A stretch of DNA of 64,000 bases from assembly GCF_000403785.1 (NCBI RefSeq), contig NZ_APHJ01000023.1, positions 1 through 64,000 on the forward strand, read 5' to 3'. The notes beneath the pieces were generated by a model. The model saw only the letters and a list, made by a program, of their open reading frames with translations. It ran no database searches and had not been told where the DNA came from. The translations under genes were made by a program, and so were the position numbers. Source of the stretch: Gillisia sp. CAL575. GTDB lineage: Bacteria > Bacteroidota > Bacteroidia > Flavobacteriales > Flavobacteriaceae. Position 1 is the stretch's first letter, and every line of letters begins with the position of its first letter. This document shows positions 1 to 64,000 of this stretch, one piece after another.

Positions 1-2
1 GT

Positions 3-1505
3 CAGGATACATTTCAATTACAATTTGGAACCTTATTAAATGATTTTGCTAAGCAAACGAAAGATCATTTATCGGGTGATCCAGTAGAATGTAGAGTTGC
101 CGATCCTTCTTATGTATTAGTTGCTTTAACCAATAGCAGTGACGACTGGGTTGCTGGAATGAATCCAGAGGCAGATGCAAATGACTTCATTAAAATTAAT
201 GTTAAAAACAATAATGGAAGTTGGGAAACCCAATATTCTGATGTTTTAGGCTTGCCAGCAGGTACTTATAAATTACAGTATTTTATTGTTTATAGCGCAG
301 ATGATCAAGTATTATGGGTAGCTCCGCGTGAAGGAGGAGCCTATGCAGGTAGTGTAGCAGATGCATTGCCACAAACAATAGAATTAGGAGCAGGTACTAA
401 GCCTTATGCAGACGTAGATGTATTATGCTATGTTCCTCGTATGGAAGAAGCATTTGGTTATATTTTCTTCGATATTAACTTAATTAGAATAACTAATAAC
501 TACTGCATCTTCGTAAACTTTTGTGATGATGGAACAGGAAGAGAATATCCAGCGAAATTCCAAGTAGATGTTTGGGCAGATGGATATGGTGGAAGTGAAG
601 TTGTTATAGATGGAGAGATGAATACTGTTAGTGGAGAGGGTAATTCTTTTGCAGCTACCGTATTATGTTTCCCATTACCTCCATTAGGAGAAGGAGAAAT
701 TTATTATGCAAGAGTAACTGTACTTGATGCAGGAGTTTATGATGCTGATGCTTCAGATTTCGTTCAATTTACTATTTCTCAAGCAAATGTAGATGCTCAA
801 TTATTAGCTACTCCTAAATATGAACACGTTAGAATTAATTGTGGTGATGACGATAATGGAAATGGAGAATGTGATCAAACAAACCCTAAAGATGATTGTG
901 ATGATGATGGAATCTTAAATGAATGTGATACAGATAATCCAAACTGGGCAAGCTTTGATTGTGATGGGGATACAGTTGCCAATGGAGTTGATAATTGTCC
1001 AAATAGAGCAAATTCAGGCCAGGAACCAGATGAAGATTGTGATGGTATTTTAGATGCTGATGAAGCCGAGGGTTGTATAAACAATCCAGATCCAAACTGT
1101 GGTGTAATCACTCCTCCACCTTCATGTATTGATGAAAGTGGTTTTGTAATAACATTTAATCAAACTGTTGATGTTGCTGGTTTTCCTGTTGGAATTAATC
1201 CTTTTTATATTTTGGAGTTAGACGGAGAAGAAGTGGGGACTATTACATTTGAGCTGACGGTAGGACAGAATGAAAATTTAGTTGTATTAATTGATATGTA
1301 TGACGGTACAGTAGAAAATGCTTTTACAGATTATACTGTTACTACAGTTGAGATAAGCTTACCAAGTATTGATGATGAATCTCTATGTGTAGAAAATATA
1401 GATGCTAATGAATTTCAAATCACATGGGATAGAGAAAACGCAGAAGCTCTTGCCTATCCTCTAGAAGTTATATTCAAAGCTAATGTGATGATATCAATGG
1501 AATAA
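3..1505 (+). CDS. Surface lipoprotein paralogue with acidic calcium-binding-like repeats (5' end missing)
   Basis: The reading frame is already open at base 3 and runs to a TAA at 1503-1505, so the N-terminus, presumably a lipoprotein signal, lies left of the window. The first ~280 residues match the N-terminal module of the proteins at 6096 and 8263: 'YVLVALTNS', 'GTYKLQYF', 'LWVAPREGG', 'VDVLCYVP' and 'FGYIFFDI' align with counterparts there. From about base 846 to 1080 the protein is rich in Asp, Asn and Cys ('DCDDDGILNECDTDNP', 'DCDGDTVANGVDNCPN'), resembling thrombospondin type-3 calcium-binding repeats. A further ~130-residue domain ends the protein. It is probably exported and calcium-stabilised. 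Its function is unknown. The fold assignment of the repeats is by motif only. Confidence 0.8.
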   Translation, partial: QDTFQLQFGTLLNDFAKQTKDHLSGDPVECRVADPSYVLVALTNSSDDWVAGMNPEADANDFIKINVKNNNGSWETQYSDVLGLPAGTYKLQYFIVYSADDQVLWVAPREGGAYAGSVADALPQTIELGAGTKPYADVDVLCYVPRMEEAFGYIFFDINLIRITNNYCIFVNFCDDGTGREYPAKFQVDVWADGYGGSEVVIDGEMNTVSGEGNSFAATVLCFPLPPLGEGEIYYARVTVLDAGVYDADASDFVQFTISQANVDAQLLATPKYEHVRINCGDDDNGNGECDQTNPKDDCDDDGILNECDTDNPNWASFDCDGDTVANGVDNCPNRANSGQEPDEDCDGILDADEAEGCINNPDPNCGVITPPPSCIDESGFVITFNQTVDVAGFPVGINPFYILELDGEEVGTITFELTVGQNENLVVLIDMYDGTVENAFTDYTVTTVEISLPSIDDESLCVENIDANEFQITWDRENAEALAYPLEVIFKANVMISME

Positions 1506-1617
1506 AAAAAACTGACTTTAGTTGATTTGTCAACCGGGGGGATGACTTTTTTGCTGAGTTAGTTATATTGATCACCAATAGTTATTTTAATAATAAATAG
1601 AGGTGTTAATAGAAGAG

Positions 1618-1650
1618 GCTGTCCGAAACAAATCGGGCAGCTTTTCTTTT
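1618..1650 (+). terminator. Rho-independent terminator
   Basis: A 9-bp stem (GCTGTCCGA / TCGGGCAGC, one G-U pair) with a 6-base loop is followed by TTTTCTTTT. It ends the lipoprotein transcript whose stop lies 113 bases upstream. Confidence 0.75.
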
Positions 1651-1888
1651 GTTTAAAATGTTAAAGTTAAATAAATATTAAAATTTTATACCGTTAATCG
1701 GATTTTTGTGTATTTTAGCGACTTCAAATAATGACGGACTCAGATCTCCCCCCCAAAATGAGCTGCCGCATTAGTTCAATCTTAATGAAAAATTGAATTG
1801 TATTTTTTTTAATTAAAACTTATTAAGATTAGATGTAATAATTCGTAAATATTATGAATTATTTAAATTATTGTTTTTTAACCGATTG

Positions 1889-1918
1889 ATTATTAAATAA
1901 TTGTGATTATTTAATAAT
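1889..1918. repeat. Perfect 13-bp AT-only inverted repeat
   Basis: Arms at 1889-1901 and 1906-1918 are exact reverse complements around a 4-base spacer, and a T-run follows. It could be an operator or a weak terminator-like hairpin ahead of the astacin gene at 2034. There is no sequence evidence to choose. Confidence 0.5.
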
Positions 1919-2033
1919 TTTTTTGGAATGAACTTTGAAACAATCCAAGTCGTACAATTATTTTAATAACCAGAACAGATATTATATACTAAAAGAAGTA
2001 TTTGTTCGATTTAATTTTTTTAAACCCTAATTT

Positions 2034-3080
2034 ATGAGGAAATCAAATTTATTGTATTTACTACCGGCCCTAGCTATTTTTTCCTGTAGTAAAGATGAAA
2101 TTACCCCAGAAACAGAACAACAATTATTAGAAACAAAAGAATTAGCTGCAAACGTCGAGGTGGCATACCCAGAGGATTTCGGTCTATTATCAGATGTCTA
2201 TTATGCAGGTAAAAAAATTACTGTAGAAGAAATAGATGGCAATTATATTTACGAAGGAGACATCATTTTTTCAAATGATATGATTACATCACAAGATGTT
2301 AAACTAGTATTTGAAAAAGGCGAAGAGATACCGGCTCAAAAAAGTGTAGGGAGAACGTCAGCTAGATGGCCTGATAATACGGTATATTATTCTATAGATA
2401 GTAATCTTCCAGATCAAAATAGAGCAATTGATGCTATTAAACACTGGGAAGCGAATACGTCCCTAGAATTTGTTCAAAGAACTAGTCAGTCTAACTACAT
2501 TTATTTTACTCCAGGATCAGGATGTTCTTCATATATAGGAATGACCGGGGGTAGACAAAATATAACCCTTGCCAGTGGATGTTCTACTGGAAATACCATT
2601 CATGAAATTGGACATGCAGTAGGATTGTGGCATGAGCAAAGTAGAGTGGATCGTGATAAACACATCAAGATCAATTATGCTAATATTCAAAGTGGGAGAG
2701 AACATAACTTTAATACTTATGAAGAAAGTGGATATGACGGAGATGAGTTCACTTCAAATTTAGATTTTGGTTCTATCATGTTATATAGTTCATATTCTTT
2801 TTCTAGCAATGGGCAGCCAACTATAGTAAAAGTAGATGGAAGTACTTTCAGCGTACAAAGAAATGCTCTGTCTTCTGGAGATAAAACTGGAATTAATGCG
2901 ATGTATCCATCAGGAAATACAGGAGGCACTACCGAGCCTATTGAACCAACTTATATCAACGGAGAATATTATACTGTTGAAGGTTTAACTGTTCTTCGTT
3001 TTTACAATGGATGGTATTACAGCGGTCCTTATGGAATGCGAGCTGTAATACTTGTAAACGGCGTTTGGTATTATAAATAA
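2034..3080 (+). CDS. Astacin-like (M12A) zinc metalloprotease lipoprotein, copy 1
   Basis: The protein is a secreted zinc endopeptidase anchored by lipid. Residues 1-18 form a lipoprotein signal ending in IFSC, followed by SKDE, which fits the Bacteroidota surface-export pattern. Residues ~20-110 are a propeptide-like region. The catalytic domain carries HEIGHAVGLWHEQSR (zinc ligands His190, His194 and His200, catalytic Glu191) and the Met-turn SIMLY (Met249), the astacin signature. A ~45-residue C-terminal tail with 'YINGEYYTVEGLTVL' is shared with the next gene. Substrate is unknown. It lies between members of the modular lipoprotein family, so one inference is that it processes or competes with host or prey surface proteins. 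Confidence 0.93.
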   Translation: MRKSNLLYLLPALAIFSCSKDEITPETEQQLLETKELAANVEVAYPEDFGLLSDVYYAGKKITVEEIDGNYIYEGDIIFSNDMITSQDVKLVFEKGEEIPAQKSVGRTSARWPDNTVYYSIDSNLPDQNRAIDAIKHWEANTSLEFVQRTSQSNYIYFTPGSGCSSYIGMTGGRQNITLASGCSTGNTIHEIGHAVGLWHEQSRVDRDKHIKINYANIQSGREHNFNTYEESGYDGDEFTSNLDFGSIMLYSSYSFSSNGQPTIVKVDGSTFSVQRNALSSGDKTGINAMYPSGNTGGTTEPIEPTYINGEYYTVEGLTVLRFYNGWYYSGPYGMRAVILVNGVWYYK

Positions 3081-3092
3081 GAAAAATAATTA

Positions 3093-3122
3093 CAACCTGA
3101 GCAGTTTTAAATGTTCAGGTTG
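3093..3122 (+). repeat. Stem-loop after the first astacin gene
   Basis: An 8-bp stem CAACCTGA/TCAGGTTG encloses a 14-base loop. No strong T-run follows, so it is more likely an mRNA 3' stabilising hairpin than a terminator. A true terminator lies 29 bases further on. Confidence 0.5.
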
Positions 3123-3150
3123 CAATTTATTGTGTATACTTTAATGGAAC

Positions 3151-3178
3151 AACTGTGGAAATCTTTCACAGTTTTTTT
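3151..3178 (+). terminator. Rho-independent terminator
   Basis: A 10-bp stem starting AACTGTGG (one G-T wobble) with a 3-base loop is followed by seven T. It separates transcription of the two tandem astacin genes. Confidence 0.8.
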
Positions 3179-3306
3179 GTCCGCATTATTTCAACCCACA
3201 GTCTTTTCTATTCACATCTTTTTTTTTCAATTAATTTAAATTGAGAGCTAACTATTAATGCATCTCCCCAATGATAATTAATAATTTAATTTCAAAAAAC
3301 CTACTT

Positions 3307-4428
3307 ATGAAAACACGTAGTTTATTTTATTTACTTCCTGCGCTAGCATTATTCTCATGCAGTGAAGAGCCAATAAATCAGCTGGAAACAGAAAATAAAG
3401 TTGATAATTCTGAGATTACTTTTAAAGCTATGGAATTGGCATTTCCTGGAGAATCTGGAAAAATTTCAGATGTTTATTTTGCAGGAAAGAAAATTCCTAT
3501 AGAAAACATTAATGGAAATTTAGTGTATCAAGGTGATATTATATTCTCTAATGATATGGTGACAAATCAGCCAATTAAAATAGTTTATAATAAAGGAGAA
3601 GAAACCTCTCAACAAAAAAGTGTTGGAAGAACTTCTAATTACTGGCCAGATAATACAGTTTACTATGAAATTGATGGTTCCCTTCCAGATCAGGAAAGAG
3701 TAGCAAATGCAATTGCACATTGGGAATCCAATACCGCAATGAAATTTGTACAACGCTCGGGAGAACCCAATTATATATACTTCACTCCAGGAAGTGGATG
3801 TTCCTCTTATATTGGAATGGTAGGAGGGAGACAGAATATTACTCTTGCAAATGGGTGTTCTACAGGAAATACTATTCATGAAATAGGTCATGCAGTAGGC
3901 CTTTGGCATGAGCAAAGTAGAATTGATAGAAATAATTACATTACTATCAATTTCCAAAACATAGTTTCTGGAGCAGAGCACAATTTTCGAACTTATGAAG
4001 AGAGTGGGTATGATGGAGTGGAATTTACATCTAATCTGGATTTCGGTTCTATAATGATGTATAGTTCTTATTCATTTTCTAGTAATGGTCAACCAACCAT
4101 TGTTAAGAATGATGGAAGTACTTATTCAGCACAGAGAAGTGGTTTATCTGGAGGAGATGTTGAAGGGATTTTTAGTATGTATCCTGGAGAAACTGGTGGA
4201 ACACCACCACCGCCTATTCCTCCAACAGAACCAGAACCTACGCCAACTGAGCCAGAACCAACTAATCCTGAACCTACGAACCCAGAACCAACTTATATCA
4301 ATGGTGAATATTATACTATTGCAGGTTTGACGGTATTAAGAAAAAAGGATAAATGGTTATATAAAAAAGATAGAGGAGGTTGGCAAGAAGTAGAATTAAT
4401 TGACGGTATTTGGTATAATGTGAATTAA
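3307..4428 (+). CDS. Astacin-like (M12A) zinc metalloprotease lipoprotein, copy 2
   Basis: This is a tandem paralogue of the gene at 2034. I chose the ATG at 3307 rather than the in-frame ATG at 3271, because it gives a standard lipoprotein signal (MKTRSLFYLLPALALFSC) and aligns with copy 1. The zinc motif HEIGHAVGLWHEQSR begins at His191, and the Met-turn reads SIMMY. Between the catalytic domain and the shared C-terminal ~45-residue tail is a Pro/Glu/Thr-rich linker of about 35 residues built from PEPT-like units, which copy 1 lacks. The tail's conservation despite different linkers suggests a separate small domain, perhaps for binding or surface retention. The peptidase family is clear; the substrate is not known. 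Confidence 0.93.
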   Translation: MKTRSLFYLLPALALFSCSEEPINQLETENKVDNSEITFKAMELAFPGESGKISDVYFAGKKIPIENINGNLVYQGDIIFSNDMVTNQPIKIVYNKGEETSQQKSVGRTSNYWPDNTVYYEIDGSLPDQERVANAIAHWESNTAMKFVQRSGEPNYIYFTPGSGCSSYIGMVGGRQNITLANGCSTGNTIHEIGHAVGLWHEQSRIDRNNYITINFQNIVSGAEHNFRTYEESGYDGVEFTSNLDFGSIMMYSSYSFSSNGQPTIVKNDGSTYSAQRSGLSGGDVEGIFSMYPGETGGTPPPPIPPTEPEPTPTEPEPTNPEPTNPEPTYINGEYYTIAGLTVLRKKDKWLYKKDRGGWQEVELIDGIWYNVN

Positions 4429-4447
4429 AATTTCAAATATATTTTCT

Positions 4448-4479
4448 AAAACCCGAAGCTTCTAGTTTCGGGTTTTCTT
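4448..4479 (+). terminator. Rho-independent terminator
   Basis: A 10-bp perfect stem AAAACCCGAA/TTCGGGTTTT with a 9-base loop ends in TTTTCTT, 20 bases after the second astacin stop codon. Confidence 0.85.
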
Positions 4480-4625
4480 ATATAAAATAATTAATAGAAA
4501 TTGTGGGAAATTATTTGTTCTTGTAGGATTATTATACAGAGCTTTTCCCGTAATTATTTACCAGCATAAATAATATTTAATTTAAAAACGGGGTTTTTCC
4601 CCTTTCCTCATTTCCTTTTATTTTC

Positions 4626-4633
4626 TAATTTTG
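4626..4633 (+). promoter_or_regulatory. Possible -7 promoter box for the lipoprotein at 4810
   Basis: TAATTTTG matches the Bacteroidota -7 consensus TAnnTTTG. No TTG at the expected -33 spacing was seen. If used, the leader would be about 170 bases and would include the nonamer repeat at 4659-4697. Confidence 0.35.
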
Positions 4634-4658
4634 TTAATCAATACTAGAGACAGTATTT

Positions 4659-4697
4659 CCCTTTCCTCCCTTTCCTCCCTTTCCTCCCTTTCCCTCC
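4659..4697. repeat. C-rich nonamer tandem repeat, G-quadruplex candidate on the minus strand
   Basis: Three perfect copies of the 9-base unit TTTCCTCCC (4662-4688) are followed by a near copy. The complementary strand has five GGG tracts separated by loops of 3 and 6 bases, which satisfies the G3-N1-7 quadruplex pattern. The tract is also pure purine/pyrimidine. It lies about 112 bases before the start codon at 4810. Confidence 0.85.
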
Positions 4698-4809
4698 ATT
4701 TAAGACTACCCTTTTTTATTTCAAATTTTTAGATAACTTTTTTATTGCACTCTCAGGCTTAAGGAAATTCTTTATCCTGATTTTAACTTTTAATTTAAAA
4801 TATCTAATC

Positions 4810-5460
4810 ATGAAAGCGCACAAAAAAATTTTCTCACTCTTTTTAATTGCAAGCTTATATTTAGGTTGCAGCAGTTCGGATGATTCAAGTGTTATTGCCG
4901 AAAGTCCTTTCGGTACAGGTATCATTACATTTGGTGTGACACCAATCTATATTACGCGAAGTATGCAGACTGGTGAATTAATAAAGAAACAAGCAGATTG
5001 TTCTAGTTCAGAATGGAGATACGTTCGCGTAGCAATTAGAGATAGTCAAGGCAATTGTTTTTATGGGAATAGTGAAACTGGATTTCAGGAGATGGAAATG
5101 GATCCTTTAGGTATAGATACTAATAACGACGAGATCTTAGATACTTGGCATACATCTAGTAATAATAAATTGCTATTACCTGTTGGAAATTACACTTTGG
5201 AATATTTAGCGGTCACTAATAAAAGAGGTAGACATTCCGAGATCATTTTAATGTCACCTAAAAAAGGGGAGGAGGATAATGCAACGCAATATTATAATTT
5301 AGTAAACAATTCTTTACCTATTACTTTCTCTATTGTCGAAGGTCAAGAACAATATATTCCACTAGAGGCCCTATGTTTTAAAATGGAACATGCATATGAG
5401 TTTGGATTTATTTTCCTTTCTTATGAAGATTCTAATCCATTTTATTTATGCTCTCAGTAG
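4810..5460 (+). CDS. Short member of the modular lipoprotein family
   Basis: The 216-residue protein has a lipoprotein signal ending LYLGC followed by SSSDD. It keeps only the N-terminal part of the module in the proteins at 6096 and 8263: 'YVRVAIRD', an Asp/Asn-rich 'DTNNDEILDTW', 'GNYTLEYLAV', 'LEALCF' and 'FGFIFLSY'. It stops at 'FYLCSQ', exactly where the longer paralogues continue into 'GN.CD..GRH'. Reading past the TAG in any frame does not recover that continuation, so this is a shortened family member or a decayed gene rather than a simple frameshift. Function is unknown; surface location is inferred from the signal. Confidence 0.85.
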   Translation: MKAHKKIFSLFLIASLYLGCSSSDDSSVIAESPFGTGIITFGVTPIYITRSMQTGELIKKQADCSSSEWRYVRVAIRDSQGNCFYGNSETGFQEMEMDPLGIDTNNDEILDTWHTSSNNKLLLPVGNYTLEYLAVTNKRGRHSEIILMSPKKGEEDNATQYYNLVNNSLPITFSIVEGQEQYIPLEALCFKMEHAYEFGFIFLSYEDSNPFYLCSQ

Positions 5461-6095
5461 AACTTTGTTTTTTGTTTTAGTACCAAAGTATCCCCCCATA
5501 TTTTCCCAATCTTCTTTATAGTTCTATTTTATAATTTTCACTTTACGTTAAAAAGAATTTCTTCTTATTTAAATTCAACGCTCAACTTTATAGTTTTCTT
5601 CAAATTCTAATTATAGCTTCTTTAGATTAGCTTTAGTAAATAAAAATGGATCTAAATGACATCAATTTGATTCATATTTAAAATTTAGCGATTCTAAAAA
5701 ATATTATAATTACTTAAAACATTTAACAAATTTGCTTTTTAGATATTTAAATAATTGGCTAAATTTTAAGAAAATTTTTGCTGATTAAATATTTTGTTAA
5801 TTATCTGAATTATCCTCAGCGCCTACTGTTAAAAGGCTAACCGAATATCTTGTTATGTATTTAATTAACTTTCTAACTGATAATTGTTTAAAATATTATC
5901 AACAAAAACTACGGGTTTTCCCCTATACTGTTAATTGTTTTATGATTATAATTTGGTCATAGTGAAAATGTTTACTTCCCTACAATGTAATTTATTTTAG
6001 TCCTACCCACACAATTTTTGATTTGCTAATTAAAATTCAAATTTTTGATTTGCATTTCTACAACTGCCAATACCCATAAATTAAATTTTATAGAT
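5461..6095. other. Gene-free 635-base interval
   Basis: It is AT-rich, with no ORF of convincing length and no remnant of the missing C-terminal part of the preceding gene. It contains a C6 run at 5492-5497 and a 14-bp direct repeat at 6013-6026 and 6040-6053 just before the next gene. No clear terminator was found. Confidence 0.6.
6013..6053 (+). repeat. 14-bp direct repeat in the leader of the lipoprotein at 6096
   Basis: AATTTTTGATTTGC occurs exactly at 6013-6026 and 6040-6053, a period of 27 bases, ending 42 bases before the chosen start codon. Confidence 0.7.
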
Positions 6096-8165
6096 ATGTT
6101 AAATTCTCGTGCTTTATTTTTCGGAATTCTTCTAATTTTTCTTTCATCCTCCTGTAGTAAAGAAGATGATACTAATTCAAAATTACCTGGAAATGTAGGA
6201 GAATCAAAGGGTATACTGTCCTTTGGTGGACTATTAGAAAATTTTGAGGACAATAATTTTAAAACCGTATTTGAGGAATTTGCAAAAATTCCTCAATGTT
6301 CTGATGAACTACCAAAATATGTAAGAGTCGCCGTGAGAGACTTAAGTGATAATTCTTGGGTAGCTGGGAGGGATGGTGTAAATAGTTTTATAGAAATTGA
6401 AGTAAATCCAAATGGTAGTGATACCAATGGAGATAATGTTTTAGATGCCTGGTTTACAAAAGAATCGGAAGACTTAGAACTTAATGCAGGATCTTACAGT
6501 ATTGAATACTTTGCAGTACTAGATGGCAATGGTGATGATGCTAATATTATTTATCTAGCACCTAGAAAAGATGATAATTATGGCCCAATTTCTTTTCAAA
6601 ACTACGTTAACAAACCTCTGCCAATTAAAGTAGATATTATGAGTGGTGAAAAGCATTATGCCCCAGTAGAGGTGTTATGTTATGATGAGCAACTTGCAAT
6701 TGCTTTCGGGTATTTATTCTTTGATTTTACTAATCCCAACTTTATTTATATCTGTTCTTTCGGAAATATTTGTGATGATCTGGGAAGACATAGTCCAGCA
6801 CATTTTAGACTTAAAGTATGGAAATTTGACGAAAATGGAGATTATAATGCTGCTAATCTGTTAGTAGATGAAGAAAACACAATTAAATCTATTATAGATG
6901 ATGATGAAGTTGAACGTTTTTACGGGGATCTAATATGTATACCTCTACCTGATGGTCCTGGAGAAGATAAATTCTATGGTCAGATATATCTTATTGAAGA
7001 TGATCAAACTCAAACTCTAATTCGTGAAGGTTCTTTTACAGATACTACAATTTTAGAAAATCTTTATAAAGAAGAGAAATTTAGCTTATATCATTTTAGA
7101 GATAATTGTTGTGGGCAGGAAGATAATTTCCCTTTACTAACAGATCTTACAACTACAGATTGTGAAGAACCAGAATGCCAAATTTGCGATGGGGAACTTA
7201 CAAAATTAGACCTCAAATATACAGGAGCTGGATCTCAAGACGTATTGGTGAAATCTGGTGAAACTGTTCTTTTCGATGGCGCGGCATACACTAACGATGT
7301 AATTGAATTAAATAAAAATGGGACTCTATCAACCTTAGGTAATGAAATTAAGATTTATATAAACCAAGTACTGTATAGAAAAATTACCACAGACTGTTCA
7401 ACTGCAGTAGGTCCAGGATTATTAGTAGGAGATTTTGAAATTGTAGCTGGGGAAAGTCTGAATGGTGGAAAACTTTGTCCTATTCCTCCGGGAAATAACC
7501 CAGAATGTCAAAGCTGTGATGGAAAAGTTACAGATCTAAGTATTCAATTTAATGGTCCAGATAATTCTACTATTAAAATTACACAGGAAAGTGATGGCTC
7601 TGTTTTATTTCAAAATAATGTAGATAACGGTGACATAATCAATATTACTCATGCTACTTCAAGTTCAACAATGGGTGATGATTTAAATATCTATATGGAT
7701 GATTCATTTTACGGCAAGTTACATACTAGCTGTTCTACCCCAATTGGTCCTGGCTTAGAATTAGGCGATTTCACAATTGTTTCCGGAGCAAGTCTTATTG
7801 GAGGAATGTTATGTCCTGTTCAAACTCCTCCTGTGGATTGTGGCCCATGCTTAGGTAAGGTAACTAAATTGACACTTAAATATACTGGAGATGATGCTAC
7901 CATTAAAGTAATCCAAGAGAAAGATGGAGCAATTTTATTTAATGCGATGGTTAGCAAAAACGGAAATTTTGATATCGTTGGGACTTATAATAAGAACGGT
8001 AAGATCAGTATGTGGGTAAATTTAAATGTATACATAAATGAAGTACATGGTACTGATATCCATACCAGCTGTTCCCAAACCATAACCCCAGGCACTGTAT
8101 TCGGACAATTTGAAGTAATTGCCGGTAGCAGTTTGGGTGGAGGTCCATTCTGTTCCCCAGATTAA
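6096..8165 (+). CDS. Modular surface lipoprotein with three C-terminal cysteine-containing repeats
   Basis: I chose the ATG at 6096 because it gives a lipoprotein signal (MLNSRALFFGILLIFLSSSC, then SKEDD); the in-frame ATG at 6045 would add 17 unlikely residues. Residues ~30-355 are the family module ('YVRVAVRD', 'SYSIEYFAVLDG', 'IYLAPRKDD', 'VEVLCYDE', 'FGYLFFDF', 'CDDLGRHSP'). Residues ~359-689 are three repeats of about 105-115 residues. Each starts with a Cys-x2-Cys-like element and 'KLTLKYTG' and ends with 'TSCS..I.PG...G.FEI..G.SL.GG..C'. I believe this resembles the DUF7467 type of module but cannot confirm it. It is probably an adhesin or binding protein on the cell surface; the ligand is unknown. 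Confidence 0.88.
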   Translation: MLNSRALFFGILLIFLSSSCSKEDDTNSKLPGNVGESKGILSFGGLLENFEDNNFKTVFEEFAKIPQCSDELPKYVRVAVRDLSDNSWVAGRDGVNSFIEIEVNPNGSDTNGDNVLDAWFTKESEDLELNAGSYSIEYFAVLDGNGDDANIIYLAPRKDDNYGPISFQNYVNKPLPIKVDIMSGEKHYAPVEVLCYDEQLAIAFGYLFFDFTNPNFIYICSFGNICDDLGRHSPAHFRLKVWKFDENGDYNAANLLVDEENTIKSIIDDDEVERFYGDLICIPLPDGPGEDKFYGQIYLIEDDQTQTLIREGSFTDTTILENLYKEEKFSLYHFRDNCCGQEDNFPLLTDLTTTDCEEPECQICDGELTKLDLKYTGAGSQDVLVKSGETVLFDGAAYTNDVIELNKNGTLSTLGNEIKIYINQVLYRKITTDCSTAVGPGLLVGDFEIVAGESLNGGKLCPIPPGNNPECQSCDGKVTDLSIQFNGPDNSTIKITQESDGSVLFQNNVDNGDIINITHATSSSTMGDDLNIYMDDSFYGKLHTSCSTPIGPGLELGDFTIVSGASLIGGMLCPVQTPPVDCGPCLGKVTKLTLKYTGDDATIKVIQEKDGAILFNAMVSKNGNFDIVGTYNKNGKISMWVNLNVYINEVHGTDIHTSCSQTITPGTVFGQFEVIAGSSLGGGPFCSPD

Positions 8166-8205
8166 AAGAAGTTAAAACAGGTACCAATTATAATAATAGC
8201 TAGCT

Positions 8206-8263
8206 AACCAATTTAATTTTTAATCAAAACCAATTTAATTTTTAACTAAAACCAATTTAATTA
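8206..8263 (+). repeat. 22-bp tandem direct repeat abutting a start codon
   Basis: Units begin at 8206, 8228 and 8250 with the core AACCAATTTAATTTTTAA. The first two differ at two bases, and the third is partial and runs into the ATG at 8263. The repeat forms the 5' leader of the next lipoprotein gene. Confidence 0.85.
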
Positions 8264-9894
8264 TGAAAAATGCAAGAATTTCAGTTATGCTTATTGCTGT
8301 AATAGCAATGTGCTTTACCTCCTGTAGTAAGGAGGACAATGCTGCACAAGATCCGGATGGACCACAGGCAGTAGAGAAAGTCAACTTAAGTTTTGATCTA
8401 GCACTTAAACAATTTGACCAATCTAGGATGCAAACAATGAAAAATCAGGAAAGCGACGATACGATGGTACCAATGTGTCCTGGTGATGATGTTATTCCTA
8501 CCTATGTGAGGGCTATGATAGAAAAACCAGGCGGAGGTTATGTTTCTGATGGTGTGGGGGACCCTAATGATGTGCTGATTGACATTATAAATAACACATC
8601 AGACCCAGATGGGGATGGATTACTCAATTGGCTTACTTATGAAGAGAGCTTTTTGGAATTAGATCCAGGAACTTATAAACTTAAGTATTTCGCAGTATTA
8701 GATGCAGGTCAAAATATTATGTGGTTAGCACCTTCCTCTGATGATACTTATGGTCCAGCAAACTTCGCGAATTTTGTAAACAATCCACTTCCTCATAATA
8801 TTGTTCTAGAAGAAGGAACTAAACATTATGACGAGGTAGAAGTACTATGTTATGATGAAACTTTTGCGAAAGAATACGGTTATTTATTCTTCGATTTTCA
8901 AGAGGTTCCATTAACTTATGTTTGTTTCTTTGGTAATGAATGTGATGAAAACGGAAGACATACTCCTTCTAATTTTAAAGTTATAGTTTGGGAGCATGAT
9001 ACAGATGCACAATCACCAGATTCCTTCTTTGATATAGTTTTAGATAGATCTAAAGCTTTGGTAGAAAGAACAAACAACGCAGTTTACGAAAGTGGAGTTG
9101 TTGTAAGTGCAGAGTCATTATGTATTCCTCTTCCAGATAGAACAGGGGAAGATTCTTATTATGCTGAAATTTGGACAGTAGATGAGAATGGAGTTGAAGA
9201 AGATCTTATTAGACGTGGTAATTTCACTGATACCATGATTAATAATGGTGATTTTGATGATCCAGACTCTGATCTTAAAAAATACTGGCACTTTAGAGAA
9301 GGACCTTACTGTGGAGAAGATTCTACTCCTTGTTTATTATCACCTTTAGCATATTATGAAAATAATTTTGATAATAGTGCATTCTTGTCAGGATCAGGTA
9401 TTACTACAGGTACACAGTATAGCTATGTAGCACCAACGACAAATGCATTATGGCCAGAGGGAACATATACATTTACAGACAATCCTAGTACTGTTCATAA
9501 TAACTTCGCCAATTTTAATAATGGAGATAATATGATGGTTATCAATGGATCTGTGGAAGATGGTAAGACAGTTTACTATTCATTTACATGTGAGGATATT
9601 TGTCCAAATTCAGATTATTATGTGACATTCGAAACTAGAAGCGTAGTTACTGCGAGTCCAGCAGAATTGAGAATAAGTGTGGATAGCAACTTGTTAGCAG
9701 ATGTAATTACTACAAGTGATACATTTCAAAAAGTTGGACTATGGATAAGATCTGATGCTTCAGGACAATTAAAAATGCAGATACTTAATGATAATACAGC
9801 TCCAAGTGGTAATGACTTTGCGCTGGATGATGTTAAGATATCCAATAATACTAGTATAATGACGGGAATTGATATTCTGGTTGTTCAACCTTAA
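8263..9894 (+). CDS. Modular surface lipoprotein with C-terminal jelly-roll-like domain
   Basis: The signal peptide MKNARISVMLIAVIAMCFTSC is followed by SKEDN, which fits surface lipoprotein export. Residues ~40-355 are the shared family module ('TYVRAMIE', 'GTYKLKYFAVLDAG', 'MWLAPSSDD', 'VEVLCYDE', 'YGYLFFDF', 'CDENGRHTP', 'SLCIPLPD', 'GNFTDTMI'). It is the closest relative of the gene at 6096. Residues ~363-535 differ: 'FNNGDNMMVINGS', 'YYSFTCEDICPNSDYYVTFETRS' split across strands and 'GNDFALDDVKI' resemble secreted beta-sandwich, carbohydrate-binding-like domains with an Asp pair near the end. Binding of a carbohydrate or protein is an inference from this fold-like pattern only. Confidence 0.88.
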   Translation: MKNARISVMLIAVIAMCFTSCSKEDNAAQDPDGPQAVEKVNLSFDLALKQFDQSRMQTMKNQESDDTMVPMCPGDDVIPTYVRAMIEKPGGGYVSDGVGDPNDVLIDIINNTSDPDGDGLLNWLTYEESFLELDPGTYKLKYFAVLDAGQNIMWLAPSSDDTYGPANFANFVNNPLPHNIVLEEGTKHYDEVEVLCYDETFAKEYGYLFFDFQEVPLTYVCFFGNECDENGRHTPSNFKVIVWEHDTDAQSPDSFFDIVLDRSKALVERTNNAVYESGVVVSAESLCIPLPDRTGEDSYYAEIWTVDENGVEEDLIRRGNFTDTMINNGDFDDPDSDLKKYWHFREGPYCGEDSTPCLLSPLAYYENNFDNSAFLSGSGITTGTQYSYVAPTTNALWPEGTYTFTDNPSTVHNNFANFNNGDNMMVINGSVEDGKTVYYSFTCEDICPNSDYYVTFETRSVVTASPAELRISVDSNLLADVITTSDTFQKVGLWIRSDASGQLKMQILNDNTAPSGNDFALDDVKISNNTSIMTGIDILVVQP

Positions 9895-9928
9895 ATTAAT
9901 TAGTAATTAGTTTATTTTGTTTAGAATG

Positions 9929-9956
9929 AAGAGGGGCCATTGGCCCCTCTTTTATT
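9929..9956. terminator. Rho-independent terminator between convergent genes
   Basis: A perfect 10-bp stem AAGAGGGGCC/GGCCCCTCTT with a 3-base loop precedes a short T-rich tail on the plus strand. It lies between the lipoprotein gene and the convergent ggt gene and may serve both. Confidence 0.85.
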
Positions 9957-9957
9957 A

Positions 9958-11664
9958 TTAGAATCCGATTGCCGTATCGTCCCCCCTTTTATCTGCACCA
10001 CCTTCCAATTTTCCATTTGGTAATTTTAATATAGCATCAACTTTTCCTAATATTGGAGAATCCTTTTCATTTACAGTATATCCCAATTCTTCTAAAGTTT
10101 GAAGCATTTTTTTATTGAAAGAATTTGGTTCAAAATTAATTTGATCTGGAAGCCATTGATGGTGGAATCTTGGCGCATTAACAGCCTCTTGCATATTCAT
10201 TCCAAATTCAGAAACATTTAGAATAGTTTGTAATACAGAAGTGATGATAGTTGAACCACCTGGAGTTCCCACGCTCATCCAAAATTTGCCGTCTTTTTCT
10301 ACTATTGTTGGCGTCATAGAACTTAACATTCTTTTACCTGGAGCAATAGAGTTTGCTTCTGCACCAATAAGACCAAACATATTTGGGACTCCTGGCTTTG
10401 CACTAAAATCGTCCATTTCATTATTAAGAAAAAAGCCTAATTCTTCCACATATAATTTAGAACCATATGCTCCATTTAAAGTTGAAGTCACCGCAATAGC
10501 ATTTCCAAATTGATCTACTATAGAATAATGAGTGGTTTCCACGCTTTCGTATCCAGGCAGTGCTCCATGTTTTAAACTGTTGGAAGGTGTTGCTTTCTCA
10601 AAGCTGAAATTTTCCATACGTATATCCAGATAACTATCACTAGTTAATTTCTCCACTGGAACTTCATAGAAATCTGGATCTCCCAAATAATAACTTCTAT
10701 CTGCATAAGCGCGTCTTTCAGCTTCCGTGATTACCTGAATTGCTTTTAAACTATTGTGACCAAATTCTTGAAGGGGGTATTTTTCTATTGTTTTCAGGAT
10801 CTGAGCCAAAGCAACGCCTCCGCTAGAAGGTGGAGCCATAGAAATAACTTTTAAATTTTTATAATTAAAAGTTATCGGTTCTCTCCAAACAGTTTCGTAA
10901 GATTTAAGATCTTCTAAACTAATAATACCACCATTATCCTGGATGAATTTCACCAATATTTCGCCGGTCTTTCCTCCATAGTATTCACTCCTTCCATTAT
11001 CTACTAATTTCTGAAGCGTTCTTGCAAGTGCTGGATTTTTAACTGTATCACCAGCCTTAAAATTTTTATTATATAAAATAGGTGTTTTATTAACCTTTCC
11101 AAATAGTTCCTGATGCCGGTTAAAACTATTTGCCTGTCCTTCAGATACTGCATATCCTTTTTTTGCCAGTGCTATAACAGGAGCTAAAATGGTTTCTATT
11201 GGAAGAGAACCTAATTTTTCGTGAACGGAGAAAATTCCAGCAACGGTTCCCGGAACTCCAATAGCTAAACTACCTAGTTGACTTTTTTCTGAAATCGCAT
11301 TTCCATTTTCATCTAAATACATATTCTTAGATGCCGCAAGTGGTGCTTTTTCTCTAAAATCTAAACTTCCTATTTCGCCATTTGCTTTCCTAAACACCAT
11401 GAATCCGCCACCGCCTAAGCTTCCAGCAAAAGGATAACTTACAGCAAGTGCCATTTCTGTTGCAACCATTGCATCAAAAGCATTTCCTCCTTGCTTCATA
11501 ATATCTGATGCAATTTGAGAGGCTTCAGCTCTAGCCGAAACTACCATTGCATTCTCTGTGATTAATCCAACTTCAGGAGTTACCTCTTTTTTAGAAATCT
11601 CGGGCGGAGCAGATTTGCAGGCCAAGAAAAAACTAAATATGATAAGTAAAATTGATTTTTTCAT
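9958..11664 (-). CDS. ggt: Gamma-glutamyltransferase
   Basis: This enzyme cleaves the gamma-glutamyl bond of glutathione and related compounds and can transfer the glutamyl group, outside the cytoplasm. The 568-residue protein has a lipoprotein-type signal (MKKSILLIIFSFFLAC). It shows the N-terminal 'AS.IASDIMKQGGNAFDA', the autoprocessing and nucleophile motif TTHYSIVD (Thr377/Thr378), the following 'GNAIAVTSTLNGAYGS', and the oxyanion Ser pair in 'GKRMLSSMTPT'. Length is normal for an unprocessed precursor. It begins 4 bases after the stop of acpH, so the two genes are probably one transcript. Confidence 0.95.
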   Translation of the reverse strand: MKKSILLIIFSFFLACKSAPPEISKKEVTPEVGLITENAMVVSARAEASQIASDIMKQGGNAFDAMVATEMALAVSYPFAGSLGGGGFMVFRKANGEIGSLDFREKAPLAASKNMYLDENGNAISEKSQLGSLAIGVPGTVAGIFSVHEKLGSLPIETILAPVIALAKKGYAVSEGQANSFNRHQELFGKVNKTPILYNKNFKAGDTVKNPALARTLQKLVDNGRSEYYGGKTGEILVKFIQDNGGIISLEDLKSYETVWREPITFNYKNLKVISMAPPSSGGVALAQILKTIEKYPLQEFGHNSLKAIQVITEAERRAYADRSYYLGDPDFYEVPVEKLTSDSYLDIRMENFSFEKATPSNSLKHGALPGYESVETTHYSIVDQFGNAIAVTSTLNGAYGSKLYVEELGFFLNNEMDDFSAKPGVPNMFGLIGAEANSIAPGKRMLSSMTPTIVEKDGKFWMSVGTPGGSTIITSVLQTILNVSEFGMNMQEAVNAPRFHHQWLPDQINFEPNSFNKKMLQTLEELGYTVNEKDSPILGKVDAILKLPNGKLEGGADKRGDDTAIGF

Positions 11665-11668
11665 AGGT

Positions 11669-12262
11669 TTAGGTATAATTTAATTTCCGAATTTCATCAG
11701 AAGAATATTTAATTATTTCATTAAAAAAAGCAGTGAATTCAGCTTCAAAAAGAGGATAATATAGTTCCAATTCTTTAGTGGCAAATTGCATTTTAGATCT
11801 ATTCTTTGTTCGCTGATCCATTTGATAAAGAATTTTCCCTATTCCTTCTATACTTGCATAACTATATAACCAATTATCATCGATCATATATGGCAAAAAT
11901 TGTTGAACTCTAAGTGGTAAGATTTCATAGTTTTCTGTGAGTAAATTATAAAAATCTTGGGTATAATCAAATAGAGGAACATCAGAATAGTCTTCCCAGT
12001 TCTTAGCCAAAAAATGATCATATAAAATATCTATAATTACTGCGCTATAATGTCCATACACGTCGAACAATCTATGCGTGCTTTTTCTCACTGTTGGATG
12101 CTTATCTGTAAAAGTATCTAAAGCTCGATGCAAAACGATTCCATCTTTAATTTTCTTTGGGAAATGACTGAATTTATTCCCTTTAATCGAGTCTGCGATG
12201 AAATTTCCAATTTTTAATTCTTCGATCTCCTTAGAAAGGTATATATGTGCGAGATAATTCAT
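11669..12262 (-). CDS. acpH: Acyl carrier protein phosphodiesterase (AcpH family)
   Basis: AcpH removes the 4'-phosphopantetheine group from holo-acyl carrier protein. The 197-residue length and the opening 'MNYLAHIYLS' with 'IGNFIADSIKG', 'GIVLHRALDTFTDKHP' and 'YDHFLAKNW' are characteristic of this HD-like metal-dependent family, with conserved His and Asp residues in those segments. It is the promoter-proximal gene of a two-gene unit with ggt, transcribed away from glmM. No exact -7 box was seen just upstream. Confidence 0.88.
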   Translation of the reverse strand: MNYLAHIYLSKEIEELKIGNFIADSIKGNKFSHFPKKIKDGIVLHRALDTFTDKHPTVRKSTHRLFDVYGHYSAVIIDILYDHFLAKNWEDYSDVPLFDYTQDFYNLLTENYEILPLRVQQFLPYMIDDNWLYSYASIEGIGKILYQMDQRTKNRSKMQFATKELELYYPLFEAEFTAFFNEIIKYSSDEIRKLNYT

Positions 12263-12312
12263 TTTTACAAGATACTAATTAAAGCGAATTCCTGTTTAAT
12301 TTATGTTAACAT

Positions 12313-12344
12313 TTGGGGAAGACCTATCTAGCCGTGTATATTTG
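12313..12344 (+). promoter_or_regulatory. Promoter for glmM
   Basis: TATATTTG at 12337-12344 matches the Bacteroidota -7 box TAnnTTTG. A TTG at 12313-12315 lies 21 bases upstream, within the usual 17-23 spacing for the -33 element. The start codon is 73 bases downstream. Confidence 0.7.
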
Positions 12345-12417
12345 CTAAAATTTACTTTTCAATCTATAAAACAGAGCTTTTAACAGGTTACTTTAGGAGC
12401 TATTAATATAAAGCAAT

Positions 12418-13803
12418 ATGAGTTTAATAAAATCAATTTCAGGAATTAGAGGAACAATAGGAGGAAAACCTTCAGAAAATCTTACTCCTTTGGATGCAGT
12501 AAAATTTGCTGCTGCTTACGGTACGTGGCTTAAGAGTGAGAATACTAAAACAAAATTAAAGGTTGTGATTGGCCGCGATGCCCGAATATCAGGTTCTATG
12601 ATCCAACAATTGGTGATGAATACATTAGTTGGATTAGGAATAGACGTTATAGATCTTGGTCTTTCTACTACTCCCACAGTAGAAATCGCTGTTCCCTTAG
12701 AAGTTGCAGATGGAGGAATTATACTTACTGCAAGTCATAATCCTAAACAATGGAATGCTTTAAAACTTCTGAATAGAAAAGGAGAGTTTTTAAATGGAGC
12801 AGAAGGAATAAAGATTCTTAATTATGCTGAAAAAGAAGAGTTTGTATTTGCTGAGGTGGATGATCTTGGAGCCATTACCGTTAAAGATGATTATATAGAT
12901 AGACATATCGAGCAGGTACTTAAACTGAAGCTAGTAGATGCAGAACTTGTAAAAAACGCTAAATTTAAAGTAGTAGTAGATGCAGTAAATTCTACGGGAG
13001 GTATTGCTATACCTGCACTACTTAAAAAAATGGGTGTAGAAGTAGTAGAGTTATATTGTGATCCTAATGGGCATTTCCCTCATAATCCGGAACCTTTAAA
13101 GGAACATTTGGGAGATATAAGCAAGTTGGTCGCAAAAGAAAAGGCAGATCTTGGAGTAGTAGTAGATCCAGATGTAGATAGACTGGCTTTAATAGACGAA
13201 AATGGGGAGATGTTTGGTGAAGAATATACCCTAGTTGCTTGTGCAGATTACGTACTTAGTAAAACTCCAGGTGACACGGTGAGTAATTTATCATCCTCCA
13301 GAGCATTAAGAGATCTTACACAAAAACACGGAAATACTTATAGAGCGAGTGCAGTAGGGGAAGTGAATGTAGTGGAATTGATGAAAGAGACTAATGCAGT
13401 AATTGGAGGAGAAGGAAATGGCGGAATCATTTATCCAGAATCTCATTACGGCCGTGATAGCTTAGTAGGTGTAGCTTTATTCTTAACCTATTTGGCAGAA
13501 AAGAAAATGACTGTTTCTGAAATAAAGAAAGGTTATCCAATGTATTATATGAGTAAGAATAAAATTGAGTTAACTCCAGAATTGGATGTTGATGCTATTC
13601 TAGAAAGTGTTAGAGAAAATCATTCTTCTGAAGAAATCTCTACTGTTGATGGGGTGAAAATTGACTTTGCTGAAAACTGGGTACATCTTAGAAAATCTAA
13701 TACTGAGCCAATAATTAGAATTTATACTGAAGCAAAATCTCAAGCTGAAGCAGATTCTTTAGCAGAAAAAATGATTGAAGAAATTAAAGCTATAGTAGCT
13801 TAA
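12418..13803 (+). CDS. glmM: Phosphoglucosamine mutase
   Basis: GlmM converts glucosamine-6-phosphate to glucosamine-1-phosphate for UDP-GlcNAc, feeding peptidoglycan, LPS and the amino-sugar genes later in this window. The 461-residue protein has the phosphohexomutase layout: the phosphoserine loop TASHNPKQWN (Ser106), the metal-binding loop DPDVDR, the sugar loop 'GEGNGG', and the phosphate-binding C-terminal 'RKSNTEPIIRIY'. Bacteroidota members are often annotated simply as phosphoglucosamine mutase or phosphomannomutase-family, so the substrate is slightly uncertain. Its stop codon overlaps the stop codon of the convergent acyltransferase gene. Confidence 0.9.
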   Translation: MSLIKSISGIRGTIGGKPSENLTPLDAVKFAAAYGTWLKSENTKTKLKVVIGRDARISGSMIQQLVMNTLVGLGIDVIDLGLSTTPTVEIAVPLEVADGGIILTASHNPKQWNALKLLNRKGEFLNGAEGIKILNYAEKEEFVFAEVDDLGAITVKDDYIDRHIEQVLKLKLVDAELVKNAKFKVVVDAVNSTGGIAIPALLKKMGVEVVELYCDPNGHFPHNPEPLKEHLGDISKLVAKEKADLGVVVDPDVDRLALIDENGEMFGEEYTLVACADYVLSKTPGDTVSNLSSSRALRDLTQKHGNTYRASAVGEVNVVELMKETNAVIGGEGNGGIIYPESHYGRDSLVGVALFLTYLAEKKMTVSEIKKGYPMYYMSKNKIELTPELDVDAILESVRENHSSEEISTVDGVKIDFAENWVHLRKSNTEPIIRIYTEAKSQAEADSLAEKMIEEIKAIVA

Positions 13804-14711
13804 TTTCTAGGATAAATGGTAGCGCTATTAGGGATGGGAGCATCTTTATGTTTCCATCTCTTATGTGTCCAAAGATAATATTCTGGTTTTTCTCTAATTT
13901 GCTTTTCCAGTTCGGTTAGAAACTTATTGGTGATCATAAAAGGAGGCTCTTGTGCGGCTTTATCTGTAATTGGAATAAATGTGGCTTCATAAAATCCTCT
14001 ATTTTTCTTTTCTACATGAAGATACATTACTGCCATATCTAAATTAGTAGCTAATTTTTCTGTTCCCATAAATATTGGAACCGTAGTACCCATAAATTTA
14101 GTCCAAGTTTTTGCTCTTCCCAATTTTGGAGATTGGTCTGCAACCATGGCGTATACTCCTAAAAGTCCTTTGTCTTGATTGCTTTTTATAGTTTTGGTAG
14201 CTTGTGAGGAGGTAATTAATTCTCCGTCAAATCTTTGGCGAATATCTTTAGCCATTTTATCAAAATATGGATTTTGCACCTTTTTATAGATACCATATCC
14301 TCTATAGTCTAGTCCATATAATTGTAATGCATTTATCCACTCGTAACTAGCATAGTGTCCACATATTAGAATTATACTTTTATTTAGCTCTCGTACTCTC
14401 TGAATTTCTTTAATATTGGAGAAAGTATAGCGCCTTTTTAATTCGTTATTGGGTATAGAGATGCTCTTAACCATTTCAAGAAACATATCGCACATATGTT
14501 TGAAAGATCCCTTACTTATCTCTTTATATTCTTTTTCGGATCTATCAGGAAGAGCAAGTTTTAAATTCTGAATTACCGTTTTTCTTCTATAACCAACTAA
14601 ATAGTATACAATGAAGAAAACCAGATCTGATACCTTATAAAAAAGCCAAAACGGGAACTTAGAAATTACCCAAAGAAAAGGGTAGACTAACCAAAAAACT
14701 AATCGCTGCAT
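13800..14711 (-). CDS. Lysophospholipid acyltransferase family protein (LpxL/HtrB-like)
   Basis: Proteins of this family transfer a secondary acyl chain to lipid A precursors at the inner membrane. I place the start at 14711 (MQRLVFWLVYPFLW) rather than 14750, because the longer form would run through the promoter boxes at 14728-14746. This gives about 303 residues with one N-terminal membrane segment, the family's 'CGHYASYEW' (HxxxxE-like His and Glu) near residue 115, and 'GVYAMVADQSP' in the middle. The overlap with glmM at the 3' ends is 4 bases. Which acyl chain it adds cannot be told. Confidence 0.87.
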   Translation of the reverse strand: MQRLVFWLVYPFLWVISKFPFWLFYKVSDLVFFIVYYLVGYRRKTVIQNLKLALPDRSEKEYKEISKGSFKHMCDMFLEMVKSISIPNNELKRRYTFSNIKEIQRVRELNKSIILICGHYASYEWINALQLYGLDYRGYGIYKKVQNPYFDKMAKDIRQRFDGELITSSQATKTIKSNQDKGLLGVYAMVADQSPKLGRAKTWTKFMGTTVPIFMGTEKLATNLDMAVMYLHVEKKNRGFYEATFIPITDKAAQEPPFMITNKFLTELEKQIREKPEYYLWTHKRWKHKDAPIPNSATIYPRN

Positions 14712-14727
14712 CAACAAAAAATTTAGG

Positions 14728-14746
14728 CAAATATATGGTATATTTG
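14728..14746. promoter_or_regulatory. Back-to-back divergent -7 promoter boxes forming a palindrome
   Basis: CAAATATA at 14728-14735 is a minus-strand -7 box for the acyltransferase, and TATATTTG at 14739-14746 is a plus-strand -7 box for the rhomboid gene. Both match TAnnTTTG. Together they are a perfect 8-bp inverted repeat with a 3-base spacer. No TTG at -33 was seen for the plus strand. Confidence 0.6.
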
Positions 14747-14765
14747 GCACTAAACGTAAGTATCT

Positions 14766-15413
14766 ATGGGAGATTTAAGCTTGGTAACTATAATTATCAT
14801 TGCAGTAAATGTTATTATTTCATTCAAAGGTTTTAAAGATCGAGCCTTTTTTGAAAAATATAAATTCAATGTAGGCGATATTAAAGCTGGAGCGAAATAT
14901 CAGATCTTCTCTTCTGGGTTTTTGCATGTAGATACTTCTCATTTATTTGTGAATATGCTTACCCTTTATTTTTTCGCTAATGTGGTACTTTCCTTTTTAG
15001 GTTCTGTTGGATTTATAATTGTGTATTTGGCAAGTTTAATCCTTGGAAATCTCCTAAGTTATTTCTTTCATAAAGACGATCTTAATTATACTGCTGTAGG
15101 AGCAAGTGGGGCAGTAATGGGAATCTTATATTCTGCTATTTTATTAAGACCAGATATGATGTTAGGCTTGTTCTTTATTATCCCAATTCCAGCTTATGTT
15201 TTTGGAATAGGTTATCTATTGTATACAATTTATGGTATGAAAAAGAGACTTGGAAATATTGGTCACGATGCTCATTTTGGTGGAGCTGTAGGCGGTTTCG
15301 TAATAACCATGATATTGGCTCCATGGATCTTCGAGCAACATTTGCTAATGGTCATTCTTCTAGCCATCCCCATATTAATATTGTTTGTTCTGCAAAAAGC
15401 TGGTAAAATATAA
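14766..15413 (+). CDS. Rhomboid family intramembrane serine protease
   Basis: The protease cuts transmembrane substrates within the inner membrane. The 215-residue protein is built of six hydrophobic segments. The catalytic Ser sits in GASGAVMG (Ser114) and the catalytic His in GHDAHFGGAVGG (His170); the 'HVDTSHLFVNM' segment between membrane helices 1 and 2 provides the conserved His and Asn. The start codon lies 20 bases after a -7 box. Substrate is unknown. The gene is divergent from the acyltransferase gene. Confidence 0.93.
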   Translation: MGDLSLVTIIIIAVNVIISFKGFKDRAFFEKYKFNVGDIKAGAKYQIFSSGFLHVDTSHLFVNMLTLYFFANVVLSFLGSVGFIIVYLASLILGNLLSYFFHKDDLNYTAVGASGAVMGILYSAILLRPDMMLGLFFIIPIPAYVFGIGYLLYTIYGMKKRLGNIGHDAHFGGAVGGFVITMILAPWIFEQHLLMVILLAIPILILFVLQKAGKI

Positions 15414-15464
15414 TTTGGTATCCTTCTTGTAATACAGTCCTGAAATACTTAAAACCTAACTAAA

Positions 15465-16154
15465 ATGAAATCTATTTTAATACTTTTTGCAGCTTTAGGA
15501 ACTTTTGCTGTACAGGCACAACAAATTAATAATATCACCCCAGCAGTTTCCGTAAACGGAGAAGGGATAATAAAGGTGATTCCAGATGAGGTAGTTATTA
15601 AATCTCGTATAGAGCATGATGGAGAAAATGCTCAGGAAGTGAAAAAACAGAATGATGCCGTGGTAGATGCGGTGATCAAATATTTAAAATCTGAAGGGGT
15701 GCCAGAAAAAAATATTCAAACGGATTATGTGAATTTGAATAAAAACTATAATTATAATGATAAGACCTATAGTTATGTAGCAAATCAAGCAATTTCTATC
15801 AAACTAGATAATTTAAAAAATTACGAGAAGATAATGAGTGGCCTATTGAATGTTGGTTTAAACAGAATAGATGGAGTACAGTTCAAGTCCTCTGAAATGG
15901 AGAAATATATGACTGAGGCTAGAAAAAAAGCAGTTTTAAATGCCAAAAGTAAGGCTTCAGAATATGCTTCCCCTTTAAATCAATCTATAGGAAAAGCTAT
16001 TAGCATAAGCGAAGTGCAAACCAATAATTTTCCTCCTATGTATAGAATGAATGAAATGAAAATGAGTTCAGATTCAGGGGAACAACAGGAAACTTTAGCT
16101 CCTGGAGAAATGGAGATCAGCGCACAAGTTACTGTGGCGTTTGAGCTGAAATAA
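15465..16154 (+). CDS. SIMPL domain-containing secreted protein (DUF541)
   Basis: The 229-residue protein has a cleavable signal peptide (MKSILILFAALGTFAVQAQ). The SIMPL pattern covers most of the rest: 'VSVNGEGIIKVIPDEVVI' at the start of the mature part, 'ARKKAVLNAKSKASEYA' near residue 150, and a C-terminal 'QVTVAFELK'. Family members are periplasmic or outer-membrane-associated proteins with stress-related roles in some species; the biochemical function is unsettled. It is followed by a strong terminator and sits 51 bases after the rhomboid gene, so the two may share a transcript. Confidence 0.88.
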   Translation: MKSILILFAALGTFAVQAQQINNITPAVSVNGEGIIKVIPDEVVIKSRIEHDGENAQEVKKQNDAVVDAVIKYLKSEGVPEKNIQTDYVNLNKNYNYNDKTYSYVANQAISIKLDNLKNYEKIMSGLLNVGLNRIDGVQFKSSEMEKYMTEARKKAVLNAKSKASEYASPLNQSIGKAISISEVQTNNFPPMYRMNEMKMSSDSGEQQETLAPGEMEISAQVTVAFELK

Positions 16155-16167
16155 CTCTTAGATATAG

Positions 16168-16213
16168 GACAATAAAAAAGGCTTCTGAATTTTCAGAAGC
16201 CTTTTTTATTGTC
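16168..16213 (+). terminator. Long bidirectional rho-independent terminator
   Basis: Arms of 22 bp, containing AAAAAAGGCTTCTGAA and its complement, are perfectly paired around a minimal loop, with a T-run on both strands. It ends the SIMPL gene transcript. Confidence 0.9.
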
Positions 16214-16413
16214 GCCTTAGTTTTATCATATTCAGCTTGTCAACATATGCTTCATTTTTAATACTTTCATTCTAAGCGGAATGTATTGGAGTGAAGTGTT
16301 TCTAGATAGTAAAGAGATTACTATTCCAAAAGCTCTAATTGCTAAATAATATTTCTTAACAGCTGTTACATTGAGTTTGAAGAAATGTGCTTCTCAAAAT
16401 GTTAGAATTATAA

Positions 16414-17529
16414 TTATTTTTCTAGTAATTCCTTCACTTTAGCTTCTAAAGCATCTCCTCTAAGATTAGTAGCTACAATAACCCCATTCTCATCCAATAA
16501 AAATGCAGCAGGTATTGCTCTTATATTATATAGTTGTGCCACAGGATCATTCCAAAATTTTAAATTAGATACTTGGTTCCAAGTAAGATTATCATCTTTT
16601 ATTGCCTGTACCCATTTGTCTTTTTGTCCCTCTCTATCTAAGGAAACGCCAATAATATTAAAGCCCTTATCGTGATATTTATTATACACTTTTACCACAT
16701 TTGGATTTTCTATTCTACAAGGCTTACACCAAGCGGCCCAAAAATCAATTAAAGTAACTTTTCCTAAAACATCTTTCAGCGCAATTTGTTCTCCTTGTGG
16801 ATTTGGAGCAGTGAACTCGGGTGCTTTACTACCTATTTCGGTTACACTTCTTTTATCTAAATTTTCTTTAAGCATCTTTCCAATAGAGGTTTGCTTTAAA
16901 CCTTCAGAAAGCCCATCAAACAGTTCTTTAACTTCATTTGCTGTAGCTCCAACATTAATCATATCTGTAAGAACTAAAAGAGACACAAAACTTTCAGAAT
17001 TTTCTTTTGCTATTTTTTTCTTATAAGCTAGATCGCTATTTCTAAGTCCCTCTTCCTCCTTTTGTAATTTCAACATTGCAGAAGAATCCTTAGCAGCGGA
17101 AGCTTGATTACGAAGGTCTGTTCTAATGGTCATCACCTTTTTATTTAACTCTTTAATATGGTTTAGATAATCATATAAAAGTTTGTTTTCCTCTCCACCT
17201 TTAACAATGGATGTTTCAAGACTATCTTTATATACCTCGAATTTTATAGGTTCATTCTCTGAAATAAACAAAACATTTCCTCTTACTCCTTCCAGTGTTA
17301 GAAAGTTTAAATTGGAATTTGTAACCTCGGGCAGGTCAAGTGCAAATTGTTCATCTTTTACTGCAACTGAATCTATTTTTTTAGGCTGATTATTTGCATC
17401 CAATTCAGACAGATAAACCATTTTCCCATCTTCTATATTTTTAAGGTCTCCAGAAATAGAATATCCTTCGTTTTCCTTGGCACATCCAAGAATGCTAAGT
17501 ACTGCTATAGCAGTTATAAGTCGTTTCAT
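16414..17529 (-). CDS. TlpA-family thiol:disulfide oxidoreductase with N-terminal DUF4369
   Basis: The protein is a predicted lipoprotein (MKRLITAIAVLSILGC) acting in the periplasm. Residues ~22-115 match DUF4369 ('YSISGDLKNIEDGKMVYLS'), the middle is helical and charged, and residues ~235-371 form a thioredoxin-fold domain with the active site WAAWCKPC (Cys268, Cys271). The cis-Pro segment is 'IRAIPAAFLLD'. In Bacteroidota such proteins are thought to reduce disulfides during protein or cytochrome maturation, sometimes as stress factors. A -7 box lies 17 bases upstream of the start. Confidence 0.92.
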   Translation of the reverse strand: MKRLITAIAVLSILGCAKENEGYSISGDLKNIEDGKMVYLSELDANNQPKKIDSVAVKDEQFALDLPEVTNSNLNFLTLEGVRGNVLFISENEPIKFEVYKDSLETSIVKGGEENKLLYDYLNHIKELNKKVMTIRTDLRNQASAAKDSSAMLKLQKEEEGLRNSDLAYKKKIAKENSESFVSLLVLTDMINVGATANEVKELFDGLSEGLKQTSIGKMLKENLDKRSVTEIGSKAPEFTAPNPQGEQIALKDVLGKVTLIDFWAAWCKPCRIENPNVVKVYNKYHDKGFNIIGVSLDREGQKDKWVQAIKDDNLTWNQVSNLKFWNDPVAQLYNIRAIPAAFLLDENGVIVATNLRGDALEAKVKELLEK

Positions 17530-17545
17530 TTGTAATTGTTTTGAG

Positions 17546-17586
17546 CAAAAATACGATACTCACCTTGGATAGTTTAATTAAGTTTG
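17546..17586. promoter_or_regulatory. Divergent -7 promoter boxes
   Basis: The minus strand has TATTTTTG (plus coordinates 17546-17553), 17 bases before the TlpA-like gene. The plus strand has TAAGTTTG at 17579-17586, 76 bases before the gene at 17662. Both match TAnnTTTG, but -33 TTG elements at proper spacing were not found. Confidence 0.45.
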
Positions 17587-17661
17587 TAAAAAAATGTTAA
17601 TTTAAGGGGCAGATAAGTAGGGCGCTAAAAGAAATAGTAATTTTAAGCTTCAAACAAGAAT

Positions 17662-20031
17662 ATGAAAAATCAGCTTCAGGATTTTCCTTTAGACATAAAA
17701 ATAAGTTTCCATAAGATCATAGAAGAATACAGGCGTCTTTTAGATGAAGAGCAAAGTAGTATTTCTAAGGAATATATGGTAAAAGTTCTAGAATATGTTT
17801 CTTCCTTTCCTAAGCTAGAAGAAGGAATAGAGGATCCTAGTGACTTAAATAAATATAAGGATGTTATCAAGATCTTGTTGGACGAACTTTTTCCGAAGAT
17901 TTTAACTAAAAATGAGATCAAGGCAGCTTCGTTACCGTTTCATAATCTAATCTTTAATACCTCTGCACGTTTCAAAAAGATCCTTGAAAACGCAGGAGAA
18001 GATTATGAGTTATCTATGCGGAATATAGACGAAGATATGTACTATATTTATGGATGTATCCTTATTCTTAATCATCATTACGGTTACAAAATAGATTTTT
18101 CCAGGCCTTTATATTATGATATCCCAGATGAAACAGGCATTTTAAAACATTATAGGATTGCTTTGAATGCAGATTTTATTGATATAGAAAAAGGTAAAAA
18201 TGCAATTGATATCACTGAAGATGATGTAGATCTTTTAATTCAAAATATTGATGATGTAGAATTTTGGAAAAAGAAATTCCCGCCTTTAAGCTGGGTCTTT
18301 AAAGGTTTTGTGATTTTAAATTTGACAGATGTCACAGTAGATGATGCCATCTCTGATTTAAAAACCACGCTTCTCCATAAAGAATCTTCAGACGAAGAGG
18401 AATTACTGAAATTTCAGGAAATCTTTCAATCTATCTATAGACTTCCAGACATAAGAGTTGGTTTTACTGTTTTTAATGAAGACAGGATGATGTTCGAAAG
18501 AATGGATAACCAAGATTCTTTTAGTTTTATACTTAATAATAAGGATGAAAGTGATTGTAAAGAGAGCGTTTGTGATGAAACATTCAAAAAACTTATAGAG
18601 GAACAAACTTATTTTGCAATTACGAATGTTAAACGGTATGCTAAGGAGATGGATAACAATTTATTGTCCAGAAATCTTCTAAAGAATAATGTATTGAGCT
18701 GTATTCTTGCTCCTATAGCTGTTGAAAATAAAGTTTGGGGTATTTTGGAATTGGTGTCTTATAGAAAAAATGAGTTGAACAGCATTAATGCAATCAAACT
18801 AGACGATATATTGCCTTATATAGTCACATCTGTAGAAAGAAATAGAAGTGAATTTGAAAATAAAGTAAAGGCAGTTATCCAAAGCGAGTGTACCTCTATA
18901 CACCCTAGTGTTTTGTGGATATTTGATAGAGAAGCAAAGCAATTTATTAAAGATTTAAATAAAGATGGCTTAGCCTCTTTTAAAGATATAGCCTTTAAAG
19001 ATGTGTATCCTCTTTACGGTCAAATAGATATTGTTGGTTCTTCTGATGCTAGAAATTCTGCAATCCAAGATGATCTAATGCATCAATTGGAAGAGATAGA
19101 GCATATTATTGATATGGCATATCAAATAGAAAATATGCCGATTTATGATCAGGTAAGGTTTAGAATTACAGATTTTAAAGAAGATCTTCAAGACACTTTA
19201 AATGCTTCAAGTGAACAGAGAGTATTTAATTTGCTTCAGAAAGAAGTGAATCCCTTGATGCAGCATTTAAGCAACCAGTCTGATGATCTGAAGAAATTAG
19301 TAGATAATTACCAGAAACAATTAAATCCTGAAACAGGAATTATTTATAATCATCGTAAAAATTATGATGATACTGTGCAGCGAATTAATCGGACAATGGC
19401 GAGGTTACTAGATAAAAAACAAGTTGAGGCTCAAAAAATTTATCCTCACTATTTTGAACGCTATAAAACAGATGGAGTAGACCATAATATTTATATTGGA
19501 GCATCCTTAACCAATAATAAACCCTTTAATGAGGTGTACTTGTATAATCTTAGGCTATGGCAACTTGCTACAATGTGTGAGATGGAAAACAAATTCTATC
19601 AGTTACAAACTAACACGCCAATACAATTAGATGCCGCATCTTTGATATTAGTATTTAATAGCACTTTATCTATTAGATATAGAATGGATGAGAAGAAATT
19701 TGATGTGGATGGTACTTATAATGCACGTTATGAAATTATAAAAAAACGAATTGACAAGGCGTTTATAAAAAATACCGAGGAGAGAATTACTCAAAAAGGG
19801 AAGATCTCTATTGTCTATTCTCAAAGTAGTGACGAGCGAGAATATTTAAGATATATTAAATACCTTCAGATCAAGAAATATCTTGGAGATGAGGTGGAAT
19901 TACTGGAATTAGAAGATGTGCAGGGAGTTATTGGTTTAAAAGCAATCCGGGTAAATATTTTATATCACCCGGATGATAATGCTTTTGAGAAGGCGATCAA
20001 TTATGATGGCCTTATAGATTATTTAAGGTAA
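17662..20031 (+). CDS. 789-residue GAF-like protein of unknown function
   Basis: The protein has no signal peptide or membrane segment and is presumably cytoplasmic. Residues ~245-395 look like a GAF-type sensor domain ('FQSIYRLPDIRVGFTVFNED' ... 'CILAPIAVENKVWGILELVSYR'), which typically binds small ligands. The flanking regions are helical and show no catalytic motif I recognise. A second GAF-like stretch around residues 400-500 is possible. Homologues of this size are, to my knowledge, widespread in Flavobacteriia but uncharacterised. Its 3' end overlaps the convergent HD/PycTM-like gene by 13 bases. Confidence 0.8.
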   Translation: MKNQLQDFPLDIKISFHKIIEEYRRLLDEEQSSISKEYMVKVLEYVSSFPKLEEGIEDPSDLNKYKDVIKILLDELFPKILTKNEIKAASLPFHNLIFNTSARFKKILENAGEDYELSMRNIDEDMYYIYGCILILNHHYGYKIDFSRPLYYDIPDETGILKHYRIALNADFIDIEKGKNAIDITEDDVDLLIQNIDDVEFWKKKFPPLSWVFKGFVILNLTDVTVDDAISDLKTTLLHKESSDEEELLKFQEIFQSIYRLPDIRVGFTVFNEDRMMFERMDNQDSFSFILNNKDESDCKESVCDETFKKLIEEQTYFAITNVKRYAKEMDNNLLSRNLLKNNVLSCILAPIAVENKVWGILELVSYRKNELNSINAIKLDDILPYIVTSVERNRSEFENKVKAVIQSECTSIHPSVLWIFDREAKQFIKDLNKDGLASFKDIAFKDVYPLYGQIDIVGSSDARNSAIQDDLMHQLEEIEHIIDMAYQIENMPIYDQVRFRITDFKEDLQDTLNASSEQRVFNLLQKEVNPLMQHLSNQSDDLKKLVDNYQKQLNPETGIIYNHRKNYDDTVQRINRTMARLLDKKQVEAQKIYPHYFERYKTDGVDHNIYIGASLTNNKPFNEVYLYNLRLWQLATMCEMENKFYQLQTNTPIQLDAASLILVFNSTLSIRYRMDEKKFDVDGTYNARYEIIKKRIDKAFIKNTEERITQKGKISIVYSQSSDEREYLRYIKYLQIKKYLGDEVELLELEDVQGVIGLKAIRVNILYHPDDNAFEKAINYDGLIDYLR

Positions 20032-21203
20032 AAAGCGATCACAAAGCTTAATACTGAAGCTATAATTCCAACCATAAATACGGTATAAGTAAGTCTTAGT
20101 AACATGTATTTTCTATGTAATACTTTTCCTAATAGAAAGAGGTCTAGCATAAGAGATTCATATACATAATCCTTATCCTTAATTATTTCGTTAATACCCC
20201 ATTTAAACTGGTCAAAGGGCATTTTATGAAAATTCCCGAAGAATAATAGATTCACATCTCTACTTTCTACCTGTTCTTTAGTGAACTCGCCCGTAGTTAC
20301 ATTTGGTCTTGTAGACATAATAGATAAAATGATAGAAGCCACACTAAAGATCACCAATATTAATGTAGGGATCAATAAATGCTTATTTGTAACTGCGTCT
20401 AATTTTGGGATGATGTTCGCTAATGCAAGCGAAATTATAATTGCATTTACAGACAGCAAGATGTTTGCTTTAGTGTCTGCAATATCACTTAATTTTATGT
20501 GATTTCTAAGAGTTACTCGGAACAAACTTTGAATACTTCTCTCAGGATTATTGTTCTTATACTCAGCTTTAAGACGTGCTTTTGTTTCTTCTTTCTTTAG
20601 CTTTTGAACCTTTTTCGTCTGCTTTTCTAATATTTCTGAAAGATTATTGTCTTTACCTTCTTTCCATTGTTTAGAAGCATATTCTGTAAAATATTGATGT
20701 TTATCTGTGAACAGGGTAACATTTTCTGCTAACCATTCCTCGGTAGAATAATTATGGATATTTAGAAGCTGTAATTCCTGTCTAAGCAATTCACTGGTTT
20801 CATCAAAATAATCTTTTGCTATATGAGAGCAGTCGGCATCTCTAATAATTTTTTCCAATTTAGTCTTTGGAGAGATTTGAAATTTGGTGGCCATAATGCA
20901 TTTAGAAACCAGTTCTATAGTTTCATTATCCACATTATTATCCGTCAAAAATTGCTCCGCAATTTTTACACTTTCTTCCTCATGGCCGTCAAATTTTACG
21001 GTATATCCTGTGTCATGAAACCATGCAGACAAGAGCAAAACCTCTTCTTCTTTAACATTTATTTCCGAATTCTCAATTAATTCTTTAGTACTTTTAACCA
21101 CCCGTTTTGTGTGGTTATAATTATGATATATAAATGTGTTTGGTAGTTTTTCCTTAAATAAATTTAGGACGAATTTATCTGCCTTTTTTATTAACTCTGT
21201 CAT
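20019..21203 (-). CDS. HD-domain phosphohydrolase fused to a PycTM-like membrane effector domain
   Basis: I chose the ATG at 21203 (MTELIKKADKF); the longer frame begins with TTG at 21230. Residues ~10-150 are an HD domain with 'YHNYNH', 'SAWFHDTGY' (His-Asp pair) and 'IIRDADCSH', all metal-binding motifs of HD phosphohydrolases. A charged coiled linker (~residues 180-215) leads to 'RNHIKLSDIADTKANILLSVNAIIISLALA', followed by two more hydrophobic segments, including one at the extreme C-terminus. This resembles the transmembrane effector domain of Pycsar anti-phage systems. No cyclase is nearby. It may hydrolyse or respond to a nucleotide signal at the inner membrane; that is inference. Confidence 0.82.
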   Translation of the reverse strand: MTELIKKADKFVLNLFKEKLPNTFIYHNYNHTKRVVKSTKELIENSEINVKEEEVLLLSAWFHDTGYTVKFDGHEEESVKIAEQFLTDNNVDNETIELVSKCIMATKFQISPKTKLEKIIRDADCSHIAKDYFDETSELLRQELQLLNIHNYSTEEWLAENVTLFTDKHQYFTEYASKQWKEGKDNNLSEILEKQTKKVQKLKKEETKARLKAEYKNNNPERSIQSLFRVTLRNHIKLSDIADTKANILLSVNAIIISLALANIIPKLDAVTNKHLLIPTLILVIFSVASIILSIMSTRPNVTTGEFTKEQVESRDVNLLFFGNFHKMPFDQFKWGINEIIKDKDYVYESLMLDLFLLGKVLHRKYMLLRLTYTVFMVGIIASVLSFVIAFYLK

Positions 21204-21260
21204 GGAAATGTTGATTAAATAAGGAGCCAAATTACAAAAAAAAACGCCCTATAGATTTTT

Positions 21261-24200
21261 ATGAAAAAAAATAACATTTTTCTAACTTTATTGGCCATTT
21301 TACTGCTAGTTGGATGCTCCACGTACGATCCAAAATACAGAGAAGGCGAACCAACCGAGAATTTTAAGTATCCTACAGATAAGAAAATTGAGAAATCTTT
21401 TTACTTATTAGGTGATGGTGGTTATTCGCCACCTGGGGGTAGTTCTGAAGGATTAATTGCTCTTAAGAACTATATGGATTCGGTTAAGGTGACAGATAAT
21501 TATACTATTTTATTAGGAGATAATATTTATCCAGTTGGGATGCCTCCAAAAGATGCTCCAGAGCGGGAAGCTGCAGAATATAGACTGGATGCACAATTAG
21601 ATGCTTTCGAGAAATATGAAGGAAAAGTAATAGTTATTCCTGGAAACCATGATTGGTATAACGAGGGTATTAAAGGCCTTGAGCGTGAGAGAGATTATTT
21701 GAAATCTAAATTGAAGGACAATTTAATCTGGGCTCCAAAAACTGGATGTGGATTGGATGTAATCGAGATCTCAGAAAATATTCAGCTTATAACTTTAGAT
21801 TCTCAGTGGTTCCTAGAAGATTGGGATAGACATCCTACTATTAATGACAATTGTGCGCAGATAAAAACAAGAGAAGCTTTGTTTTTGGAGTTAGCTTCAG
21901 AACTACAAAAAAATCAGAATAAAACAATTATAGTCGCCTTGCATCATCCATTATATACCAATGGAGTTCATGGGGGACAATATGAATTTACTAGACACAT
22001 TTATCCTTCTCAAAAGAAAATTCCTATTCCTATACTTGGGTCTCTAGCTGCTTTAATCAGAACAAGTGGGGGAGTCTCTATTCAAGATGCGCAAAATGAA
22101 AGATATAAATCTCTTGTAAAAAGATTGGAGACCATTGCACAAGGATCAGATAGACTCCTTTTTGTCTCTGGCCATGAGCATTCTCTGCAGTATATAGAAC
22201 ATGATAGTATTAAACAGATTGTTGCCGGTTCTGGTTCTAAAGGGTCTTATGCAGTATTGAGTAACGATGGTTATTTTGCATATCCAGATCAAGGTTTTGC
22301 AGTTTATGACGTTTTTGAGGATGGCTCTTCATGGGCAAGTTTTTATGGAAATGAAAATAATAAAGCTAAATTATTATATCAAAAAGAAGTTTTTTCTGCT
22401 CCTAAACCTTATGATGTTTCTCACTTGCCAACTGAATTTCCTGAAACTATAACTACCTCGATTTATAATGAAAAGGAAACTGAGAAAACAGGATTATATG
22501 AAAGTGTTTGGGGCCAGCGATACAGAGATCTTTACGGAACTCCAATATCTGTTAAAGTCGCAGATTTGGATACTTTATATGGTGGTTTAAAACCTGTGAT
22601 AAAAGGTGGAGGACATCAAACGATATCGGTTAGACTAGAAGACAGTTTAGGTAGAGATTATAATATGCGCCGTCTTAAAAAGAGTGCTGTGCAATTTTTA
22701 CAAGCTGTTGCTTTTAAGGACACTCCGGTTCAAGATCAATTAGAAAATACCATTGCAGAAAATGTGATTCAGGATTTTTATACAGCAGCGCATCCTTATG
22801 CATTTCTTGCAGTTCCAAAACTATCTGATGCCATTGGATTATTCCATACCAATCCCAAATTATTCTACGTACCTAAGCAAAAAGCCTTAGAAGAATATAA
22901 TTCAGATTTTGGGGATGAACTTTATATGATCGTGGAAAGACCAGAAGATGATTGGTCTAGTATGAAGTCTTTTGGAGAAGATACAGAAGATATTTTGAGT
23001 ACTTCAGATATGTTAGAGAAGTTAAGGAAAGATGAGAAATATTTCCTAGATGAAAAAGCATATATCAAAGCTAGAATTTTCGATATGCTTATTGGAGATT
23101 GGGATAGGCATCAAGATCAATGGAAATGGGCAGAAGTAGAAACACCTAATGGAAATAAGCGATTTTTACCTATACCAAGAGATCGGGATCAAGCTTTTTC
23201 AAACTTTGATGGTGCATTCTTTGGAACCTTAAGAGGATTAGCTGGGTTTGCCAATCAATTTGCAGTATATGGTGATGATATTAAGGATGTAAAATGGTTT
23301 AATACTGCAGCAACAGGAATGGATAGAACTCTTATCCAGAATGTAGGTAGAGAAGAGTGGATTGAGCAAGCTGAATTTATTCAGAAGAATTTAACCGATG
23401 AGATTATTGATGAGGCATTTTTAGAATTACCAGAAATCACAAGAAACGAAACGACTGAATTTATCGTTAAAAGTCTGAAAGGGAGAAGAGGTAATATTGT
23501 AGATATCGCTAATAGATATTACGATTATATGGCTAAGCTGGCAGTAGTTACAGGAACCGATAAGGATGACTTCGTAGAAATTGAGCGTTTAGATGAAGGT
23601 AAAACTCGAATTACGATCTCTAGGATTAAAGGTGGGAAGAAAGCCGATTTGGTAAGTGATAAGGTTTATAATAAACAAGATACAGATGAAATTTGGTTGT
23701 ATGCTTTAGATGATGATGATGTGATTAATGTAAAGGGAGCAGTAGATAAAAATTTGATATTTGTTCGGGTTATTGGTGGACAAAATAACGATATCTATAA
23801 TGTAGATGAGAACAGCGGGAGAAAGGTTAAAATCTACGATTATTTAAGTAAACCAAGCACCGTAGAATCTATAGGGAATGCAAAAATTAGGTTTAGAGAC
23901 AACTATAATCAGAACACTTTTGATAAAGATAAGAAGACGTTTAAATCTGGATCTCTATTACCAGGCTTTGGGTACAATCCAGATGATGGGATAAAATTAG
24001 GCATACAATCTGTTTCTACTGTGAATGGGTTTAAAAGAAATCCATTTACAACAAGGAATACCTACAGTTTAGGGTATTATTTTGCGACCAATGGTTTTGA
24101 TGCCAGCTACGAAGGGGAATTTGCTAGAATTATAGGAAATTTTAATCTGTTGATAGGCGCTAATTTTTCTAGTCCTAATGCATCTAATAACTTCTTTGGC

Positions 24201-24989
24201 TTCGGAAATGAAACTGAGAATTTTGATGATGATTTAGATTACGACTATAATAGAACAAAAATAGGAAGAGCGGGAATTAAATTTGGTTTCGTTAGAAAAT
24301 CGCCTTTTGGTAGTTATTTTGGATATATGGCAAATTTCGAAGGAATTAAGGTAGATGAAACTGAGGGAAGATTTATTTCTGAAGAATTTATGCCTGACAA
24401 TCCAGAGTTTTTTGAAAGAAAATTCTTTACGGGATTAGATGCGACTTATAGATATGAGAGTTATGATAATAACTTGAATCCTACTCGAGGGATGAAATTT
24501 GAGTTGAATGGAGGAGGGAAATTAAACCTTGAAGAATTAGAAAGACATTTTGGCTATATTAAACCTTACTTAGGTTTTTATAATTCACTTTCAAAAAACA
24601 GAAAACTTGTTTTGAAATCTCAGGTACAAGCCCATTTTAATATTGGTGAAGACTATGAATTTTATCAAGCTGCGGTATTAGGAGGGAATTCAGGGTTAAG
24701 AGGTTTTAGACAACAACGTTTTTCCGGCAAAACAGCTTTTGCAACTGGTGCAGACTTACGTTATAGTTTTAACCAATTTAAAACTTCGTTCTTACCTTTT
24801 CAAATTGGAATATATGGAGGTTTCGATTTTGGGCGAGTTTGGACGGAAGAGGCAGATAGCAAAAGATGGCATGATAGCTATGGAGGAGGTTTATGGATTA
24901 ATAGTGCTGAAGCTTTAAGCGCTAAATTTAGCCTTTTTGGTAGTGAAGAAGATATGAGATTTACTTTCGGTTTCGGATTTAAGTTTTAA
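21261..24989 (+). CDS. Metallophosphoesterase / outer-membrane barrel fusion lipoprotein
   Basis: The 1242-residue protein starts with a lipoprotein signal (MKKNNIFLTLLAILLLVGC). Residues ~45-320 form a calcineurin-like metallophosphoesterase: 'LGDGGY', 'LLGDNIYP', PGNHDW (residues ~127-132), 'ALHHPLYT' and GHEHS (~303). Residues ~430-800 contain GDWDRHQDQW (~612) and PRDRDQAF (~639), a pattern recalling FAM20/HipA-type kinase folds. The last ~330 residues alternate like a beta-barrel, with LRGFRQQRF (~1146), the BamA/Omp85-type RGF signature, and end in Phe. An outer-membrane enzyme acting on phosphorylated surface or extracellular substrates is plausible. Being both lipidated and a barrel is unusual. 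Confidence 0.88.
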   Translation: MKKNNIFLTLLAILLLVGCSTYDPKYREGEPTENFKYPTDKKIEKSFYLLGDGGYSPPGGSSEGLIALKNYMDSVKVTDNYTILLGDNIYPVGMPPKDAPEREAAEYRLDAQLDAFEKYEGKVIVIPGNHDWYNEGIKGLERERDYLKSKLKDNLIWAPKTGCGLDVIEISENIQLITLDSQWFLEDWDRHPTINDNCAQIKTREALFLELASELQKNQNKTIIVALHHPLYTNGVHGGQYEFTRHIYPSQKKIPIPILGSLAALIRTSGGVSIQDAQNERYKSLVKRLETIAQGSDRLLFVSGHEHSLQYIEHDSIKQIVAGSGSKGSYAVLSNDGYFAYPDQGFAVYDVFEDGSSWASFYGNENNKAKLLYQKEVFSAPKPYDVSHLPTEFPETITTSIYNEKETEKTGLYESVWGQRYRDLYGTPISVKVADLDTLYGGLKPVIKGGGHQTISVRLEDSLGRDYNMRRLKKSAVQFLQAVAFKDTPVQDQLENTIAENVIQDFYTAAHPYAFLAVPKLSDAIGLFHTNPKLFYVPKQKALEEYNSDFGDELYMIVERPEDDWSSMKSFGEDTEDILSTSDMLEKLRKDEKYFLDEKAYIKARIFDMLIGDWDRHQDQWKWAEVETPNGNKRFLPIPRDRDQAFSNFDGAFFGTLRGLAGFANQFAVYGDDIKDVKWFNTAATGMDRTLIQNVGREEWIEQAEFIQKNLTDEIIDEAFLELPEITRNETTEFIVKSLKGRRGNIVDIANRYYDYMAKLAVVTGTDKDDFVEIERLDEGKTRITISRIKGGKKADLVSDKVYNKQDTDEIWLYALDDDDVINVKGAVDKNLIFVRVIGGQNNDIYNVDENSGRKVKIYDYLSKPSTVESIGNAKIRFRDNYNQNTFDKDKKTFKSGSLLPGFGYNPDDGIKLGIQSVSTVNGFKRNPFTTRNTYSLGYYFATNGFDASYEGEFARIIGNFNLLIGANFSSPNASNNFFGFGNETENFDDDLDYDYNRTKIGRAGIKFGFVRKSPFGSYFGYMANFEGIKVDETEGRFISEEFMPDNPEFFERKFFTGLDATYRYESYDNNLNPTRGMKFELNGGGKLNLEELERHFGYIKPYLGFYNSLSKNRKLVLKSQVQAHFNIGEDYEFYQAAVLGGNSGLRGFRQQRFSGKTAFATGADLRYSFNQFKTSFLPFQIGIYGGFDFGRVWTEEADSKRWHDSYGGGLWINSAEALSAKFSLFGSEEDMRFTFGFGFKF

Positions 24990-25035
24990 ATAAATAAATG
25001 GAAACAAAAAGGATCTGGTAATGATTTTCCGGGTT

Positions 25036-25914
25036 TTATATAACCATAAAACGTAGTTCCTTTCTATAAGTTGAGGGGGATTTTCCAGTAAAAATTTTAA
25101 ATTGCTTATTAAAGTGGCTAAAATTATTAAACCCACTTTCAAAGGAAACTTCCGTTATGCTCATTTGTTCTTCATGCAGGAGTTTAGCAGCGTGGGTGAG
25201 CCTGTATTCATTTACGAATGTTGTAAAGGTTTTCCCTGTAATCTTTTTAAAATAGCGACAAAACGCAGGATTTGTCATACTCACCTTTTCGCTAATTTCA
25301 TCTAAGGTAATAGGCCTTTGGAATTCTTCCTTTACGAAATTAAAAATAATATTGATCCTGTTATTATCTTGGACGGCCGTTTCAAGAATAAAACCATGAG
25401 CATTTAATATGGTATAATTGTCAGTTTTATCTAGATCCTTCAAAATATTCAGTAACCCTATTAACCGTTCAAAATGTGAAATTTCAGTCAGGTTTTCTAA
25501 ATCTTTTCCTACCTTTCTTTTTGTATTTCCATGGAAAACTATTCCTTTTTTAGACCTTTCAAATAGGTTTCGAATGCCCCGCATTTCAGCAATATTAAAA
25601 AAATCTATACCCAAAAATTCAGGTTTCAATTGGATAACCGTTTCACATTTATGTTGGGTTATACTATCAGTAAAGCCACAATGGGGAAGGTTTGAACCTA
25701 TCAAAATTAGGTCACCATTTCTAAAATAGGAAATATGGCTGCCAATCTGCCTTTTGCCGTATCCGCCATTTACATATACTAGCTCAATTTCAGGATGATA
25801 GTGCCAGAAATTTTTTTTTCCTCCATTTGTTCCAGGTAGATAAGTTCTATAAGTAAAAGAACTTCCAAAAGCGGGCTCTATTTTCTCTAGTTGCGGTTTA
25901 TGGTTAAGAGACAT
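25036..25914 (-). CDS. AraC-family transcriptional regulator
   Basis: The 292-residue protein has an N-terminal cupin-like sensor domain ('FWHYHPEIELVYVNGGYG', 'GDLILIGSNLPH') and a C-terminal AraC DNA-binding domain with two helix-turn-helix units: 'TLDEISEKVSMTNPAFCRYF' and 'SITEVSFESGFNNFSHFNKQF'. It is divergent from the secreted protein at 26129 and may control it or itself; the ligand is not predictable. Proteins of this layout often sense sugars or aromatic compounds. The 214-base divergent spacer gives room for operators, but I could not define one. Confidence 0.92.
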   Translation of the reverse strand: MSLNHKPQLEKIEPAFGSSFTYRTYLPGTNGGKKNFWHYHPEIELVYVNGGYGKRQIGSHISYFRNGDLILIGSNLPHCGFTDSITQHKCETVIQLKPEFLGIDFFNIAEMRGIRNLFERSKKGIVFHGNTKRKVGKDLENLTEISHFERLIGLLNILKDLDKTDNYTILNAHGFILETAVQDNNRINIIFNFVKEEFQRPITLDEISEKVSMTNPAFCRYFKKITGKTFTTFVNEYRLTHAAKLLHEEQMSITEVSFESGFNNFSHFNKQFKIFTGKSPSTYRKELRFMVI

Positions 25915-26077
25915 ATTGTTTTTTCTATAAATTTAATCCCATAACGAGGATATAAGATATGCAAAATTGATATTTATCTATGTTATTTTAACCGAGATTG
26001 TTTATAGCGCTAATTTTATAGCTAAAATAGCATATATATCTGCATATCCTGATATAGTTTTTAGCCAGGTTTAAAAG

Positions 26078-26085
26078 TAAGTTTG
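26078..26085 (+). promoter_or_regulatory. Possible -7 promoter box
   Basis: TAAGTTTG matches TAnnTTTG and lies 44 bases before the start of the secreted protein gene. No TTG was seen at the expected -33 distance, so an activator such as the adjacent AraC protein could be needed; that is inference. Confidence 0.4.
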
Positions 26086-26128
26086 AATAGTTATTAATAG
26101 TAGTTCTAACCTTTTAAATCTTAAGATT

Positions 26129-26710
26129 ATGAAAACAACAATCAAAACCTTCGTAGTAGCACTAATTAGTTTAGTTGCTGTAAATGTGAATGCAGCCGAT
26201 GGGCTGGTGTTGAAAGTAAATAACGATCAAAACCTTATGGTGCAAATTGAAACAATTGAAAATGGGGCAAGGTTAACCCTGAAGAATAAAAGTGGTGAAA
26301 TTCTCTTTAAAAATGTTTTCTTTGAAGAAGAGTCTTTCACAAAGACACTCAGTTTTAAAGATCTTGCAGATGGAGAATATCATTTGAGTTTAGATAAAAA
26401 ATTTAGCATCTCAACATGGGTCATCAGAAAGAGTGGCGATCAATTGGATATAGATAAAAATGCATATGCCTTAGTGTTCAAACCAATCTTCAAAAAAGAT
26501 GATAAGTTGGTCTACTTTTATGTTGCCAATCCTACGGAAGAAAAAACCTACCTTGAAATTTATGATAAGAGTGGGGTTTTGGTTGGAACCTCCAAAAGTG
26601 ATAAACTTGTTGTTAAGAAAACCTTAGATTTTTCAACAATGCCTAACGGAGAATATTCTGTCATCGTAAAAATGGGCAATAAGAAATTCACGGAAAGGAT
26701 TTTTATCTAA
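26129..26710 (+). CDS. Secreted beta-sandwich protein of unknown function
   Basis: The 193-residue protein begins with a cleavable signal peptide (MKTTIKTFVVALISLVAVNVNAA). The mature part has two similar halves of about 80 residues, each with 'F...L.DGEY.L....K.F' endings ('FKDLADGEYHLSLDKKF' and 'FSTMPNGEYSVIVKMGNKKF'), like tandem immunoglobulin-type sandwiches common in Bacteroidota exported proteins. It lacks a type IX secretion C-terminal domain, although its last strand looks superficially similar. It is expressed as a single gene: divergent from an AraC regulator and followed by a very strong terminator. No function can be assigned. Confidence 0.8.
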   Translation: MKTTIKTFVVALISLVAVNVNAADGLVLKVNNDQNLMVQIETIENGARLTLKNKSGEILFKNVFFEEESFTKTLSFKDLADGEYHLSLDKKFSISTWVIRKSGDQLDIDKNAYALVFKPIFKKDDKLVYFYVANPTEEKTYLEIYDKSGVLVGTSKSDKLVVKKTLDFSTMPNGEYSVIVKMGNKKFTERIFI

Positions 26711-26711
26711 A

Positions 26712-26768
26712 TTTTCTACAATAAAAAAAGCCTCTATAATTTGTAGAGGCTTTTTTTATTGTAGAAAA
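26712..26768. terminator. Perfect 25-bp bidirectional terminator hairpin
   Basis: Arms at 26712-26736 and 26744-26768 are exact reverse complements around a 7-base loop. The core is AAAAAAAGCCTCTA with T-runs on both strands. Confidence 0.9.
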
Positions 26769-26870
26769 TGAAGGCAATTCATAAATGTTAAATAAAACCT
26801 AAAATATTAAAACTATTATTCTAGTTATAGTTAAAATACGGTTATTCGCCATTCATCAATCCCAAGGTAT

Positions 26871-29651
26871 ATGTCTAAGCGTTTTTTTTTAAGCCTCATT
26901 ATTGCTGCAACCTCATTATTTTCATTTTCTCAAGAATTTTCTGTTTCAGGAAAGCTAATAGATCTAGATACCAAATTGCCCTTAGAAGCAGCGACTGTGT
27001 TTGTTGAATCTGTAAAGGATAGCTCTTTAATAACTTATACGATATCAGATAAATTTGGAGTGTTTAATCTTAAAGGGAGAACTCAGGCTTCAAAAGTGAA
27101 TTTATATATCTCTTTTGTGGGATACCAAGCTTATGAAAGGGAAATAATGCTAGAAGAGAATAGAGTATTGCAGTTAGAAGATATCAGCCTGAATGGCCAA
27201 ATTGAATCTCTGGGGGATGTCGTGATACAAGGCAGGAGAGCACCGATAACAATTAAGAAGGATACTTTAGAATTTAATGTGGCTTCCTTTAAAACTAAAA
27301 AGGATGCTAATGTGGAAGATCTATTAAAAGAACTTCCCGGTGTAGAGGTAGATGAGCAAGGGAACATCACTGTAAATGGAAAACCTGTAAATAAAATATT
27401 AGTGAATGGTAAGCCATTTTTTGGGAATGATCCAACTATCGCAACCAGAAATCTTACTAAAGAGATTGTAGATAAAATACAGGTAACCGATACTAAAACA
27501 GATTCTGAAGCCTTTAATGATGAAAATGGAGATGATCAAAATAAAACCATCAACATCACTATAGACGAAGAGAAAAACAAAGGAATTTTTGGTAGAGTGG
27601 CAGCTGGTGCAGGAACCGATGAACGTTTTGAGTACGCGGGATTAATGAATTATTTTAATAATGATCTTCGAATAAGCGCCCTTTCAGGGGGAAATAACAT
27701 TAATTCACCAGGATTTAGCTTCGGTGAAATTCAGAAAATGTTTGGAAATCCTACTTATATTAATGTGAATGGGAGTGGAACTTTGGATTTTGGAGGTAGA
27801 GTTTTTGGAGGCGGAGATGGGATTATAAATTCCAGAACTGCAGGATTAAATTATGCCGATAATCTAGGGGAGAAGGTGGAGATTTCTTCAGATTATTTTT
27901 ATTCCGCTTCAAATTCTTATGAAGATAAAATTAGAAATAGAGAAAATATTCTGCCAGAACAGCGTTATTTTTCAAATTTGATTTCACGTTCCGATAGTAA
28001 TAGTGATAACCATGCTATTAATCTTAATTTAAAAACGAAAATAGATTCCACTTTTTTAATCGAATTCAAGCCAAGGTTTAATTATACCAAAGGAGATTCT
28101 CGATTTACAAGTTCAGAAGAAACTTTAAATGAGGATATGGTACTCACAAATTCATCTTCTACTAATAAAGAAGCCTCCAGAGAAGGAAAGAACTTTAAAA
28201 GTGATCTAACCCTAAACAAGAAATTTGGAGCAAATGGTGGGTTTGTAAAGTTTTCTATTGAAAATGAAATAAATGATACCGATAATGATAATTTTTCTCA
28301 ATCTGAAACCAAGATCTTTGGTGAAACTCCTCAAGAGATCCTTAGAGACCAATTTACAAATGGTAATCAACAATCTAATGGGATAGAGATCAATACCAAT
28401 GTTCGTGTGCCATTAATCCCTAAGAAGGTGTTCTTGGATCTGGAGTATAAATTTGAAAATCAGAATAAAGATGATACACAATTTGTTTATGACCTAGATC
28501 AAAATTTGGATACTTATTCTTTGCTGAATTTAGATCAGAGTACAGATTTTTCTAATGTAGATAGAGCATCAACACCTGAAATAGGCCTAACATACGATTC
28601 AGAAAAATTTAGAATTAGACTGAATACGGGGTATGTATTTAGAAGTTTAGAAAGTGATGATGACTTAAGGAATATCAATTTTGAAAACGAATTTAATGCT
28701 ATAGAATATAACGGAAACCTTCGCTATAAATTCAGTGAGAAAACTTCACTATATTCTGGATTTGGTTTATCCAATGATGTGCCCGGGATAAGACAATTAT
28801 CACCTTACATAGATGTTTCAGACCCGTTAAATATTATTCAGGGAAACCCCGATCTAAAGCCTACCAAATCTCATTATCTCTATTTAAATTTAAATAATTA
28901 TGATTTCCAGTCGCGCTCAGGAATGTATGCTTATGTGAATGTAAATATTGCTAATGATAGGGTAGTGTCTAGATCTACAATAGATCCTACATTTATTAGA
29001 ACCACAACTTATGATAATGTTGATGGTTATTATCAGATATTTGGAAATACCAATTATAGTAAGAATATTACTTTAGATAGTCTAAGGACTTTAAATTTTG
29101 ATGCAGGTATTGGTATTAATGCAAGTAGGAACGTTAATTTTAATAATGATGTAAAATACGCAAGTAGGAATTTTTCTTATAGGCCAAATTTCGGTTTGAA
29201 ATTTACATGGAAATAACTATTTGAGATTAGACCTAATTATGAAATAAGTTATACCAGCAGTAAATTTGATTTGGATAATTTTGAAGACAGAAATTTTGTT
29301 AGACATGAGCTTAGGTTTAGGACGACCACTTATTATCCGAAGAAATTAGAATGGAATAATGATATCAAATATATTATTAATCCAGATGTAGCGCCAGGTT
29401 TTCTAACTAGTTCGGTTTTTTGGAATAGCTCCTTAGCTTATTCTGTATTAAAGGATCAAGGGACAATTACATTTAAGGTATACGATCTCCTTAACCAGAA
29501 TACAAATTCACAGCGTACAGCAACTCAGGATTATATTCAGGATATGGAAAGTACTGTACTCCAGCGCTATTTCATGCTAGGCTTCAGCTATAAATTTAAT
29601 ACTCTCGGTAAGAAAGGTGAAACCGGTAAAAGCAATTTTTGGTTTGATTAA
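26871..29651 (+). pseudogene. TonB-receptor-like outer-membrane barrel protein interrupted by an in-frame stop
   Basis: The gene encodes an outer-membrane beta-barrel protein of about 926 residues. It has a signal peptide (MSKRFFLSLIIAATSLFSFS), a carboxypeptidase-D-regulatory-like domain (residues ~24-110), a plug-like part ('LLKELPGVEVDEQGNITVNG', 'ILVNGKPFFGNDP') and a long barrel. A single TAA at 29214-29216, after 'FTWK', splits it into 26871-29216 (781 residues) and a same-frame remainder that reads on as 'LFEIRPNYEISYTSSKF' and ends at 29651. No base is missing or added, so one substitution (for example AAA to TAA) explains it. A sequencing error or stop read-through cannot be excluded. 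Without the last strands the barrel would probably not fold. Confidence 0.85.
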
Positions 29652-29688
29652 AAAAAGCCTTTGCAATTGCAGAGGCTTTTTTTAATCA
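29645..29688. terminator. Terminator overlapping the stop codon of the barrel gene
   Basis: Two 22-base arms containing AAAAAAAGCC and its complement pair with one wobble and almost no loop. The stop codon of the preceding gene lies inside the left arm. T-runs on both strands would also serve the convergent MscS gene. Confidence 0.82.
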
Positions 29689-29745
29689 TTCAAGGTTAAA
29701 TCTAATTTAAACCTTTCAGTTTAAATGATGGAATCGATTTTAGTT

Positions 29746-30636
29746 TTACTCCTCTTTTGAAGGCTCATTAATGGATAACTTGTTAGTAAAATCAATAGTT
29801 CTAATAGGGAACGGAATATTGATTCCGTTTTTATCATACGCTTTCTTAATTGCTATAATAGCTTTGTTCTTAGCAACTAATATATCTCGATTTCTAGTAA
29901 CATCTGTCCAGAAACGAACTACAAAGTTAATAGAGCTATCTCCAAATTCCCCATACATAAATTCCACTTCCTCATTTCCTCTTTGCGGGAATAAAGATTG
30001 CATAGTTTCAATAGTTAATTTTTGAACGAATTCAAGATCACTACTATATCCTACTCCACAATTAACAAATACACGAGACCTAGCCGTTCTTGTATAATTC
30101 TTAAAAGGCTCTTCAACAATCTTAGAATTGGGGATCATCACATAATTGTTATCAGACTCCTTTACCACAATATTTCTCAAATTGATCTCTATAACTTCAC
30201 CAGCGTATCCATTTGTTTCTACCCAATCTCCAATTTGTAGTTCGGGTAAGAAACTTAAAATAACACCACTAAACGTATTGCTAAGTGTGCCTTGAAGCGC
30301 AAGACCAATTGCTAGTCCAACCACACCAGCACCGGCTAGTACAGATGTTAATACTGTATCAAGGTTAAGAAGACTTAGCGCAATAAAGAATCCAAGTAAA
30401 ATAATGAGAACCTTTACGACTTTGGTTGTTATCTGCCTAATAGAATCTTGGGAACCCTTTCTTTTAAGTAACTTATCTGCAAGTTGTGCTGCATATTTCG
30501 CGATAAAAATAAATATCACAAAAATTACAGCTGCTAATAAAAAATTTGGAAGATTAAGAATTATGGAGTCTAACCACGAGGCCATTTTATCCCATATTCC
30601 CCTAATAGATTCATTTAAATTGAATTCGTTCGCCAT
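29746..30636 (-). CDS. Mechanosensitive ion channel, MscS family
   Basis: The protein is an inner-membrane channel that opens under membrane tension to release solutes on osmotic downshock. The 296-residue protein has three predicted membrane segments in its first ~125 residues, the pore helix 'GVVGLAIGLALQGTLSNTFSGVILSF', and a cytoplasmic beta/alpha vestibule ('IGDWVETNGYAGEVIEINLRN', 'VMIPNSKIVEEPFKNYTR'). This is the compact MscS layout of about 286 residues in E. coli. It starts 15 bases after dps, so the two are probably co-transcribed. Confidence 0.94.
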   Translation of the reverse strand: MANEFNLNESIRGIWDKMASWLDSIILNLPNFLLAAVIFVIFIFIAKYAAQLADKLLKRKGSQDSIRQITTKVVKVLIILLGFFIALSLLNLDTVLTSVLAGAGVVGLAIGLALQGTLSNTFSGVILSFLPELQIGDWVETNGYAGEVIEINLRNIVVKESDNNYVMIPNSKIVEEPFKNYTRTARSRVFVNCGVGYSSDLEFVQKLTIETMQSLFPQRGNEEVEFMYGEFGDSSINFVVRFWTDVTRNRDILVAKNKAIIAIKKAYDKNGINIPFPIRTIDFTNKLSINEPSKEE

Positions 30637-30651
30637 CTAGGAGTTTCTTTT

Positions 30652-31143
30652 TTATAAAGTTTTATGCGTGTCGTTGGTTTTCATTTTCCACGCATCTAGC
30701 ATCCAACTGGTCTTTTCTAACTCTCCAATATACCCTCCAACTAGATCTATTGTTCCTTCATCACCACCCTTATCTGCCACCTCAGCAACTTTTCTAAGTT
30801 GTTTCAAAATAATACCATGATCCTCTAATAAGGTTTCAATCATGCGAGAGTCTGAAAGATCAGATGGAGATTCTTTAACTGTAGAAGTTTTAAGATATTC
30901 ACTAAAATTACTCACGGGCTGATAACGGAGAGTAAGTATTCTCTCGGCTATTTCATCCACTTTAAGTTTAGCATCGTCATATAATTCTTCAAATTTCTCA
31001 TGAAGGTCAAAAAAGTTCTTTCCAATAACGTTCCAATGAAAGTTTCTAAGCTTTTGATAATATAAGTGATAATCTGCCAGAAGAATATTTAGTTCTTTTA
31101 CAGTGATTGCTGTTTTTTTATCGTCTAATCCTAAGTAGCTCAT
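30652..31143 (-). CDS. dps: Dps family DNA-protection ferritin-like protein
   Basis: Dps forms a 12-subunit shell that oxidises and stores iron and protects DNA in starvation. The 163-residue length is typical. The ferroxidase residues lie in 'YYQKLRNFHWNVIGKNFFDLHEKFEELYDDAKLKVDEIAER' (split here into helix A end and helix B): His in FHWNV, His in DLHEKF, and the acidic Glu/Asp that follow. The C-terminus has 'GYIGELEKTSWMLDAW'. A promoter matching the Bacteroidota consensus lies just upstream, and MscS follows at 15 bases, suggesting a stress operon. Confidence 0.93.
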   Translation of the reverse strand: MSYLGLDDKKTAITVKELNILLADYHLYYQKLRNFHWNVIGKNFFDLHEKFEELYDDAKLKVDEIAERILTLRYQPVSNFSEYLKTSTVKESPSDLSDSRMIETLLEDHGIILKQLRKVAEVADKGGDEGTIDLVGGYIGELEKTSWMLDAWKMKTNDTHKTL

Positions 31144-31175
31144 AGTTTTTATTTATTGATTCTTAAATTATCATA

Positions 31176-31206
31176 CAAAAATATGATAGTAGATGTTGCT
31201 ATCCAA
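31176..31206 (-). promoter_or_regulatory. Promoter for dps
   Basis: On the minus strand TATTTTTG (plus coordinates 31176-31183) matches TAnnTTTG, and a TTG (31204-31206) lies 20 bases upstream of it. The start codon of dps is 32 bases downstream. Confidence 0.7.
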
Positions 31207-31243
31207 TTTTAAAAATAGGTTTAATACAACTTTAACGGGAGTT

Positions 31244-31564
31244 TTATTCAATTTCTCTACCCGATTTAAGATCGAGCTTTGCCATTAATTCTTTGGATAT
31301 CTGACCACCAGAAATACCGTAACCATCCACCAAAGTGCCTTTTTTGCCATCTTTAGTATGAATGCAATATAGAATGGCATTATCATCTGGATTACTCATT
31401 CCTTCAAATCTCAAAACTTTATCTACTTCAAAATCGTCAACATGATATGTTTGACATTCCGCTTTTAACTCTATTTTTTCATCCATCAAATTAAAATCGT
31501 ATTCATATCCTTCTTCCAATTTTAATATATTGATAGCTTGTGAAAGTGTCCCGTAATCCTTCAT
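31244..31564 (-). CDS. Conserved small hypothetical protein, 106 residues
   Basis: The protein is soluble and acidic ('MKDYGTLSQAINILKLEEGY', 'FDLMDEKIEL'-like segment, 'CIHTKDGKKGTLVDGYGISGG'). Small proteins of this type in Bacteroidota are often labelled 'phosphoribosylpyrophosphate synthetase', but nothing here shows PRPP synthase motifs, and I consider that label unsafe. It stands between a coupled DCC/small-membrane-protein pair and dps on the same strand, with about 100 bases on both sides, so it is probably transcribed alone. No function is assigned. Confidence 0.75.
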   Translation of the reverse strand: MKDYGTLSQAINILKLEEGYEYDFNLMDEKIELKAECQTYHVDDFEVDKVLRFEGMSNPDDNAILYCIHTKDGKKGTLVDGYGISGGQISKELMAKLDLKSGREIE

Positions 31565-31663
31565 TTTAGTTATATTTTATATTTATAAGGAAAGTTACTG
31601 CCATGGTTTTCTAAAAACAAATTGCATTTAATGTTTAGTAAAAGTTTAACTCGTTCAACACCT

Positions 31664-31801
31664 TTATTCTTTGCTATTCTTACTTCGGAATAGGGCAAAA
31701 GGAATCGCGAAAAAGATAAATAAATACCAACCTGTGATGATACCGAAAAGGGTGATAATTGCTGCAACAATATAGATCCAATACGATTTTAGGAATTTCA
31801 T
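31664..31801 (-). CDS. 45-residue membrane protein translationally coupled to the DCC gene
   Basis: The start ATG (31801-31799) overlaps the TGA stop of the upstream DCC-family gene as ATGA, a classic coupling arrangement. The 45 residues (starting MKFLKSYWIYIVAAIITLFG) contain two hydrophobic segments separated by a short turn and end in a basic tail. Neither the length nor the sequence matches a family I can name. An in-frame ATG at 31846 exists, but it lies inside the neighbour and gives an unlikely N-terminus. Because of the overlap and the membrane-like composition I think it is real. Confidence 0.65.
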   Translation of the reverse strand: MKFLKSYWIYIVAAIITLFGIITGWYLFIFFAIPFALFRSKNSKE

Positions 31802-32262
31802 ATGGTGATTGAAATCAGGATTATAAAGAGCAAATAGTAAAACCAATATATCTTTGGTTTTACTGGATCGCTTCCAAATAATAGAATGGTTAACTTATAA
31901 TAGAAACTCCTGTTTTTAGCAATATGATTATATGCATTATTACTTAAAACCTTAAACCATTTTTGTCTCTTATACCATAAATGCCATTTGGGATTGCCCA
32001 AATAATACTGGATCTTATATGCCGAGTCTGGCCCTGAATAGACATTTCCATTGGTGTCTATAAGCCTACTCGCTTTCTGAAATTCTTTAATTGGAATATC
32101 GGGAAATTCGAGTCCTGCTTCCTGATATGTACGAAAAATCACTTTACCTTTTGTTCTGTATTCCCATCTATTCTTCCACCATTTGCAAAATTTACAGTCG
32201 CCATCCCATATAAAGATTGAATATTCTGGAGGATGATTGGTTTTATTTATTTCTTGAAACAT
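31798..32262 (-). CDS. DCC family thiol-disulfide oxidoreductase (DUF393)
   Basis: I place the start at 32262 (MFQEINKTNHPPEYS), giving 154 residues; the longer frame to 32382 would run through the promoter region of the divergent epimerase gene. The family motif is clear: 'IWDGDCKFCKWW' near residue 20, with the DxxCxxC-like cysteine pair, followed by 'IDTNGNVYSGPDSAYKIQYYLG'. Family members are predicted thioredoxin-like oxidoreductases whose partners are unknown. A C-terminal hydrophobic segment suggests membrane attachment. It is coupled to the 45-residue membrane protein by an ATGA overlap, so they may work as a pair. Confidence 0.87.
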   Translation of the reverse strand: MFQEINKTNHPPEYSIFIWDGDCKFCKWWKNRWEYRTKGKVIFRTYQEAGLEFPDIPIKEFQKASRLIDTNGNVYSGPDSAYKIQYYLGNPKWHLWYKRQKWFKVLSNNAYNHIAKNRSFYYKLTILLFGSDPVKPKIYWFYYLLFIILISITI

Positions 32263-32306
32263 GTAATTGAATTGTATAAACAATAAAGTTATAAAATTGA
32301 AATTGA

Positions 32307-32314
32307 TACTTTTG
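32307..32314 (+). promoter_or_regulatory. Candidate -7 box at the head of the polysaccharide locus
   Basis: TACTTTTG matches TAnnTTTG and lies 63 bases before the first epimerase start. No TTG was seen at the normal -33 spacing. Confidence 0.45.
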
Positions 32315-32376
32315 TGAAAACTAAGTATTTTAAAGGGTGATTGCAGATCAACCAAAATACTTGGCAATTCAAATAT

Positions 32377-33411
32377 ATGCAAGAAGAACTTGAAAACAAG
32401 GTTTTAGTAACCGGAGCCGCAGGATTTATAGGATTTCATTTAACAAAGCAGTTATTAGACTTGGGCTTTGAGGTAATAGGTCTGGATAATTTAAATGATT
32501 ACTATGATGTAAATTTAAAGTTAGCAAGACTTAAAGAATTAGGGATTGATCAAGCTGTAATAAGTTATAATGAAACACTTCAAAGTGCAAAATTCTCCAA
32601 ATTTCAGTTTATAAAATTAAATTTAGAGGATAGAGAACAATTACCACAGCTTTTTAAAGAGCATAGTTTTAAAATTGTTTGTAACCTGGCAGCACAAGCT
32701 GGAGTTAGGTATAGTCTAGAAAACCCGGAAGCTTATATAGATAGTAATGTAGTTGGTTTCTTAAATATTTTAGAATGTTGCAGAAATTATAATATTGAGC
32801 ATTTAGTTTATGCAACCAGTTCTAGTGTGTATGGACAAAACAAAAAGATTCCTTTCTCTGTAAAAGATAATGTGGATCATCCTATTAGTTTATATGCAGC
32901 CACAAAGAAAAGCAACGAATTAATGGCACATACCTATGGCCACTTATTTAATTTTAAAACCACCGGTCTCCGTTTTTTCACAGTCTATGGGCCATGGGGA
33001 AGACCAGATATGGCAATGTTTTTATTTACTAATGCTATAATTAATGCTAAGCCTATAAAGGTGTTTAACAATGGTAATTTGGAAAGAGATTTTACCTTCA
33101 TAGATGATATTATAGATGGGATCTTGAAGATTGTTACTAGTAAAAAAGAGCAAAAATCAAACTATAGTCTCTATAATATTGGGAATAGTAAACCAGTTAA
33201 ACTTTTAGATTTTATCAATGAGATAGAAAGTGAACTAGACATAAAAGCTGAGAAGGAAATGTTGCCTATGCAAGCTGGGGATGTAGAGCGAACTTGGGCA
33301 GATGTTAGTGATCTAAAAAGAGATTTCGGGTACAAGCCAAGGACAAGCATAAAAGAAGGAGTAAGAAAGTATATAGATTGGTATAAGGAGTATTATATTC
33401 AAAATAAATAA
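32377..33411 (+). CDS. UDP-glucuronate 4-epimerase, copy 1 (NAD-dependent epimerase)
   Basis: The enzyme interconverts UDP-glucuronate and UDP-galacturonate. I chose the ATG at 32377 (MQEELENKVLVTGAAGF); the frame extends to a TTG at 32341. The protein is an extended short-chain dehydrogenase with the NAD-binding GAAGFIGFH, 'LDNLNDYYDVNLKLARL' (the UDP-uronate epimerase hallmark), 'LAAQAGVRYSLENPEAYIDS', the active-site SSSVYGQN and YAATKKS, and 'RFFTVYGPWGRPDMA'. A close paralogue is at 39167. It opens the polysaccharide locus and ends 1 base before rfbB. With Ugd further along, the window has a full route from UDP-glucose to UDP-galacturonate. Confidence 0.9.
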   Translation: MQEELENKVLVTGAAGFIGFHLTKQLLDLGFEVIGLDNLNDYYDVNLKLARLKELGIDQAVISYNETLQSAKFSKFQFIKLNLEDREQLPQLFKEHSFKIVCNLAAQAGVRYSLENPEAYIDSNVVGFLNILECCRNYNIEHLVYATSSSVYGQNKKIPFSVKDNVDHPISLYAATKKSNELMAHTYGHLFNFKTTGLRFFTVYGPWGRPDMAMFLFTNAIINAKPIKVFNNGNLERDFTFIDDIIDGILKIVTSKKEQKSNYSLYNIGNSKPVKLLDFINEIESELDIKAEKEMLPMQAGDVERTWADVSDLKRDFGYKPRTSIKEGVRKYIDWYKEYYIQNK

Positions 33412-33412
33412 T

Positions 33413-34462
33413 ATGAAAGTTTTGATAACTGGAGGAGCAGGTTTCATTGGCTCACATGTAGTAAGGTTATTTGTAAATAAATATCCTGAATATGAAATTT
33501 TCAATTTAGATGCATTAACCTATGCTGGGAATTTAGAAAATTTGAGAGATATTGAAGGTGCATCCAATTATAAATTTTTGAAAGCTGATATTAATGATGT
33601 CTTAGAAATTGATGCTTTATTTGAAAAATATCAGTTTGATAAGGTAATTCATCTTGCTGCGGAATCTCATGTAGATCGCTCAATTTCTGATCCTCTCGCA
33701 TTTGTACGTACCAATGTGATTGGGACTATGAATTTGCTTAACGCAGCGAAGGGTTTATGGAAAGATAACTTTAAAGAAAAACTGTTTTATCATATTAGTA
33801 CCGATGAAGTTTATGGAACTCTTGGCGAAACAGGATTGTTTACTGAATCTACATCGTACGCACCTAATTCACCATATTCTGCTTCAAAAGCAAGTTCAGA
33901 TCATTTTGTGAGAGCATACGGAGAAACTTATGATTTGCCTTATATAATTTCCAACTGTTCAAATAATTATGGCCCAAATCAATTTCCAGAAAAACTGATT
34001 CCTTTATTTATTAATAATATTATCGATAAAAAGCCTCTTCCAGTTTATGGAAATGGGGATTATACTAGAGATTGGTTATATGTAATTGATCATGCAATTG
34101 CGATTGATAAAGTTTTCCATCAGGGTAGAAATAAAGAAACATATAACATTGGTGGAATTAATGAGTGGAAAAATATCGACTTGGTAAAACTTCTTTGCAA
34201 AATAATGGATGCTAAACTTAACAGAGCGGAAGGTAGCTCTGCGGAATTAATTAATTTTATACAAGATCGACTAGGTCATGATAAGCGTTATGCTATAGAT
34301 GCTTCCAAAATAGGTAAACAATTAGGCTGGAAACCCACTGTAACTTTTCAGGAGGGCTTAGAGACTACAATTGACTGGTATTTGGATAATGAAGAATGGT
34401 TAAAAAATGTGACCTCAGGGAAATATAAAGATTATTATTTAAATCAATATTCTAGCAAATAA
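33413..34462 (+). CDS. rfbB: dTDP-glucose 4,6-dehydratase
   Basis: This enzyme converts dTDP-glucose to dTDP-4-keto-6-deoxyglucose. The 349-residue protein shows GGAGFIGSH, the diagnostic 'LDALTYAGNLENL', 'AAESHVDRSI', 'STDEVYGTLG', the YSASKASSDH active site, and 'NNYGPNQFPEKLIPL'. It forms a tight pair with rfbA, 3 bases downstream. rfbC and rfbD are not found in the window, so the keto sugar is either turned into rhamnose by genes elsewhere or made into another deoxysugar. Confidence 0.95.
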   Translation: MKVLITGGAGFIGSHVVRLFVNKYPEYEIFNLDALTYAGNLENLRDIEGASNYKFLKADINDVLEIDALFEKYQFDKVIHLAAESHVDRSISDPLAFVRTNVIGTMNLLNAAKGLWKDNFKEKLFYHISTDEVYGTLGETGLFTESTSYAPNSPYSASKASSDHFVRAYGETYDLPYIISNCSNNYGPNQFPEKLIPLFINNIIDKKPLPVYGNGDYTRDWLYVIDHAIAIDKVFHQGRNKETYNIGGINEWKNIDLVKLLCKIMDAKLNRAEGSSAELINFIQDRLGHDKRYAIDASKIGKQLGWKPTVTFQEGLETTIDWYLDNEEWLKNVTSGKYKDYYLNQYSSK

Positions 34463-34465
34463 AGT

Positions 34466-35344
34466 ATGAAAGGAATAATATTAGCAGGAGGAACGGGTAC
34501 TAGACTCTATCCCATAACAAAGGGAATTTCTAAACAGCTGTTGCCAATTTATGATAAACCGATGATCTATTATCCTTTATCTGTTTTAATGTTGGCTGGG
34601 ATACGTGATATTTTAATAATTTCTACCCCTGAAGATCTTCCCAATTTTAAAAAATTACTAGGAGATGGAAAAGAGTTAGGGATGAAATTTTCTTTTGAAG
34701 AACAAGCCTCCCCAGATGGCCTTGCCCAAGCATTCATTATTGGTGAAGATTTTATTGGAGATGATGATGTTTGTTTGATATTGGGGGATAATATTTTTTA
34801 CGGACAAGGATTCACGGGCATGCTTAAAAAAGCAGTAGAAAATTCCAAAAATAAAAAAGCAACGGTCTTTGGTTATTACGTAAACGATCCACATAGGTAT
34901 GGGGTTGTTGATTTCAATATCAAAGGGGAAGTTAAGAGTATCGAAGAGAAACCTATTAATCCAAAAAGCAACTATGCAGTAACAGGAATTTATTTTTATC
35001 CAAATTCAGTTATTAAAACAGCGAAATCTGTAAACCCAAGCGAGCGCGGTGAATTAGAAATAACGAGTGTGAACCAAAAATATTTAACAGAAGAGAAATT
35101 AGAAGTGGAATTAATGGGTAGAGGATTTGCTTGGCTAGATACAGGGACTCATGAATCCTTTTTGGAGGCCTCAAATTTTGTACATACAATAGAAAAACGT
35201 CAAGGGCTTAAAATAGCATGTATTGAAGAGATAGCTTACGATAAAAAATATATTTCCAGAGAGCAATTACGTGAACTAGCAATCCCATTACGAAAAAATG
35301 AATATGGGGAATACTTGATGAAAATTTTAAATAAAATTCAATAA
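34466..35344 (+). CDS. rfbA: Glucose-1-phosphate thymidylyltransferase
   Basis: The enzyme makes dTDP-glucose from glucose-1-phosphate and dTTP, the substrate of the neighbouring RfbB. The 292-residue protein begins '[18 protein letters not shown]', then '[17 protein letters not shown]', both nucleotidyltransferase hallmarks, followed by '[10 protein letters not shown]' and '[16 protein letters not shown]'-like C-terminal sequence. Length is typical for RmlA. Confidence 0.96.
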
Positions 35345-35412
35345 CTGTTTAGTGAATTTCCTTTTCACACTTCTTTAAGAGTTACAAAACCCTATCGCTA
35401 ATTTAGAAATAC

Positions 35413-35420
35413 TATCTTTG
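35413..35420 (+). promoter_or_regulatory. Candidate -7 promoter box
   Basis: TATCTTTG, an exact TAnnTTTG, lies 30 bases before the epimerase gene at 35450 in a 105-base gap, suggesting a new internal transcription start in the polysaccharide locus. No TTG was seen at -33. Confidence 0.5.
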
Positions 35421-35449
35421 CCGATTGTTAACTAAAACTTTCGTATTTA

Positions 35450-36445
35450 ATGCATGAACAATTTTCTAAACTAAAATCTTCAAAAATTTTAGTTACTGGT
35501 GGAGCAGGATTTATTGGCTCTAATCTTACTGAGACACTTCTAAACCTTGGCGCTCAAGTTGTTTGCTTAGATAACTTTGCTACAGGTAAGCGTGAAAATA
35601 TAGAAGCTTTTAAAGATAATTCAATGTTCACCTTAATTGAGGGGGATATTAGAAATTTAGAAACTTGCCATAAAGCAGTGCAGGGTGTAGATTATATTTT
35701 GCACGAAGCAGCCTTAGGTTCTGTGCCGAGATCTTTGAAGGATCCAATTACAAGTAACGAAGTGAATGTGTCGGGATTTTTAAATATGTTAGTCGCTGCT
35801 CGAGATGCTAAAGTAAAAAGGTTTGTTTATGCAGCAAGTTCATCTACATATGGAGATTCAGAGAATCTACCAAAAGTTGAAGATGTAATCGGGAAACCGC
35901 TTTCTCCTTATGCAATAACAAAATATGTAAACGAGCTTTACGCCGATATTTTTAAATCTGCCTATGATCTGGATACTATAGGACTGAGATATTTCAATGT
36001 TTTTGGTAGAAAACAAGATCCCAACGGAGCTTATGCAGCCGTAATTCCAAAGTTTGTAATTCAATTAATGAATCATGAATCTCCTGTAATTAATGGAGAT
36101 GGAACTTATTCTAGAGACTTTACCTATATAGATAATGTGGTTCAAATGAATCTTCTTGCTCTTACATCAGATAATGAAAAGGCATTAAATGAGGTTTATA
36201 ATACTGCATTTGGAGACAGAACGAATCTTCTCGAATTGATACACTTGTTAAAGGAATATTTATCTGATTATGATCCGGAAATAGCGAAAGTGGAGATCAT
36301 GCATGGACCAAACCGAGCGGGCGATATCCCACATTCTTTAGCATCAGTAGATAAGGCTAAAATGAATTTAGGATATGACCCGAAATTTAATATTCAGGCT
36401 GGATTGAAAGAGGCAGCTGCTTGGTATTGGAAGAATTTAAAATAA
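35450..36445 (+). CDS. UDP-N-acetylglucosamine 4-epimerase-like SDR protein (WbpP/TviC type)
   Basis: The 331-residue extended SDR protein shows GGAGFIGSNL, 'LDNFATGKRENIEAF', 'LGSVPRSLKDPITSNEVNVSG' split over two strands, the active site 'ASSSTYGDSENLPK' and YAITKYVNE, and 'RYFNVFGRKQDPNGAYAAVIP'. This pattern matches the WbpP/TviC group, which interconverts UDP-GlcNAc and UDP-GalNAc (or their uronic acids). Immediately downstream (26 bases) is a TviB-like dehydrogenase, the same partnership as in Vi antigen and O-antigen loci making UDP-GalNAcA. The exact substrate is inferred from this context. Confidence 0.85.
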   Translation: MHEQFSKLKSSKILVTGGAGFIGSNLTETLLNLGAQVVCLDNFATGKRENIEAFKDNSMFTLIEGDIRNLETCHKAVQGVDYILHEAALGSVPRSLKDPITSNEVNVSGFLNMLVAARDAKVKRFVYAASSSTYGDSENLPKVEDVIGKPLSPYAITKYVNELYADIFKSAYDLDTIGLRYFNVFGRKQDPNGAYAAVIPKFVIQLMNHESPVINGDGTYSRDFTYIDNVVQMNLLALTSDNEKALNEVYNTAFGDRTNLLELIHLLKEYLSDYDPEIAKVEIMHGPNRAGDIPHSLASVDKAKMNLGYDPKFNIQAGLKEAAAWYWKNLK

Positions 36446-36471
36446 CATTATATACTTTATAAGAAGCTTAT

Positions 36472-37755
36472 ATGAATAAAGATATTAAAATAGCAATTAT
36501 TGGTTTAGGCTATGTTGGATTACCACTTGCCAGATTATTTGCTACCAAATTTTCTGTAATAGGTTTTGATATTAATAAACCAAGAGTTGCAGAACTAATG
36601 TCTGGGATCGATTCTACGTTGGAAGTCGAAAAAGAACTTTTGCAATCCTCTTTAGTAGATAACCCCTCTGGAGAAGTTGGTTTGTATTGCAGTACAGATC
36701 TTAAAGACATTAAGGATTGTAACTATTATATTATTACCGTACCAACTCCTGTAGATAAAAATAATAGACCAGATCTTACCCCATTATATAAAAGCAGTGA
36801 AACGGTAGGAAAAGTTCTCAAAATAGGGGATATAGTTATATATGAATCTACTGTGTATCCTGGGGTGACAGAGGATGAATGTGTCCCAGTTCTCGAAAAG
36901 GTTAGTGGGTTAAAATTCAATCAGGATTTCTTTGCTGGCTACTCTCCAGAAAGGATCAATCCAGGAGATAAGGAACATACCGTAGATAAAATCTTGAAGG
37001 TTACCGCTGGATCTACTCCAGAAATAGGTAAGAAAGTAGATGATCTTTATAAAGCCGTTATTACTGCTGGTACTCATTTAGCTCCGACAATAAAAGTAGC
37101 CGAAGCTGCAAAAGTAATAGAGAATTCTCAAAGAGATATTAATATTGCGTTTGTAAATGAGTTAGCTAAGATCTTCAATATGTTGGATATAGATACCAAT
37201 GATGTTTTAGAGGCTGCTGGTACAAAATGGAACTTTTTACCTTTTAAACCCGGATTGGTTGGTGGACATTGTATTGGTGTAGATCCCTATTATTTGGCAC
37301 AAAAAGCTCAAGAAGTGGGTTACCATCCTGAAATTATACTTGCAGGAAGAAGAATGAATGATAGTATGGGTCAATATGTTGCTAGTGAGGTAGTAAAGCT
37401 TATGTTGCAACATGACATTAAGGTAAAGGGTGCAAACGTTTTAATTTTAGGAATAACTTTTAAGGAAAACTGCCCTGATGTTCGGAATACTAAAGTTGTG
37501 GATGTTATTAAGAACTTAAAGGAATACGGAGTAAATATTACTATTTATGATCCTCTAGCTAATCCAAGCGAAGTGAAACATGAATATGGATTAGAAACTA
37601 CTAGGGACTTACCTAAACAAAAATTTGATTCGATTGTTCTTGCAGTTGCTCATAAAGAATTTTTGGACCTTGAATTTAATGAACTTAAATCTCAGAAATC
37701 TGTAGTTTATGATGTTAAAGGAGTTTTAGGTGATAAATGTGATAAAAAATTATAG
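36472..37755 (+). CDS. tviB: Nucleotide-sugar dehydrogenase, TviB/WbpO-like (UDP-HexNAc 6-dehydrogenase)
   Basis: The enzyme oxidises C6 of a UDP-N-acetylhexosamine to the uronic acid with NAD. The 427-residue protein carries the NAD fold [10 protein letters not shown], '[20 protein letters not shown]', '[17 protein letters not shown]', the ESTVYPG segment, the catalytic Cys in '[12 protein letters not shown]', and '[15 protein letters not shown]'. These match TviB/WbpO rather than UDP-glucose dehydrogenase. Together with the epimerase upstream it should give UDP-GalNAcA, a frequent acidic amino sugar of capsules. Confidence 0.88.
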
Positions 37756-37756
37756 A

Positions 37757-39151
37757 ATGAAGATTACAAATATTTGTTGTATTGGAGCTGGATATGTTGG
37801 AGGTCCAACTATGGCAATAATTGCTCAAAAGTGTCCGCACATCAATGTGACCGTTGTTGATATAAATGAAAAGAGAATTGCTGCTTGGAATGATGATGAT
37901 GTGAATAACATTCCGATTTATGAGCCAGGTTTGTCAGATATAGTGAAAGAAGCCAGAGGGAGAAATTTGTTTTTTTCAACTAAAGTAGATGAAGCCATAG
38001 ATAAAGCTGAAATGATCTTTATTTCAGTAAATACTCCTACCAAAACTTATGGTATAGGAAAGGGTATGGCTGCCGACTTAAAATTTATTGAACTTTGTGC
38101 TAGACAAATAGCGCGTGTTTCTAAAACGGATAAGATTGTAGTTGAAAAATCTACTTTACCTGTACGAACTGCTGAAGCATTAAAGAATATATTAGAAAAC
38201 ACTGGGAATGGAGTTAATTTTCAGATTCTTTCCAACCCAGAATTTTTAGCAGAAGGAACAGCCGTAGAAGATCTATTAGCTCCAGATAGAGTTTTAATAG
38301 GTGGTGATATAGATTCTGAAAGAGGTAAAGAGGCAGTAAATGCATTGGTTGAAGTGTATGCTAATTGGGTTTCTAAAGAGCATATTCTTACTACCAATGT
38401 TTGGTCTTCTGAATTATCTAAATTAACTGCAAATGCATTTTTAGCACAGCGGGTTTCAAGTATAAACGCTATGAGCGAATTATGTGAAAAGACTGGAGCA
38501 GATGTAAATGAAGTTGCTAAGGCGGTTGGGATGGATACTAGAATTGGCTCTAAATTCCTACAATCTTCTGTTGGATTTGGTGGATCTTGCTTTCAAAAAG
38601 ACATCTTGAATTTAGTGTATATAGCCAAGTCTTTTGGACTGAATGAAGTTGCAGATTATTGGGAGCAGGTTATTATTCTAAATGATCATCAAAAAAGGAG
38701 ATTTGCTTCAAATATTGTCAAGACATTATTCAATACCGTATCTGGTAAAAAAATAGCTATTTTAGGATGGGCATTTAAAAAAGATACTAACGACACCAGG
38801 GAATCTGCTGCTATTTATGTGTCAGATTATCTTTTAAATGAACAAGCTGAAATTGTGGTATACGATCCAAAAGTTACTGCAGAGCAGATCTACGCAGATT
38901 TAGATTATTTAGGATCGAGATCAGACTCAGAGAACAGATCTCTTGTAAAAGTGGTAAATTCAGCTGAAGAAGCTTGCAAAAACTCTCATGCAGTTGCAAT
39001 TTTGACGGAATGGGATGAGTTTAAAGAACTTGATTGGCAAACTGTTTACGATAATATGTTGAAACCAGCCTTTCTGTTTGATGGTCGAAGACTATTGGAA
39101 AGAGCAACAAAGGAAAAAATTGGATTCGAATTTTATGCAATAGGAAACTAA
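37757..39151 (+). CDS. ugd: UDP-glucose 6-dehydrogenase
   Basis: The enzyme oxidises UDP-glucose to UDP-glucuronate. I chose the ATG at 37757 ([16 protein letters not shown]), 1 base after the previous stop; an in-frame upstream start at 37730 overlaps the neighbour. The 464-residue protein resembles the eukaryote-like UGDH type, with '[14 protein letters not shown]', '[17 protein letters not shown]', the catalytic Cys in '[14 protein letters not shown]', and '[15 protein letters not shown]'. Its product feeds both UDP-glucuronate 4-epimerases in the locus. Confidence 0.94.
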
Positions 39152-39166
39152 ATATCAAAAGTTATT

Positions 39167-40186
39167 ATGAAGAAGGTATTAGTTACTGGAGCAGCAGGAT
39201 TTATAGGTTTCCATTTATCAAAGATTCTTTTAAAACACGGCTATAATGTAGTTGGGATCGATAATATAAATGATTATTATGACATCAATTTAAAATATGG
39301 TAGGCTTAGTAAATTAGGGATAGATAGGGTAGATGCAGAACGATTTAATGAAGTTGCTAAAAGTTCTAATTCCAATTTTAAGTTTTTGCGTCTTAATCTA
39401 GAAGACCGAGAAAATTTACCTAAATTATTTACTAATCATAATTTTGATATAGTATGTAATCTTGCAGCTCAAGCTGGAGTAAGATATAGTATAGAAAACC
39501 CTGAGGCTTATATAGATAGTAATGTTGTTGGGTTCTTAAACTTATTGGAATGCTGTAGACATAACAAAATAGAACATTTAGTTTACGCTAGTAGTTCTAG
39601 TGTTTATGGTCAAAATGAAAAGATTCCTTTTGATACTCAAGATAATGTAGATCATCCTATTAGTTTATATGCCGCTACCAAAAAAAGCAATGAGTTAATG
39701 GCGTATACCTATAGCCATCTATATGATTTTAAAACCACAGGACTTAGGTTCTTTACTGTTTACGGACCATGGGGAAGACCAGATATGGCAATGTACTTGT
39801 TTACCGATGCTATTTTAAATGATAGACCTATCAAGGTTTTCAATAATGGTAATTTAGAAAGAGATTTCACTTACATAGATGATATTGTTGAAGGAGTTTT
39901 TAAAATAATTGACAAGGGAAATTCAGAAGACTCAAAAAAATATTCCCTTTATAATATAGGTAATAGTAAGCCAGTAAAATTGATGGATTTTATTACAGAG
40001 ATTGAAAAGCAAACTGGTATTGAAGCAAAAAAGGAAATGTTACCTATGCAAGCTGGTGATGTTTCTAGAACATGGGCAAATGTGGACTTGCTTAAGAAAG
40101 ACTATAACTATACTCCCAAAACCTCTGTTAGTGTTGGGGTAGAGCATTTTATAATATGGTTTAAAAGTTATTATAATCAACAATAA
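39167..40186 (+). CDS. UDP-glucuronate 4-epimerase, copy 2
   Basis: A close paralogue of the gene at 32377 (339 residues). It has the same hallmarks: GAAGFIGFHL, 'IDNINDYYDINLKYGRL', 'LAAQAGVRYSIENPEAYIDS', SSSVYGQN, YAATKKS and 'FFTVYGPWGRPDMA'. It directly follows ugd (15 bases), its metabolic supplier of UDP-glucuronate, so this copy is the better candidate for supplying UDP-galacturonate to this locus. Keeping two copies within 7 kb suggests block duplication or joining of two gene clusters. Confidence 0.9.
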   Translation: MKKVLVTGAAGFIGFHLSKILLKHGYNVVGIDNINDYYDINLKYGRLSKLGIDRVDAERFNEVAKSSNSNFKFLRLNLEDRENLPKLFTNHNFDIVCNLAAQAGVRYSIENPEAYIDSNVVGFLNLLECCRHNKIEHLVYASSSSVYGQNEKIPFDTQDNVDHPISLYAATKKSNELMAYTYSHLYDFKTTGLRFFTVYGPWGRPDMAMYLFTDAILNDRPIKVFNNGNLERDFTYIDDIVEGVFKIIDKGNSEDSKKYSLYNIGNSKPVKLMDFITEIEKQTGIEAKKEMLPMQAGDVSRTWANVDLLKKDYNYTPKTSVSVGVEHFIIWFKSYYNQQ

Positions 40187-40274
40187 ATTTATAGTTATTC
40201 ACTGATGCTGGTTAGACATTTTAACGATTAAAACTATTCTAAATGACAAATTCTTTTCGCTCTAAATATAATAA

Positions 40275-41732
40275 ATGTCTTTAAGAAAACAGGCTACAGC
40301 AGGTATTTTTTGGACTTTTGCACAACAATTTGGTCAACAGATTGTTCTTTTTGTGGTTTCCACTATATTAGCAAGATTGCTTTTACCAGAAGAATTTGGG
40401 TATATAGGGATGATTGCTATTTTCGTTTCTGTAGGGAATGCACTTTTAAAGGGAGGTTTAACCCAGTCCTTAATTAGAAGCAAGAATTTAGAGGAGGATG
40501 ACTATGCCACCGTTTTTTACTATAATCTGGCTGCTAGTATTCTTATATATATAGTCATTTATTTTATTGCACCTTATGTTTCCGGTTTTTATGGTTACCC
40601 AATACTTACTCCAATTATAAGGTGGTATTGCTTAAGTTTCATTTTGTTTGCCTTTTCTGTAGTACAGGAAGCTAAACTAACAAAAGAAATGAATTTTAAG
40701 ATTCAGACCTTAATTTCTATACCCTCAGTAATTATTGGTGGAATCGTGGGGATTGTTATGGCTTATTCAGGATACGGGGTATGGAGTATTGTCTGGAACC
40801 AGCTAATAACTGCATTAGTGAGAAGTATTCAGTTATGGATTTATTCTAAGTGGAGTCCAGGATTAATTTTTAATTTTGCTAAATTTAAAGAGCATTTAAC
40901 ATTTGGATATAAAATTACTTTGTCTTCGTTATTGGAAAATATTTTCAGTAACCTCTACGTTATAATAATTGGAAAATACTTTTCAGCAGGACAGGTTGGA
41001 TTTTATACCAGAGCAGATAGTATGAAGAATCTTCCTGTAAATAATATTACCCTAGCTTTAACCAAAGTTACTTATCCTTTGTTTGCAGAAATTCAACATG
41101 ATAATGAAAGATTGAAGAGAGTTTATAAACAACTCATGAAAATGTCTATATATGTTGTGGCTCCCATTATGATTTTTTTAATTATTCTTGCAGAACCAGT
41201 TTTTAGATTCCTGTTTACAGAGAAATGGTTGCCCGCAGTACCCTATTTTCAAATATTATGTGTTTCAGGTATCTTGTTCCCTATTCAAGGTTATAATGCA
41301 AATGTTTTGTTGGTAAAGGGGAAAAGTAATACCTTTTTAAAATTAACGGCTTTTAATAAATTTTTATTGGTTATTGGAATAATAATAGGTTTACAATTTG
41401 GTATAATGGGATTACTCTATACACAAGTTATATTATCTATTATTACTTTTTTTATATATGCATATCACACAGATAAAGTGATTGGATATTCTGCAATGCA
41501 GCAATTAGTGGATATCTTGCCTTTAATATTATTATCCTTTGTGCCTGGCCTTCTTGTATATTTTATGAATATATATCTTGAAAATCAATCAGATTTGTTA
41601 AGAATAATGGGAGGAGCAGGTGTTGGGGTTGTTTTATATGTTGGAATTAGTTATATTTTTAAAATTGAAAGTTTTAATGATATATTGGAAATAGTTTTTA
41701 AAAAAAAGAAGATAAGTATAACGAAAAAATAA
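40275..41732 (+). CDS. Polysaccharide flippase (Wzx/MOP-like)
   Basis: The protein probably moves lipid-linked oligosaccharide units across the inner membrane. The 485 residues form about 12-14 hydrophobic segments, and the start ('MSLRKQATAGIFWTFAQQFGQQ') and 'ILARLLLPEEFGYIGMIAIF' are typical of the MOP superfamily 'lipopolysaccharide biosynthesis protein' group. A single Wzx here and two Wzy-like proteins further along point to Wzy-dependent assembly. No motif identifies the sugar substrate. Confidence 0.92.
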   Translation: MSLRKQATAGIFWTFAQQFGQQIVLFVVSTILARLLLPEEFGYIGMIAIFVSVGNALLKGGLTQSLIRSKNLEEDDYATVFYYNLAASILIYIVIYFIAPYVSGFYGYPILTPIIRWYCLSFILFAFSVVQEAKLTKEMNFKIQTLISIPSVIIGGIVGIVMAYSGYGVWSIVWNQLITALVRSIQLWIYSKWSPGLIFNFAKFKEHLTFGYKITLSSLLENIFSNLYVIIIGKYFSAGQVGFYTRADSMKNLPVNNITLALTKVTYPLFAEIQHDNERLKRVYKQLMKMSIYVVAPIMIFLIILAEPVFRFLFTEKWLPAVPYFQILCVSGILFPIQGYNANVLLVKGKSNTFLKLTAFNKFLLVIGIIIGLQFGIMGLLYTQVILSIITFFIYAYHTDKVIGYSAMQQLVDILPLILLSFVPGLLVYFMNIYLENQSDLLRIMGGAGVGVVLYVGISYIFKIESFNDILEIVFKKKKISITKK

Positions 41733-41787
41733 TTTTTCAAAAACTCGTATTTATACCAGTGCTTTATAAATATTTTATATAATTAAA

Positions 41788-42801
41788 ATGAATTTAAACA
41801 ATAAATCTATCCTAATTACAGGAGGAACAGGTTCTCTAGGAAAGGCCTTGACAAAACATTTGTTAGAATCTGGAACAGAAATAAAGAAACTTGTGATCTT
41901 TTCAAGAGATGAGCAAAAGCAATTTGAGATGGCACAGGAGTATCCCGCAGACCAATATCCTCAAATTCGATTTTTCATTGGTGACGTTAGAGACGAAGCT
42001 AGAGTAAAAAGAGCTCTAAAAGGAATAGACTACGTTATTCATGCAGCTGCGATGAAACATGTCCCCATTGCCGAATATAACCCTATGGAATGTGTGAAAA
42101 CCAATATAATGGGAGCAGAAAATATTATTAACGCTTGTTTAGAAACTGAAGTTACTAGAGTAGTTGCCTTATCTACAGACAAAGCTGCAGCACCTATTAA
42201 TTTATATGGTGCCACGAAACTTGCTTCGGACAAATTATTTGTAGCTGCTAATAATATCACCGGATGGAATCCTATTAAATTTTCTGTAGTAAGATATGGC
42301 AATGTTATGGGATCCAATGGTTCCGTAATTCCTTTTTTCCTAAAAAAGAAAAAAGAAGGAATTTTGCCAATAACAGATCCTACGATGACCAGGTTTAATA
42401 TTTCTTTGCAAGGGGGAGTAGATATGGTGATGCATGCTTTAGAGCACGCATGGGGTGGAGAGATATTTGTCCCTAAAATACCATCTTATAAGATCACAGA
42501 TGTTGCTGAAGCTATTGGACCGGAATGCGAAAAACCGATTGTGGGAATTCGTCCAGGTGAAAAAATTCATGAAGAAATGATCACAGCTTCAGATTCTTAC
42601 TACACCTATGATCTAGGTAAATACTATACTATTCTTCCTTCTACACATAAATGGAATTTAAACGAGTTTATCAATGAATTTGGAGCAACAAAAGTAAAGC
42701 CAGGTTTTCAATATAACTCCGCAGACAATGAAGAATGGGAAACTGTTGGAGATCTTAGAAAATTAATTAAGGAGCATGTTGATTTAACGTTTGAAGTATA
42801 A
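41788..42801 (+). CDS. pseB: UDP-N-acetylglucosamine 4,6-dehydratase (inverting)
   Basis: PseB performs the first step of pseudaminic acid synthesis, dehydrating UDP-GlcNAc and inverting C5. The 337-residue protein has 'ILITGGTGSLGKAL', 'SRDEQKQFEMAQEY', 'HAAAMKHVPIAEYNPME', the active region 'STDKAAAPINLYGATK' and 'VVRYGNVMGSNGSVIPFF', a combination that separates PseB from FlmA-unrelated dehydratases. It starts a run pseB-pseC-pseF-pseH with 3 bases or overlaps between genes. Confidence 0.94.
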   Translation: MNLNNKSILITGGTGSLGKALTKHLLESGTEIKKLVIFSRDEQKQFEMAQEYPADQYPQIRFFIGDVRDEARVKRALKGIDYVIHAAAMKHVPIAEYNPMECVKTNIMGAENIINACLETEVTRVVALSTDKAAAPINLYGATKLASDKLFVAANNITGWNPIKFSVVRYGNVMGSNGSVIPFFLKKKKEGILPITDPTMTRFNISLQGGVDMVMHALEHAWGGEIFVPKIPSYKITDVAEAIGPECEKPIVGIRPGEKIHEEMITASDSYYTYDLGKYYTILPSTHKWNLNEFINEFGATKVKPGFQYNSADNEEWETVGDLRKLIKEHVDLTFEV

Positions 42802-42804
42802 ATT

Positions 42805-43998
42805 ATGAACAATTCAATTCCCTATGGACGTCAGAATATAACGCCAGAGGATATTCTTGCAGTTACAGAGGCATTACAGTCAGATTATCTAACCCAAGGA
42901 CCTAGAATTTTAGAATTTGAAAATGAATTCGCATCTTATGTAGGTTCTAAATTTGCGGTTGCCGTTTCTAATGGTACTGCAGCATTGCATCTTAATGCAC
43001 TTGCGTTAGGTGTGAAGCCAGGAAACAAGGTTATTACTACTCCACTAACTTTTGCAGCTTCGGCTAATTGTATACGATATTGTGGAGGTACAGTCGTTTT
43101 TGCTGATATTGATCCTGACACTTATTTATTAGATATCAAAGCTGTACGAAAACTTTTGGAAAGTGCTCCCAGAGGAACTTATCAAGGAATTGTTCCAGTA
43201 GATTTTGCTGGTAGAGCGGTCGATCTCGAAGCTTTTAGAAAATTAGCTGACGAATTTGACTTGTGGATTATAGAAGACTCTTGTCATTCTCCAGGCGGTT
43301 TTTTTATAGATAGTCAAGGTGTACAACAACACTGTGGTAACGGTAATTTTGCTGATTTGGCCATATTTTCTTTCCATCCAGTTAAACATATAGCTTGTGG
43401 TGAAGGAGGTATGATTTCCACGAACGATGAAGCACTTTATAAAAAATTGTTAGCATTAAGGACTCATGGTATAGTTAAAGATGAAGATTTATACACAAAT
43501 AGTATAGAGTTTGCTTCCGCGAAAGCAAGTACCAATCAATATCCTGCGTGGTACATGGAAATGCAAATGCTCGGTTTTAATTATCGTTTAACAGATTTTC
43601 AGGCAGCCTTAGGAACAAGTCAATTACAAAGAGCAGATTTTGGATTGGAAGTTAGAAGAAGAATTGCAAAGACATATTTTCAAGCATTTAAAAATGAAGA
43701 TTTTATCAAAGGTCAATCTGGAGTAATAGAAGGACATGCCTATCATTTATATGTGCTAGAAGTAGAGGATAGATTAGGCTTGTATAATTATTTACGTGAA
43801 AATAATATTTATGCGCAAATACATTATATACCTTGCCATTTAATGCCATATTATAGAGAATTAGGGTGGAAAGAAGGAGATATGCCAATTGCTGAAAATT
43901 ATTATAAACACTGTATTAGTTTGCCTATGTATCCTACATTAACTAGAGATGAACAGGTCTTTGTTATTGAAAAGATAAATGAGTTTTACAATGTCTAA
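42805..43998 (+). CDS. pseC: UDP-4-keto-sugar aminotransferase of the pseudaminic acid pathway
   Basis: PseC transfers an amino group to the 4-keto sugar made by PseB, using pyridoxal phosphate and glutamate. The 397-residue DegT/DnrJ/EryC1-type protein begins 'MNNSIPYGRQNITPEDILAV' and carries the PLP-binding Lys194 in 'FSFHPVKHIACGEGGMI', the 'EDSCHSPGG' strand, and 'FNYRLTDFQAALG'. It starts 3 bases after pseB and overlaps pseF by 8 bases. Confidence 0.94.
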   Translation: MNNSIPYGRQNITPEDILAVTEALQSDYLTQGPRILEFENEFASYVGSKFAVAVSNGTAALHLNALALGVKPGNKVITTPLTFAASANCIRYCGGTVVFADIDPDTYLLDIKAVRKLLESAPRGTYQGIVPVDFAGRAVDLEAFRKLADEFDLWIIEDSCHSPGGFFIDSQGVQQHCGNGNFADLAIFSFHPVKHIACGEGGMISTNDEALYKKLLALRTHGIVKDEDLYTNSIEFASAKASTNQYPAWYMEMQMLGFNYRLTDFQAALGTSQLQRADFGLEVRRRIAKTYFQAFKNEDFIKGQSGVIEGHAYHLYVLEVEDRLGLYNYLRENNIYAQIHYIPCHLMPYYRELGWKEGDMPIAENYYKHCISLPMYPTLTRDEQVFVIEKINEFYNV

Positions 43999-44683
43999 TT
44001 TAGCAATTATTCCAGCTCGGGGAGGCAGTAAACGAATTCCAAGAAAAAACATCAAAGATTTTCTAGGTAAGCCAATTATTGCTTATTCTATTGAGGCTGC
44101 TTTAAAGTCTGACCTTTTTGACGAGGTGATGGTTTCTACAGATGATAAGGAAATTGCTGAAATTGCCATAAAATATGGAGCAAAGGTGCCTTTTTTGCGA
44201 AGTGGGAAAAATGCCGATGATTATGCTACAACTGTGGATGTATTAATAGAGGTAATAGAAAAATATAAAGCCCAGGGAAGAACATTTGAAAATATTGCTT
44301 GCCTGTATCCAAGCGCACCTTTCACCACCTCAAAGAAATTGAAGGAAGCTTATACAATATTGATATCAAAAAGGCTGGATGCAGTATTTCCTGTAATGCC
44401 TTTCAGTTTTCCTATTCAAAGGTCACTGAAGATGAATGAAGGTAAGCTTGAATATTTCTATCCGGAATTTGAAAATTCACGGTCTCAGGATCTGGAAAAA
44501 GCCTATCACGATGCCGGACAGTTTTATTTTATAAACACTTCAAACCTTTTAATTAATAAAAGCATACTATCAAAAAATACCGGAGCTATACTTATTACGG
44601 AATTAGAAGCTCAGGATATTGACAATGAAACCGATTGGAAAATTGCAGAAATTAAATATGAACTCCTACAAAGCACTAAATAA
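43991..44683 (+). CDS. pseF: Pseudaminic acid cytidylyltransferase
   Basis: PseF activates pseudaminic acid with CTP to CMP-pseudaminate, the donor for glycosyltransferases. I chose the ATG at 43991 (MSNLAIIPARGGSKRIP) over the upstream ATG at 43979 because it aligns with the family start. The 230-residue protein shows 'PARGGSKRIPRKNIKDFLGKP', 'VSTDDKEIAEIA' and 'YPSAPFTT', with 'YHDAGQFYF' near the C-terminus, as in PseF/NeuA-type synthetases. Confidence 0.94.
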   Translation: MSNLAIIPARGGSKRIPRKNIKDFLGKPIIAYSIEAALKSDLFDEVMVSTDDKEIAEIAIKYGAKVPFLRSGKNADDYATTVDVLIEVIEKYKAQGRTFENIACLYPSAPFTTSKKLKEAYTILISKRLDAVFPVMPFSFPIQRSLKMNEGKLEYFYPEFENSRSQDLEKAYHDAGQFYFINTSNLLINKSILSKNTGAILITELEAQDIDNETDWKIAEIKYELLQSTK

Positions 44684-45224
44684 GCAAACTTTTAACTCGG
44701 GAAAGTATTCTATAGTTCCACTGAGGATGGAAGACCGCTATGCTATTATGAAATGGCGTAATGAACAGATCTATCATTTAAGACAACACAAAACTCTTAC
44801 AAGAGAAGATCAGGACAAATATTTTGAAACAACAGTGGCAAGTTTATTTAAAAAAGAACAACCTGATCAAATCTTATTTTCTTATTTAAAAAATGACAAA
44901 TGTATTGGTTATGGTGGATTGGTTCATATTAATTGGGTCGATAAAAATGCGGAGATTTCTTTTGTAATGGATACCATATTGGAAAAAGAGAATTTCTCCA
45001 AGCATTGGAGCCTGTTTTTAGGTTTAATTGAGCAAGTAGCCTTTAAAGAATTAAAGCTTTACAAGATATTTACGTTTGCTTTTGACCTTCGTCCACATTT
45101 ATATGAACCCGTTGAAAATGCAGGTTTTGTTAAGGAAGCTACCTTAAAAAAGCAATGTCTTTTTAATGAAGAATATAAAGACATTATTATACATGCTAAG
45201 TTTAACATAACAGAAAAACTTTAA
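44658..45224 (+). CDS. pseH: PseH-like N-acetyltransferase (GNAT)
   Basis: The protein is probably the acetyltransferase that acetylates the 4-amino group of the altrosamine intermediate. I chose the ATG at 44658 (MNSYKALNKQTF), overlapping pseF by 26 bases; the alternative at 44619 is deep inside pseF. The ~188-residue protein has a GNAT pattern: 'VPLRMEDRYAIMKWRNEQIYHLRQ' split over the first strand and helix, 'CIGYGGLVHINW' and 'LYEPVENAGFVKEA'. Position within the pse run supports the name. An unusual acyl donor cannot be excluded. Confidence 0.8.
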   Translation: MNSYKALNKQTFNSGKYSIVPLRMEDRYAIMKWRNEQIYHLRQHKTLTREDQDKYFETTVASLFKKEQPDQILFSYLKNDKCIGYGGLVHINWVDKNAEISFVMDTILEKENFSKHWSLFLGLIEQVAFKELKLYKIFTFAFDLRPHLYEPVENAGFVKEATLKKQCLFNEEYKDIIIHAKFNITEKL

Positions 45225-45228
45225 AACC

Positions 45229-45894
45229 ATGCAAAAAGTATTTATCATAACAGGAGCAAATAGAGGTTTAGGAAAAGCATTTGCAGATATTTTAATACAA
45301 AACGAAAATCATTTTGTTATTTCAATATCAAGAAGTCAAAGTGATGAACAAAAAACCTATGAACCGGAAAACTTTTATTTTTTAAAGTCCGATTTGTCTG
45401 AGAATACTTTAGAGAAAAATATACAAGTTCTAAAAGGGCTAATTGCTAATCAGGACATCTATTTTATTAATAACGCAAGTATCATAGAACCTATAACTAA
45501 AATAGAGCATTTAGATGAAAACGCTATAGATAAGACAATTTCGGTTAATATTAAATCAACAATGTTGATTACTAAATATCTCCTTCGTAATTTTAGTAAT
45601 CATAAATTATCTTTTGTTAATATTAGTTCCGGAGCAGCTAATCGGGCTATTAGTAATTGGTCACTATATTGTGCATCAAAAGCATTTGTTAAAATGTTTT
45701 TTGATGTAGCTGAAAGTGAATATGAACAGCATCGGTTTTTCAATATAGACCCAGGAGTTATGGATACTAATATGCAAAAAAGCATTAGAGAAAACGATTT
45801 TCCAGATTCTTCAAATTTTAAGAATTTGCAAGAAGAAGGAAAATTAAAATCACCAAAAGATGTTGCTTTAGAAATCCTAAATACTGTTTTATGA
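45229..45894 (+). CDS. Short-chain dehydrogenase/reductase inside the pse cluster
   Basis: The 221-residue classical SDR has the NAD(P)-binding TGANRGLG, 'INNASIIEP' and the catalytic Ser...Tyr-x3-Lys in 'VNISSGAANRAISNWSLYCASKA', followed by 'NIDPGVMDTNMQ'. It overlaps the next gene as ATGA, so both are translated together. It is not part of the standard pseudaminic acid pathway, and its substrate is unknown. A keto-reduction or epimerisation that modifies the sugar, or a supporting reaction for the ATP-grasp enzyme two genes on, are possibilities. Confidence 0.85.
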   Translation: MQKVFIITGANRGLGKAFADILIQNENHFVISISRSQSDEQKTYEPENFYFLKSDLSENTLEKNIQVLKGLIANQDIYFINNASIIEPITKIEHLDENAIDKTISVNIKSTMLITKYLLRNFSNHKLSFVNISSGAANRAISNWSLYCASKAFVKMFFDVAESEYEQHRFFNIDPGVMDTNMQKSIRENDFPDSSNFKNLQEEGKLKSPKDVALEILNTVL

Positions 45895-46589
45895 AAATAG
45901 CTGTTATTTCAGATATTCATGGTAATTATGATGCGTTAGTTGCAGTCTTAAAAAAGGCTAAGAAAGAAAATGTTGAGCACATATTAGTTCTTGGAGATAT
46001 TGTAGGGTATTATTATCATCCGGATAAAATATTGAAACTGCTTTCAGAATGGAGTTTTGATATGATCAAAGGGAATCATGAAAATATACTTGAAAGTTTA
46101 ATAGACACACCATCATTAAAAGAATCAATTCGAATAAAATATGGAAGTGGTCATCAAGAAGCTATAAATAAGCTGACAAAGAAGCAGTTAGAATTTTTAA
46201 AAGATTTACCAGAAACTAAATCTGTACAATTTGATGAAGTTTCTTTATTGATGAGTCATGGCAGTCCGTGGTCTAATGACTATTATATTTATCCAGATTG
46301 TGAAAATGAAACCATACTTAAGTGTGATTCAAAAGAACACGATTTTGTATTAATAGGACATTCACATTATGCTTTTGCAATTAAAAACACAAATAGCATC
46401 TTAATAAACCCCGGTTCAGTTGGTCAGTCAAGACAAACAGGAGGAAAAGCATCTTGGTGTATTATTAATACTTTAAATAAGTGTTTTCAATTAGTATCAA
46501 CTGATTATAATATTGAAAATTTAGTATATGAAATTTCAAAAAAAGATACTGAAATAAAATACTTAACACAAATTTTAAAAAGAAAATGA
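45891..46589 (+). CDS. Metallophosphoesterase (YfcE/MJ0936-like) inside the pse cluster
   Basis: The 232-residue protein is a single-domain calcineurin-like phosphoesterase: 'ISDIHGNYDALVAVL' (Asp and His), 'LVLGDIVGYYYHPDKIL', KGNHEN, 'LMSHGSPW', 'IGHSHYAF' and 'NPGSVGQSR' match the small YfcE-type family. It overlaps the SDR by 4 bases and lies 10 bases before the ATP-grasp gene. The normal PseG hydrolase is missing from the cluster, so this hydrolase is one candidate to replace it by cleaving a UDP- or phosphosugar; that is a hypothesis, as PseG has a different fold and no such role is known for this family. Confidence 0.9.
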   Translation: MKIAVISDIHGNYDALVAVLKKAKKENVEHILVLGDIVGYYYHPDKILKLLSEWSFDMIKGNHENILESLIDTPSLKESIRIKYGSGHQEAINKLTKKQLEFLKDLPETKSVQFDEVSLLMSHGSPWSNDYYIYPDCENETILKCDSKEHDFVLIGHSHYAFAIKNTNSILINPGSVGQSRQTGGKASWCIINTLNKCFQLVSTDYNIENLVYEISKKDTEIKYLTQILKRK

Positions 46590-46599
46590 TTTATTATAT

Positions 46600-47550
46600 A
46601 TGATTAAAGCATTAAACATATTAGTTACAGGTTGTGGCGGAGATATTGGGCAAAGTATTGGTAAAATATTATTAAAATCTAGTTATACTAAAAACTTATT
46701 TGGAATCGATATTTCAAATAAAAATGCTGCACAATTTATTTATCCGAATTTTTCAGTTGGTTTACGTTTCACGCACCCGGATTATTTAAAAAAATTGGAA
46801 TTATTTATAGAAGCGCATGCCATTGATATTATCATACCAATTGCAGAGCCGGAACTGAGGTTTTTTTCTGATCAAAATATATTAGATACCATTGGCCGGG
46901 CAAAAATGATAACAGCTTCATCTTTTGCATTAGAAATAGGATTTGATAAATTTAAAACTGCCGAGTTCTTAAAAAGTGAGAACCTTCCTTTCCCAGAAAC
47001 ATTTTTAGCAAAAGATTTAAATACTATTGAGTCCTTTCCCGTTATTCTAAAATCTAAAACAGGTTCAGGGAGTAAAGACATTCATAAGATTAATACGATG
47101 GATGAGTTTTTGTTTTATACCAGAAACGCTATACAAGATTTTGTTGTTCAAGAATTTATAACGGATGAAATTGGGGAATTCACATGTGGTTTGTACAGAA
47201 GTCGTGAAGGTGAAATACGATCTCAAATTTTTAAAAGAGAACTTACAGGAGGCTATAGTGGTTATGGTGAAGTGGTAGAAAGCAATGACATAACATGTCT
47301 CTTAGTTGAATTAGCAGTTAAGTTAGATTTAGTTGGAAGCATTAATGTACAATTAAGAATAACTGAAAATTTGCCTAAGGTTTTTGAAATCAATCCAAGA
47401 TTTTCAAGTACAGTACTTTATAGACATCTTTTTGGTTTTGAGGATTTAATATGGTCTATTGAAGATGCATTGGGATATGAGTTATCTGATAATCGGGAGC
47501 ACGCTACAGGTAGAAAATTTTATAAAGGGTTTCAAGAGTATATTAAATAA
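46600..47550 (+). CDS. ATP-grasp enzyme inside the pse cluster
   Basis: The 316-residue protein has a Rossmann-like N-terminal part ('NILVTGCGGDIGQSIGKIL') and an ATP-grasp core: 'PVILKSKTGSGSKDI' (ATP-binding Lys and Gly loop), 'FVVQEFITDEIGEFTCGL' and the metal-binding 'VFEINPRFSSTV' near residue 265. Such proteins ligate a carboxylate to an amine or other nucleophile using ATP. It resembles the carbamoyl-phosphate synthase-like ATP-grasp group seen in polysaccharide clusters. Its place directly before pseI suggests attachment of an amino acid or other acyl group to the nonulosonic acid or its precursor, which is an inference. Confidence 0.87.
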   Translation: MIKALNILVTGCGGDIGQSIGKILLKSSYTKNLFGIDISNKNAAQFIYPNFSVGLRFTHPDYLKKLELFIEAHAIDIIIPIAEPELRFFSDQNILDTIGRAKMITASSFALEIGFDKFKTAEFLKSENLPFPETFLAKDLNTIESFPVILKSKTGSGSKDIHKINTMDEFLFYTRNAIQDFVVQEFITDEIGEFTCGLYRSREGEIRSQIFKRELTGGYSGYGEVVESNDITCLLVELAVKLDLVGSINVQLRITENLPKVFEINPRFSSTVLYRHLFGFEDLIWSIEDALGYELSDNREHATGRKFYKGFQEYIK

Positions 47551-47558
47551 GAAATTAA

Positions 47559-48608
47559 ATGAAAATAGCAAATTTTATAATTGACCAAGATTCACCAGTT
47601 TTTATTATTGCCGAGTTATCTGCCAATCACAATGGTAGTATAGTAACAGCAATAGAAACAGTAAAAGCCGCAAAACGAGCAGGTGCTAATTGTATTAAAT
47701 TACAAACATTTACAGCTGATACCATCACATTAGATTCAAAAAAGGAAGATTTTAGAATTAACCAAGGCACACTTTGGGATGGGCAATATTTACATGATCT
47801 ATATAAAACGACATTTTTACCTTGGGAATGGCATGAAAAAATTATGCAGGTTGCCAAAGAAGAAGGTTTGATTTGTTTTTCATCGCCATTTGATCCGACT
47901 TCAGTAGAATTTTTAGAAAAATTAAACGTTCCTGCATATAAAATCGCGTCTTTTGAGATTACCGATATTCCTTTGATCGAATTGGTTGCCTCTAAAGGAA
48001 AACCGGTTATAATTTCAACCGGAATTGCCGGGCAGGGAGATATAGAGTTGGCTTTGGATGCCTGCAAAAGAATGGGTAATAATGATATTGCTTTATTAAA
48101 ATGTACATCTTCCTATCCCGCACCTATTGACGAAGCCAATATGGTTATGGTAAAAGATCTGGCAGAACGCTATGGAGTGATCTCCGGTTTGTCGGATCAT
48201 ACAATGGGAAATACCGTACCTGTGGTAGCTACCTGCTTCGGTGCAAAAATTATTGAAAAACATTTTATCTTAGATAAAACGATTGGAGGTGCAGATGCTT
48301 CCTTCTCTATGGATGAGATGGAATTTACTGAAATGGTAAAAGCGGTAAGAGAGGCAGAAAAAGCGATTGGGAAGGTAGATTATACCTTAACCGAAAAACA
48401 AAAAAAAGGCAGGGAGTTTTCCCGGTCTTTATATGTGGTGGAAGATATTAAGACAGGGGAAGTTATTACTGAAAAAAATGTGAGGTCTATTAGGCCAGGT
48501 TTTGGGATGCATCCAAAATATTACGATCAAATTATTGGTCAGAAATTTTCTAAAGGAGTGGAAAAAGGGGATCGGCTTACCAAAGATTCCATTATTGGCT
48601 TTAAATAG
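47559..48608 (+). CDS. pseI: Pseudaminic acid synthase
   Basis: PseI condenses phosphoenolpyruvate with the six-carbon diacetamido sugar to form pseudaminic acid. The 349-residue protein has the NeuB-type barrel ('FIIAELSANHNGSI', 'CIKLQTFTADTITLD', 'KIASFEITDIPLIE', 'LSDHTMGNTVPVVA', 'IIEKHF') and the C-terminal SAF domain ('FSRSLYVVEDIKTGEVIT', 'GFGMHPKYYDQIIGQK') with the PseI-typical wording. It follows the ATP-grasp gene by 8 bases. Its second half looks more GC-rich than nearby genes (28 G or C in the 60 bases from 48001). A second synthase of this superfamily begins at 63252. Confidence 0.93.
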   Translation: MKIANFIIDQDSPVFIIAELSANHNGSIVTAIETVKAAKRAGANCIKLQTFTADTITLDSKKEDFRINQGTLWDGQYLHDLYKTTFLPWEWHEKIMQVAKEEGLICFSSPFDPTSVEFLEKLNVPAYKIASFEITDIPLIELVASKGKPVIISTGIAGQGDIELALDACKRMGNNDIALLKCTSSYPAPIDEANMVMVKDLAERYGVISGLSDHTMGNTVPVVATCFGAKIIEKHFILDKTIGGADASFSMDEMEFTEMVKAVREAEKAIGKVDYTLTEKQKKGREFSRSLYVVEDIKTGEVITEKNVRSIRPGFGMHPKYYDQIIGQKFSKGVEKGDRLTKDSIIGFK

Positions 48609-48777
48609 CTAAAAAATTCCGTTTTAACATTATAGACACTGTATTGTAGATTTAAAGCAACGGATTCCGTATTTTATAATTATTTAGAGATATGCTAAGT
48701 TTTAATTTTTATTTTTTTCCTTATCAATTTATTTTTTTCCGATAAAAAGATTTTTAATAGACAAGCATTAATTTTTT

Positions 48778-49962
48778 ATGATAATATCTAATGACTGTAT
48801 AGACAACTTGTTATATTCTGCTATAAGAAGTGATAAACATTTAATGGTAAGAAAGAAATCTTATTTTAAGAGAGCCTTGCAATTAATTTATCTGTATGGT
48901 TCAGTAAAAAAGAAAATATACTTTCCGAAAAATCGCAAGGTCGTATTAAATTATTTAGATAAAAGTTACATTGATTTCAATGATTTTAAAGGAAGTCAGG
49001 AGTATAAATTTGACTTGGAGGAAAGTGAGCTTAAGCCTTTATACATAGCAGAATTATTAATAATTGCAGCGTTTCTATTAAATTTTAAAGGGGCTCAAAG
49101 ATTCTTTCTAAAAGCATCTACAAATATAATTGTTAAACTGATAAAAAGCAGGAAAATTGAGGCGCTGATATGTGGACACCCAGATCTTCTAATTTCGTTT
49201 TTAGGGTTTTGTTTAAAAAAAGAAAATAAAGAAGTAATCACTGTACAACACGGAATTTACAATTTATCTTCTTATGAGGTATTATGGTGGGAAAAGGAGA
49301 TAGCAAATGCAATAATCGTCTATGGGCAAGAATTCAAGGAGTTATACATTAAGCAAGGAGTACAACCTGAAAAGGTAAAATTAGGGACACCTTATTTTAA
49401 CAGTGCTTTTAAACAAAGAGAATCGCAGTGCGTAAAGCCGGAAATTAGTAAAGGGAAGGTTATTTTTTTAGGGCAACAGCTTTATAAAATTAGTGATATG
49501 GTTTTTGAAGGTTATAATGAATTTATTTCCTTTCTTATAAATTATTATAAAAATAAACAGGTGGAAGTATACTATAAGCCTCATCCCAGAGAAGATATTC
49601 AACAGAGTTTAACATCGGCCAATATTTCTGCTTTGAAAATTTACGAAAAGGAAGGAAAACCTGAAGATTTATATAATAACTTCGACCTCTATTTTTCTGT
49701 CAATTCTTCCATTCTAATTGAACTTTATCTTCAACAAAAAATTTGTTATCAGGTGGATATTACTATAGGTGATTTTGAATATGATAATTTTAAGAATTTT
49801 ACAGGAATTCCAATGGTCAATATTCAAACATTAGCCAATAAATTAGAAATAGAAAAATATCACTTTCATTACAGCCCAGATTACCTTAATATTCAATTAA
49901 ATAATAATGAATACATGGTTAACCTTGTTAAAGGATTAATTGAAAAGAGTATTATTGAATAG
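48778..49962 (+). CDS. GT-B-like glycosyltransferase with HP and SS motifs, candidate nonulosonic acid transferase
   Basis: The 394-residue protein has no membrane segment of certain type. It carries 'VQHGIYN' near residue 160, the HP motif 'YYKPHPRED' (His269-Pro270) and the SS motif 'SVNSSILIEL' (Ser310-Ser311). These pairs occur in bacterial sialyltransferase families and in CDP-glycerol glycerophosphotransferase/polysialyltransferase-like GT-B enzymes that use CMP- or CDP-donors. Because it directly follows pseI and pseF supplies CMP-pseudaminate, it is the best candidate pseudaminyltransferase here. I could not find the Asp/Glu-Asp/Glu-Gly motif of classical sialyltransferases, so the assignment is tentative. 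Confidence 0.7.
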   Translation: MIISNDCIDNLLYSAIRSDKHLMVRKKSYFKRALQLIYLYGSVKKKIYFPKNRKVVLNYLDKSYIDFNDFKGSQEYKFDLEESELKPLYIAELLIIAAFLLNFKGAQRFFLKASTNIIVKLIKSRKIEALICGHPDLLISFLGFCLKKENKEVITVQHGIYNLSSYEVLWWEKEIANAIIVYGQEFKELYIKQGVQPEKVKLGTPYFNSAFKQRESQCVKPEISKGKVIFLGQQLYKISDMVFEGYNEFISFLINYYKNKQVEVYYKPHPREDIQQSLTSANISALKIYEKEGKPEDLYNNFDLYFSVNSSILIELYLQQKICYQVDITIGDFEYDNFKNFTGIPMVNIQTLANKLEIEKYHFHYSPDYLNIQLNNNEYMVNLVKGLIEKSIIE

Positions 49963-49995
49963 ATTCTAAATGAAGTTTTCTAAACAAGAAATAAT

Positions 49996-51150
49996 ATGAT
50001 AAGAGTTCTATTTTTGATTGATACCCTTTTAACTGGAGGAGCTGAGAAAAGCCTTGTGTCTATAGCCTCGAAATTCACACAAGTGGAACCTGTGTTTGTT
50101 CACATTTATGATGGAAATTTTTTAGAAAAATCATTAAAAGGTTTTGGTATAAAAGTATTTTCTTTAGGGGTTAAAAGAAATTATAACTTTGATGATGCAA
50201 CAGCTAGGTTGTTACCAATTTTACAAGAAGTGAAACCAGATATTATTCATTCTACACTTTTCAATTCTGATATAGTGGCTAGAAGAATAAAGGCTAAATA
50301 TCCGGTACTTTTAATTAACAGCTTCGTAAATAATTCTTATACAGCTCAACGCTATTCTAATTCCTCAATAATCAATAAATTTAAATTATTTCTTTTTCAG
50401 CAATATGATAAATTTTCTGCTAGTAACGTGGATCTCTTTATTTCTAATTCGGAAGCTATCAAATTAACAAATGCATCGGCATTGAATATACCTCATCAAA
50501 AAATAAAGGTAATTCATAGAGGTCGAGAAATTTCTCAATTTCAACCCATATCTTCTCATCAGAAAGAAAGTTTGAAGAGAGAGTTAAAATTAAGCGATGA
50601 AACAGTTCTATTGAATGTTGGTAGATTATTAGAACGAAAAGGGCAAATGGATCTTTTAGTAGCTTTTAAAAAGCTTGTTTTAACTCAACCAAATTTAAAA
50701 CTGTTAATAGCGGGAGAAGGTTCCTTTAAAAACAACCTTAAAGAATTTATTGATAATAATGGCTTGGCTTCAAAAGTTATGTTGTTAGGTAACAGAAATG
50801 ATATCTCAGATTTGTTGCAACTTGCTGATTATTTTATATTCCCTAGTTGGTATGAAGGACTTCCGGGGTCTTTAATTGAAGCAATGATGGCTGGTACTCC
50901 CATAGTTGCCTCTGATATCCCTGAAAATTTAGAATGCATATCTCGTAAAACTGGTCTTATTTTTGAAACCAAGAATTCTGATGACCTAAAAACCAAGATA
51001 ATTACTGCATTGAATGATAGGGATGGTATGTTGGAAAAATCAAGGTTGGCCAAATTAGTTGCATTGGAAAAATTTGATATAAATAAAATAGCTAGTGTGT
51101 ATGAGAAGACATATTTAGATCTAATCGAAAAAAAATCTTTAAATGGGTAA
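49996..51150 (+). CDS. Glycosyltransferase family 4 protein
   Basis: The protein is a retaining GT-B enzyme adding one sugar to the growing repeat unit. The 384-residue protein has an N-terminal 'LIDTLLTGGAEKSLVSIA', typical of GT4, then 'LNVGRLLERKGQMDLLVAF' at the start of the second Rossmann domain, and the donor-binding 'PSWYEGLPGSLIEAMMAGTPIVAS' with the catalytic E-x7-E arrangement. It overlaps the next gene by 8 bases. Donor and acceptor cannot be inferred. Confidence 0.92.
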   Translation: MIRVLFLIDTLLTGGAEKSLVSIASKFTQVEPVFVHIYDGNFLEKSLKGFGIKVFSLGVKRNYNFDDATARLLPILQEVKPDIIHSTLFNSDIVARRIKAKYPVLLINSFVNNSYTAQRYSNSSIINKFKLFLFQQYDKFSASNVDLFISNSEAIKLTNASALNIPHQKIKVIHRGREISQFQPISSHQKESLKRELKLSDETVLLNVGRLLERKGQMDLLVAFKKLVLTQPNLKLLIAGEGSFKNNLKEFIDNNGLASKVMLLGNRNDISDLLQLADYFIFPSWYEGLPGSLIEAMMAGTPIVASDIPENLECISRKTGLIFETKNSDDLKTKIITALNDRDGMLEKSRLAKLVALEKFDINKIASVYEKTYLDLIEKKSLNG

Positions 51151-51721
51151 AAACTACACTTCTATTAACTTTTTTTCCAGTGACACGCGTGCAGATTTAA
51201 ACAGGTACAGTACTAATTATAGTTTTAAATCTTTTTGCAAAGCGGTTTTGACTCATCCTGGGGCAAGATTTATGTTTTTATACAGAAAATGTCAAGAGAC
51301 CTCAAATAAAAGTATTTTCGGATTATTTTACCGTTTTTGGTTTTCTAGGATAAGTAGAAGAAGTGCTATAGAGATTCCCCATGCTTGTAAATTAGGGCGC
51401 GGTCTTTACATGGGGCATTTTAAGGCTATTATAATCAATCAGAACGCTAAGATAGGTGTCAATTGTAATATTAGTCAGGGAGTAACTATTGGAAGAGAAA
51501 GCCGAGGAAAGAGAGAAGGTAGTCCTAAAATTGGGGACAGAGTTTTAATAGGTGCAAATTCTGTGGTGGTTGGGAATATTAGTATTGGAGATGATGTATT
51601 AATTGCTCCTTTAACATTCGTTAATTTTGATGTTCCCGCTAACTCGGTTGTGCTGGGAAATCCGGCCAAAATTGTGTCAAATAAAGGAAGTCATGGGTAT
51701 ATTAAAAAAATTTTAATATGA
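51143..51721 (+). CDS. Hexapeptide-repeat O-acetyltransferase (serine acetyltransferase-like)
   Basis: The 192-residue protein has a left-handed beta-helix: repeated [LIV]-G-x4 turns in 'NQNAKIGVNCNISQGVTIG', 'KIGDRVLIGANSVVVGNISIG' (written in parts) and 'VPANSVVLGNPAKIV', with the catalytic-type His in 'GHFKAIIIN'. Relatives are CysE-like enzymes used in polysaccharide clusters to acetylate sugar hydroxyls. It overlaps both its neighbours (8 and 4 bases), so it belongs to the locus's transcript and probably decorates the same glycan. Confidence 0.87.
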   Translation: MGKNYTSINFFSSDTRADLNRYSTNYSFKSFCKAVLTHPGARFMFLYRKCQETSNKSIFGLFYRFWFSRISRRSAIEIPHACKLGRGLYMGHFKAIIINQNAKIGVNCNISQGVTIGRESRGKREGSPKIGDRVLIGANSVVVGNISIGDDVLIAPLTFVNFDVPANSVVLGNPAKIVSNKGSHGYIKKILI

Positions 51722-52656
51722 ACAAAATGATTGGGGAAATTAAATTAAAAACAGAGATTGCAGAAATGACGGTGATTATGCCTGTTTATAACCGGAGAGA
51801 TGCAGTTAAAAATGCTATCTTCAGTGTATTAAACCAATCGTTTCCCGATTTTGAACTGATTATTGTTGATGATTGTTCTACTGATGGTTCTTGGGAATTT
51901 TGTAATTCTATAAATGATAGACGTATAAGAACTTTTAAGCTGCCAAAAAATTCTGGGGCCGCTGTTGCTAGAAACTTTGGAATTTCCAAAAGTCTAGGAA
52001 AATATATTTCTTTTTTAGATAGTGATGACACCTTTGAAGAAAATTTTTTGAAAATCTCTAAGGAAACTTTGGATGATACTGCACAAAAAATCGGTTTTAT
52101 GTGGACCGGTAGAAGAATTATATTAAACGGAAAAATTCATGAAGAAGTTTGGAGGCCATTGGGAACTTCATCTTACTCGATTTTTCTTAAAAATATTAGA
52201 ATAGGCACTGGGGCGGGAGTTACAATAAAAAGAGAAGTTTTCGAAAAATGCGGAAATTTTGATATGACCCTTCCGGCCGCAGAGGATACTGACTTTTTTT
52301 TTAGAATCTCTCAGCATTTTGATTTCACATATTCTGAAGAGATTTTAGTCAATATATATAAGAACAATATTGATAGGATGTCCAAAAATTATAAAAATCA
52401 AGCAACAGCCTATAATTTATTTTTAACACAACATTCAACGGAAATAGGTAAAGACCCAGAATTAGAAAGAATTTATTTTTATAAACTGATGTGGTTAAAC
52501 TTTCATCTCAATGATAAGGTTAAAGCAAAGGAATATTTTAGAAAAATACCAAGAAATTCCTTAAAGTTTAGTTTGAAGATTTTATTTGTTTATAACATCT
52601 ATTTTTACCTTCCTTTACGAATTGCTTCCTATATTCATGGAAAACTAGCAGATTGA
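51718..52656 (+). CDS. Glycosyltransferase family 2 protein
   Basis: The protein is an inverting GT-A enzyme. The 312-residue protein has 'VIMPVYNRRDAVKNAI' and 'IIVDDCSTDGSWEF' at the N-terminus, the DxD-like metal site 'FLDSDDTF', and 'AAEDTDFFFR' in the acceptor-side loop. The start ATG overlaps the upstream stop as ATGA. It probably adds an internal sugar of the repeat unit; specificity is unknown. Confidence 0.92.
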   Translation: MNKMIGEIKLKTEIAEMTVIMPVYNRRDAVKNAIFSVLNQSFPDFELIIVDDCSTDGSWEFCNSINDRRIRTFKLPKNSGAAVARNFGISKSLGKYISFLDSDDTFEENFLKISKETLDDTAQKIGFMWTGRRIILNGKIHEEVWRPLGTSSYSIFLKNIRIGTGAGVTIKREVFEKCGNFDMTLPAAEDTDFFFRISQHFDFTYSEEILVNIYKNNIDRMSKNYKNQATAYNLFLTQHSTEIGKDPELERIYFYKLMWLNFHLNDKVKAKEYFRKIPRNSLKFSLKILFVYNIYFYLPLRIASYIHGKLAD

Positions 52657-52693
52657 AAGATCTTTTTTGTTAAATATATTTTGAATTAAATTA

Positions 52694-53509
52694 ATGTTTG
52701 AAGTTTTAGTATATCATAAGATACATAATGTAATAAATTTTGAAAGGCAAATTGTTTTTCTGAAGAAAAAGTATACTATTCTTAATTTAGATAAATTTAA
52801 AGAAAATATAAGACGTAATGATGATTATAATAAGCCTTCTTTATTACTAACTTTTGATGACGGAGATATTTCTTTTTATAAGAATGCTTTTCCTATATTA
52901 AAAAAGCATAATGTTCCTGCTGTAATTTTTGTCATTACTGATTTGATAAATACCAATAAACCATTTTGGTGGGATGCCATTCCTTATTACAATATAGATG
53001 TGGATGCTTCTAAACTTGTATGGGATGTAAAAAAAGTTCCTAACTATAGAAGAATTGAAATATTACAAGAATTAAAGAATAAATCAGGGAAGAAAGATTT
53101 AGAATATCCGCAATTAACTTATAACCAACTAGAGGAAATGGGCAAGTCGGGAATAAGTATAGCTAATCATTCTCATACTCATCCCATTTTTGATCAATGC
53201 TCCAATCAAGAATTACGGTATGAAATGGAATTTTCAATCAAAGTATTAAAAGAAAGAAATCATTATTATGATGTTTTTGCTTACCCAAATGGTAATTTCT
53301 CTTTAGAAAGCGAAGAAATTATTAGAGACTCTGGAATTAAATTTGCTTTTTTGTTTGACCATAAAATGAAGAAAAATCCTATAAATCCTTTACGGATATC
53401 TCGATTGATGGTGGATGACACTACTTCTCTTTGGAAATTTAAATTTATATTAAGTGGTCTTCATAGTAAAATACTACCCCTAAGAAAGAAAGTGGCAAAA
53501 TGGTTGTAA
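52694..53509 (+). CDS. Polysaccharide deacetylase (NodB type), copy 1
   Basis: The protein is a metal-dependent de-N-acetylase, CE4 family. The 271-residue protein has 'LLLTFDDGDISFYKNAFP' (motif 1 with the catalytic Asp and metal Asp), the metal-binding 'IANHSHTHPIFD' (H-x3-H), 'FAYPNGNFS', and 'RISRL'. There is no signal peptide, so it would act on a cytoplasmic lipid-linked sugar. A GNAT acyltransferase gene follows directly, and the same pairing recurs at 56680-59824. Confidence 0.9.
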   Translation: MFEVLVYHKIHNVINFERQIVFLKKKYTILNLDKFKENIRRNDDYNKPSLLLTFDDGDISFYKNAFPILKKHNVPAVIFVITDLINTNKPFWWDAIPYYNIDVDASKLVWDVKKVPNYRRIEILQELKNKSGKKDLEYPQLTYNQLEEMGKSGISIANHSHTHPIFDQCSNQELRYEMEFSIKVLKERNHYYDVFAYPNGNFSLESEEIIRDSGIKFAFLFDHKMKKNPINPLRISRLMVDDTTSLWKFKFILSGLHSKILPLRKKVAKWL

Positions 53510-53541
53510 TTAATTATAGAAATTTTTAAAGATAGAGTGGA

Positions 53542-54423
53542 TTGGAGTATAGAAGTTTAAATTTTGAGGATGACATAAATGAAGTAGTATTGCTTATAAA
53601 TGATAATTTAGATCCACTTTATACTAAAGAATTAATTCTATGGAAACATCTTCATAATCCTTTTGGAAAGTCTATTGCCATGGTAGCTGTTATAGATGCT
53701 AAAATAGTTGGGGTAGTATTTTACATGCGCTATAATTTTGAAAATAATAAAGGCAAAATTGTTAAAACCATTAGACCTCTAGATGTTTGTACTGCCAGTA
53801 GCCAAAGAGGGAAAGGAATATTCAAAATCTTGTTGCAAAAATGTTTAGAAACCGCAAAAGATTATGATTTGCTGTTTTCAACTCCCAATAAAAATAGTTA
53901 TCCCGAATTTATAAAACTTGGTTGGTCTGCTTTAAAAGATCAATATTATTTTAAAGTGGGAATAATTTCGCCCTTGAATTTTGGTAGAAGTTTAAAATTG
54001 AGCGAAGTTGATTTAAGTATAAATGTAAGCAGGAGTCAAAATAATCATAATTATCTTGTTACCGCTAATTCCTTAGAATTTATAAAATGGCGTTATAAAG
54101 ATTCAGACTATAATATTAAACAATTTATTATAGATGGCAGTATGAATATGATAGTCTATAGAGTTGAAAAACTTAAAGGGATTAAGACTATAATACTATG
54201 TGACTATATGGGTGATGAAACTATAATAAATGAAGCTGTAAAATCTATTTCCCGTTTAGAAAACATCTTTGTTCTATATTGTTTAAATAATAGTATAACA
54301 AAGAATATTAAATTTATTTGGAGTAAAAAACAAGGGGATGCAATAATGATTTATAAAGAAAATAATTGCAATTTTAACGATAATATATCTATTTCTCTAG
54401 GCGATATAGAAGCTAGATTATAA
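53542..54423 (+). CDS. GNAT-family acyltransferase, copy 1 (TTG start)
   Basis: The ~293-residue protein opens with TTG at 53542, the only reasonable start: aligned with the paralogue at 56680, the N-termini correspond ('EYRSLNFEDDINEVVLLI' / 'ILREANIEDIPEIVKVLK'). The GNAT core is 'IAMVAVIDAKIVGVVFYMRY', 'CTASSQRGKGIFKILLQKCL' (acetyl-CoA loop R-x2-G-x-G/A-like) and 'PNKNSYPEFIKLGW'. The second half is a divergent continuation, so it may carry two GNAT-like folds. It probably acylates a sugar amine exposed by the deacetylase upstream. Confidence 0.82.
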   Translation: MEYRSLNFEDDINEVVLLINDNLDPLYTKELILWKHLHNPFGKSIAMVAVIDAKIVGVVFYMRYNFENNKGKIVKTIRPLDVCTASSQRGKGIFKILLQKCLETAKDYDLLFSTPNKNSYPEFIKLGWSALKDQYYFKVGIISPLNFGRSLKLSEVDLSINVSRSQNNHNYLVTANSLEFIKWRYKDSDYNIKQFIIDGSMNMIVYRVEKLKGIKTIILCDYMGDETIINEAVKSISRLENIFVLYCLNNSITKNIKFIWSKKQGDAIMIYKENNCNFNDNISISLGDIEARL

Positions 54424-54441
54424 GTAAACAAATTATAATAT

Positions 54442-55521
54442 TTGAAAATCCTTCAACTTATACACAAGATCCAAAATAGAGGAGCAGAAACCTTTACTTG
54501 TCAACTTTCTAACCATTTAATAAAACTAGGGCACGAAGTAAAGATCGTAGCGCTTTACAATGGCTCGGCTACATTACCATTCAAAGGTGAAATTGAAATT
54601 CTCAATAATACTAAAAGCAATAGATTTCTTGATTTAAAACATTGGAAAAAACTTGCTAACATTATTTCTAATTTTCAACCGGACTTAGTTCAAGCTAATG
54701 CTGGAGACACTCTTAAATATGCCGTTTTTTCTAAAAAAGTTTTCAAATGGAAACAACCCATAGTTTTTAGAAATGCAAGTGAAGTGGGACGCTACTTAAA
54801 ATCGCCTTTACAGAAAGGCTTAAATAAATTATTATACAAAAATGTTGATTGGGTAGTATCTGTATCTCAGGCATCTAGAAAAGATTTGATCTCTCATTTT
54901 CCGTTTTTAAATGGAAGAGTGGATGTTGTTGGGGTAGGATTAGATTCTTTTGAACTGCAAAGTCCTAAAGTTTTAAAACCAGTAGAAAAAAAACATATTA
55001 TTCACATAGGTGGATTTTCTTTTGAAAAAAACCATCAAGGTTTATTGGATATTTTTGAACTACTCTCCAAAGAAAGAAATGATATTCATTTACACCTAAT
55101 TGGTGATGGACCACTTAAGGCTGATGTAGAGTTGCTAGCTGCACAAAGGAATTTATTAGATAAGATAACTTTCTATGGATTTGTTAATGATCCATTATCT
55201 TATTTACAGTCAGGTGATATTTTAGTTTTGCCTAGTATAATAGAAGGTTTACCGGGGGTTATATTGGAGGCTATGCTCTGTAAAACACCAGTTGTAGCAT
55301 TTAATGTTGGAGGAATTTCTGAAGTTTTAAATACCGCTACAGGGAGTTTAATAATTCCTGGAGATAATACATCGTTTGTAAATGCAATTATAGAGACTTT
55401 AAAGCAGCCTAATTCAGATCAATTAGAAAAGGCCTATAGTCTGGTAACCACTGAGTTTATGAATGCTCAATTAGCGTTAAATTTCGTTAATTCTTATCAA
55501 AAACTTGTTCCCATTTTATAA
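54442..55521 (+). CDS. Glycosyltransferase family 4 protein (TTG start)
   Basis: The 359-residue GT-B protein starts at a TTG (54442), with 'KILQLIHKIQNRGAETFTCQL' at the N-terminus. The donor-binding part is 'IIHIGGFSFEKNHQGLLDIF' and 'PSIIEGLPGVILEAMLCKTPVVAFNVGG', with the family E-x7-E catalytic pattern. It is separated from the next GT4 gene by 46 bases and from the GNAT gene by 18 bases. Confidence 0.91.
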   Translation: MKILQLIHKIQNRGAETFTCQLSNHLIKLGHEVKIVALYNGSATLPFKGEIEILNNTKSNRFLDLKHWKKLANIISNFQPDLVQANAGDTLKYAVFSKKVFKWKQPIVFRNASEVGRYLKSPLQKGLNKLLYKNVDWVVSVSQASRKDLISHFPFLNGRVDVVGVGLDSFELQSPKVLKPVEKKHIIHIGGFSFEKNHQGLLDIFELLSKERNDIHLHLIGDGPLKADVELLAAQRNLLDKITFYGFVNDPLSYLQSGDILVLPSIIEGLPGVILEAMLCKTPVVAFNVGGISEVLNTATGSLIIPGDNTSFVNAIIETLKQPNSDQLEKAYSLVTTEFMNAQLALNFVNSYQKLVPIL

Positions 55522-55567
55522 TAAGGTATTTTTGCAGTTCAATCAAAATTAACCTTTCTAATCTTGT

Positions 55568-56683
55568 ATGCAAAAAATAAAAGTTCTTCATATAATAAAG
55601 TCATTAGGGAGAGGAGGAGCAGAAACCTTACTGCCGGAAACCCTTAAGCTACATAATAGCGAAAAATTTGAATTTCATTATATTTATTTTCTTCCATGGA
55701 AAGATCAAATGGTCGATGCTATAGAAGTACAAGGCGGAAAAGTTACCTGTTTGGCTGCTAGTAATAATTTAAAATTATTGCAACAATATCCGGCTGTGAT
55801 TAACTATTGTAAAAAACATGCTATAGACTTAATTCACTGCCATTTACCATGGTCTGGGTTTTTAGGAAGAATTGTTTATGCTAAAACCAAAATCCCTGTA
55901 ATTTATACGGAGCACAATATTCAGGAGCGTTATCATATTATTACTAAGCTTCTTAATAAATCCACTTTTAATAGTCAAAGCATTGCCTTAGGTGTTTCCA
56001 AAGATGTGTCCCGCTCTATTAAACAACATATAAAACCTAAAATCCCTATTCAGACATTATTGAACGGAGTTAACACAGATAAATTCACCAGAAATCCACT
56101 CAAAGCACAGAGTATACGTGATCAATACGGTATTCCTGAAGAAGCTGTTGTAATTGGTAACATTGCTGTTTTTAGAGAACAAAAATGTATTCCAGATTGG
56201 TTAAATGCTTTCAAAAAAATTAGTGATAAAAATAACAATACCTATGGTCTTTTAGTAGGAGCAGGGCCTTTAGAAACAGAAATAAAGACACTTGTAAAAG
56301 AGTTGAAACTTGAAAAGAATGTGATCCTTCCAGGTTTACAAACCGATACGGTTTCCTATTTTTCTGCAATGGATATTTTTATGATGAGTTCTGCATTTGA
56401 AGGATTACCCATAGCTTTATTAGAAGCAATGAGCATGCAATGTGCTGTTATTTCTACTAGAGCCGGAGGTGTAGTAGAAGTTGTGAGAGATTCCAAAGAC
56501 GGATTATTGTGCGATGTTGGCGATACTAAAAATATGGCTGATTTAGCTGTAGGTCTTTTAAATGATAAAGATAAAAGAGTTGCCTTTCAAAATGCAGCTC
56601 GTGCCAGAGTAGTGGATTCATTTAGTTTGACGAATATGGTTTCCGAACTTGAGAAGGTATATACTAAATGTAATGAAGTATGA
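55568..56683 (+). CDS. Glycosyltransferase family 4 protein
   Basis: The 371-residue GT-B enzyme has 'VLHIIKSLGRGGAETLLPE' at the N-terminus, 'YTEHNIQERYHI', and 'FMMSSAFEGLPIALLEAMSMQCAVIST' in the C-terminal domain. It resembles GT4 enzymes of capsule loci. Its stop overlaps the start of the GNAT gene as ATGA, so they are translationally coupled. Confidence 0.92.
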   Translation: MQKIKVLHIIKSLGRGGAETLLPETLKLHNSEKFEFHYIYFLPWKDQMVDAIEVQGGKVTCLAASNNLKLLQQYPAVINYCKKHAIDLIHCHLPWSGFLGRIVYAKTKIPVIYTEHNIQERYHIITKLLNKSTFNSQSIALGVSKDVSRSIKQHIKPKIPIQTLLNGVNTDKFTRNPLKAQSIRDQYGIPEEAVVIGNIAVFREQKCIPDWLNAFKKISDKNNNTYGLLVGAGPLETEIKTLVKELKLEKNVILPGLQTDTVSYFSAMDIFMMSSAFEGLPIALLEAMSMQCAVISTRAGGVVEVVRDSKDGLLCDVGDTKNMADLAVGLLNDKDKRVAFQNAARARVVDSFSLTNMVSELEKVYTKCNEV

Positions 56684-57627
56684 TATTAAGGGAAGCTAAT
56701 ATCGAGGATATTCCTGAAATAGTGAAAGTGCTTAAACTAAGTTTGGGAGAGCAAGATTTACCGCTATCTGAATCTATTTGGAATTTCAAGCATAAGGAAA
56801 ATCCTTTTGGTAAATCTTTGGTCTTTGTAGCGGAAGAAGATAATAATATTGTTGGAGTTAGAGCTTTTATGAGATGGGAATGGAAAGTGGGAGATAAAAT
56901 CTATCAAACTTTTAGAGCAGTTGATACGGCAACCCATCCATCACATCAAGGGAAGGGCATTTTTAAGAAACTGACTCTTAAAGCGGTTGAAGTTGCTAAA
57001 GAAAATGGAGATAAGTTCATCTTTAATACCCCTAATGATCAGAGTAGGCCGGGCTATTTGAAAATGGGATGGCAACAAGTAGACAAATTGAAGGTTGCCT
57101 TAAGGCCTGCGTACCATTCATTTTGGAAGTTTATAGACGGAACAGCTACGGAATATTCTACAAACATTCAATGCAGTCTAATGCAGATCGATCAATTGTG
57201 TAATGATTGGAATGATAAATTTGTAAATCGTAAAACTTTAATAACTCCAAAATCCGCAAAATTTCTCTCTTGGAGATATGAGAAAAATCCGCTTCAGAAA
57301 TATGAGATATATGCAAAAAACGGACTTTATCTCGCGGCATATATTAAAATAAGGAAAGGATTAAAAGAACTTAGAATTTCAGAGTGTATTTATAATGGAA
57401 ACTCCAAATCTGAAATCACTAGAATAGTTAAATCTTTTTCAATTAAATTTGGAGCTCATTTTATTTCCTATTCTCCAGAACTTTTGGAATTAAAATGGAA
57501 TTTAGTTAGTTCCAATATTGGTCCGATATTAACTTTGAAAGACCTTAATTTGGATGAAGAGGAAAAATTGCAGTTTGAAGAAATTCATAATTGGGGTTAT
57601 TCTTTGGGTGATCTAGAATTGTTTTAA
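56680..57627 (+). CDS. GNAT-family acyltransferase, copy 2
   Basis: A 315-residue paralogue of the gene at 53542: 'FKHKENPFGKSLVFVAEEDNNIVGVRAFMR', 'DTATHPSHQGKGIFKKLTLKAVE', and 'NTPNDQSRPGYLKMGW' align. It overlaps the upstream GT4 gene by 4 bases and is followed 1 base later by the Wzy-like protein. Same inferred role as copy 1: transfer of an acyl group, possibly not acetyl, to an amino sugar of the repeat unit. Confidence 0.87.
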   Translation: MILREANIEDIPEIVKVLKLSLGEQDLPLSESIWNFKHKENPFGKSLVFVAEEDNNIVGVRAFMRWEWKVGDKIYQTFRAVDTATHPSHQGKGIFKKLTLKAVEVAKENGDKFIFNTPNDQSRPGYLKMGWQQVDKLKVALRPAYHSFWKFIDGTATEYSTNIQCSLMQIDQLCNDWNDKFVNRKTLITPKSAKFLSWRYEKNPLQKYEIYAKNGLYLAAYIKIRKGLKELRISECIYNGNSKSEITRIVKSFSIKFGAHFISYSPELLELKWNLVSSNIGPILTLKDLNLDEEEKLQFEEIHNWGYSLGDLELF

Positions 57628-57628
57628 G

Positions 57629-58849
57629 ATGTTAGGAGTATTATTTTTAATCATTTTATTTTTTGGACTGAATCAAATATTTTATTCAGTCTTTCAAAAA
57701 AGACATGCCTTTTTTGATAAGAAAAAAATGACATTATTATACCTTTATCATTTGGTTTTTTATGGGGTATATACTTGGTATGCTTATAATAATCCTTCAG
57801 ATTCCAAGAATTATTTTAATGAGTTAGAGGTGCATACAGGTAGCTGGTTCGACCTATGGGGGACAGATACCACCTTTATTAATTTTTTATCGTATCCGTT
57901 CCATCAACTTGGATTTAATTATGACATGCTTATGGTTACATTCGCGTGGTTTGGATATTTAGGCTTTCTCTATGCTTATTTATTCATAAGAGAGAAAATT
58001 CCAATTAAAATTACAGTTTTTAAGAAGTTAGATTTACTCACCTTAATTTTATTTTTTCCTAATATGCATTTTTGGACCGCTTCTTTAGGAAAAGGTTCTG
58101 CTATTTTTCTGGGCTTAATGATGTTTACCTATGCCATTATTGCTCCAAAGGCTAGGTTGCGATTATTAATATTCTCTTCCGCAGTTATTTTTTATATTAG
58201 ACCTCACGTATTTATGTTTGTTGCAATTGGGGCAATTTTGGGAAATATGAGTGGGAAGGAGAAAATCCCTTTGTGGCAGAAATTTATGGTTTTCGTTGTA
58301 ATGATAGGGGCATTAGTATTATTGCAAGATCAAATATTGGGTGTAATGAATTTACAGAATTCAGATAACATTTTAGAAGATTTTGAAGAGGCAGCTGAGA
58401 AAAATTCGGAAGATTTAAGTAAGGCAGGCTCTGGTGTAGATATGTCAGCTTATCCTTTACCCTTAAAACTATTTACATTTTGGTTTAGACCCTTATTTTT
58501 TGATGCTCCAAATATATTGGGTCTAATAACATCTGTGGAAAATCTCTTATATCTCCTATTGTTCTTTAAGATATGTAAAAAGGATTTTATAAAATTCATT
58601 AGAAAATCACCTGCATTGGTAAAGATGAGTTTGGTGATATTTTTTACGGCTTCCTTTGCCATGACCTTCGTAATGTCCAATTTAGGAATCATTATGCGAC
58701 AGAAGACAATGGTTATGTATTTTCTGTTCTTCGTGATTTATTATTATTTAGCAGAGAAAAAATATTTTAAGATTTTAGAACTAAAAAAACGAAAGGAAAA
58801 ACTAAGAGCTTCTATAAGTATAAATGAAAATCCTCTTGGTAATTTATAA
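57629..58849 (+). CDS. Wzy-like polytopic membrane protein, copy 1 (candidate polymerase)
   Basis: The 406-residue protein is largely hydrophobic, with 9-11 predicted membrane segments and a larger soluble loop around residues 245-285 ('GVMNLQNSDNILEDFEEA'). No enzyme motif is recognised, which is normal for O-antigen/capsule polymerases. A paralogue with the same 'LILFFPNMHFWTASLGKG', 'FYIRPH' and 'FWFRPLFFDAPNILG' segments is at 62015. Context (flippase, GTs) favours Wzy, but the family is not named with confidence. Confidence 0.75.
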   Translation: MLGVLFLIILFFGLNQIFYSVFQKRHAFFDKKKMTLLYLYHLVFYGVYTWYAYNNPSDSKNYFNELEVHTGSWFDLWGTDTTFINFLSYPFHQLGFNYDMLMVTFAWFGYLGFLYAYLFIREKIPIKITVFKKLDLLTLILFFPNMHFWTASLGKGSAIFLGLMMFTYAIIAPKARLRLLIFSSAVIFYIRPHVFMFVAIGAILGNMSGKEKIPLWQKFMVFVVMIGALVLLQDQILGVMNLQNSDNILEDFEEAAEKNSEDLSKAGSGVDMSAYPLPLKLFTFWFRPLFFDAPNILGLITSVENLLYLLLFFKICKKDFIKFIRKSPALVKMSLVIFFTASFAMTFVMSNLGIIMRQKTMVMYFLFFVIYYYLAEKKYFKILELKKRKEKLRASISINENPLGNL

Positions 58850-58858
58850 TTGAAAATT

Positions 58859-59824
58859 ATGTCTAAAAAAGGCTGCTTAGTTATCTCATTAGATTTCGAA
58901 TTAATTTGGGGTGTATTTGATACTGTTGAAATTAAGGATAAAACTGAATATTTTTTAAATACTAGAAAAGTAATTCCAGAAATTTTGGAGTTATTTAAAA
59001 GGTCTTCAATTCATGCTACGTGGGCAAGTGTTGGAATGCTCTTTAATAATAACTGGACAGAATGGAATTGTCATAGATCTAAGCAAGAACCAAGATATGC
59101 CAATTCTAAACTCTCATCGTATTTATATGGAGAGAGTATTCAAAAATTTGATTTTAGAGATATTTGTTTTGCTCCAGAATTAATAAAAGAAATTTACGAG
59201 ACTAATGGACAGGAAATGGCTACACATACCTATTCTCATTACTATTGTTTAGAACAAGGGCAAGGAAAAGAATCATTTCGACAGGATTTGGTACAAGCAA
59301 TCGCAGTGGCATCTAAAATTGGAATCGAACTAAAATCTTTGGTCTTTCCTAGAAATCAAATCAAACAGGAATATTTAAAAGTTTGTGAATCATTGGGGAT
59401 TCAAAATGTGCGGTCTAATCCGGATAACTGGTATTGGAAAGATACTAGTGCGAGCGGACTAAGCTCTAAAATAGCTAGAACAGCCGATGCTTATGTCAAT
59501 TTAGGTAAGAAGTCATATCCGTTCTCAGATCTTAAAGCGAAAAAAGGTTTTCCTCTAGAACAGAAGGCAAGTAGGTTTTTAAGACCAGTTGAAGGAAATT
59601 CTTCTTTGCGTAAGCTTAAATTGAAAAGAATTAAGAGCGAAATGACAACTGCGGCAAAAAATGCTGAGGTTTATCATTTGTGGTGGCATCCACATAACTT
59701 TGGAGACCAGCCAGAAGAAAGTTTATTAGATCTATCTGAAATTATAAAACATTTTGAATTCTTAAGAACTAAATATGGGTTTCAGTCTTTCAATATGATG
59801 GAATTAGGCAACAAGGTTATTTAA
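58859..59824 (+). CDS. Polysaccharide deacetylase family protein, copy 2
   Basis: I chose the ATG at 58859 (MSKKGCLVISLDFE) instead of a TTG at 58850. The 321-residue protein has 'ISLDFELIWGVFD' (catalytic Asp strand), 'ATWASVGMLF', the metal site 'MATHTYSHYYC', and the 'YHLWWHPHNFGDQ' C-terminal His motif, as in the CE4-related family found in O-antigen and capsule loci. It lies 9 bases after the Wzy-like gene. Together with the GNAT gene upstream it repeats the deacetylase/acyltransferase pairing seen at 52694-54423. Confidence 0.87.
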   Translation: MSKKGCLVISLDFELIWGVFDTVEIKDKTEYFLNTRKVIPEILELFKRSSIHATWASVGMLFNNNWTEWNCHRSKQEPRYANSKLSSYLYGESIQKFDFRDICFAPELIKEIYETNGQEMATHTYSHYYCLEQGQGKESFRQDLVQAIAVASKIGIELKSLVFPRNQIKQEYLKVCESLGIQNVRSNPDNWYWKDTSASGLSSKIARTADAYVNLGKKSYPFSDLKAKKGFPLEQKASRFLRPVEGNSSLRKLKLKRIKSEMTTAAKNAEVYHLWWHPHNFGDQPEESLLDLSEIIKHFEFLRTKYGFQSFNMMELGNKVI

Positions 59825-59830
59825 CTCAAA

Positions 59831-59864
59831 TTGAATAACTAAATAACAACTTTAATTATCTTTG
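59831..59864 (+). promoter_or_regulatory. Promoter for the asparagine synthetase-like gene
   Basis: TATCTTTG at 59857-59864 matches TAnnTTTG; TTG at 59831-59833 is 23 bases upstream, at the outer end of the accepted spacing. The start codon is 20 bases downstream. Confidence 0.65.
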
Positions 59865-59883
59865 CAAGCTTAAAATATTTTAT

Positions 59884-61788
59884 ATGTGCGGAATTAACGG
59901 AGTCTTATTCCAAGGGAAACATGAACCTGAAGCTATAGGCAAGGTGTTGTCTAAAATGAATATGGAGATAATCCATAGGGGACCAGATCAGGATGGTTTT
60001 TTTGTGAAAGATGATGATCAGTATGCTGTAGGTTTTGCCATGAGGAGATTGTCTATTATAGATCTCAGCACAGGGAAACAACCTATGTTTTCTGAAGATG
60101 GAAATATATGTATTGTGTTTAATGGAGAGATATATAATTATCTTAAACTTAAAGATCTACTGCAAAAGAAGGGTGCAAAGTTTTACACAACATCGGATAC
60201 AGAAGTTATCCTCCGTCTCTATGAAAATTTTGGCTCAAAAGCTTTTGCTATGCTCGATGGTATGTTTGCATTTAGTATATATGATAGTAATCTAAATAAG
60301 ATCTTAATAGCTAGAGACTATTTTGGTGAAAAACCTCTTTATTATACCAAAAATAACGGAAATCTTATTTGGGGTTCAGAGCTTAAATCTATAATTTCCG
60401 TAATAGGGCAAAAGCCAGAGATCTCTAAACAAGGTTTGAATTTATATTTTCAGCTTACTTATATTCCTGCTCCTTACACAATATATAGTGATATTAATAA
60501 ACTGGAAGCTAATCACTATATGGAGATTAATTGTAATGATCAATCTTACAATATTGTAGAAATAGAACAAAACTTTAAAAAGGAAGTTGATCCTAATATC
60601 TCCTTTGAAAAAGCAAAAGAATTAACACATACTCTTATTAATAATAGCGTTTCATCTAGATCTATAGCAGATGTACCATTGGGCACATTTTTGTCTGGTG
60701 GAGTAGATTCTTCTATAGTTTCTTTAGCGTTATCAAAACAGACTAATACCAAGATAGATACCTTCTCTGTAGGTTTTGAGAAGAAGTCTTTTGACGAATC
60801 TGACAAGGCTAGGACAGTTGCGAAATTAATAAATAGTAATCATCATGAATTTATAGTTTCTGTAGATGATCTTAAAAGTAATATAGATGATATTCTGCTA
60901 AATTTTGATGAGCCTTTTGCAGATTCTTCATCTTTACCAACATATCTAGTAGCACATAAGACTAGACAACATGTTAAGGTAGCTCTAACTGGTGACGGTG
61001 GCGATGAAGTTTTTGGTGGTTATAATAAGTATTACATGGGTAAATTAAATGCGAAATACGCTTCAATTATACCTCGTGGTGCACACGCTACCTTAAAAAG
61101 CCTTTTAAATCCAGTTTTATCAACGAAAGACGATAAGCGCGGAAAACGATTTAAGGTTAAAAAGCTGTTGAATGCAATTAATTATGAAGATGAATTCTAT
61201 TATAACATTATTTCATTAGCATATCAAAATAGTGAAGTGGCTGCAATCCTGAAAAAGGAGGCTTATTTAAATGACTCCCTACAATACTTCAAAAATAAAA
61301 TAGGGAAGAACAACAATACATTAACCGATTTCAGAAATATTGATAAAATTATAAGTTTGGAAGGTGATATGTTGGTGAAAGTTGACAGAACCAGTATGCT
61401 TACTTCTTTAGAAAGTCGTGCTCCATTTTTAAATAAAGAAATTTGGAATTTTACTTCTCAACTTCCCGAAGATTATTTAATGAAGGGTTGGAATAAAAAA
61501 TATCTTTTAAAAGATTCGTTTAAACAATATTTTCCCGATCAGTTTCTCGACAAGTCCAAGAAAGGTTTCGGTGTTCCCGTAGGCGATTGGTTACGTGGAT
61601 ATCTTTCTGAAGAATTAAGATCTTACATAGAGAAAGAATTTTTAATAAAACAAGATCTATTTAATATAGAAGAAATTACAGAAATTGTAGAAAAGCATCT
61701 ATCAGGAAAAGAGGATAACACCTTCAAGGTTTGGACATTCTTTTGTTTTCAAAAATGGTATAAACAAACCTACGAAGCTATTTCGTAG
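59884..61788 (+). CDS. asnB: Asparagine synthase (glutamine-hydrolysing)-type amidotransferase
   Basis: The 634-residue protein has an N-terminal class II glutaminase ('MCGINGVLF' with nucleophile Cys2, 'IIHRGPDQDG', 'GEIYNYLKLK') and a C-terminal synthetase with the PP-loop 'LSGGVDSSIVSLAL' (residue ~275) and 'TGDGGDEVFGGYNKYY'. It converts aspartate to asparagine or, in O-antigen and capsule loci, amidates uronic acid carboxyls of sugars (as WbpS-type). Here it sits in a locus predicted to make uronic acids, which favours sugar amidation. It has its own promoter and a terminator. Confidence 0.9.
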   Translation: MCGINGVLFQGKHEPEAIGKVLSKMNMEIIHRGPDQDGFFVKDDDQYAVGFAMRRLSIIDLSTGKQPMFSEDGNICIVFNGEIYNYLKLKDLLQKKGAKFYTTSDTEVILRLYENFGSKAFAMLDGMFAFSIYDSNLNKILIARDYFGEKPLYYTKNNGNLIWGSELKSIISVIGQKPEISKQGLNLYFQLTYIPAPYTIYSDINKLEANHYMEINCNDQSYNIVEIEQNFKKEVDPNISFEKAKELTHTLINNSVSSRSIADVPLGTFLSGGVDSSIVSLALSKQTNTKIDTFSVGFEKKSFDESDKARTVAKLINSNHHEFIVSVDDLKSNIDDILLNFDEPFADSSSLPTYLVAHKTRQHVKVALTGDGGDEVFGGYNKYYMGKLNAKYASIIPRGAHATLKSLLNPVLSTKDDKRGKRFKVKKLLNAINYEDEFYYNIISLAYQNSEVAAILKKEAYLNDSLQYFKNKIGKNNNTLTDFRNIDKIISLEGDMLVKVDRTSMLTSLESRAPFLNKEIWNFTSQLPEDYLMKGWNKKYLLKDSFKQYFPDQFLDKSKKGFGVPVGDWLRGYLSEELRSYIEKEFLIKQDLFNIEEITEIVEKHLSGKEDNTFKVWTFFCFQKWYKQTYEAIS

Positions 61789-62014
61789 CTTATAAAATGC
61801 TTAATAATATGTAAAAAATCTACACTAATATGTAGATTTTTATTTTATAACTAGCCTAAATGTAGATCTTTTTGGACGTTAAATCTCGAAATATTATTTC
61901 ACTGTTAGCGTAATTGCTTGTTTAATAAGAGGCAACAATATAATCAAGGCATCAAATCATATTTATATAAAGTTTGGCTATGATGTTGCATATCCCTTTG
62001 CTCAATTTTAAATT
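61789..62014. other. Intergenic interval between the asnB-like gene and the second Wzy-like gene
   Basis: It contains the hairpin terminator at 61814-61846 and otherwise AT-rich DNA with no ORF. No exact TAnnTTTG box was found before the gene at 62015. Confidence 0.5.
61814..61846 (+). terminator. Rho-independent terminator
   Basis: An 11-bp stem with AAAATCTACA/TGTAGATTTT and a 6-base loop, followed by TTTATTTT, 26 bases after the asnB stop. Confidence 0.75.
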
Positions 62015-63259
62015 ATGCAATTGGATACCGCACTTATATTGGATATTTTAGGGGCACTTTTTATAATTCCTTTTTTATATCTAGTTACTCAATTAATTTT
62101 TAATTCTCTTCAGAAAAAACATGATTTCTTTAATAGGAGATTATTGAATAAGTTATTTTATTATCACATGTTCTTTGGCGCTGTATATTATGTATATGCT
62201 TCTTTTCATCCATCAGATTCTCACAAATATTTTATATGGCCTCAAAATATTAATAAAAGTTGGTTAGACTTTTTAGGAACAGAAACCACCTTTGTGAATT
62301 TTATATCCTATCCATTTATAAATGGTTTAGGCTTTAGCTATGAAATGATGATGATTTTATATACATGGTTTGGGTTTCTTGGGTTTGTTTATGCATATCT
62401 TTTTTTTAAAGAGAATATTTCTTTGGAGATAAAAGTTTTCAAACATATTGACTTACTTACTTTAATTCTTTTTTTACCTAATATGCATTTTTGGACAGCT
62501 TCCATGGGAAAAGGAGCTATTATGTTTTTGGGTCTAATGCTTTTTGCCTTTTCTATTAAAAATCCCAAATCAAGAATTTTTGGATTGATAATTGGTTCCT
62601 TATTGGTATTCTACATTAGACCGCATATTTTCTTGCTGCTTACGGTTGGTGGTTTGGGTGGGTTTCTATTAGGTAAGGATAGTATCTCATGGAAGAAAAA
62701 AGGTTTTATTGGTTTATCAATAATAGCAGGGCTATTTTTAGTTCATGAGCAAATTTTGGCTGTTGTTCACTTAAACAATTCAAAAGATCTTTTAGGAGAT
62801 TTTTTGAAATTTACTACGGCGAGATCAAATGATCTAGATAATGCTGGTTCCGGTGTTAATATGGCAGGTTATTCTTTACCAGAGAAATTCTTCACTTTTT
62901 GGTTCAGACCTTTATTTTTTGATGCTCCAGGTATTTTGGGAATTATTATCTCTGCAGAGAATTTGATTTACCTCTTGCTTTCTTTAAAAATTATTAAACT
63001 TGATTTTTTGAAATTTTTAAAAAATGCACCTATCAATGTAAGAATGAGTCTTTTGTTGTTTTTAATAACATCATTTGCAATGACTTTTGTAATGTCTAAC
63101 TTGGGTATCATCATTAGACAAAAATCTATGGTCATGTATTTTCTGTTTTTTGTTATCTATTACTATCTTGCTCACGAAAAAACATTGTTGGATAAATTAA
63201 ATTTAACAAACATAAATACGCCAAAATTAGAGATGCAGCGTAAAACTACATATGGATAA
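62015..63259 (+). CDS. Wzy-like polytopic membrane protein, copy 2 (candidate polymerase)
   Basis: The 414-residue protein has about 10 predicted membrane segments and is a paralogue of the gene at 57629; shared segments include 'LILFLPNMHFWTASMGKG', 'FYIRPHIF', 'AGSGVNMAGYSLPEKFFTFW' and 'FVMSNLGIIIRQKSMVMYF'. It overlaps the following nonulosonic acid synthase gene by 8 bases. Two paralogues in one locus suggest two polymers or two linkages, or one non-functional copy; the sequence alone does not decide. Confidence 0.75.
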   Translation: MQLDTALILDILGALFIIPFLYLVTQLIFNSLQKKHDFFNRRLLNKLFYYHMFFGAVYYVYASFHPSDSHKYFIWPQNINKSWLDFLGTETTFVNFISYPFINGLGFSYEMMMILYTWFGFLGFVYAYLFFKENISLEIKVFKHIDLLTLILFLPNMHFWTASMGKGAIMFLGLMLFAFSIKNPKSRIFGLIIGSLLVFYIRPHIFLLLTVGGLGGFLLGKDSISWKKKGFIGLSIIAGLFLVHEQILAVVHLNNSKDLLGDFLKFTTARSNDLDNAGSGVNMAGYSLPEKFFTFWFRPLFFDAPGILGIIISAENLIYLLLSLKIIKLDFLKFLKNAPINVRMSLLLFLITSFAMTFVMSNLGIIIRQKSMVMYFLFFVIYYYLAHEKTLLDKLNLTNINTPKLEMQRKTTYG

Positions 63260-64000
63260 ATCTACATATTTAATCGGTGAAATTGGTCAGAATCATAATG
63301 GTTCTGTAGAGTTGGCTAAATTAATTGTAGATGTAGCGGCCCGACCTATAGTTGATGATCTTTTTAGTCATCAATTAAAGAGTATGGACGCTATTAAGCT
63401 TACTAAGAGAGATCTGGATTATGAACTTTCCAAAACTGCTTTATCTAAAACATATACAAGTATTCATTCTTTCGGAAAAACATATGGTGAGCATAGGCAA
63501 GCTTTAGAACTCACATATGAAGAACATTTAGAGATTTATAACTATGCTAAGACTAAAAATTTAGACGTCGTAGAAACACTTTGCGCTCCCAGTTGTTTAA
63601 ATATCTTAAATTATTTTACCCCAGATAAATTAAAAGTGGCCTCTCGAGATCTTACCAACTTACCCCTTTTAGAGGCTTTAGCTCAATCTAAAATACCAAT
63701 AATACTTTCCACAGGAATGGGAGGCCAAGAAGAGTTGAATGAAGCTTTGGAGGTGATTTCCAAACATCACGAAAACATCTCTATACTTCATTGCGTTTCA
63801 GAATATCCAACTAATCCAATTCATGTAAATTTAAGATCTATCTCATATTTAAAGGAGCAATATCCTAATTACAATATAGGTTATTCAGATCATACTATTG
63901 GTATTTCAACTCCTATTGCAGCTGTTGCAATGGGAGCAAATATTATTGAGAAGCATTTAACATTAGATCGAAAAATGAAAGGTACAGATCAAGCTGGTTC
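63252..64000 (+). CDS. N-acetylneuraminate synthase-family protein (3' end outside the window)
   Basis: The frame opens with ATG at 63252 and stays open to the last base. It begins 'MDKSTYLIGEIGQNHNGSVEL', and continues with 'VVETLCAPSCLNIL', 'IILSTGMGGQEELNEAL', 'CVSEYPTNP' and 'GYSDHTIGISTPIAAVAMGA', 'IIEKHLTLDRKMKGTDQA', which are NeuB-family barrel motifs, so this is a second nonulosonic acid (sialic acid-like) synthase alongside PseI. A loop region near residues 30-75 differs from typical NeuB. Its product, and any cytidylyltransferase partner, would lie beyond the window. It is probably co-translated with the Wzy-like gene. Confidence 0.87.
   Translation, partial: MDKSTYLIGEIGQNHNGSVELAKLIVDVAARPIVDDLFSHQLKSMDAIKLTKRDLDYELSKTALSKTYTSIHSFGKTYGEHRQALELTYEEHLEIYNYAKTKNLDVVETLCAPSCLNILNYFTPDKLKVASRDLTNLPLLEALAQSKIPIILSTGMGGQEELNEALEVISKHHENISILHCVSEYPTNPIHVNLRSISYLKEQYPNYNIGYSDHTIGISTPIAAVAMGANIIEKHLTLDRKMKGTDQAG

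Follow-up and report, generated by a model that had tools for sequence, protein, structure and literature searches.

The window, as we call the whole 64,000-nucleotide stretch of Gillisia sp. CAL575 DNA that was analysed, contains a co-oriented run of genes (Table 1) that includes pseB, pseC, pseF and pseI, all four of which score above their NCBIfam equivalog cut-offs. The pseF gene is followed by the gene of a protein that we call PseX, which likely starts at the ATG at position 44658, comprises 188 amino acids and overlaps pseF by 26 bases. As the original prediction had described, three genes, hereafter the cassette, lie between this gene and pseI: the SDR and phosphoesterase open reading frames (ORFs) overlap by four bases, and the ATP-grasp ORF begins 10 bases further on. 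Two GNAT-like ORFs (53542–54423 and 56680–57627, named by eye) are located downstream in the window and, like the GNAT-like ORF that follows pseC in genomes G069 and G189 within their cassette clusters (also named by eye), could be a source of acetylation. A promoter scan of the window gave 52 promoter-like sites versus 39.2 (sd 7.0) in shuffles, and terminator-like sites numbered 6 versus 3.9 (sd 2.0); neither count is used as evidence here. A NeuC-like ORF (L064, 10349–11479, named by eye) is found beside a NeuB-like synthase on another contig of the same genome.

Table 1. Genes of the pseudaminic acid cluster, with profile matches
Gene and product	Position	Strand	Profile match
pseB, UDP-GlcNAc 4,6-dehydratase (inverting)	41788..42801	+	TIGR03589, 508.2 bits (cut-off 407.75)
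pseC, 4-aminotransferase (DegT family)	42805..43998	+	TIGR03588, 438 bits (cut-off 423.5)
pseF, pseudaminic acid cytidylyltransferase	43979..44683	+	TIGR03584, 303 bits (cut-off 205.7)
PseX, GNAT-fold protein lacking the CoA loop and predicted to replace PseG (originally called pseH)	44658..45224	+	TIGR03585, 20.9 bits (cut-off 93.1)
Cassette gene 1, SDR (short-chain dehydrogenase/reductase; sepiapterin/benzil reductase-like)	45229..45894	+	adh_short PF00106, 1.4e-31
Cassette gene 2, calcineurin-like metallophosphoesterase (YfcE-like)	45891..46589	+	Metallophos_2 PF12850, 3.3e-26
Cassette gene 3, carboxylate-amine ligase of the ATP-grasp family, predicted to install the N-acyl group in place of PseH	46600..47550	+	ATP-grasp_3 PF02655, 2.1e-11
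pseI, pseudaminic acid synthase	47559..48608	+	TIGR03586, 494.8 bits (cut-off 340.25)

The genome as a whole, at 3.64 Mb and 99.5% completeness, encodes no PseG (TIGR03590) above the cut-off. The sole TIGR03590 match scores 26.4 bits where the cut-off is 153.55, and sits inside a MurG-like ORF beside an FtsW-like ORF (both named by eye). The absence of PseG noticed originally in the window thus extends to the genome, and the suggestion that PseG is coded elsewhere is rejected, the single match being the MurG-like ORF. The ORF at 48778–49962 was likewise rejected as a hidden PseG, as it matches alpha-2,8-polysialyltransferase and no NCBIfam family.

Sequence and predicted fold of PseX

Translated from the ATG at 44658, PseX scores 21.2 bits with TIGR03585 and does not reach the PseH cut-off of 93.1 bits. 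By itself this cut-off is a weak test, because the one fused PseH-like tail with a shown score (see below) also falls under it (44.7 versus 93.1 bits). At E ≤ 0.001, TIGR03585 is matched by 75 of the 77 PseX rows aligned, and the predicted model (pLDDT 93.9) adopts a GNAT fold, with a TM score of 0.75 to PseH (4ri1). The CoA loop of GNATs, located after strand 4, carries the motif Q/R-x-x-G-x-G/A. The corresponding QGKGFA segment of SpeG aligns with PseX residues 104–117, where Gly-x-Gly is present in none of the 77 PseX rows. The loop was scored by alignment columns; a loose regular expression was dropped, as it matched CIGYG in 28 of the 77 PseX rows and missed 11 of the 36 fused tails. The PseX alignment has 33 invariant columns over the 77 rows, many of them polar, a number that is inflated at the sites of the peptide patterns CIGYGGLV and WRN...L, because the rows were picked by these patterns. 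In addition, Tyr149 is nearly invariant, and a tyrosine is often the general acid in GNATs. From the gene set pseBCFHI named in the original prediction, pseB, pseC, pseF and pseI are upheld by their scores; pseH is not, in view of its score in Table 1, the missing CoA loop and the observation that PseX is never found together with PseG where both were sought.

Distribution and gene order of PseX and PseG

Among the 57 genomes of the phylum draw with PseI over the cut-off, 48 have PseG (at E ≤ 1e-8; 32 of the 48 over the curated cut-off), nine have PseX (at E ≤ 1e-20), none has both and none has neither, a count that leaves out G366 and G564, whose PseI is under the cut-off. The family draw, in which the partition is partly circular because PseX was first defined from its PseG-less genomes, contains 23 genomes with PseI over the cut-off: 13 have PseG over the cut-off, eight have PseX and none has both, the remainder being G190, whose PseG match is split over two frames, and G140, which is 75% complete, has the cluster at a contig end and yields neither PseG nor PseX. 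On the PseX side, the two draws overlap in G000 and G157 only. For 50 of the 80 PseX scan loci the genome was searched as well, and none of these genomes has PseG at E ≤ 1e-8 (15 of these 50 genomes are MAGs by title, and four, with identical PseI, are already in the draws). At most five candidates per genome were scored in the phylum-draw and distant-cassette searches, and at most 13 in the family-draw PseX search. A weak PseX-like match of 55.9 bits in G237, a genome outside the PseG search, is not counted as PseX.

The PseX/PseG split does not follow a single lineage division. A PseI tree of 149 rows (FastTree; four identical rows dropped, L019, L061, L186, L192 and L193 hand-labelled as PseG, and L062 unlabelled) needs at least 12 type changes, eight of which are forced by supported branches, and the genera g127 and g248 each contain both types.

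The common gene order is PseG or PseX, followed by an acyl module and PseI. An acyl module (GNAT, formyltransferase or ATP-grasp) is present in PseX or between PseX and PseI at all 83 PseX loci counted (of 87; four were dropped as no PseI was found), and at the equivalent place in 51 of the 56 PseG loci counted (of 59; three were dropped, with PseG on another contig), the other five having none detectable by local profiles. These profiles comprise 4 to 10 sequences each; that for GNAT was built from PseX tails, later together with free-standing GNATs from PseX loci, before it was applied to the PseG loci, and L019/L055 (G016) stand outside the counts. Acyl modules of two or more kinds are seen at 8 of the 83 PseX loci and 3 of the 56 PseG loci. 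ATP-grasp is absent from the slot in 73 of 83 PseX loci, and none of the 10 loci that have it there carries a GNAT or formyltransferase in the same place. At scan loci L129 and L143, PseX is present with no PseI within about 19 kb. Both proteins occur in fusions, namely PseG–GNAT, PseG–formyltransferase, PseX–GNAT and PseX–ATP-grasp. All 36 fused PseX tails match the PseH family TIGR03585 at E ≤ 0.001, and 30 of them have glycine at both CoA-loop positions.

The cassette and a proposed variant route

The SDR retains TGxxxGxG, Tyr147 and Lys151 (invariant in nine aligned sequences), and the metal motifs DxH, GDxxG, GNH and GHxH of the phosphoesterase are invariant in 10 of 10. The ATP-grasp protein scores 44.6 bits with PF02655 (cut-off 23.2) and 192.7 bits with NF009402, below the cut-off of 218; its predicted model (pLDDT 77.9) has an ATP-grasp fold, with 2pn1 at the top of the fold search (TM 0.70). 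In the contig scan, the cassette is found again with the same neighbours at eight PseX loci (SDR in seven, missing in L082), where the ATP-grasp homologues show 89 to 58% identity. It also turns up in clusters that contain PseG, and such recurrence exceeds what chance would give. All three genes are also present in G240 and G584, and the phosphoesterase and ATP-grasp genes in G409 and G016, genomes in which PseG is over the cut-off. In three clusters that gave no PseI hit, more distant sets of ATP-grasp, Rossmann and phosphatase genes accompany a sugar aminotransferase of the DegT type; these sets remain compatible with an N-acylation module. The original prediction had named a pseG in the genome plus cassette homologues in unrelated clusters as evidence against it; the genome has no pseG, and these three clusters are weak instances of such homologues.

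Taken together, the partition, the shared place, the fusions, the missing CoA loop and the occurrence of the cassette alongside PseG indicate that the role of PseG is most likely taken by PseX and that of PseH by the cassette. On this reading, to which we give a probability of about 0.72, the product of the cluster would be a CMP-activated derivative of pseudaminic acid, made along a variant route. Starting from UDP-GlcNAc, PseB and PseC would form a UDP-4-amino-4,6-dideoxy-L-altrose derivative, as established for both families. The phosphatase and reductase of the cassette would supply or finish a carboxylic acid, which the ATP-grasp enzyme would activate and ligate to the 4-amine, the nitrogen that becomes N7 once the sugar is complete. 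PseX, with its PseH-like GNAT fold devoid of the CoA loop, would release the hexose from UDP in place of PseG, and the freed hexose would be condensed with PEP by PseI and then activated with CMP by PseF. Acylation of the 4-amine by the cassette is very likely, judged by its place in the cluster, in keeping with the original suggestion that the ATP-grasp enzyme adds an acyl group. Catalysis of the UDP-sugar hydrolysis by PseX itself is probable. The acid is, as a best guess, glycerate or a similar hydroxy acid, glycerate itself being a tentative choice.

As one of two options, the original prediction had the missing hydrolysis supplied by an unrelated enzyme, for which it named the phosphoesterase; an unrelated protein is indeed the most likely source, but PseX rather than the phosphoesterase. 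On that option 44658–45224 would encode a true PseH, and the phosphoesterase, a metallophosphoesterase with intact metal motifs within the cluster, would cut UDP from the sugar; LpxH-type enzymes of the same superfamily do cut UDP-sugars at the pyrophosphate. However, that cut would yield a sugar phosphate, which to our knowledge is not used by PseI, and PseX lacks the CoA loop. The phosphoesterase is rejected as the PseG substitute on two further grounds, namely that the cassette also accompanies PseG and that the 73 PseX loci without ATP-grasp in the slot lack PseG, both locally and across the genomes searched; we regard its use as highly improbable.

PseX might instead be an unusual but real N-acetyltransferase, as its PseH fold and TIGR03585 matches would suggest, with the cassette acting at another position and UDP hydrolysis left to PseI, to some housekeeping enzyme or to an enzyme of the NeuC/LegG type coded elsewhere, for which last the NeuC-like ORF on the other contig would be a candidate. 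Such an acetyltransferase would not be expected to replace PseG genome by genome, to be accompanied by a further acyl enzyme at every PseX locus, or to carry as a fusion partner another PseH-like GNAT that has the loop, and we consider this unlikely. Somewhat less likely still is a non-catalytic PseX, in whose presence PseI or the acyl enzyme would cleave or use the UDP-sugar and PseG would become dispensable. Degenerate GNAT folds can lack catalysis, and a partner protein would agree with the partition and with the position of the PseX gene, which follows pseF and precedes the acyl enzyme or PseI, whereas the invariant columns, some of which are covered by the row-picking patterns, resemble an active site. 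PseX may also perform other acyl-type chemistry, since we know of no GNAT-fold nucleotide-sugar hydrolase and Tyr149 is kept.

Returning to PseX as the PseG replacement, we lean towards a broader view, in which PseX would be the founder of a new enzyme class, a PseH-type fold that lost CoA binding and now serves as a nucleotide-sugar hydrolase; PseX and PseG would repeatedly have taken each other's place within Bacteroidota, and the N7 group would be set by an exchangeable acyl slot for acetyl, formyl or a hydroxy acid brought in by ATP-grasp. If so, many seemingly incomplete pseudaminic acid clusters of Bacteroidota would be complete, and a gene called PseH-like or GNAT by profile searches would encode a UDP-sugar hydrolase, the first with a GNAT fold among the nucleotide-sugar hydrolases known to us. 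Clusters could then be read by the rule PseG or PseX, acyl slot, PseI, which would predict the N7 group.

Comparison with known systems

PseX resembles PseH (TIGR03585; 4ri1) in its predicted fold, profile matches and gene neighbourhood, and differs from it in the lack of the CoA pyrophosphate loop and in that PseX often has a PseH-like GNAT as its fusion partner or neighbour. With PseG (TIGR03590), PseX shares its place, its neighbours, similar fusions and the genome-by-genome replacement. The two differ in fold, GT-B in PseG and, as predicted, GNAT in PseX, and in that hydrolysis by PseX is deduced from context; PseX is accordingly PseG-like in its presumed role and, going by the model, not a member of the PseG family.

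Among the matches listed from open-licence PMC, no title or abstract opening concerns PseG replacement, which does not prove absence from print. A pseG (Tanf_01235) is reported for the Tannerella forsythia cluster in PMC6120980, and PseX may therefore not be involved there. The sfmABCDE genes of Shewanella oneidensis, which serve a flagellin nonulosonic acid, include NeuB-like, SDR-like and ATP-grasp genes, and clear PseH, PseG, PseI and PseF are reported absent from that organism (PMC3765264). The SDR-like and ATP-grasp genes recall the Gillisia cassette; unlike it, the operon as described there encodes a 412-residue ATP-grasp protein together with a methyltransferase and a TPP enzyme, and it lacks a phosphoesterase.

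A parallel comes from Neisseria, where the acetyltransferase PglB and its ATP-grasp counterpart PglB2, which gives a glyceramido sugar, are described as mutually exclusive in PMC11130364, and where the ATP-grasp role of PglB2 (GATDH versus diNAcBac) is called 'proposed' in PMC6959607. On these accounts an ATP-grasp domain replaces an acetyltransferase on a UDP-4-amino-trideoxyhexose. In PglB2 this domain is fused to a phosphoglycosyltransferase and belongs to the bacillosamine route, whereas the Gillisia cassette has a separate ligase with an SDR and a phosphatase in a pseudaminic route, the systems being likened by description and not by sequence. By analogy, the PglB/PglB2 pair is a published precedent for the exchange of PseH for an ATP-grasp enzyme.

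The pseudaminic acid cluster and its surroundings

The cluster of the window reads, in one orientation, pseB, pseC, pseF, a GNAT-like ORF, an SDR, a metallophosphoesterase, an ATP-grasp gene and pseI, and the four pse products each score above the corresponding NCBIfam equivalog cut-off. The GNAT-like ORF, here called PseX, which probably starts with the ATG at 44658 and overlaps pseF by 26 bases, had been taken for pseH in the original prediction, an assignment not borne out by its 20.9 bits against a PseH cut-off of 93.1 (NCBIfam). The reported lack of the UDP-sugar hydrolase PseG holds for the whole genome (99.5% complete), whose sole TIGR03590 match is weak and lies inside an ORF reading as MurG; the coordinates and spacing of the SDR, phosphoesterase and ATP-grasp cassette match those of the original prediction.

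Coordinates of the features in the window and at other loci
Location	Positions	Feature
Window	44658-45224	PseX
Window	45229-45894	SDR
Window	45891-46589	Calcineurin-like metallophosphoesterase
Window	46600-47550	ATP-grasp enzyme
Window	48778-49962	Candidate pseudaminic acid transferase just downstream of pseI, from an alpha-2,8-polysialyltransferase match (1.8e-06)
Window	53542-54423; 56680-57627	Two GNAT-like ORFs further downstream (by eye)
Window	2034-3080; 3271-4428	Adjacent astacin-like metalloprotease ORFs, both with a HEIGHAVGLWHEQSR stretch (by eye)
Window	63252-64000	Start of a second NeuB-like synthase gene, which continues past the window to contig position ~64298
L063	3253-6365	NeuB-like, ~255-aa, HAD phosphatase-like and SpsF-like cytidylyltransferase ORFs, in that order (by eye)
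L064	8583-11479	Consecutive NeuA-like, NeuB-like and NeuC-like ORFs (NeuA-like and NeuC-like by eye)
L088	10558-13448	Acyl slot holding a GNAT plus two KAS III proteins (carrier-protein domain in one of them); acyl group perhaps synthesised locally
L097	7765-9145	Formyltransferase next to a GNAT, with PIG-L deacetylase
G237, contig C13	188178-189714	Weak PseX-like ORF (55.9 bits) adjoining a NeuB-like synthase that scores below the PseI cut-off

The NeuB-like set at the window end is perhaps a second nonulosonic acid route at the same locus, and L064, on a separate contig of the same genome, is a putative third nonulosonic acid set.

Distribution of PseX and PseG

PseX aligns at 43-66% identity with seven relatives, all from genomes of the same bacterial family that lack PseG. 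A scan of genome contigs with this alignment gave 233 relatives; the best 80 were taken further, and by title these are Bacteroidota, except one from Endomicrobium (L121). A profile of nine PseG sequences had no match at E<=10 in the 80 loci, and PseG was found at E<=1e-8 in none of the 50 whole genomes behind 50 of them (15 MAGs by title; four also present in our draws, with identical PseI). In the family draw of 249 genomes, PseI exceeds its cut-off in 23, of which 13 have PseG over cut-off, eight a strong PseX and none both, a comparison with some circularity, since this draw also supplied the definition of PseX. The remaining two are G190, whose PseG match adjoins PseI and is split over two frames, and G140, which is 75% complete, with its cluster at a contig end.

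The phylum draw comprised 392 genomes with a completeness of 90 or more, 57 of them with PseI over cut-off; PseG (E<=1e-8) is present in 48, exceeding the curated cut-off in 32, and PseX in nine, with no genome having both or neither. With nine PseX genomes placed at random among the 57, the probability that they coincide exactly with the nine lacking PseG is ~1e-10, too small a figure owing to kinship among the genomes. A PseI tree of 149 rows requires at least 12 changes between the PseX and PseG types, eight of them forced by supported branches, and two genera (g127 and g248) each contain both types. Two loci (L129 and L143) carry PseX without a PseI match in about 19 kb, and no other Pse gene is among the genes listed around PseX in L129. 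From the G237 ORF, PseX-like proteins may serve other nonulosonic acids too.

The acyl slot and the ATP-grasp cassette

The PseX gene takes two forms. The shorter encodes about 186 aa, and the gene of a separate enzyme stands between it and pseI; the longer (36 of the 80 loci) encodes about 335 aa, including a C-terminal tail of some 150 aa, and in most cases pseI comes immediately after it. All 36 tails match PseH TIGR03585 at E<=0.001 (the one with its score shown, 44.7, is below the cut-off), and a Pfam scan of one gives GNAT (PF13302). Those separate enzymes that were scanned comprise GNATs and formyltransferases, in one case a formyltransferase together with a PIG-L deacetylase and in another a GNAT alongside two KAS III proteins. 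PseG loci are built alike: some have a PseG of about 335 aa plus a separate module, others a PseG-GNAT fusion (about 490 aa), and one a 629-aa fusion of PseG with a formyltransferase. By local profiles, an N-acyl module lies in PseX or between PseX and PseI in 83 of 83 PseX loci with PseI (34 fused GNAT, 20 GNAT, 11 formyltransferase, 10 ATP-grasp and eight with two kinds), four of 87 being left out because PseI was not matched (a truncated or fragmented locus in L081 and L147, no PseI in about 19 kb in L129 and L143). The corresponding count for PseG loci is 51 of 56, with no module recognised in five and three of 59 left out because PseG is on a separate contig. Since PseX occupies the place of PseG and has a further acyl enzyme alongside, the simplest reading is that PseX performs the role of PseG, as we predict. 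Gene sizes like those of L097 recur in L110, L115, L130, L133 and L137 (L097 is the one locus scanned); in this slot type one acetyl is perhaps removed, followed by formylation.

The AlphaFold model of PseX (pLDDT 93.9) has a GNAT fold, and the second match in a PDB search with it was H. pylori PseH (4ri1, TM 0.75). In a profile alignment with the CoA loop of SpeG, the aligned PseX stretch is without the motif: Gly-x-Gly occurs there in 0 of 77 PseX rows, and six have a single Gly within residues 104-117. Of the 36 fused tails, 30 have Gly at both loop positions. Over its 77 rows PseX has 33 invariant columns, a count inflated by the use of two peptide patterns to find these rows, whereas the 36 tails have four; a fixed PseX substrate, as against varying acyl donors of the tails, would explain this contrast.

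In the window, as in seven PseX loci of the scan, the acyl slot is occupied by the three-gene cassette, and L082 has the phosphoesterase and ATP-grasp genes there without the SDR. GNATs and formyltransferases are absent from the slot in all ten PseX loci where it holds an ATP-grasp gene; the G069 and G189 clusters have a GNAT-like ORF after pseC. The full cassette also occurs alongside PseG in two genomes (G240, locus L054; G584, locus L209), the PseG genome G409 (locus L200) has phosphoesterase, ATP-grasp and an extended SDR, and in G016 phosphoesterase and ATP-grasp adjoin pseI, with PseG on a separate contig. In distant relatives the parts are exchanged and the set is kept: G516 has a PseX-ATP-grasp fusion and a HAD phosphatase, and G317 combines PseX with an epimerase-ATP-grasp fusion and an ORF called HAD-like by eye, on its resemblance to that of G516. 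In the phylum draw, 6 of 392 genomes match an ATP-grasp profile at E<=1e-30, with no more than five candidates scored per genome. Three matches adjoin pseI (G000, G584 and G409), and three weaker ones are close to a DegT aminotransferase, accompanied by a Rossmann protein and a phosphatase (metallophosphoesterase in G340, HAD in G543, HAD by eye in G260), in clusters with no PseI-like match. The cassette pattern fits a module that couples an acid to the amine of a newly formed sugar.

Four cassette clusters (L086, L087, L092 and L156) have no PseF match adjoining PseX; in its place are, by eye, ~180-aa GNAT-like, ~292-aa, SpsF-like and aminotransferase-like ORFs, the last two fused in L156. 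Their product is perhaps an amino-nonulosonic acid.

Proposed route and known systems

According to PMC7910423 and PMC6388019, the steps established by family are the PseB and PseC chemistry, N4 acetylation by PseH, UDP release by PseG, condensation by PseI and activation by PseF. In the route proposed here, UDP would be released by PseX, the ATP-grasp enzyme would form an acyl phosphate and then an amide with the 4-amine, and the phosphatase and SDR would prepare or finish the acid. Our guess, by analogy, is that this acid might be glycerate, because of the Neisseria precedent, the N7-glyceroyl pseudaminic acid of Tannerella (PMC6388019) and the recurring phosphatase, which could yield glycerate from phosphoglycerate.

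The pathway is already known, and the novelty would lie in PseX as an enzyme; among the matches listed from the open-licence literature, none mentions it. For the exchange of acetyltransferase and ATP-grasp enzyme on a sugar amine, Neisseria is the published precedent: PMC11130364 and PMC6959607 describe PglB (acetyltransferase) and PglB2 (ATP-grasp) as mutually exclusive, with a glyceramido sugar as the product of PglB2 ('proposed' in PMC6959607).
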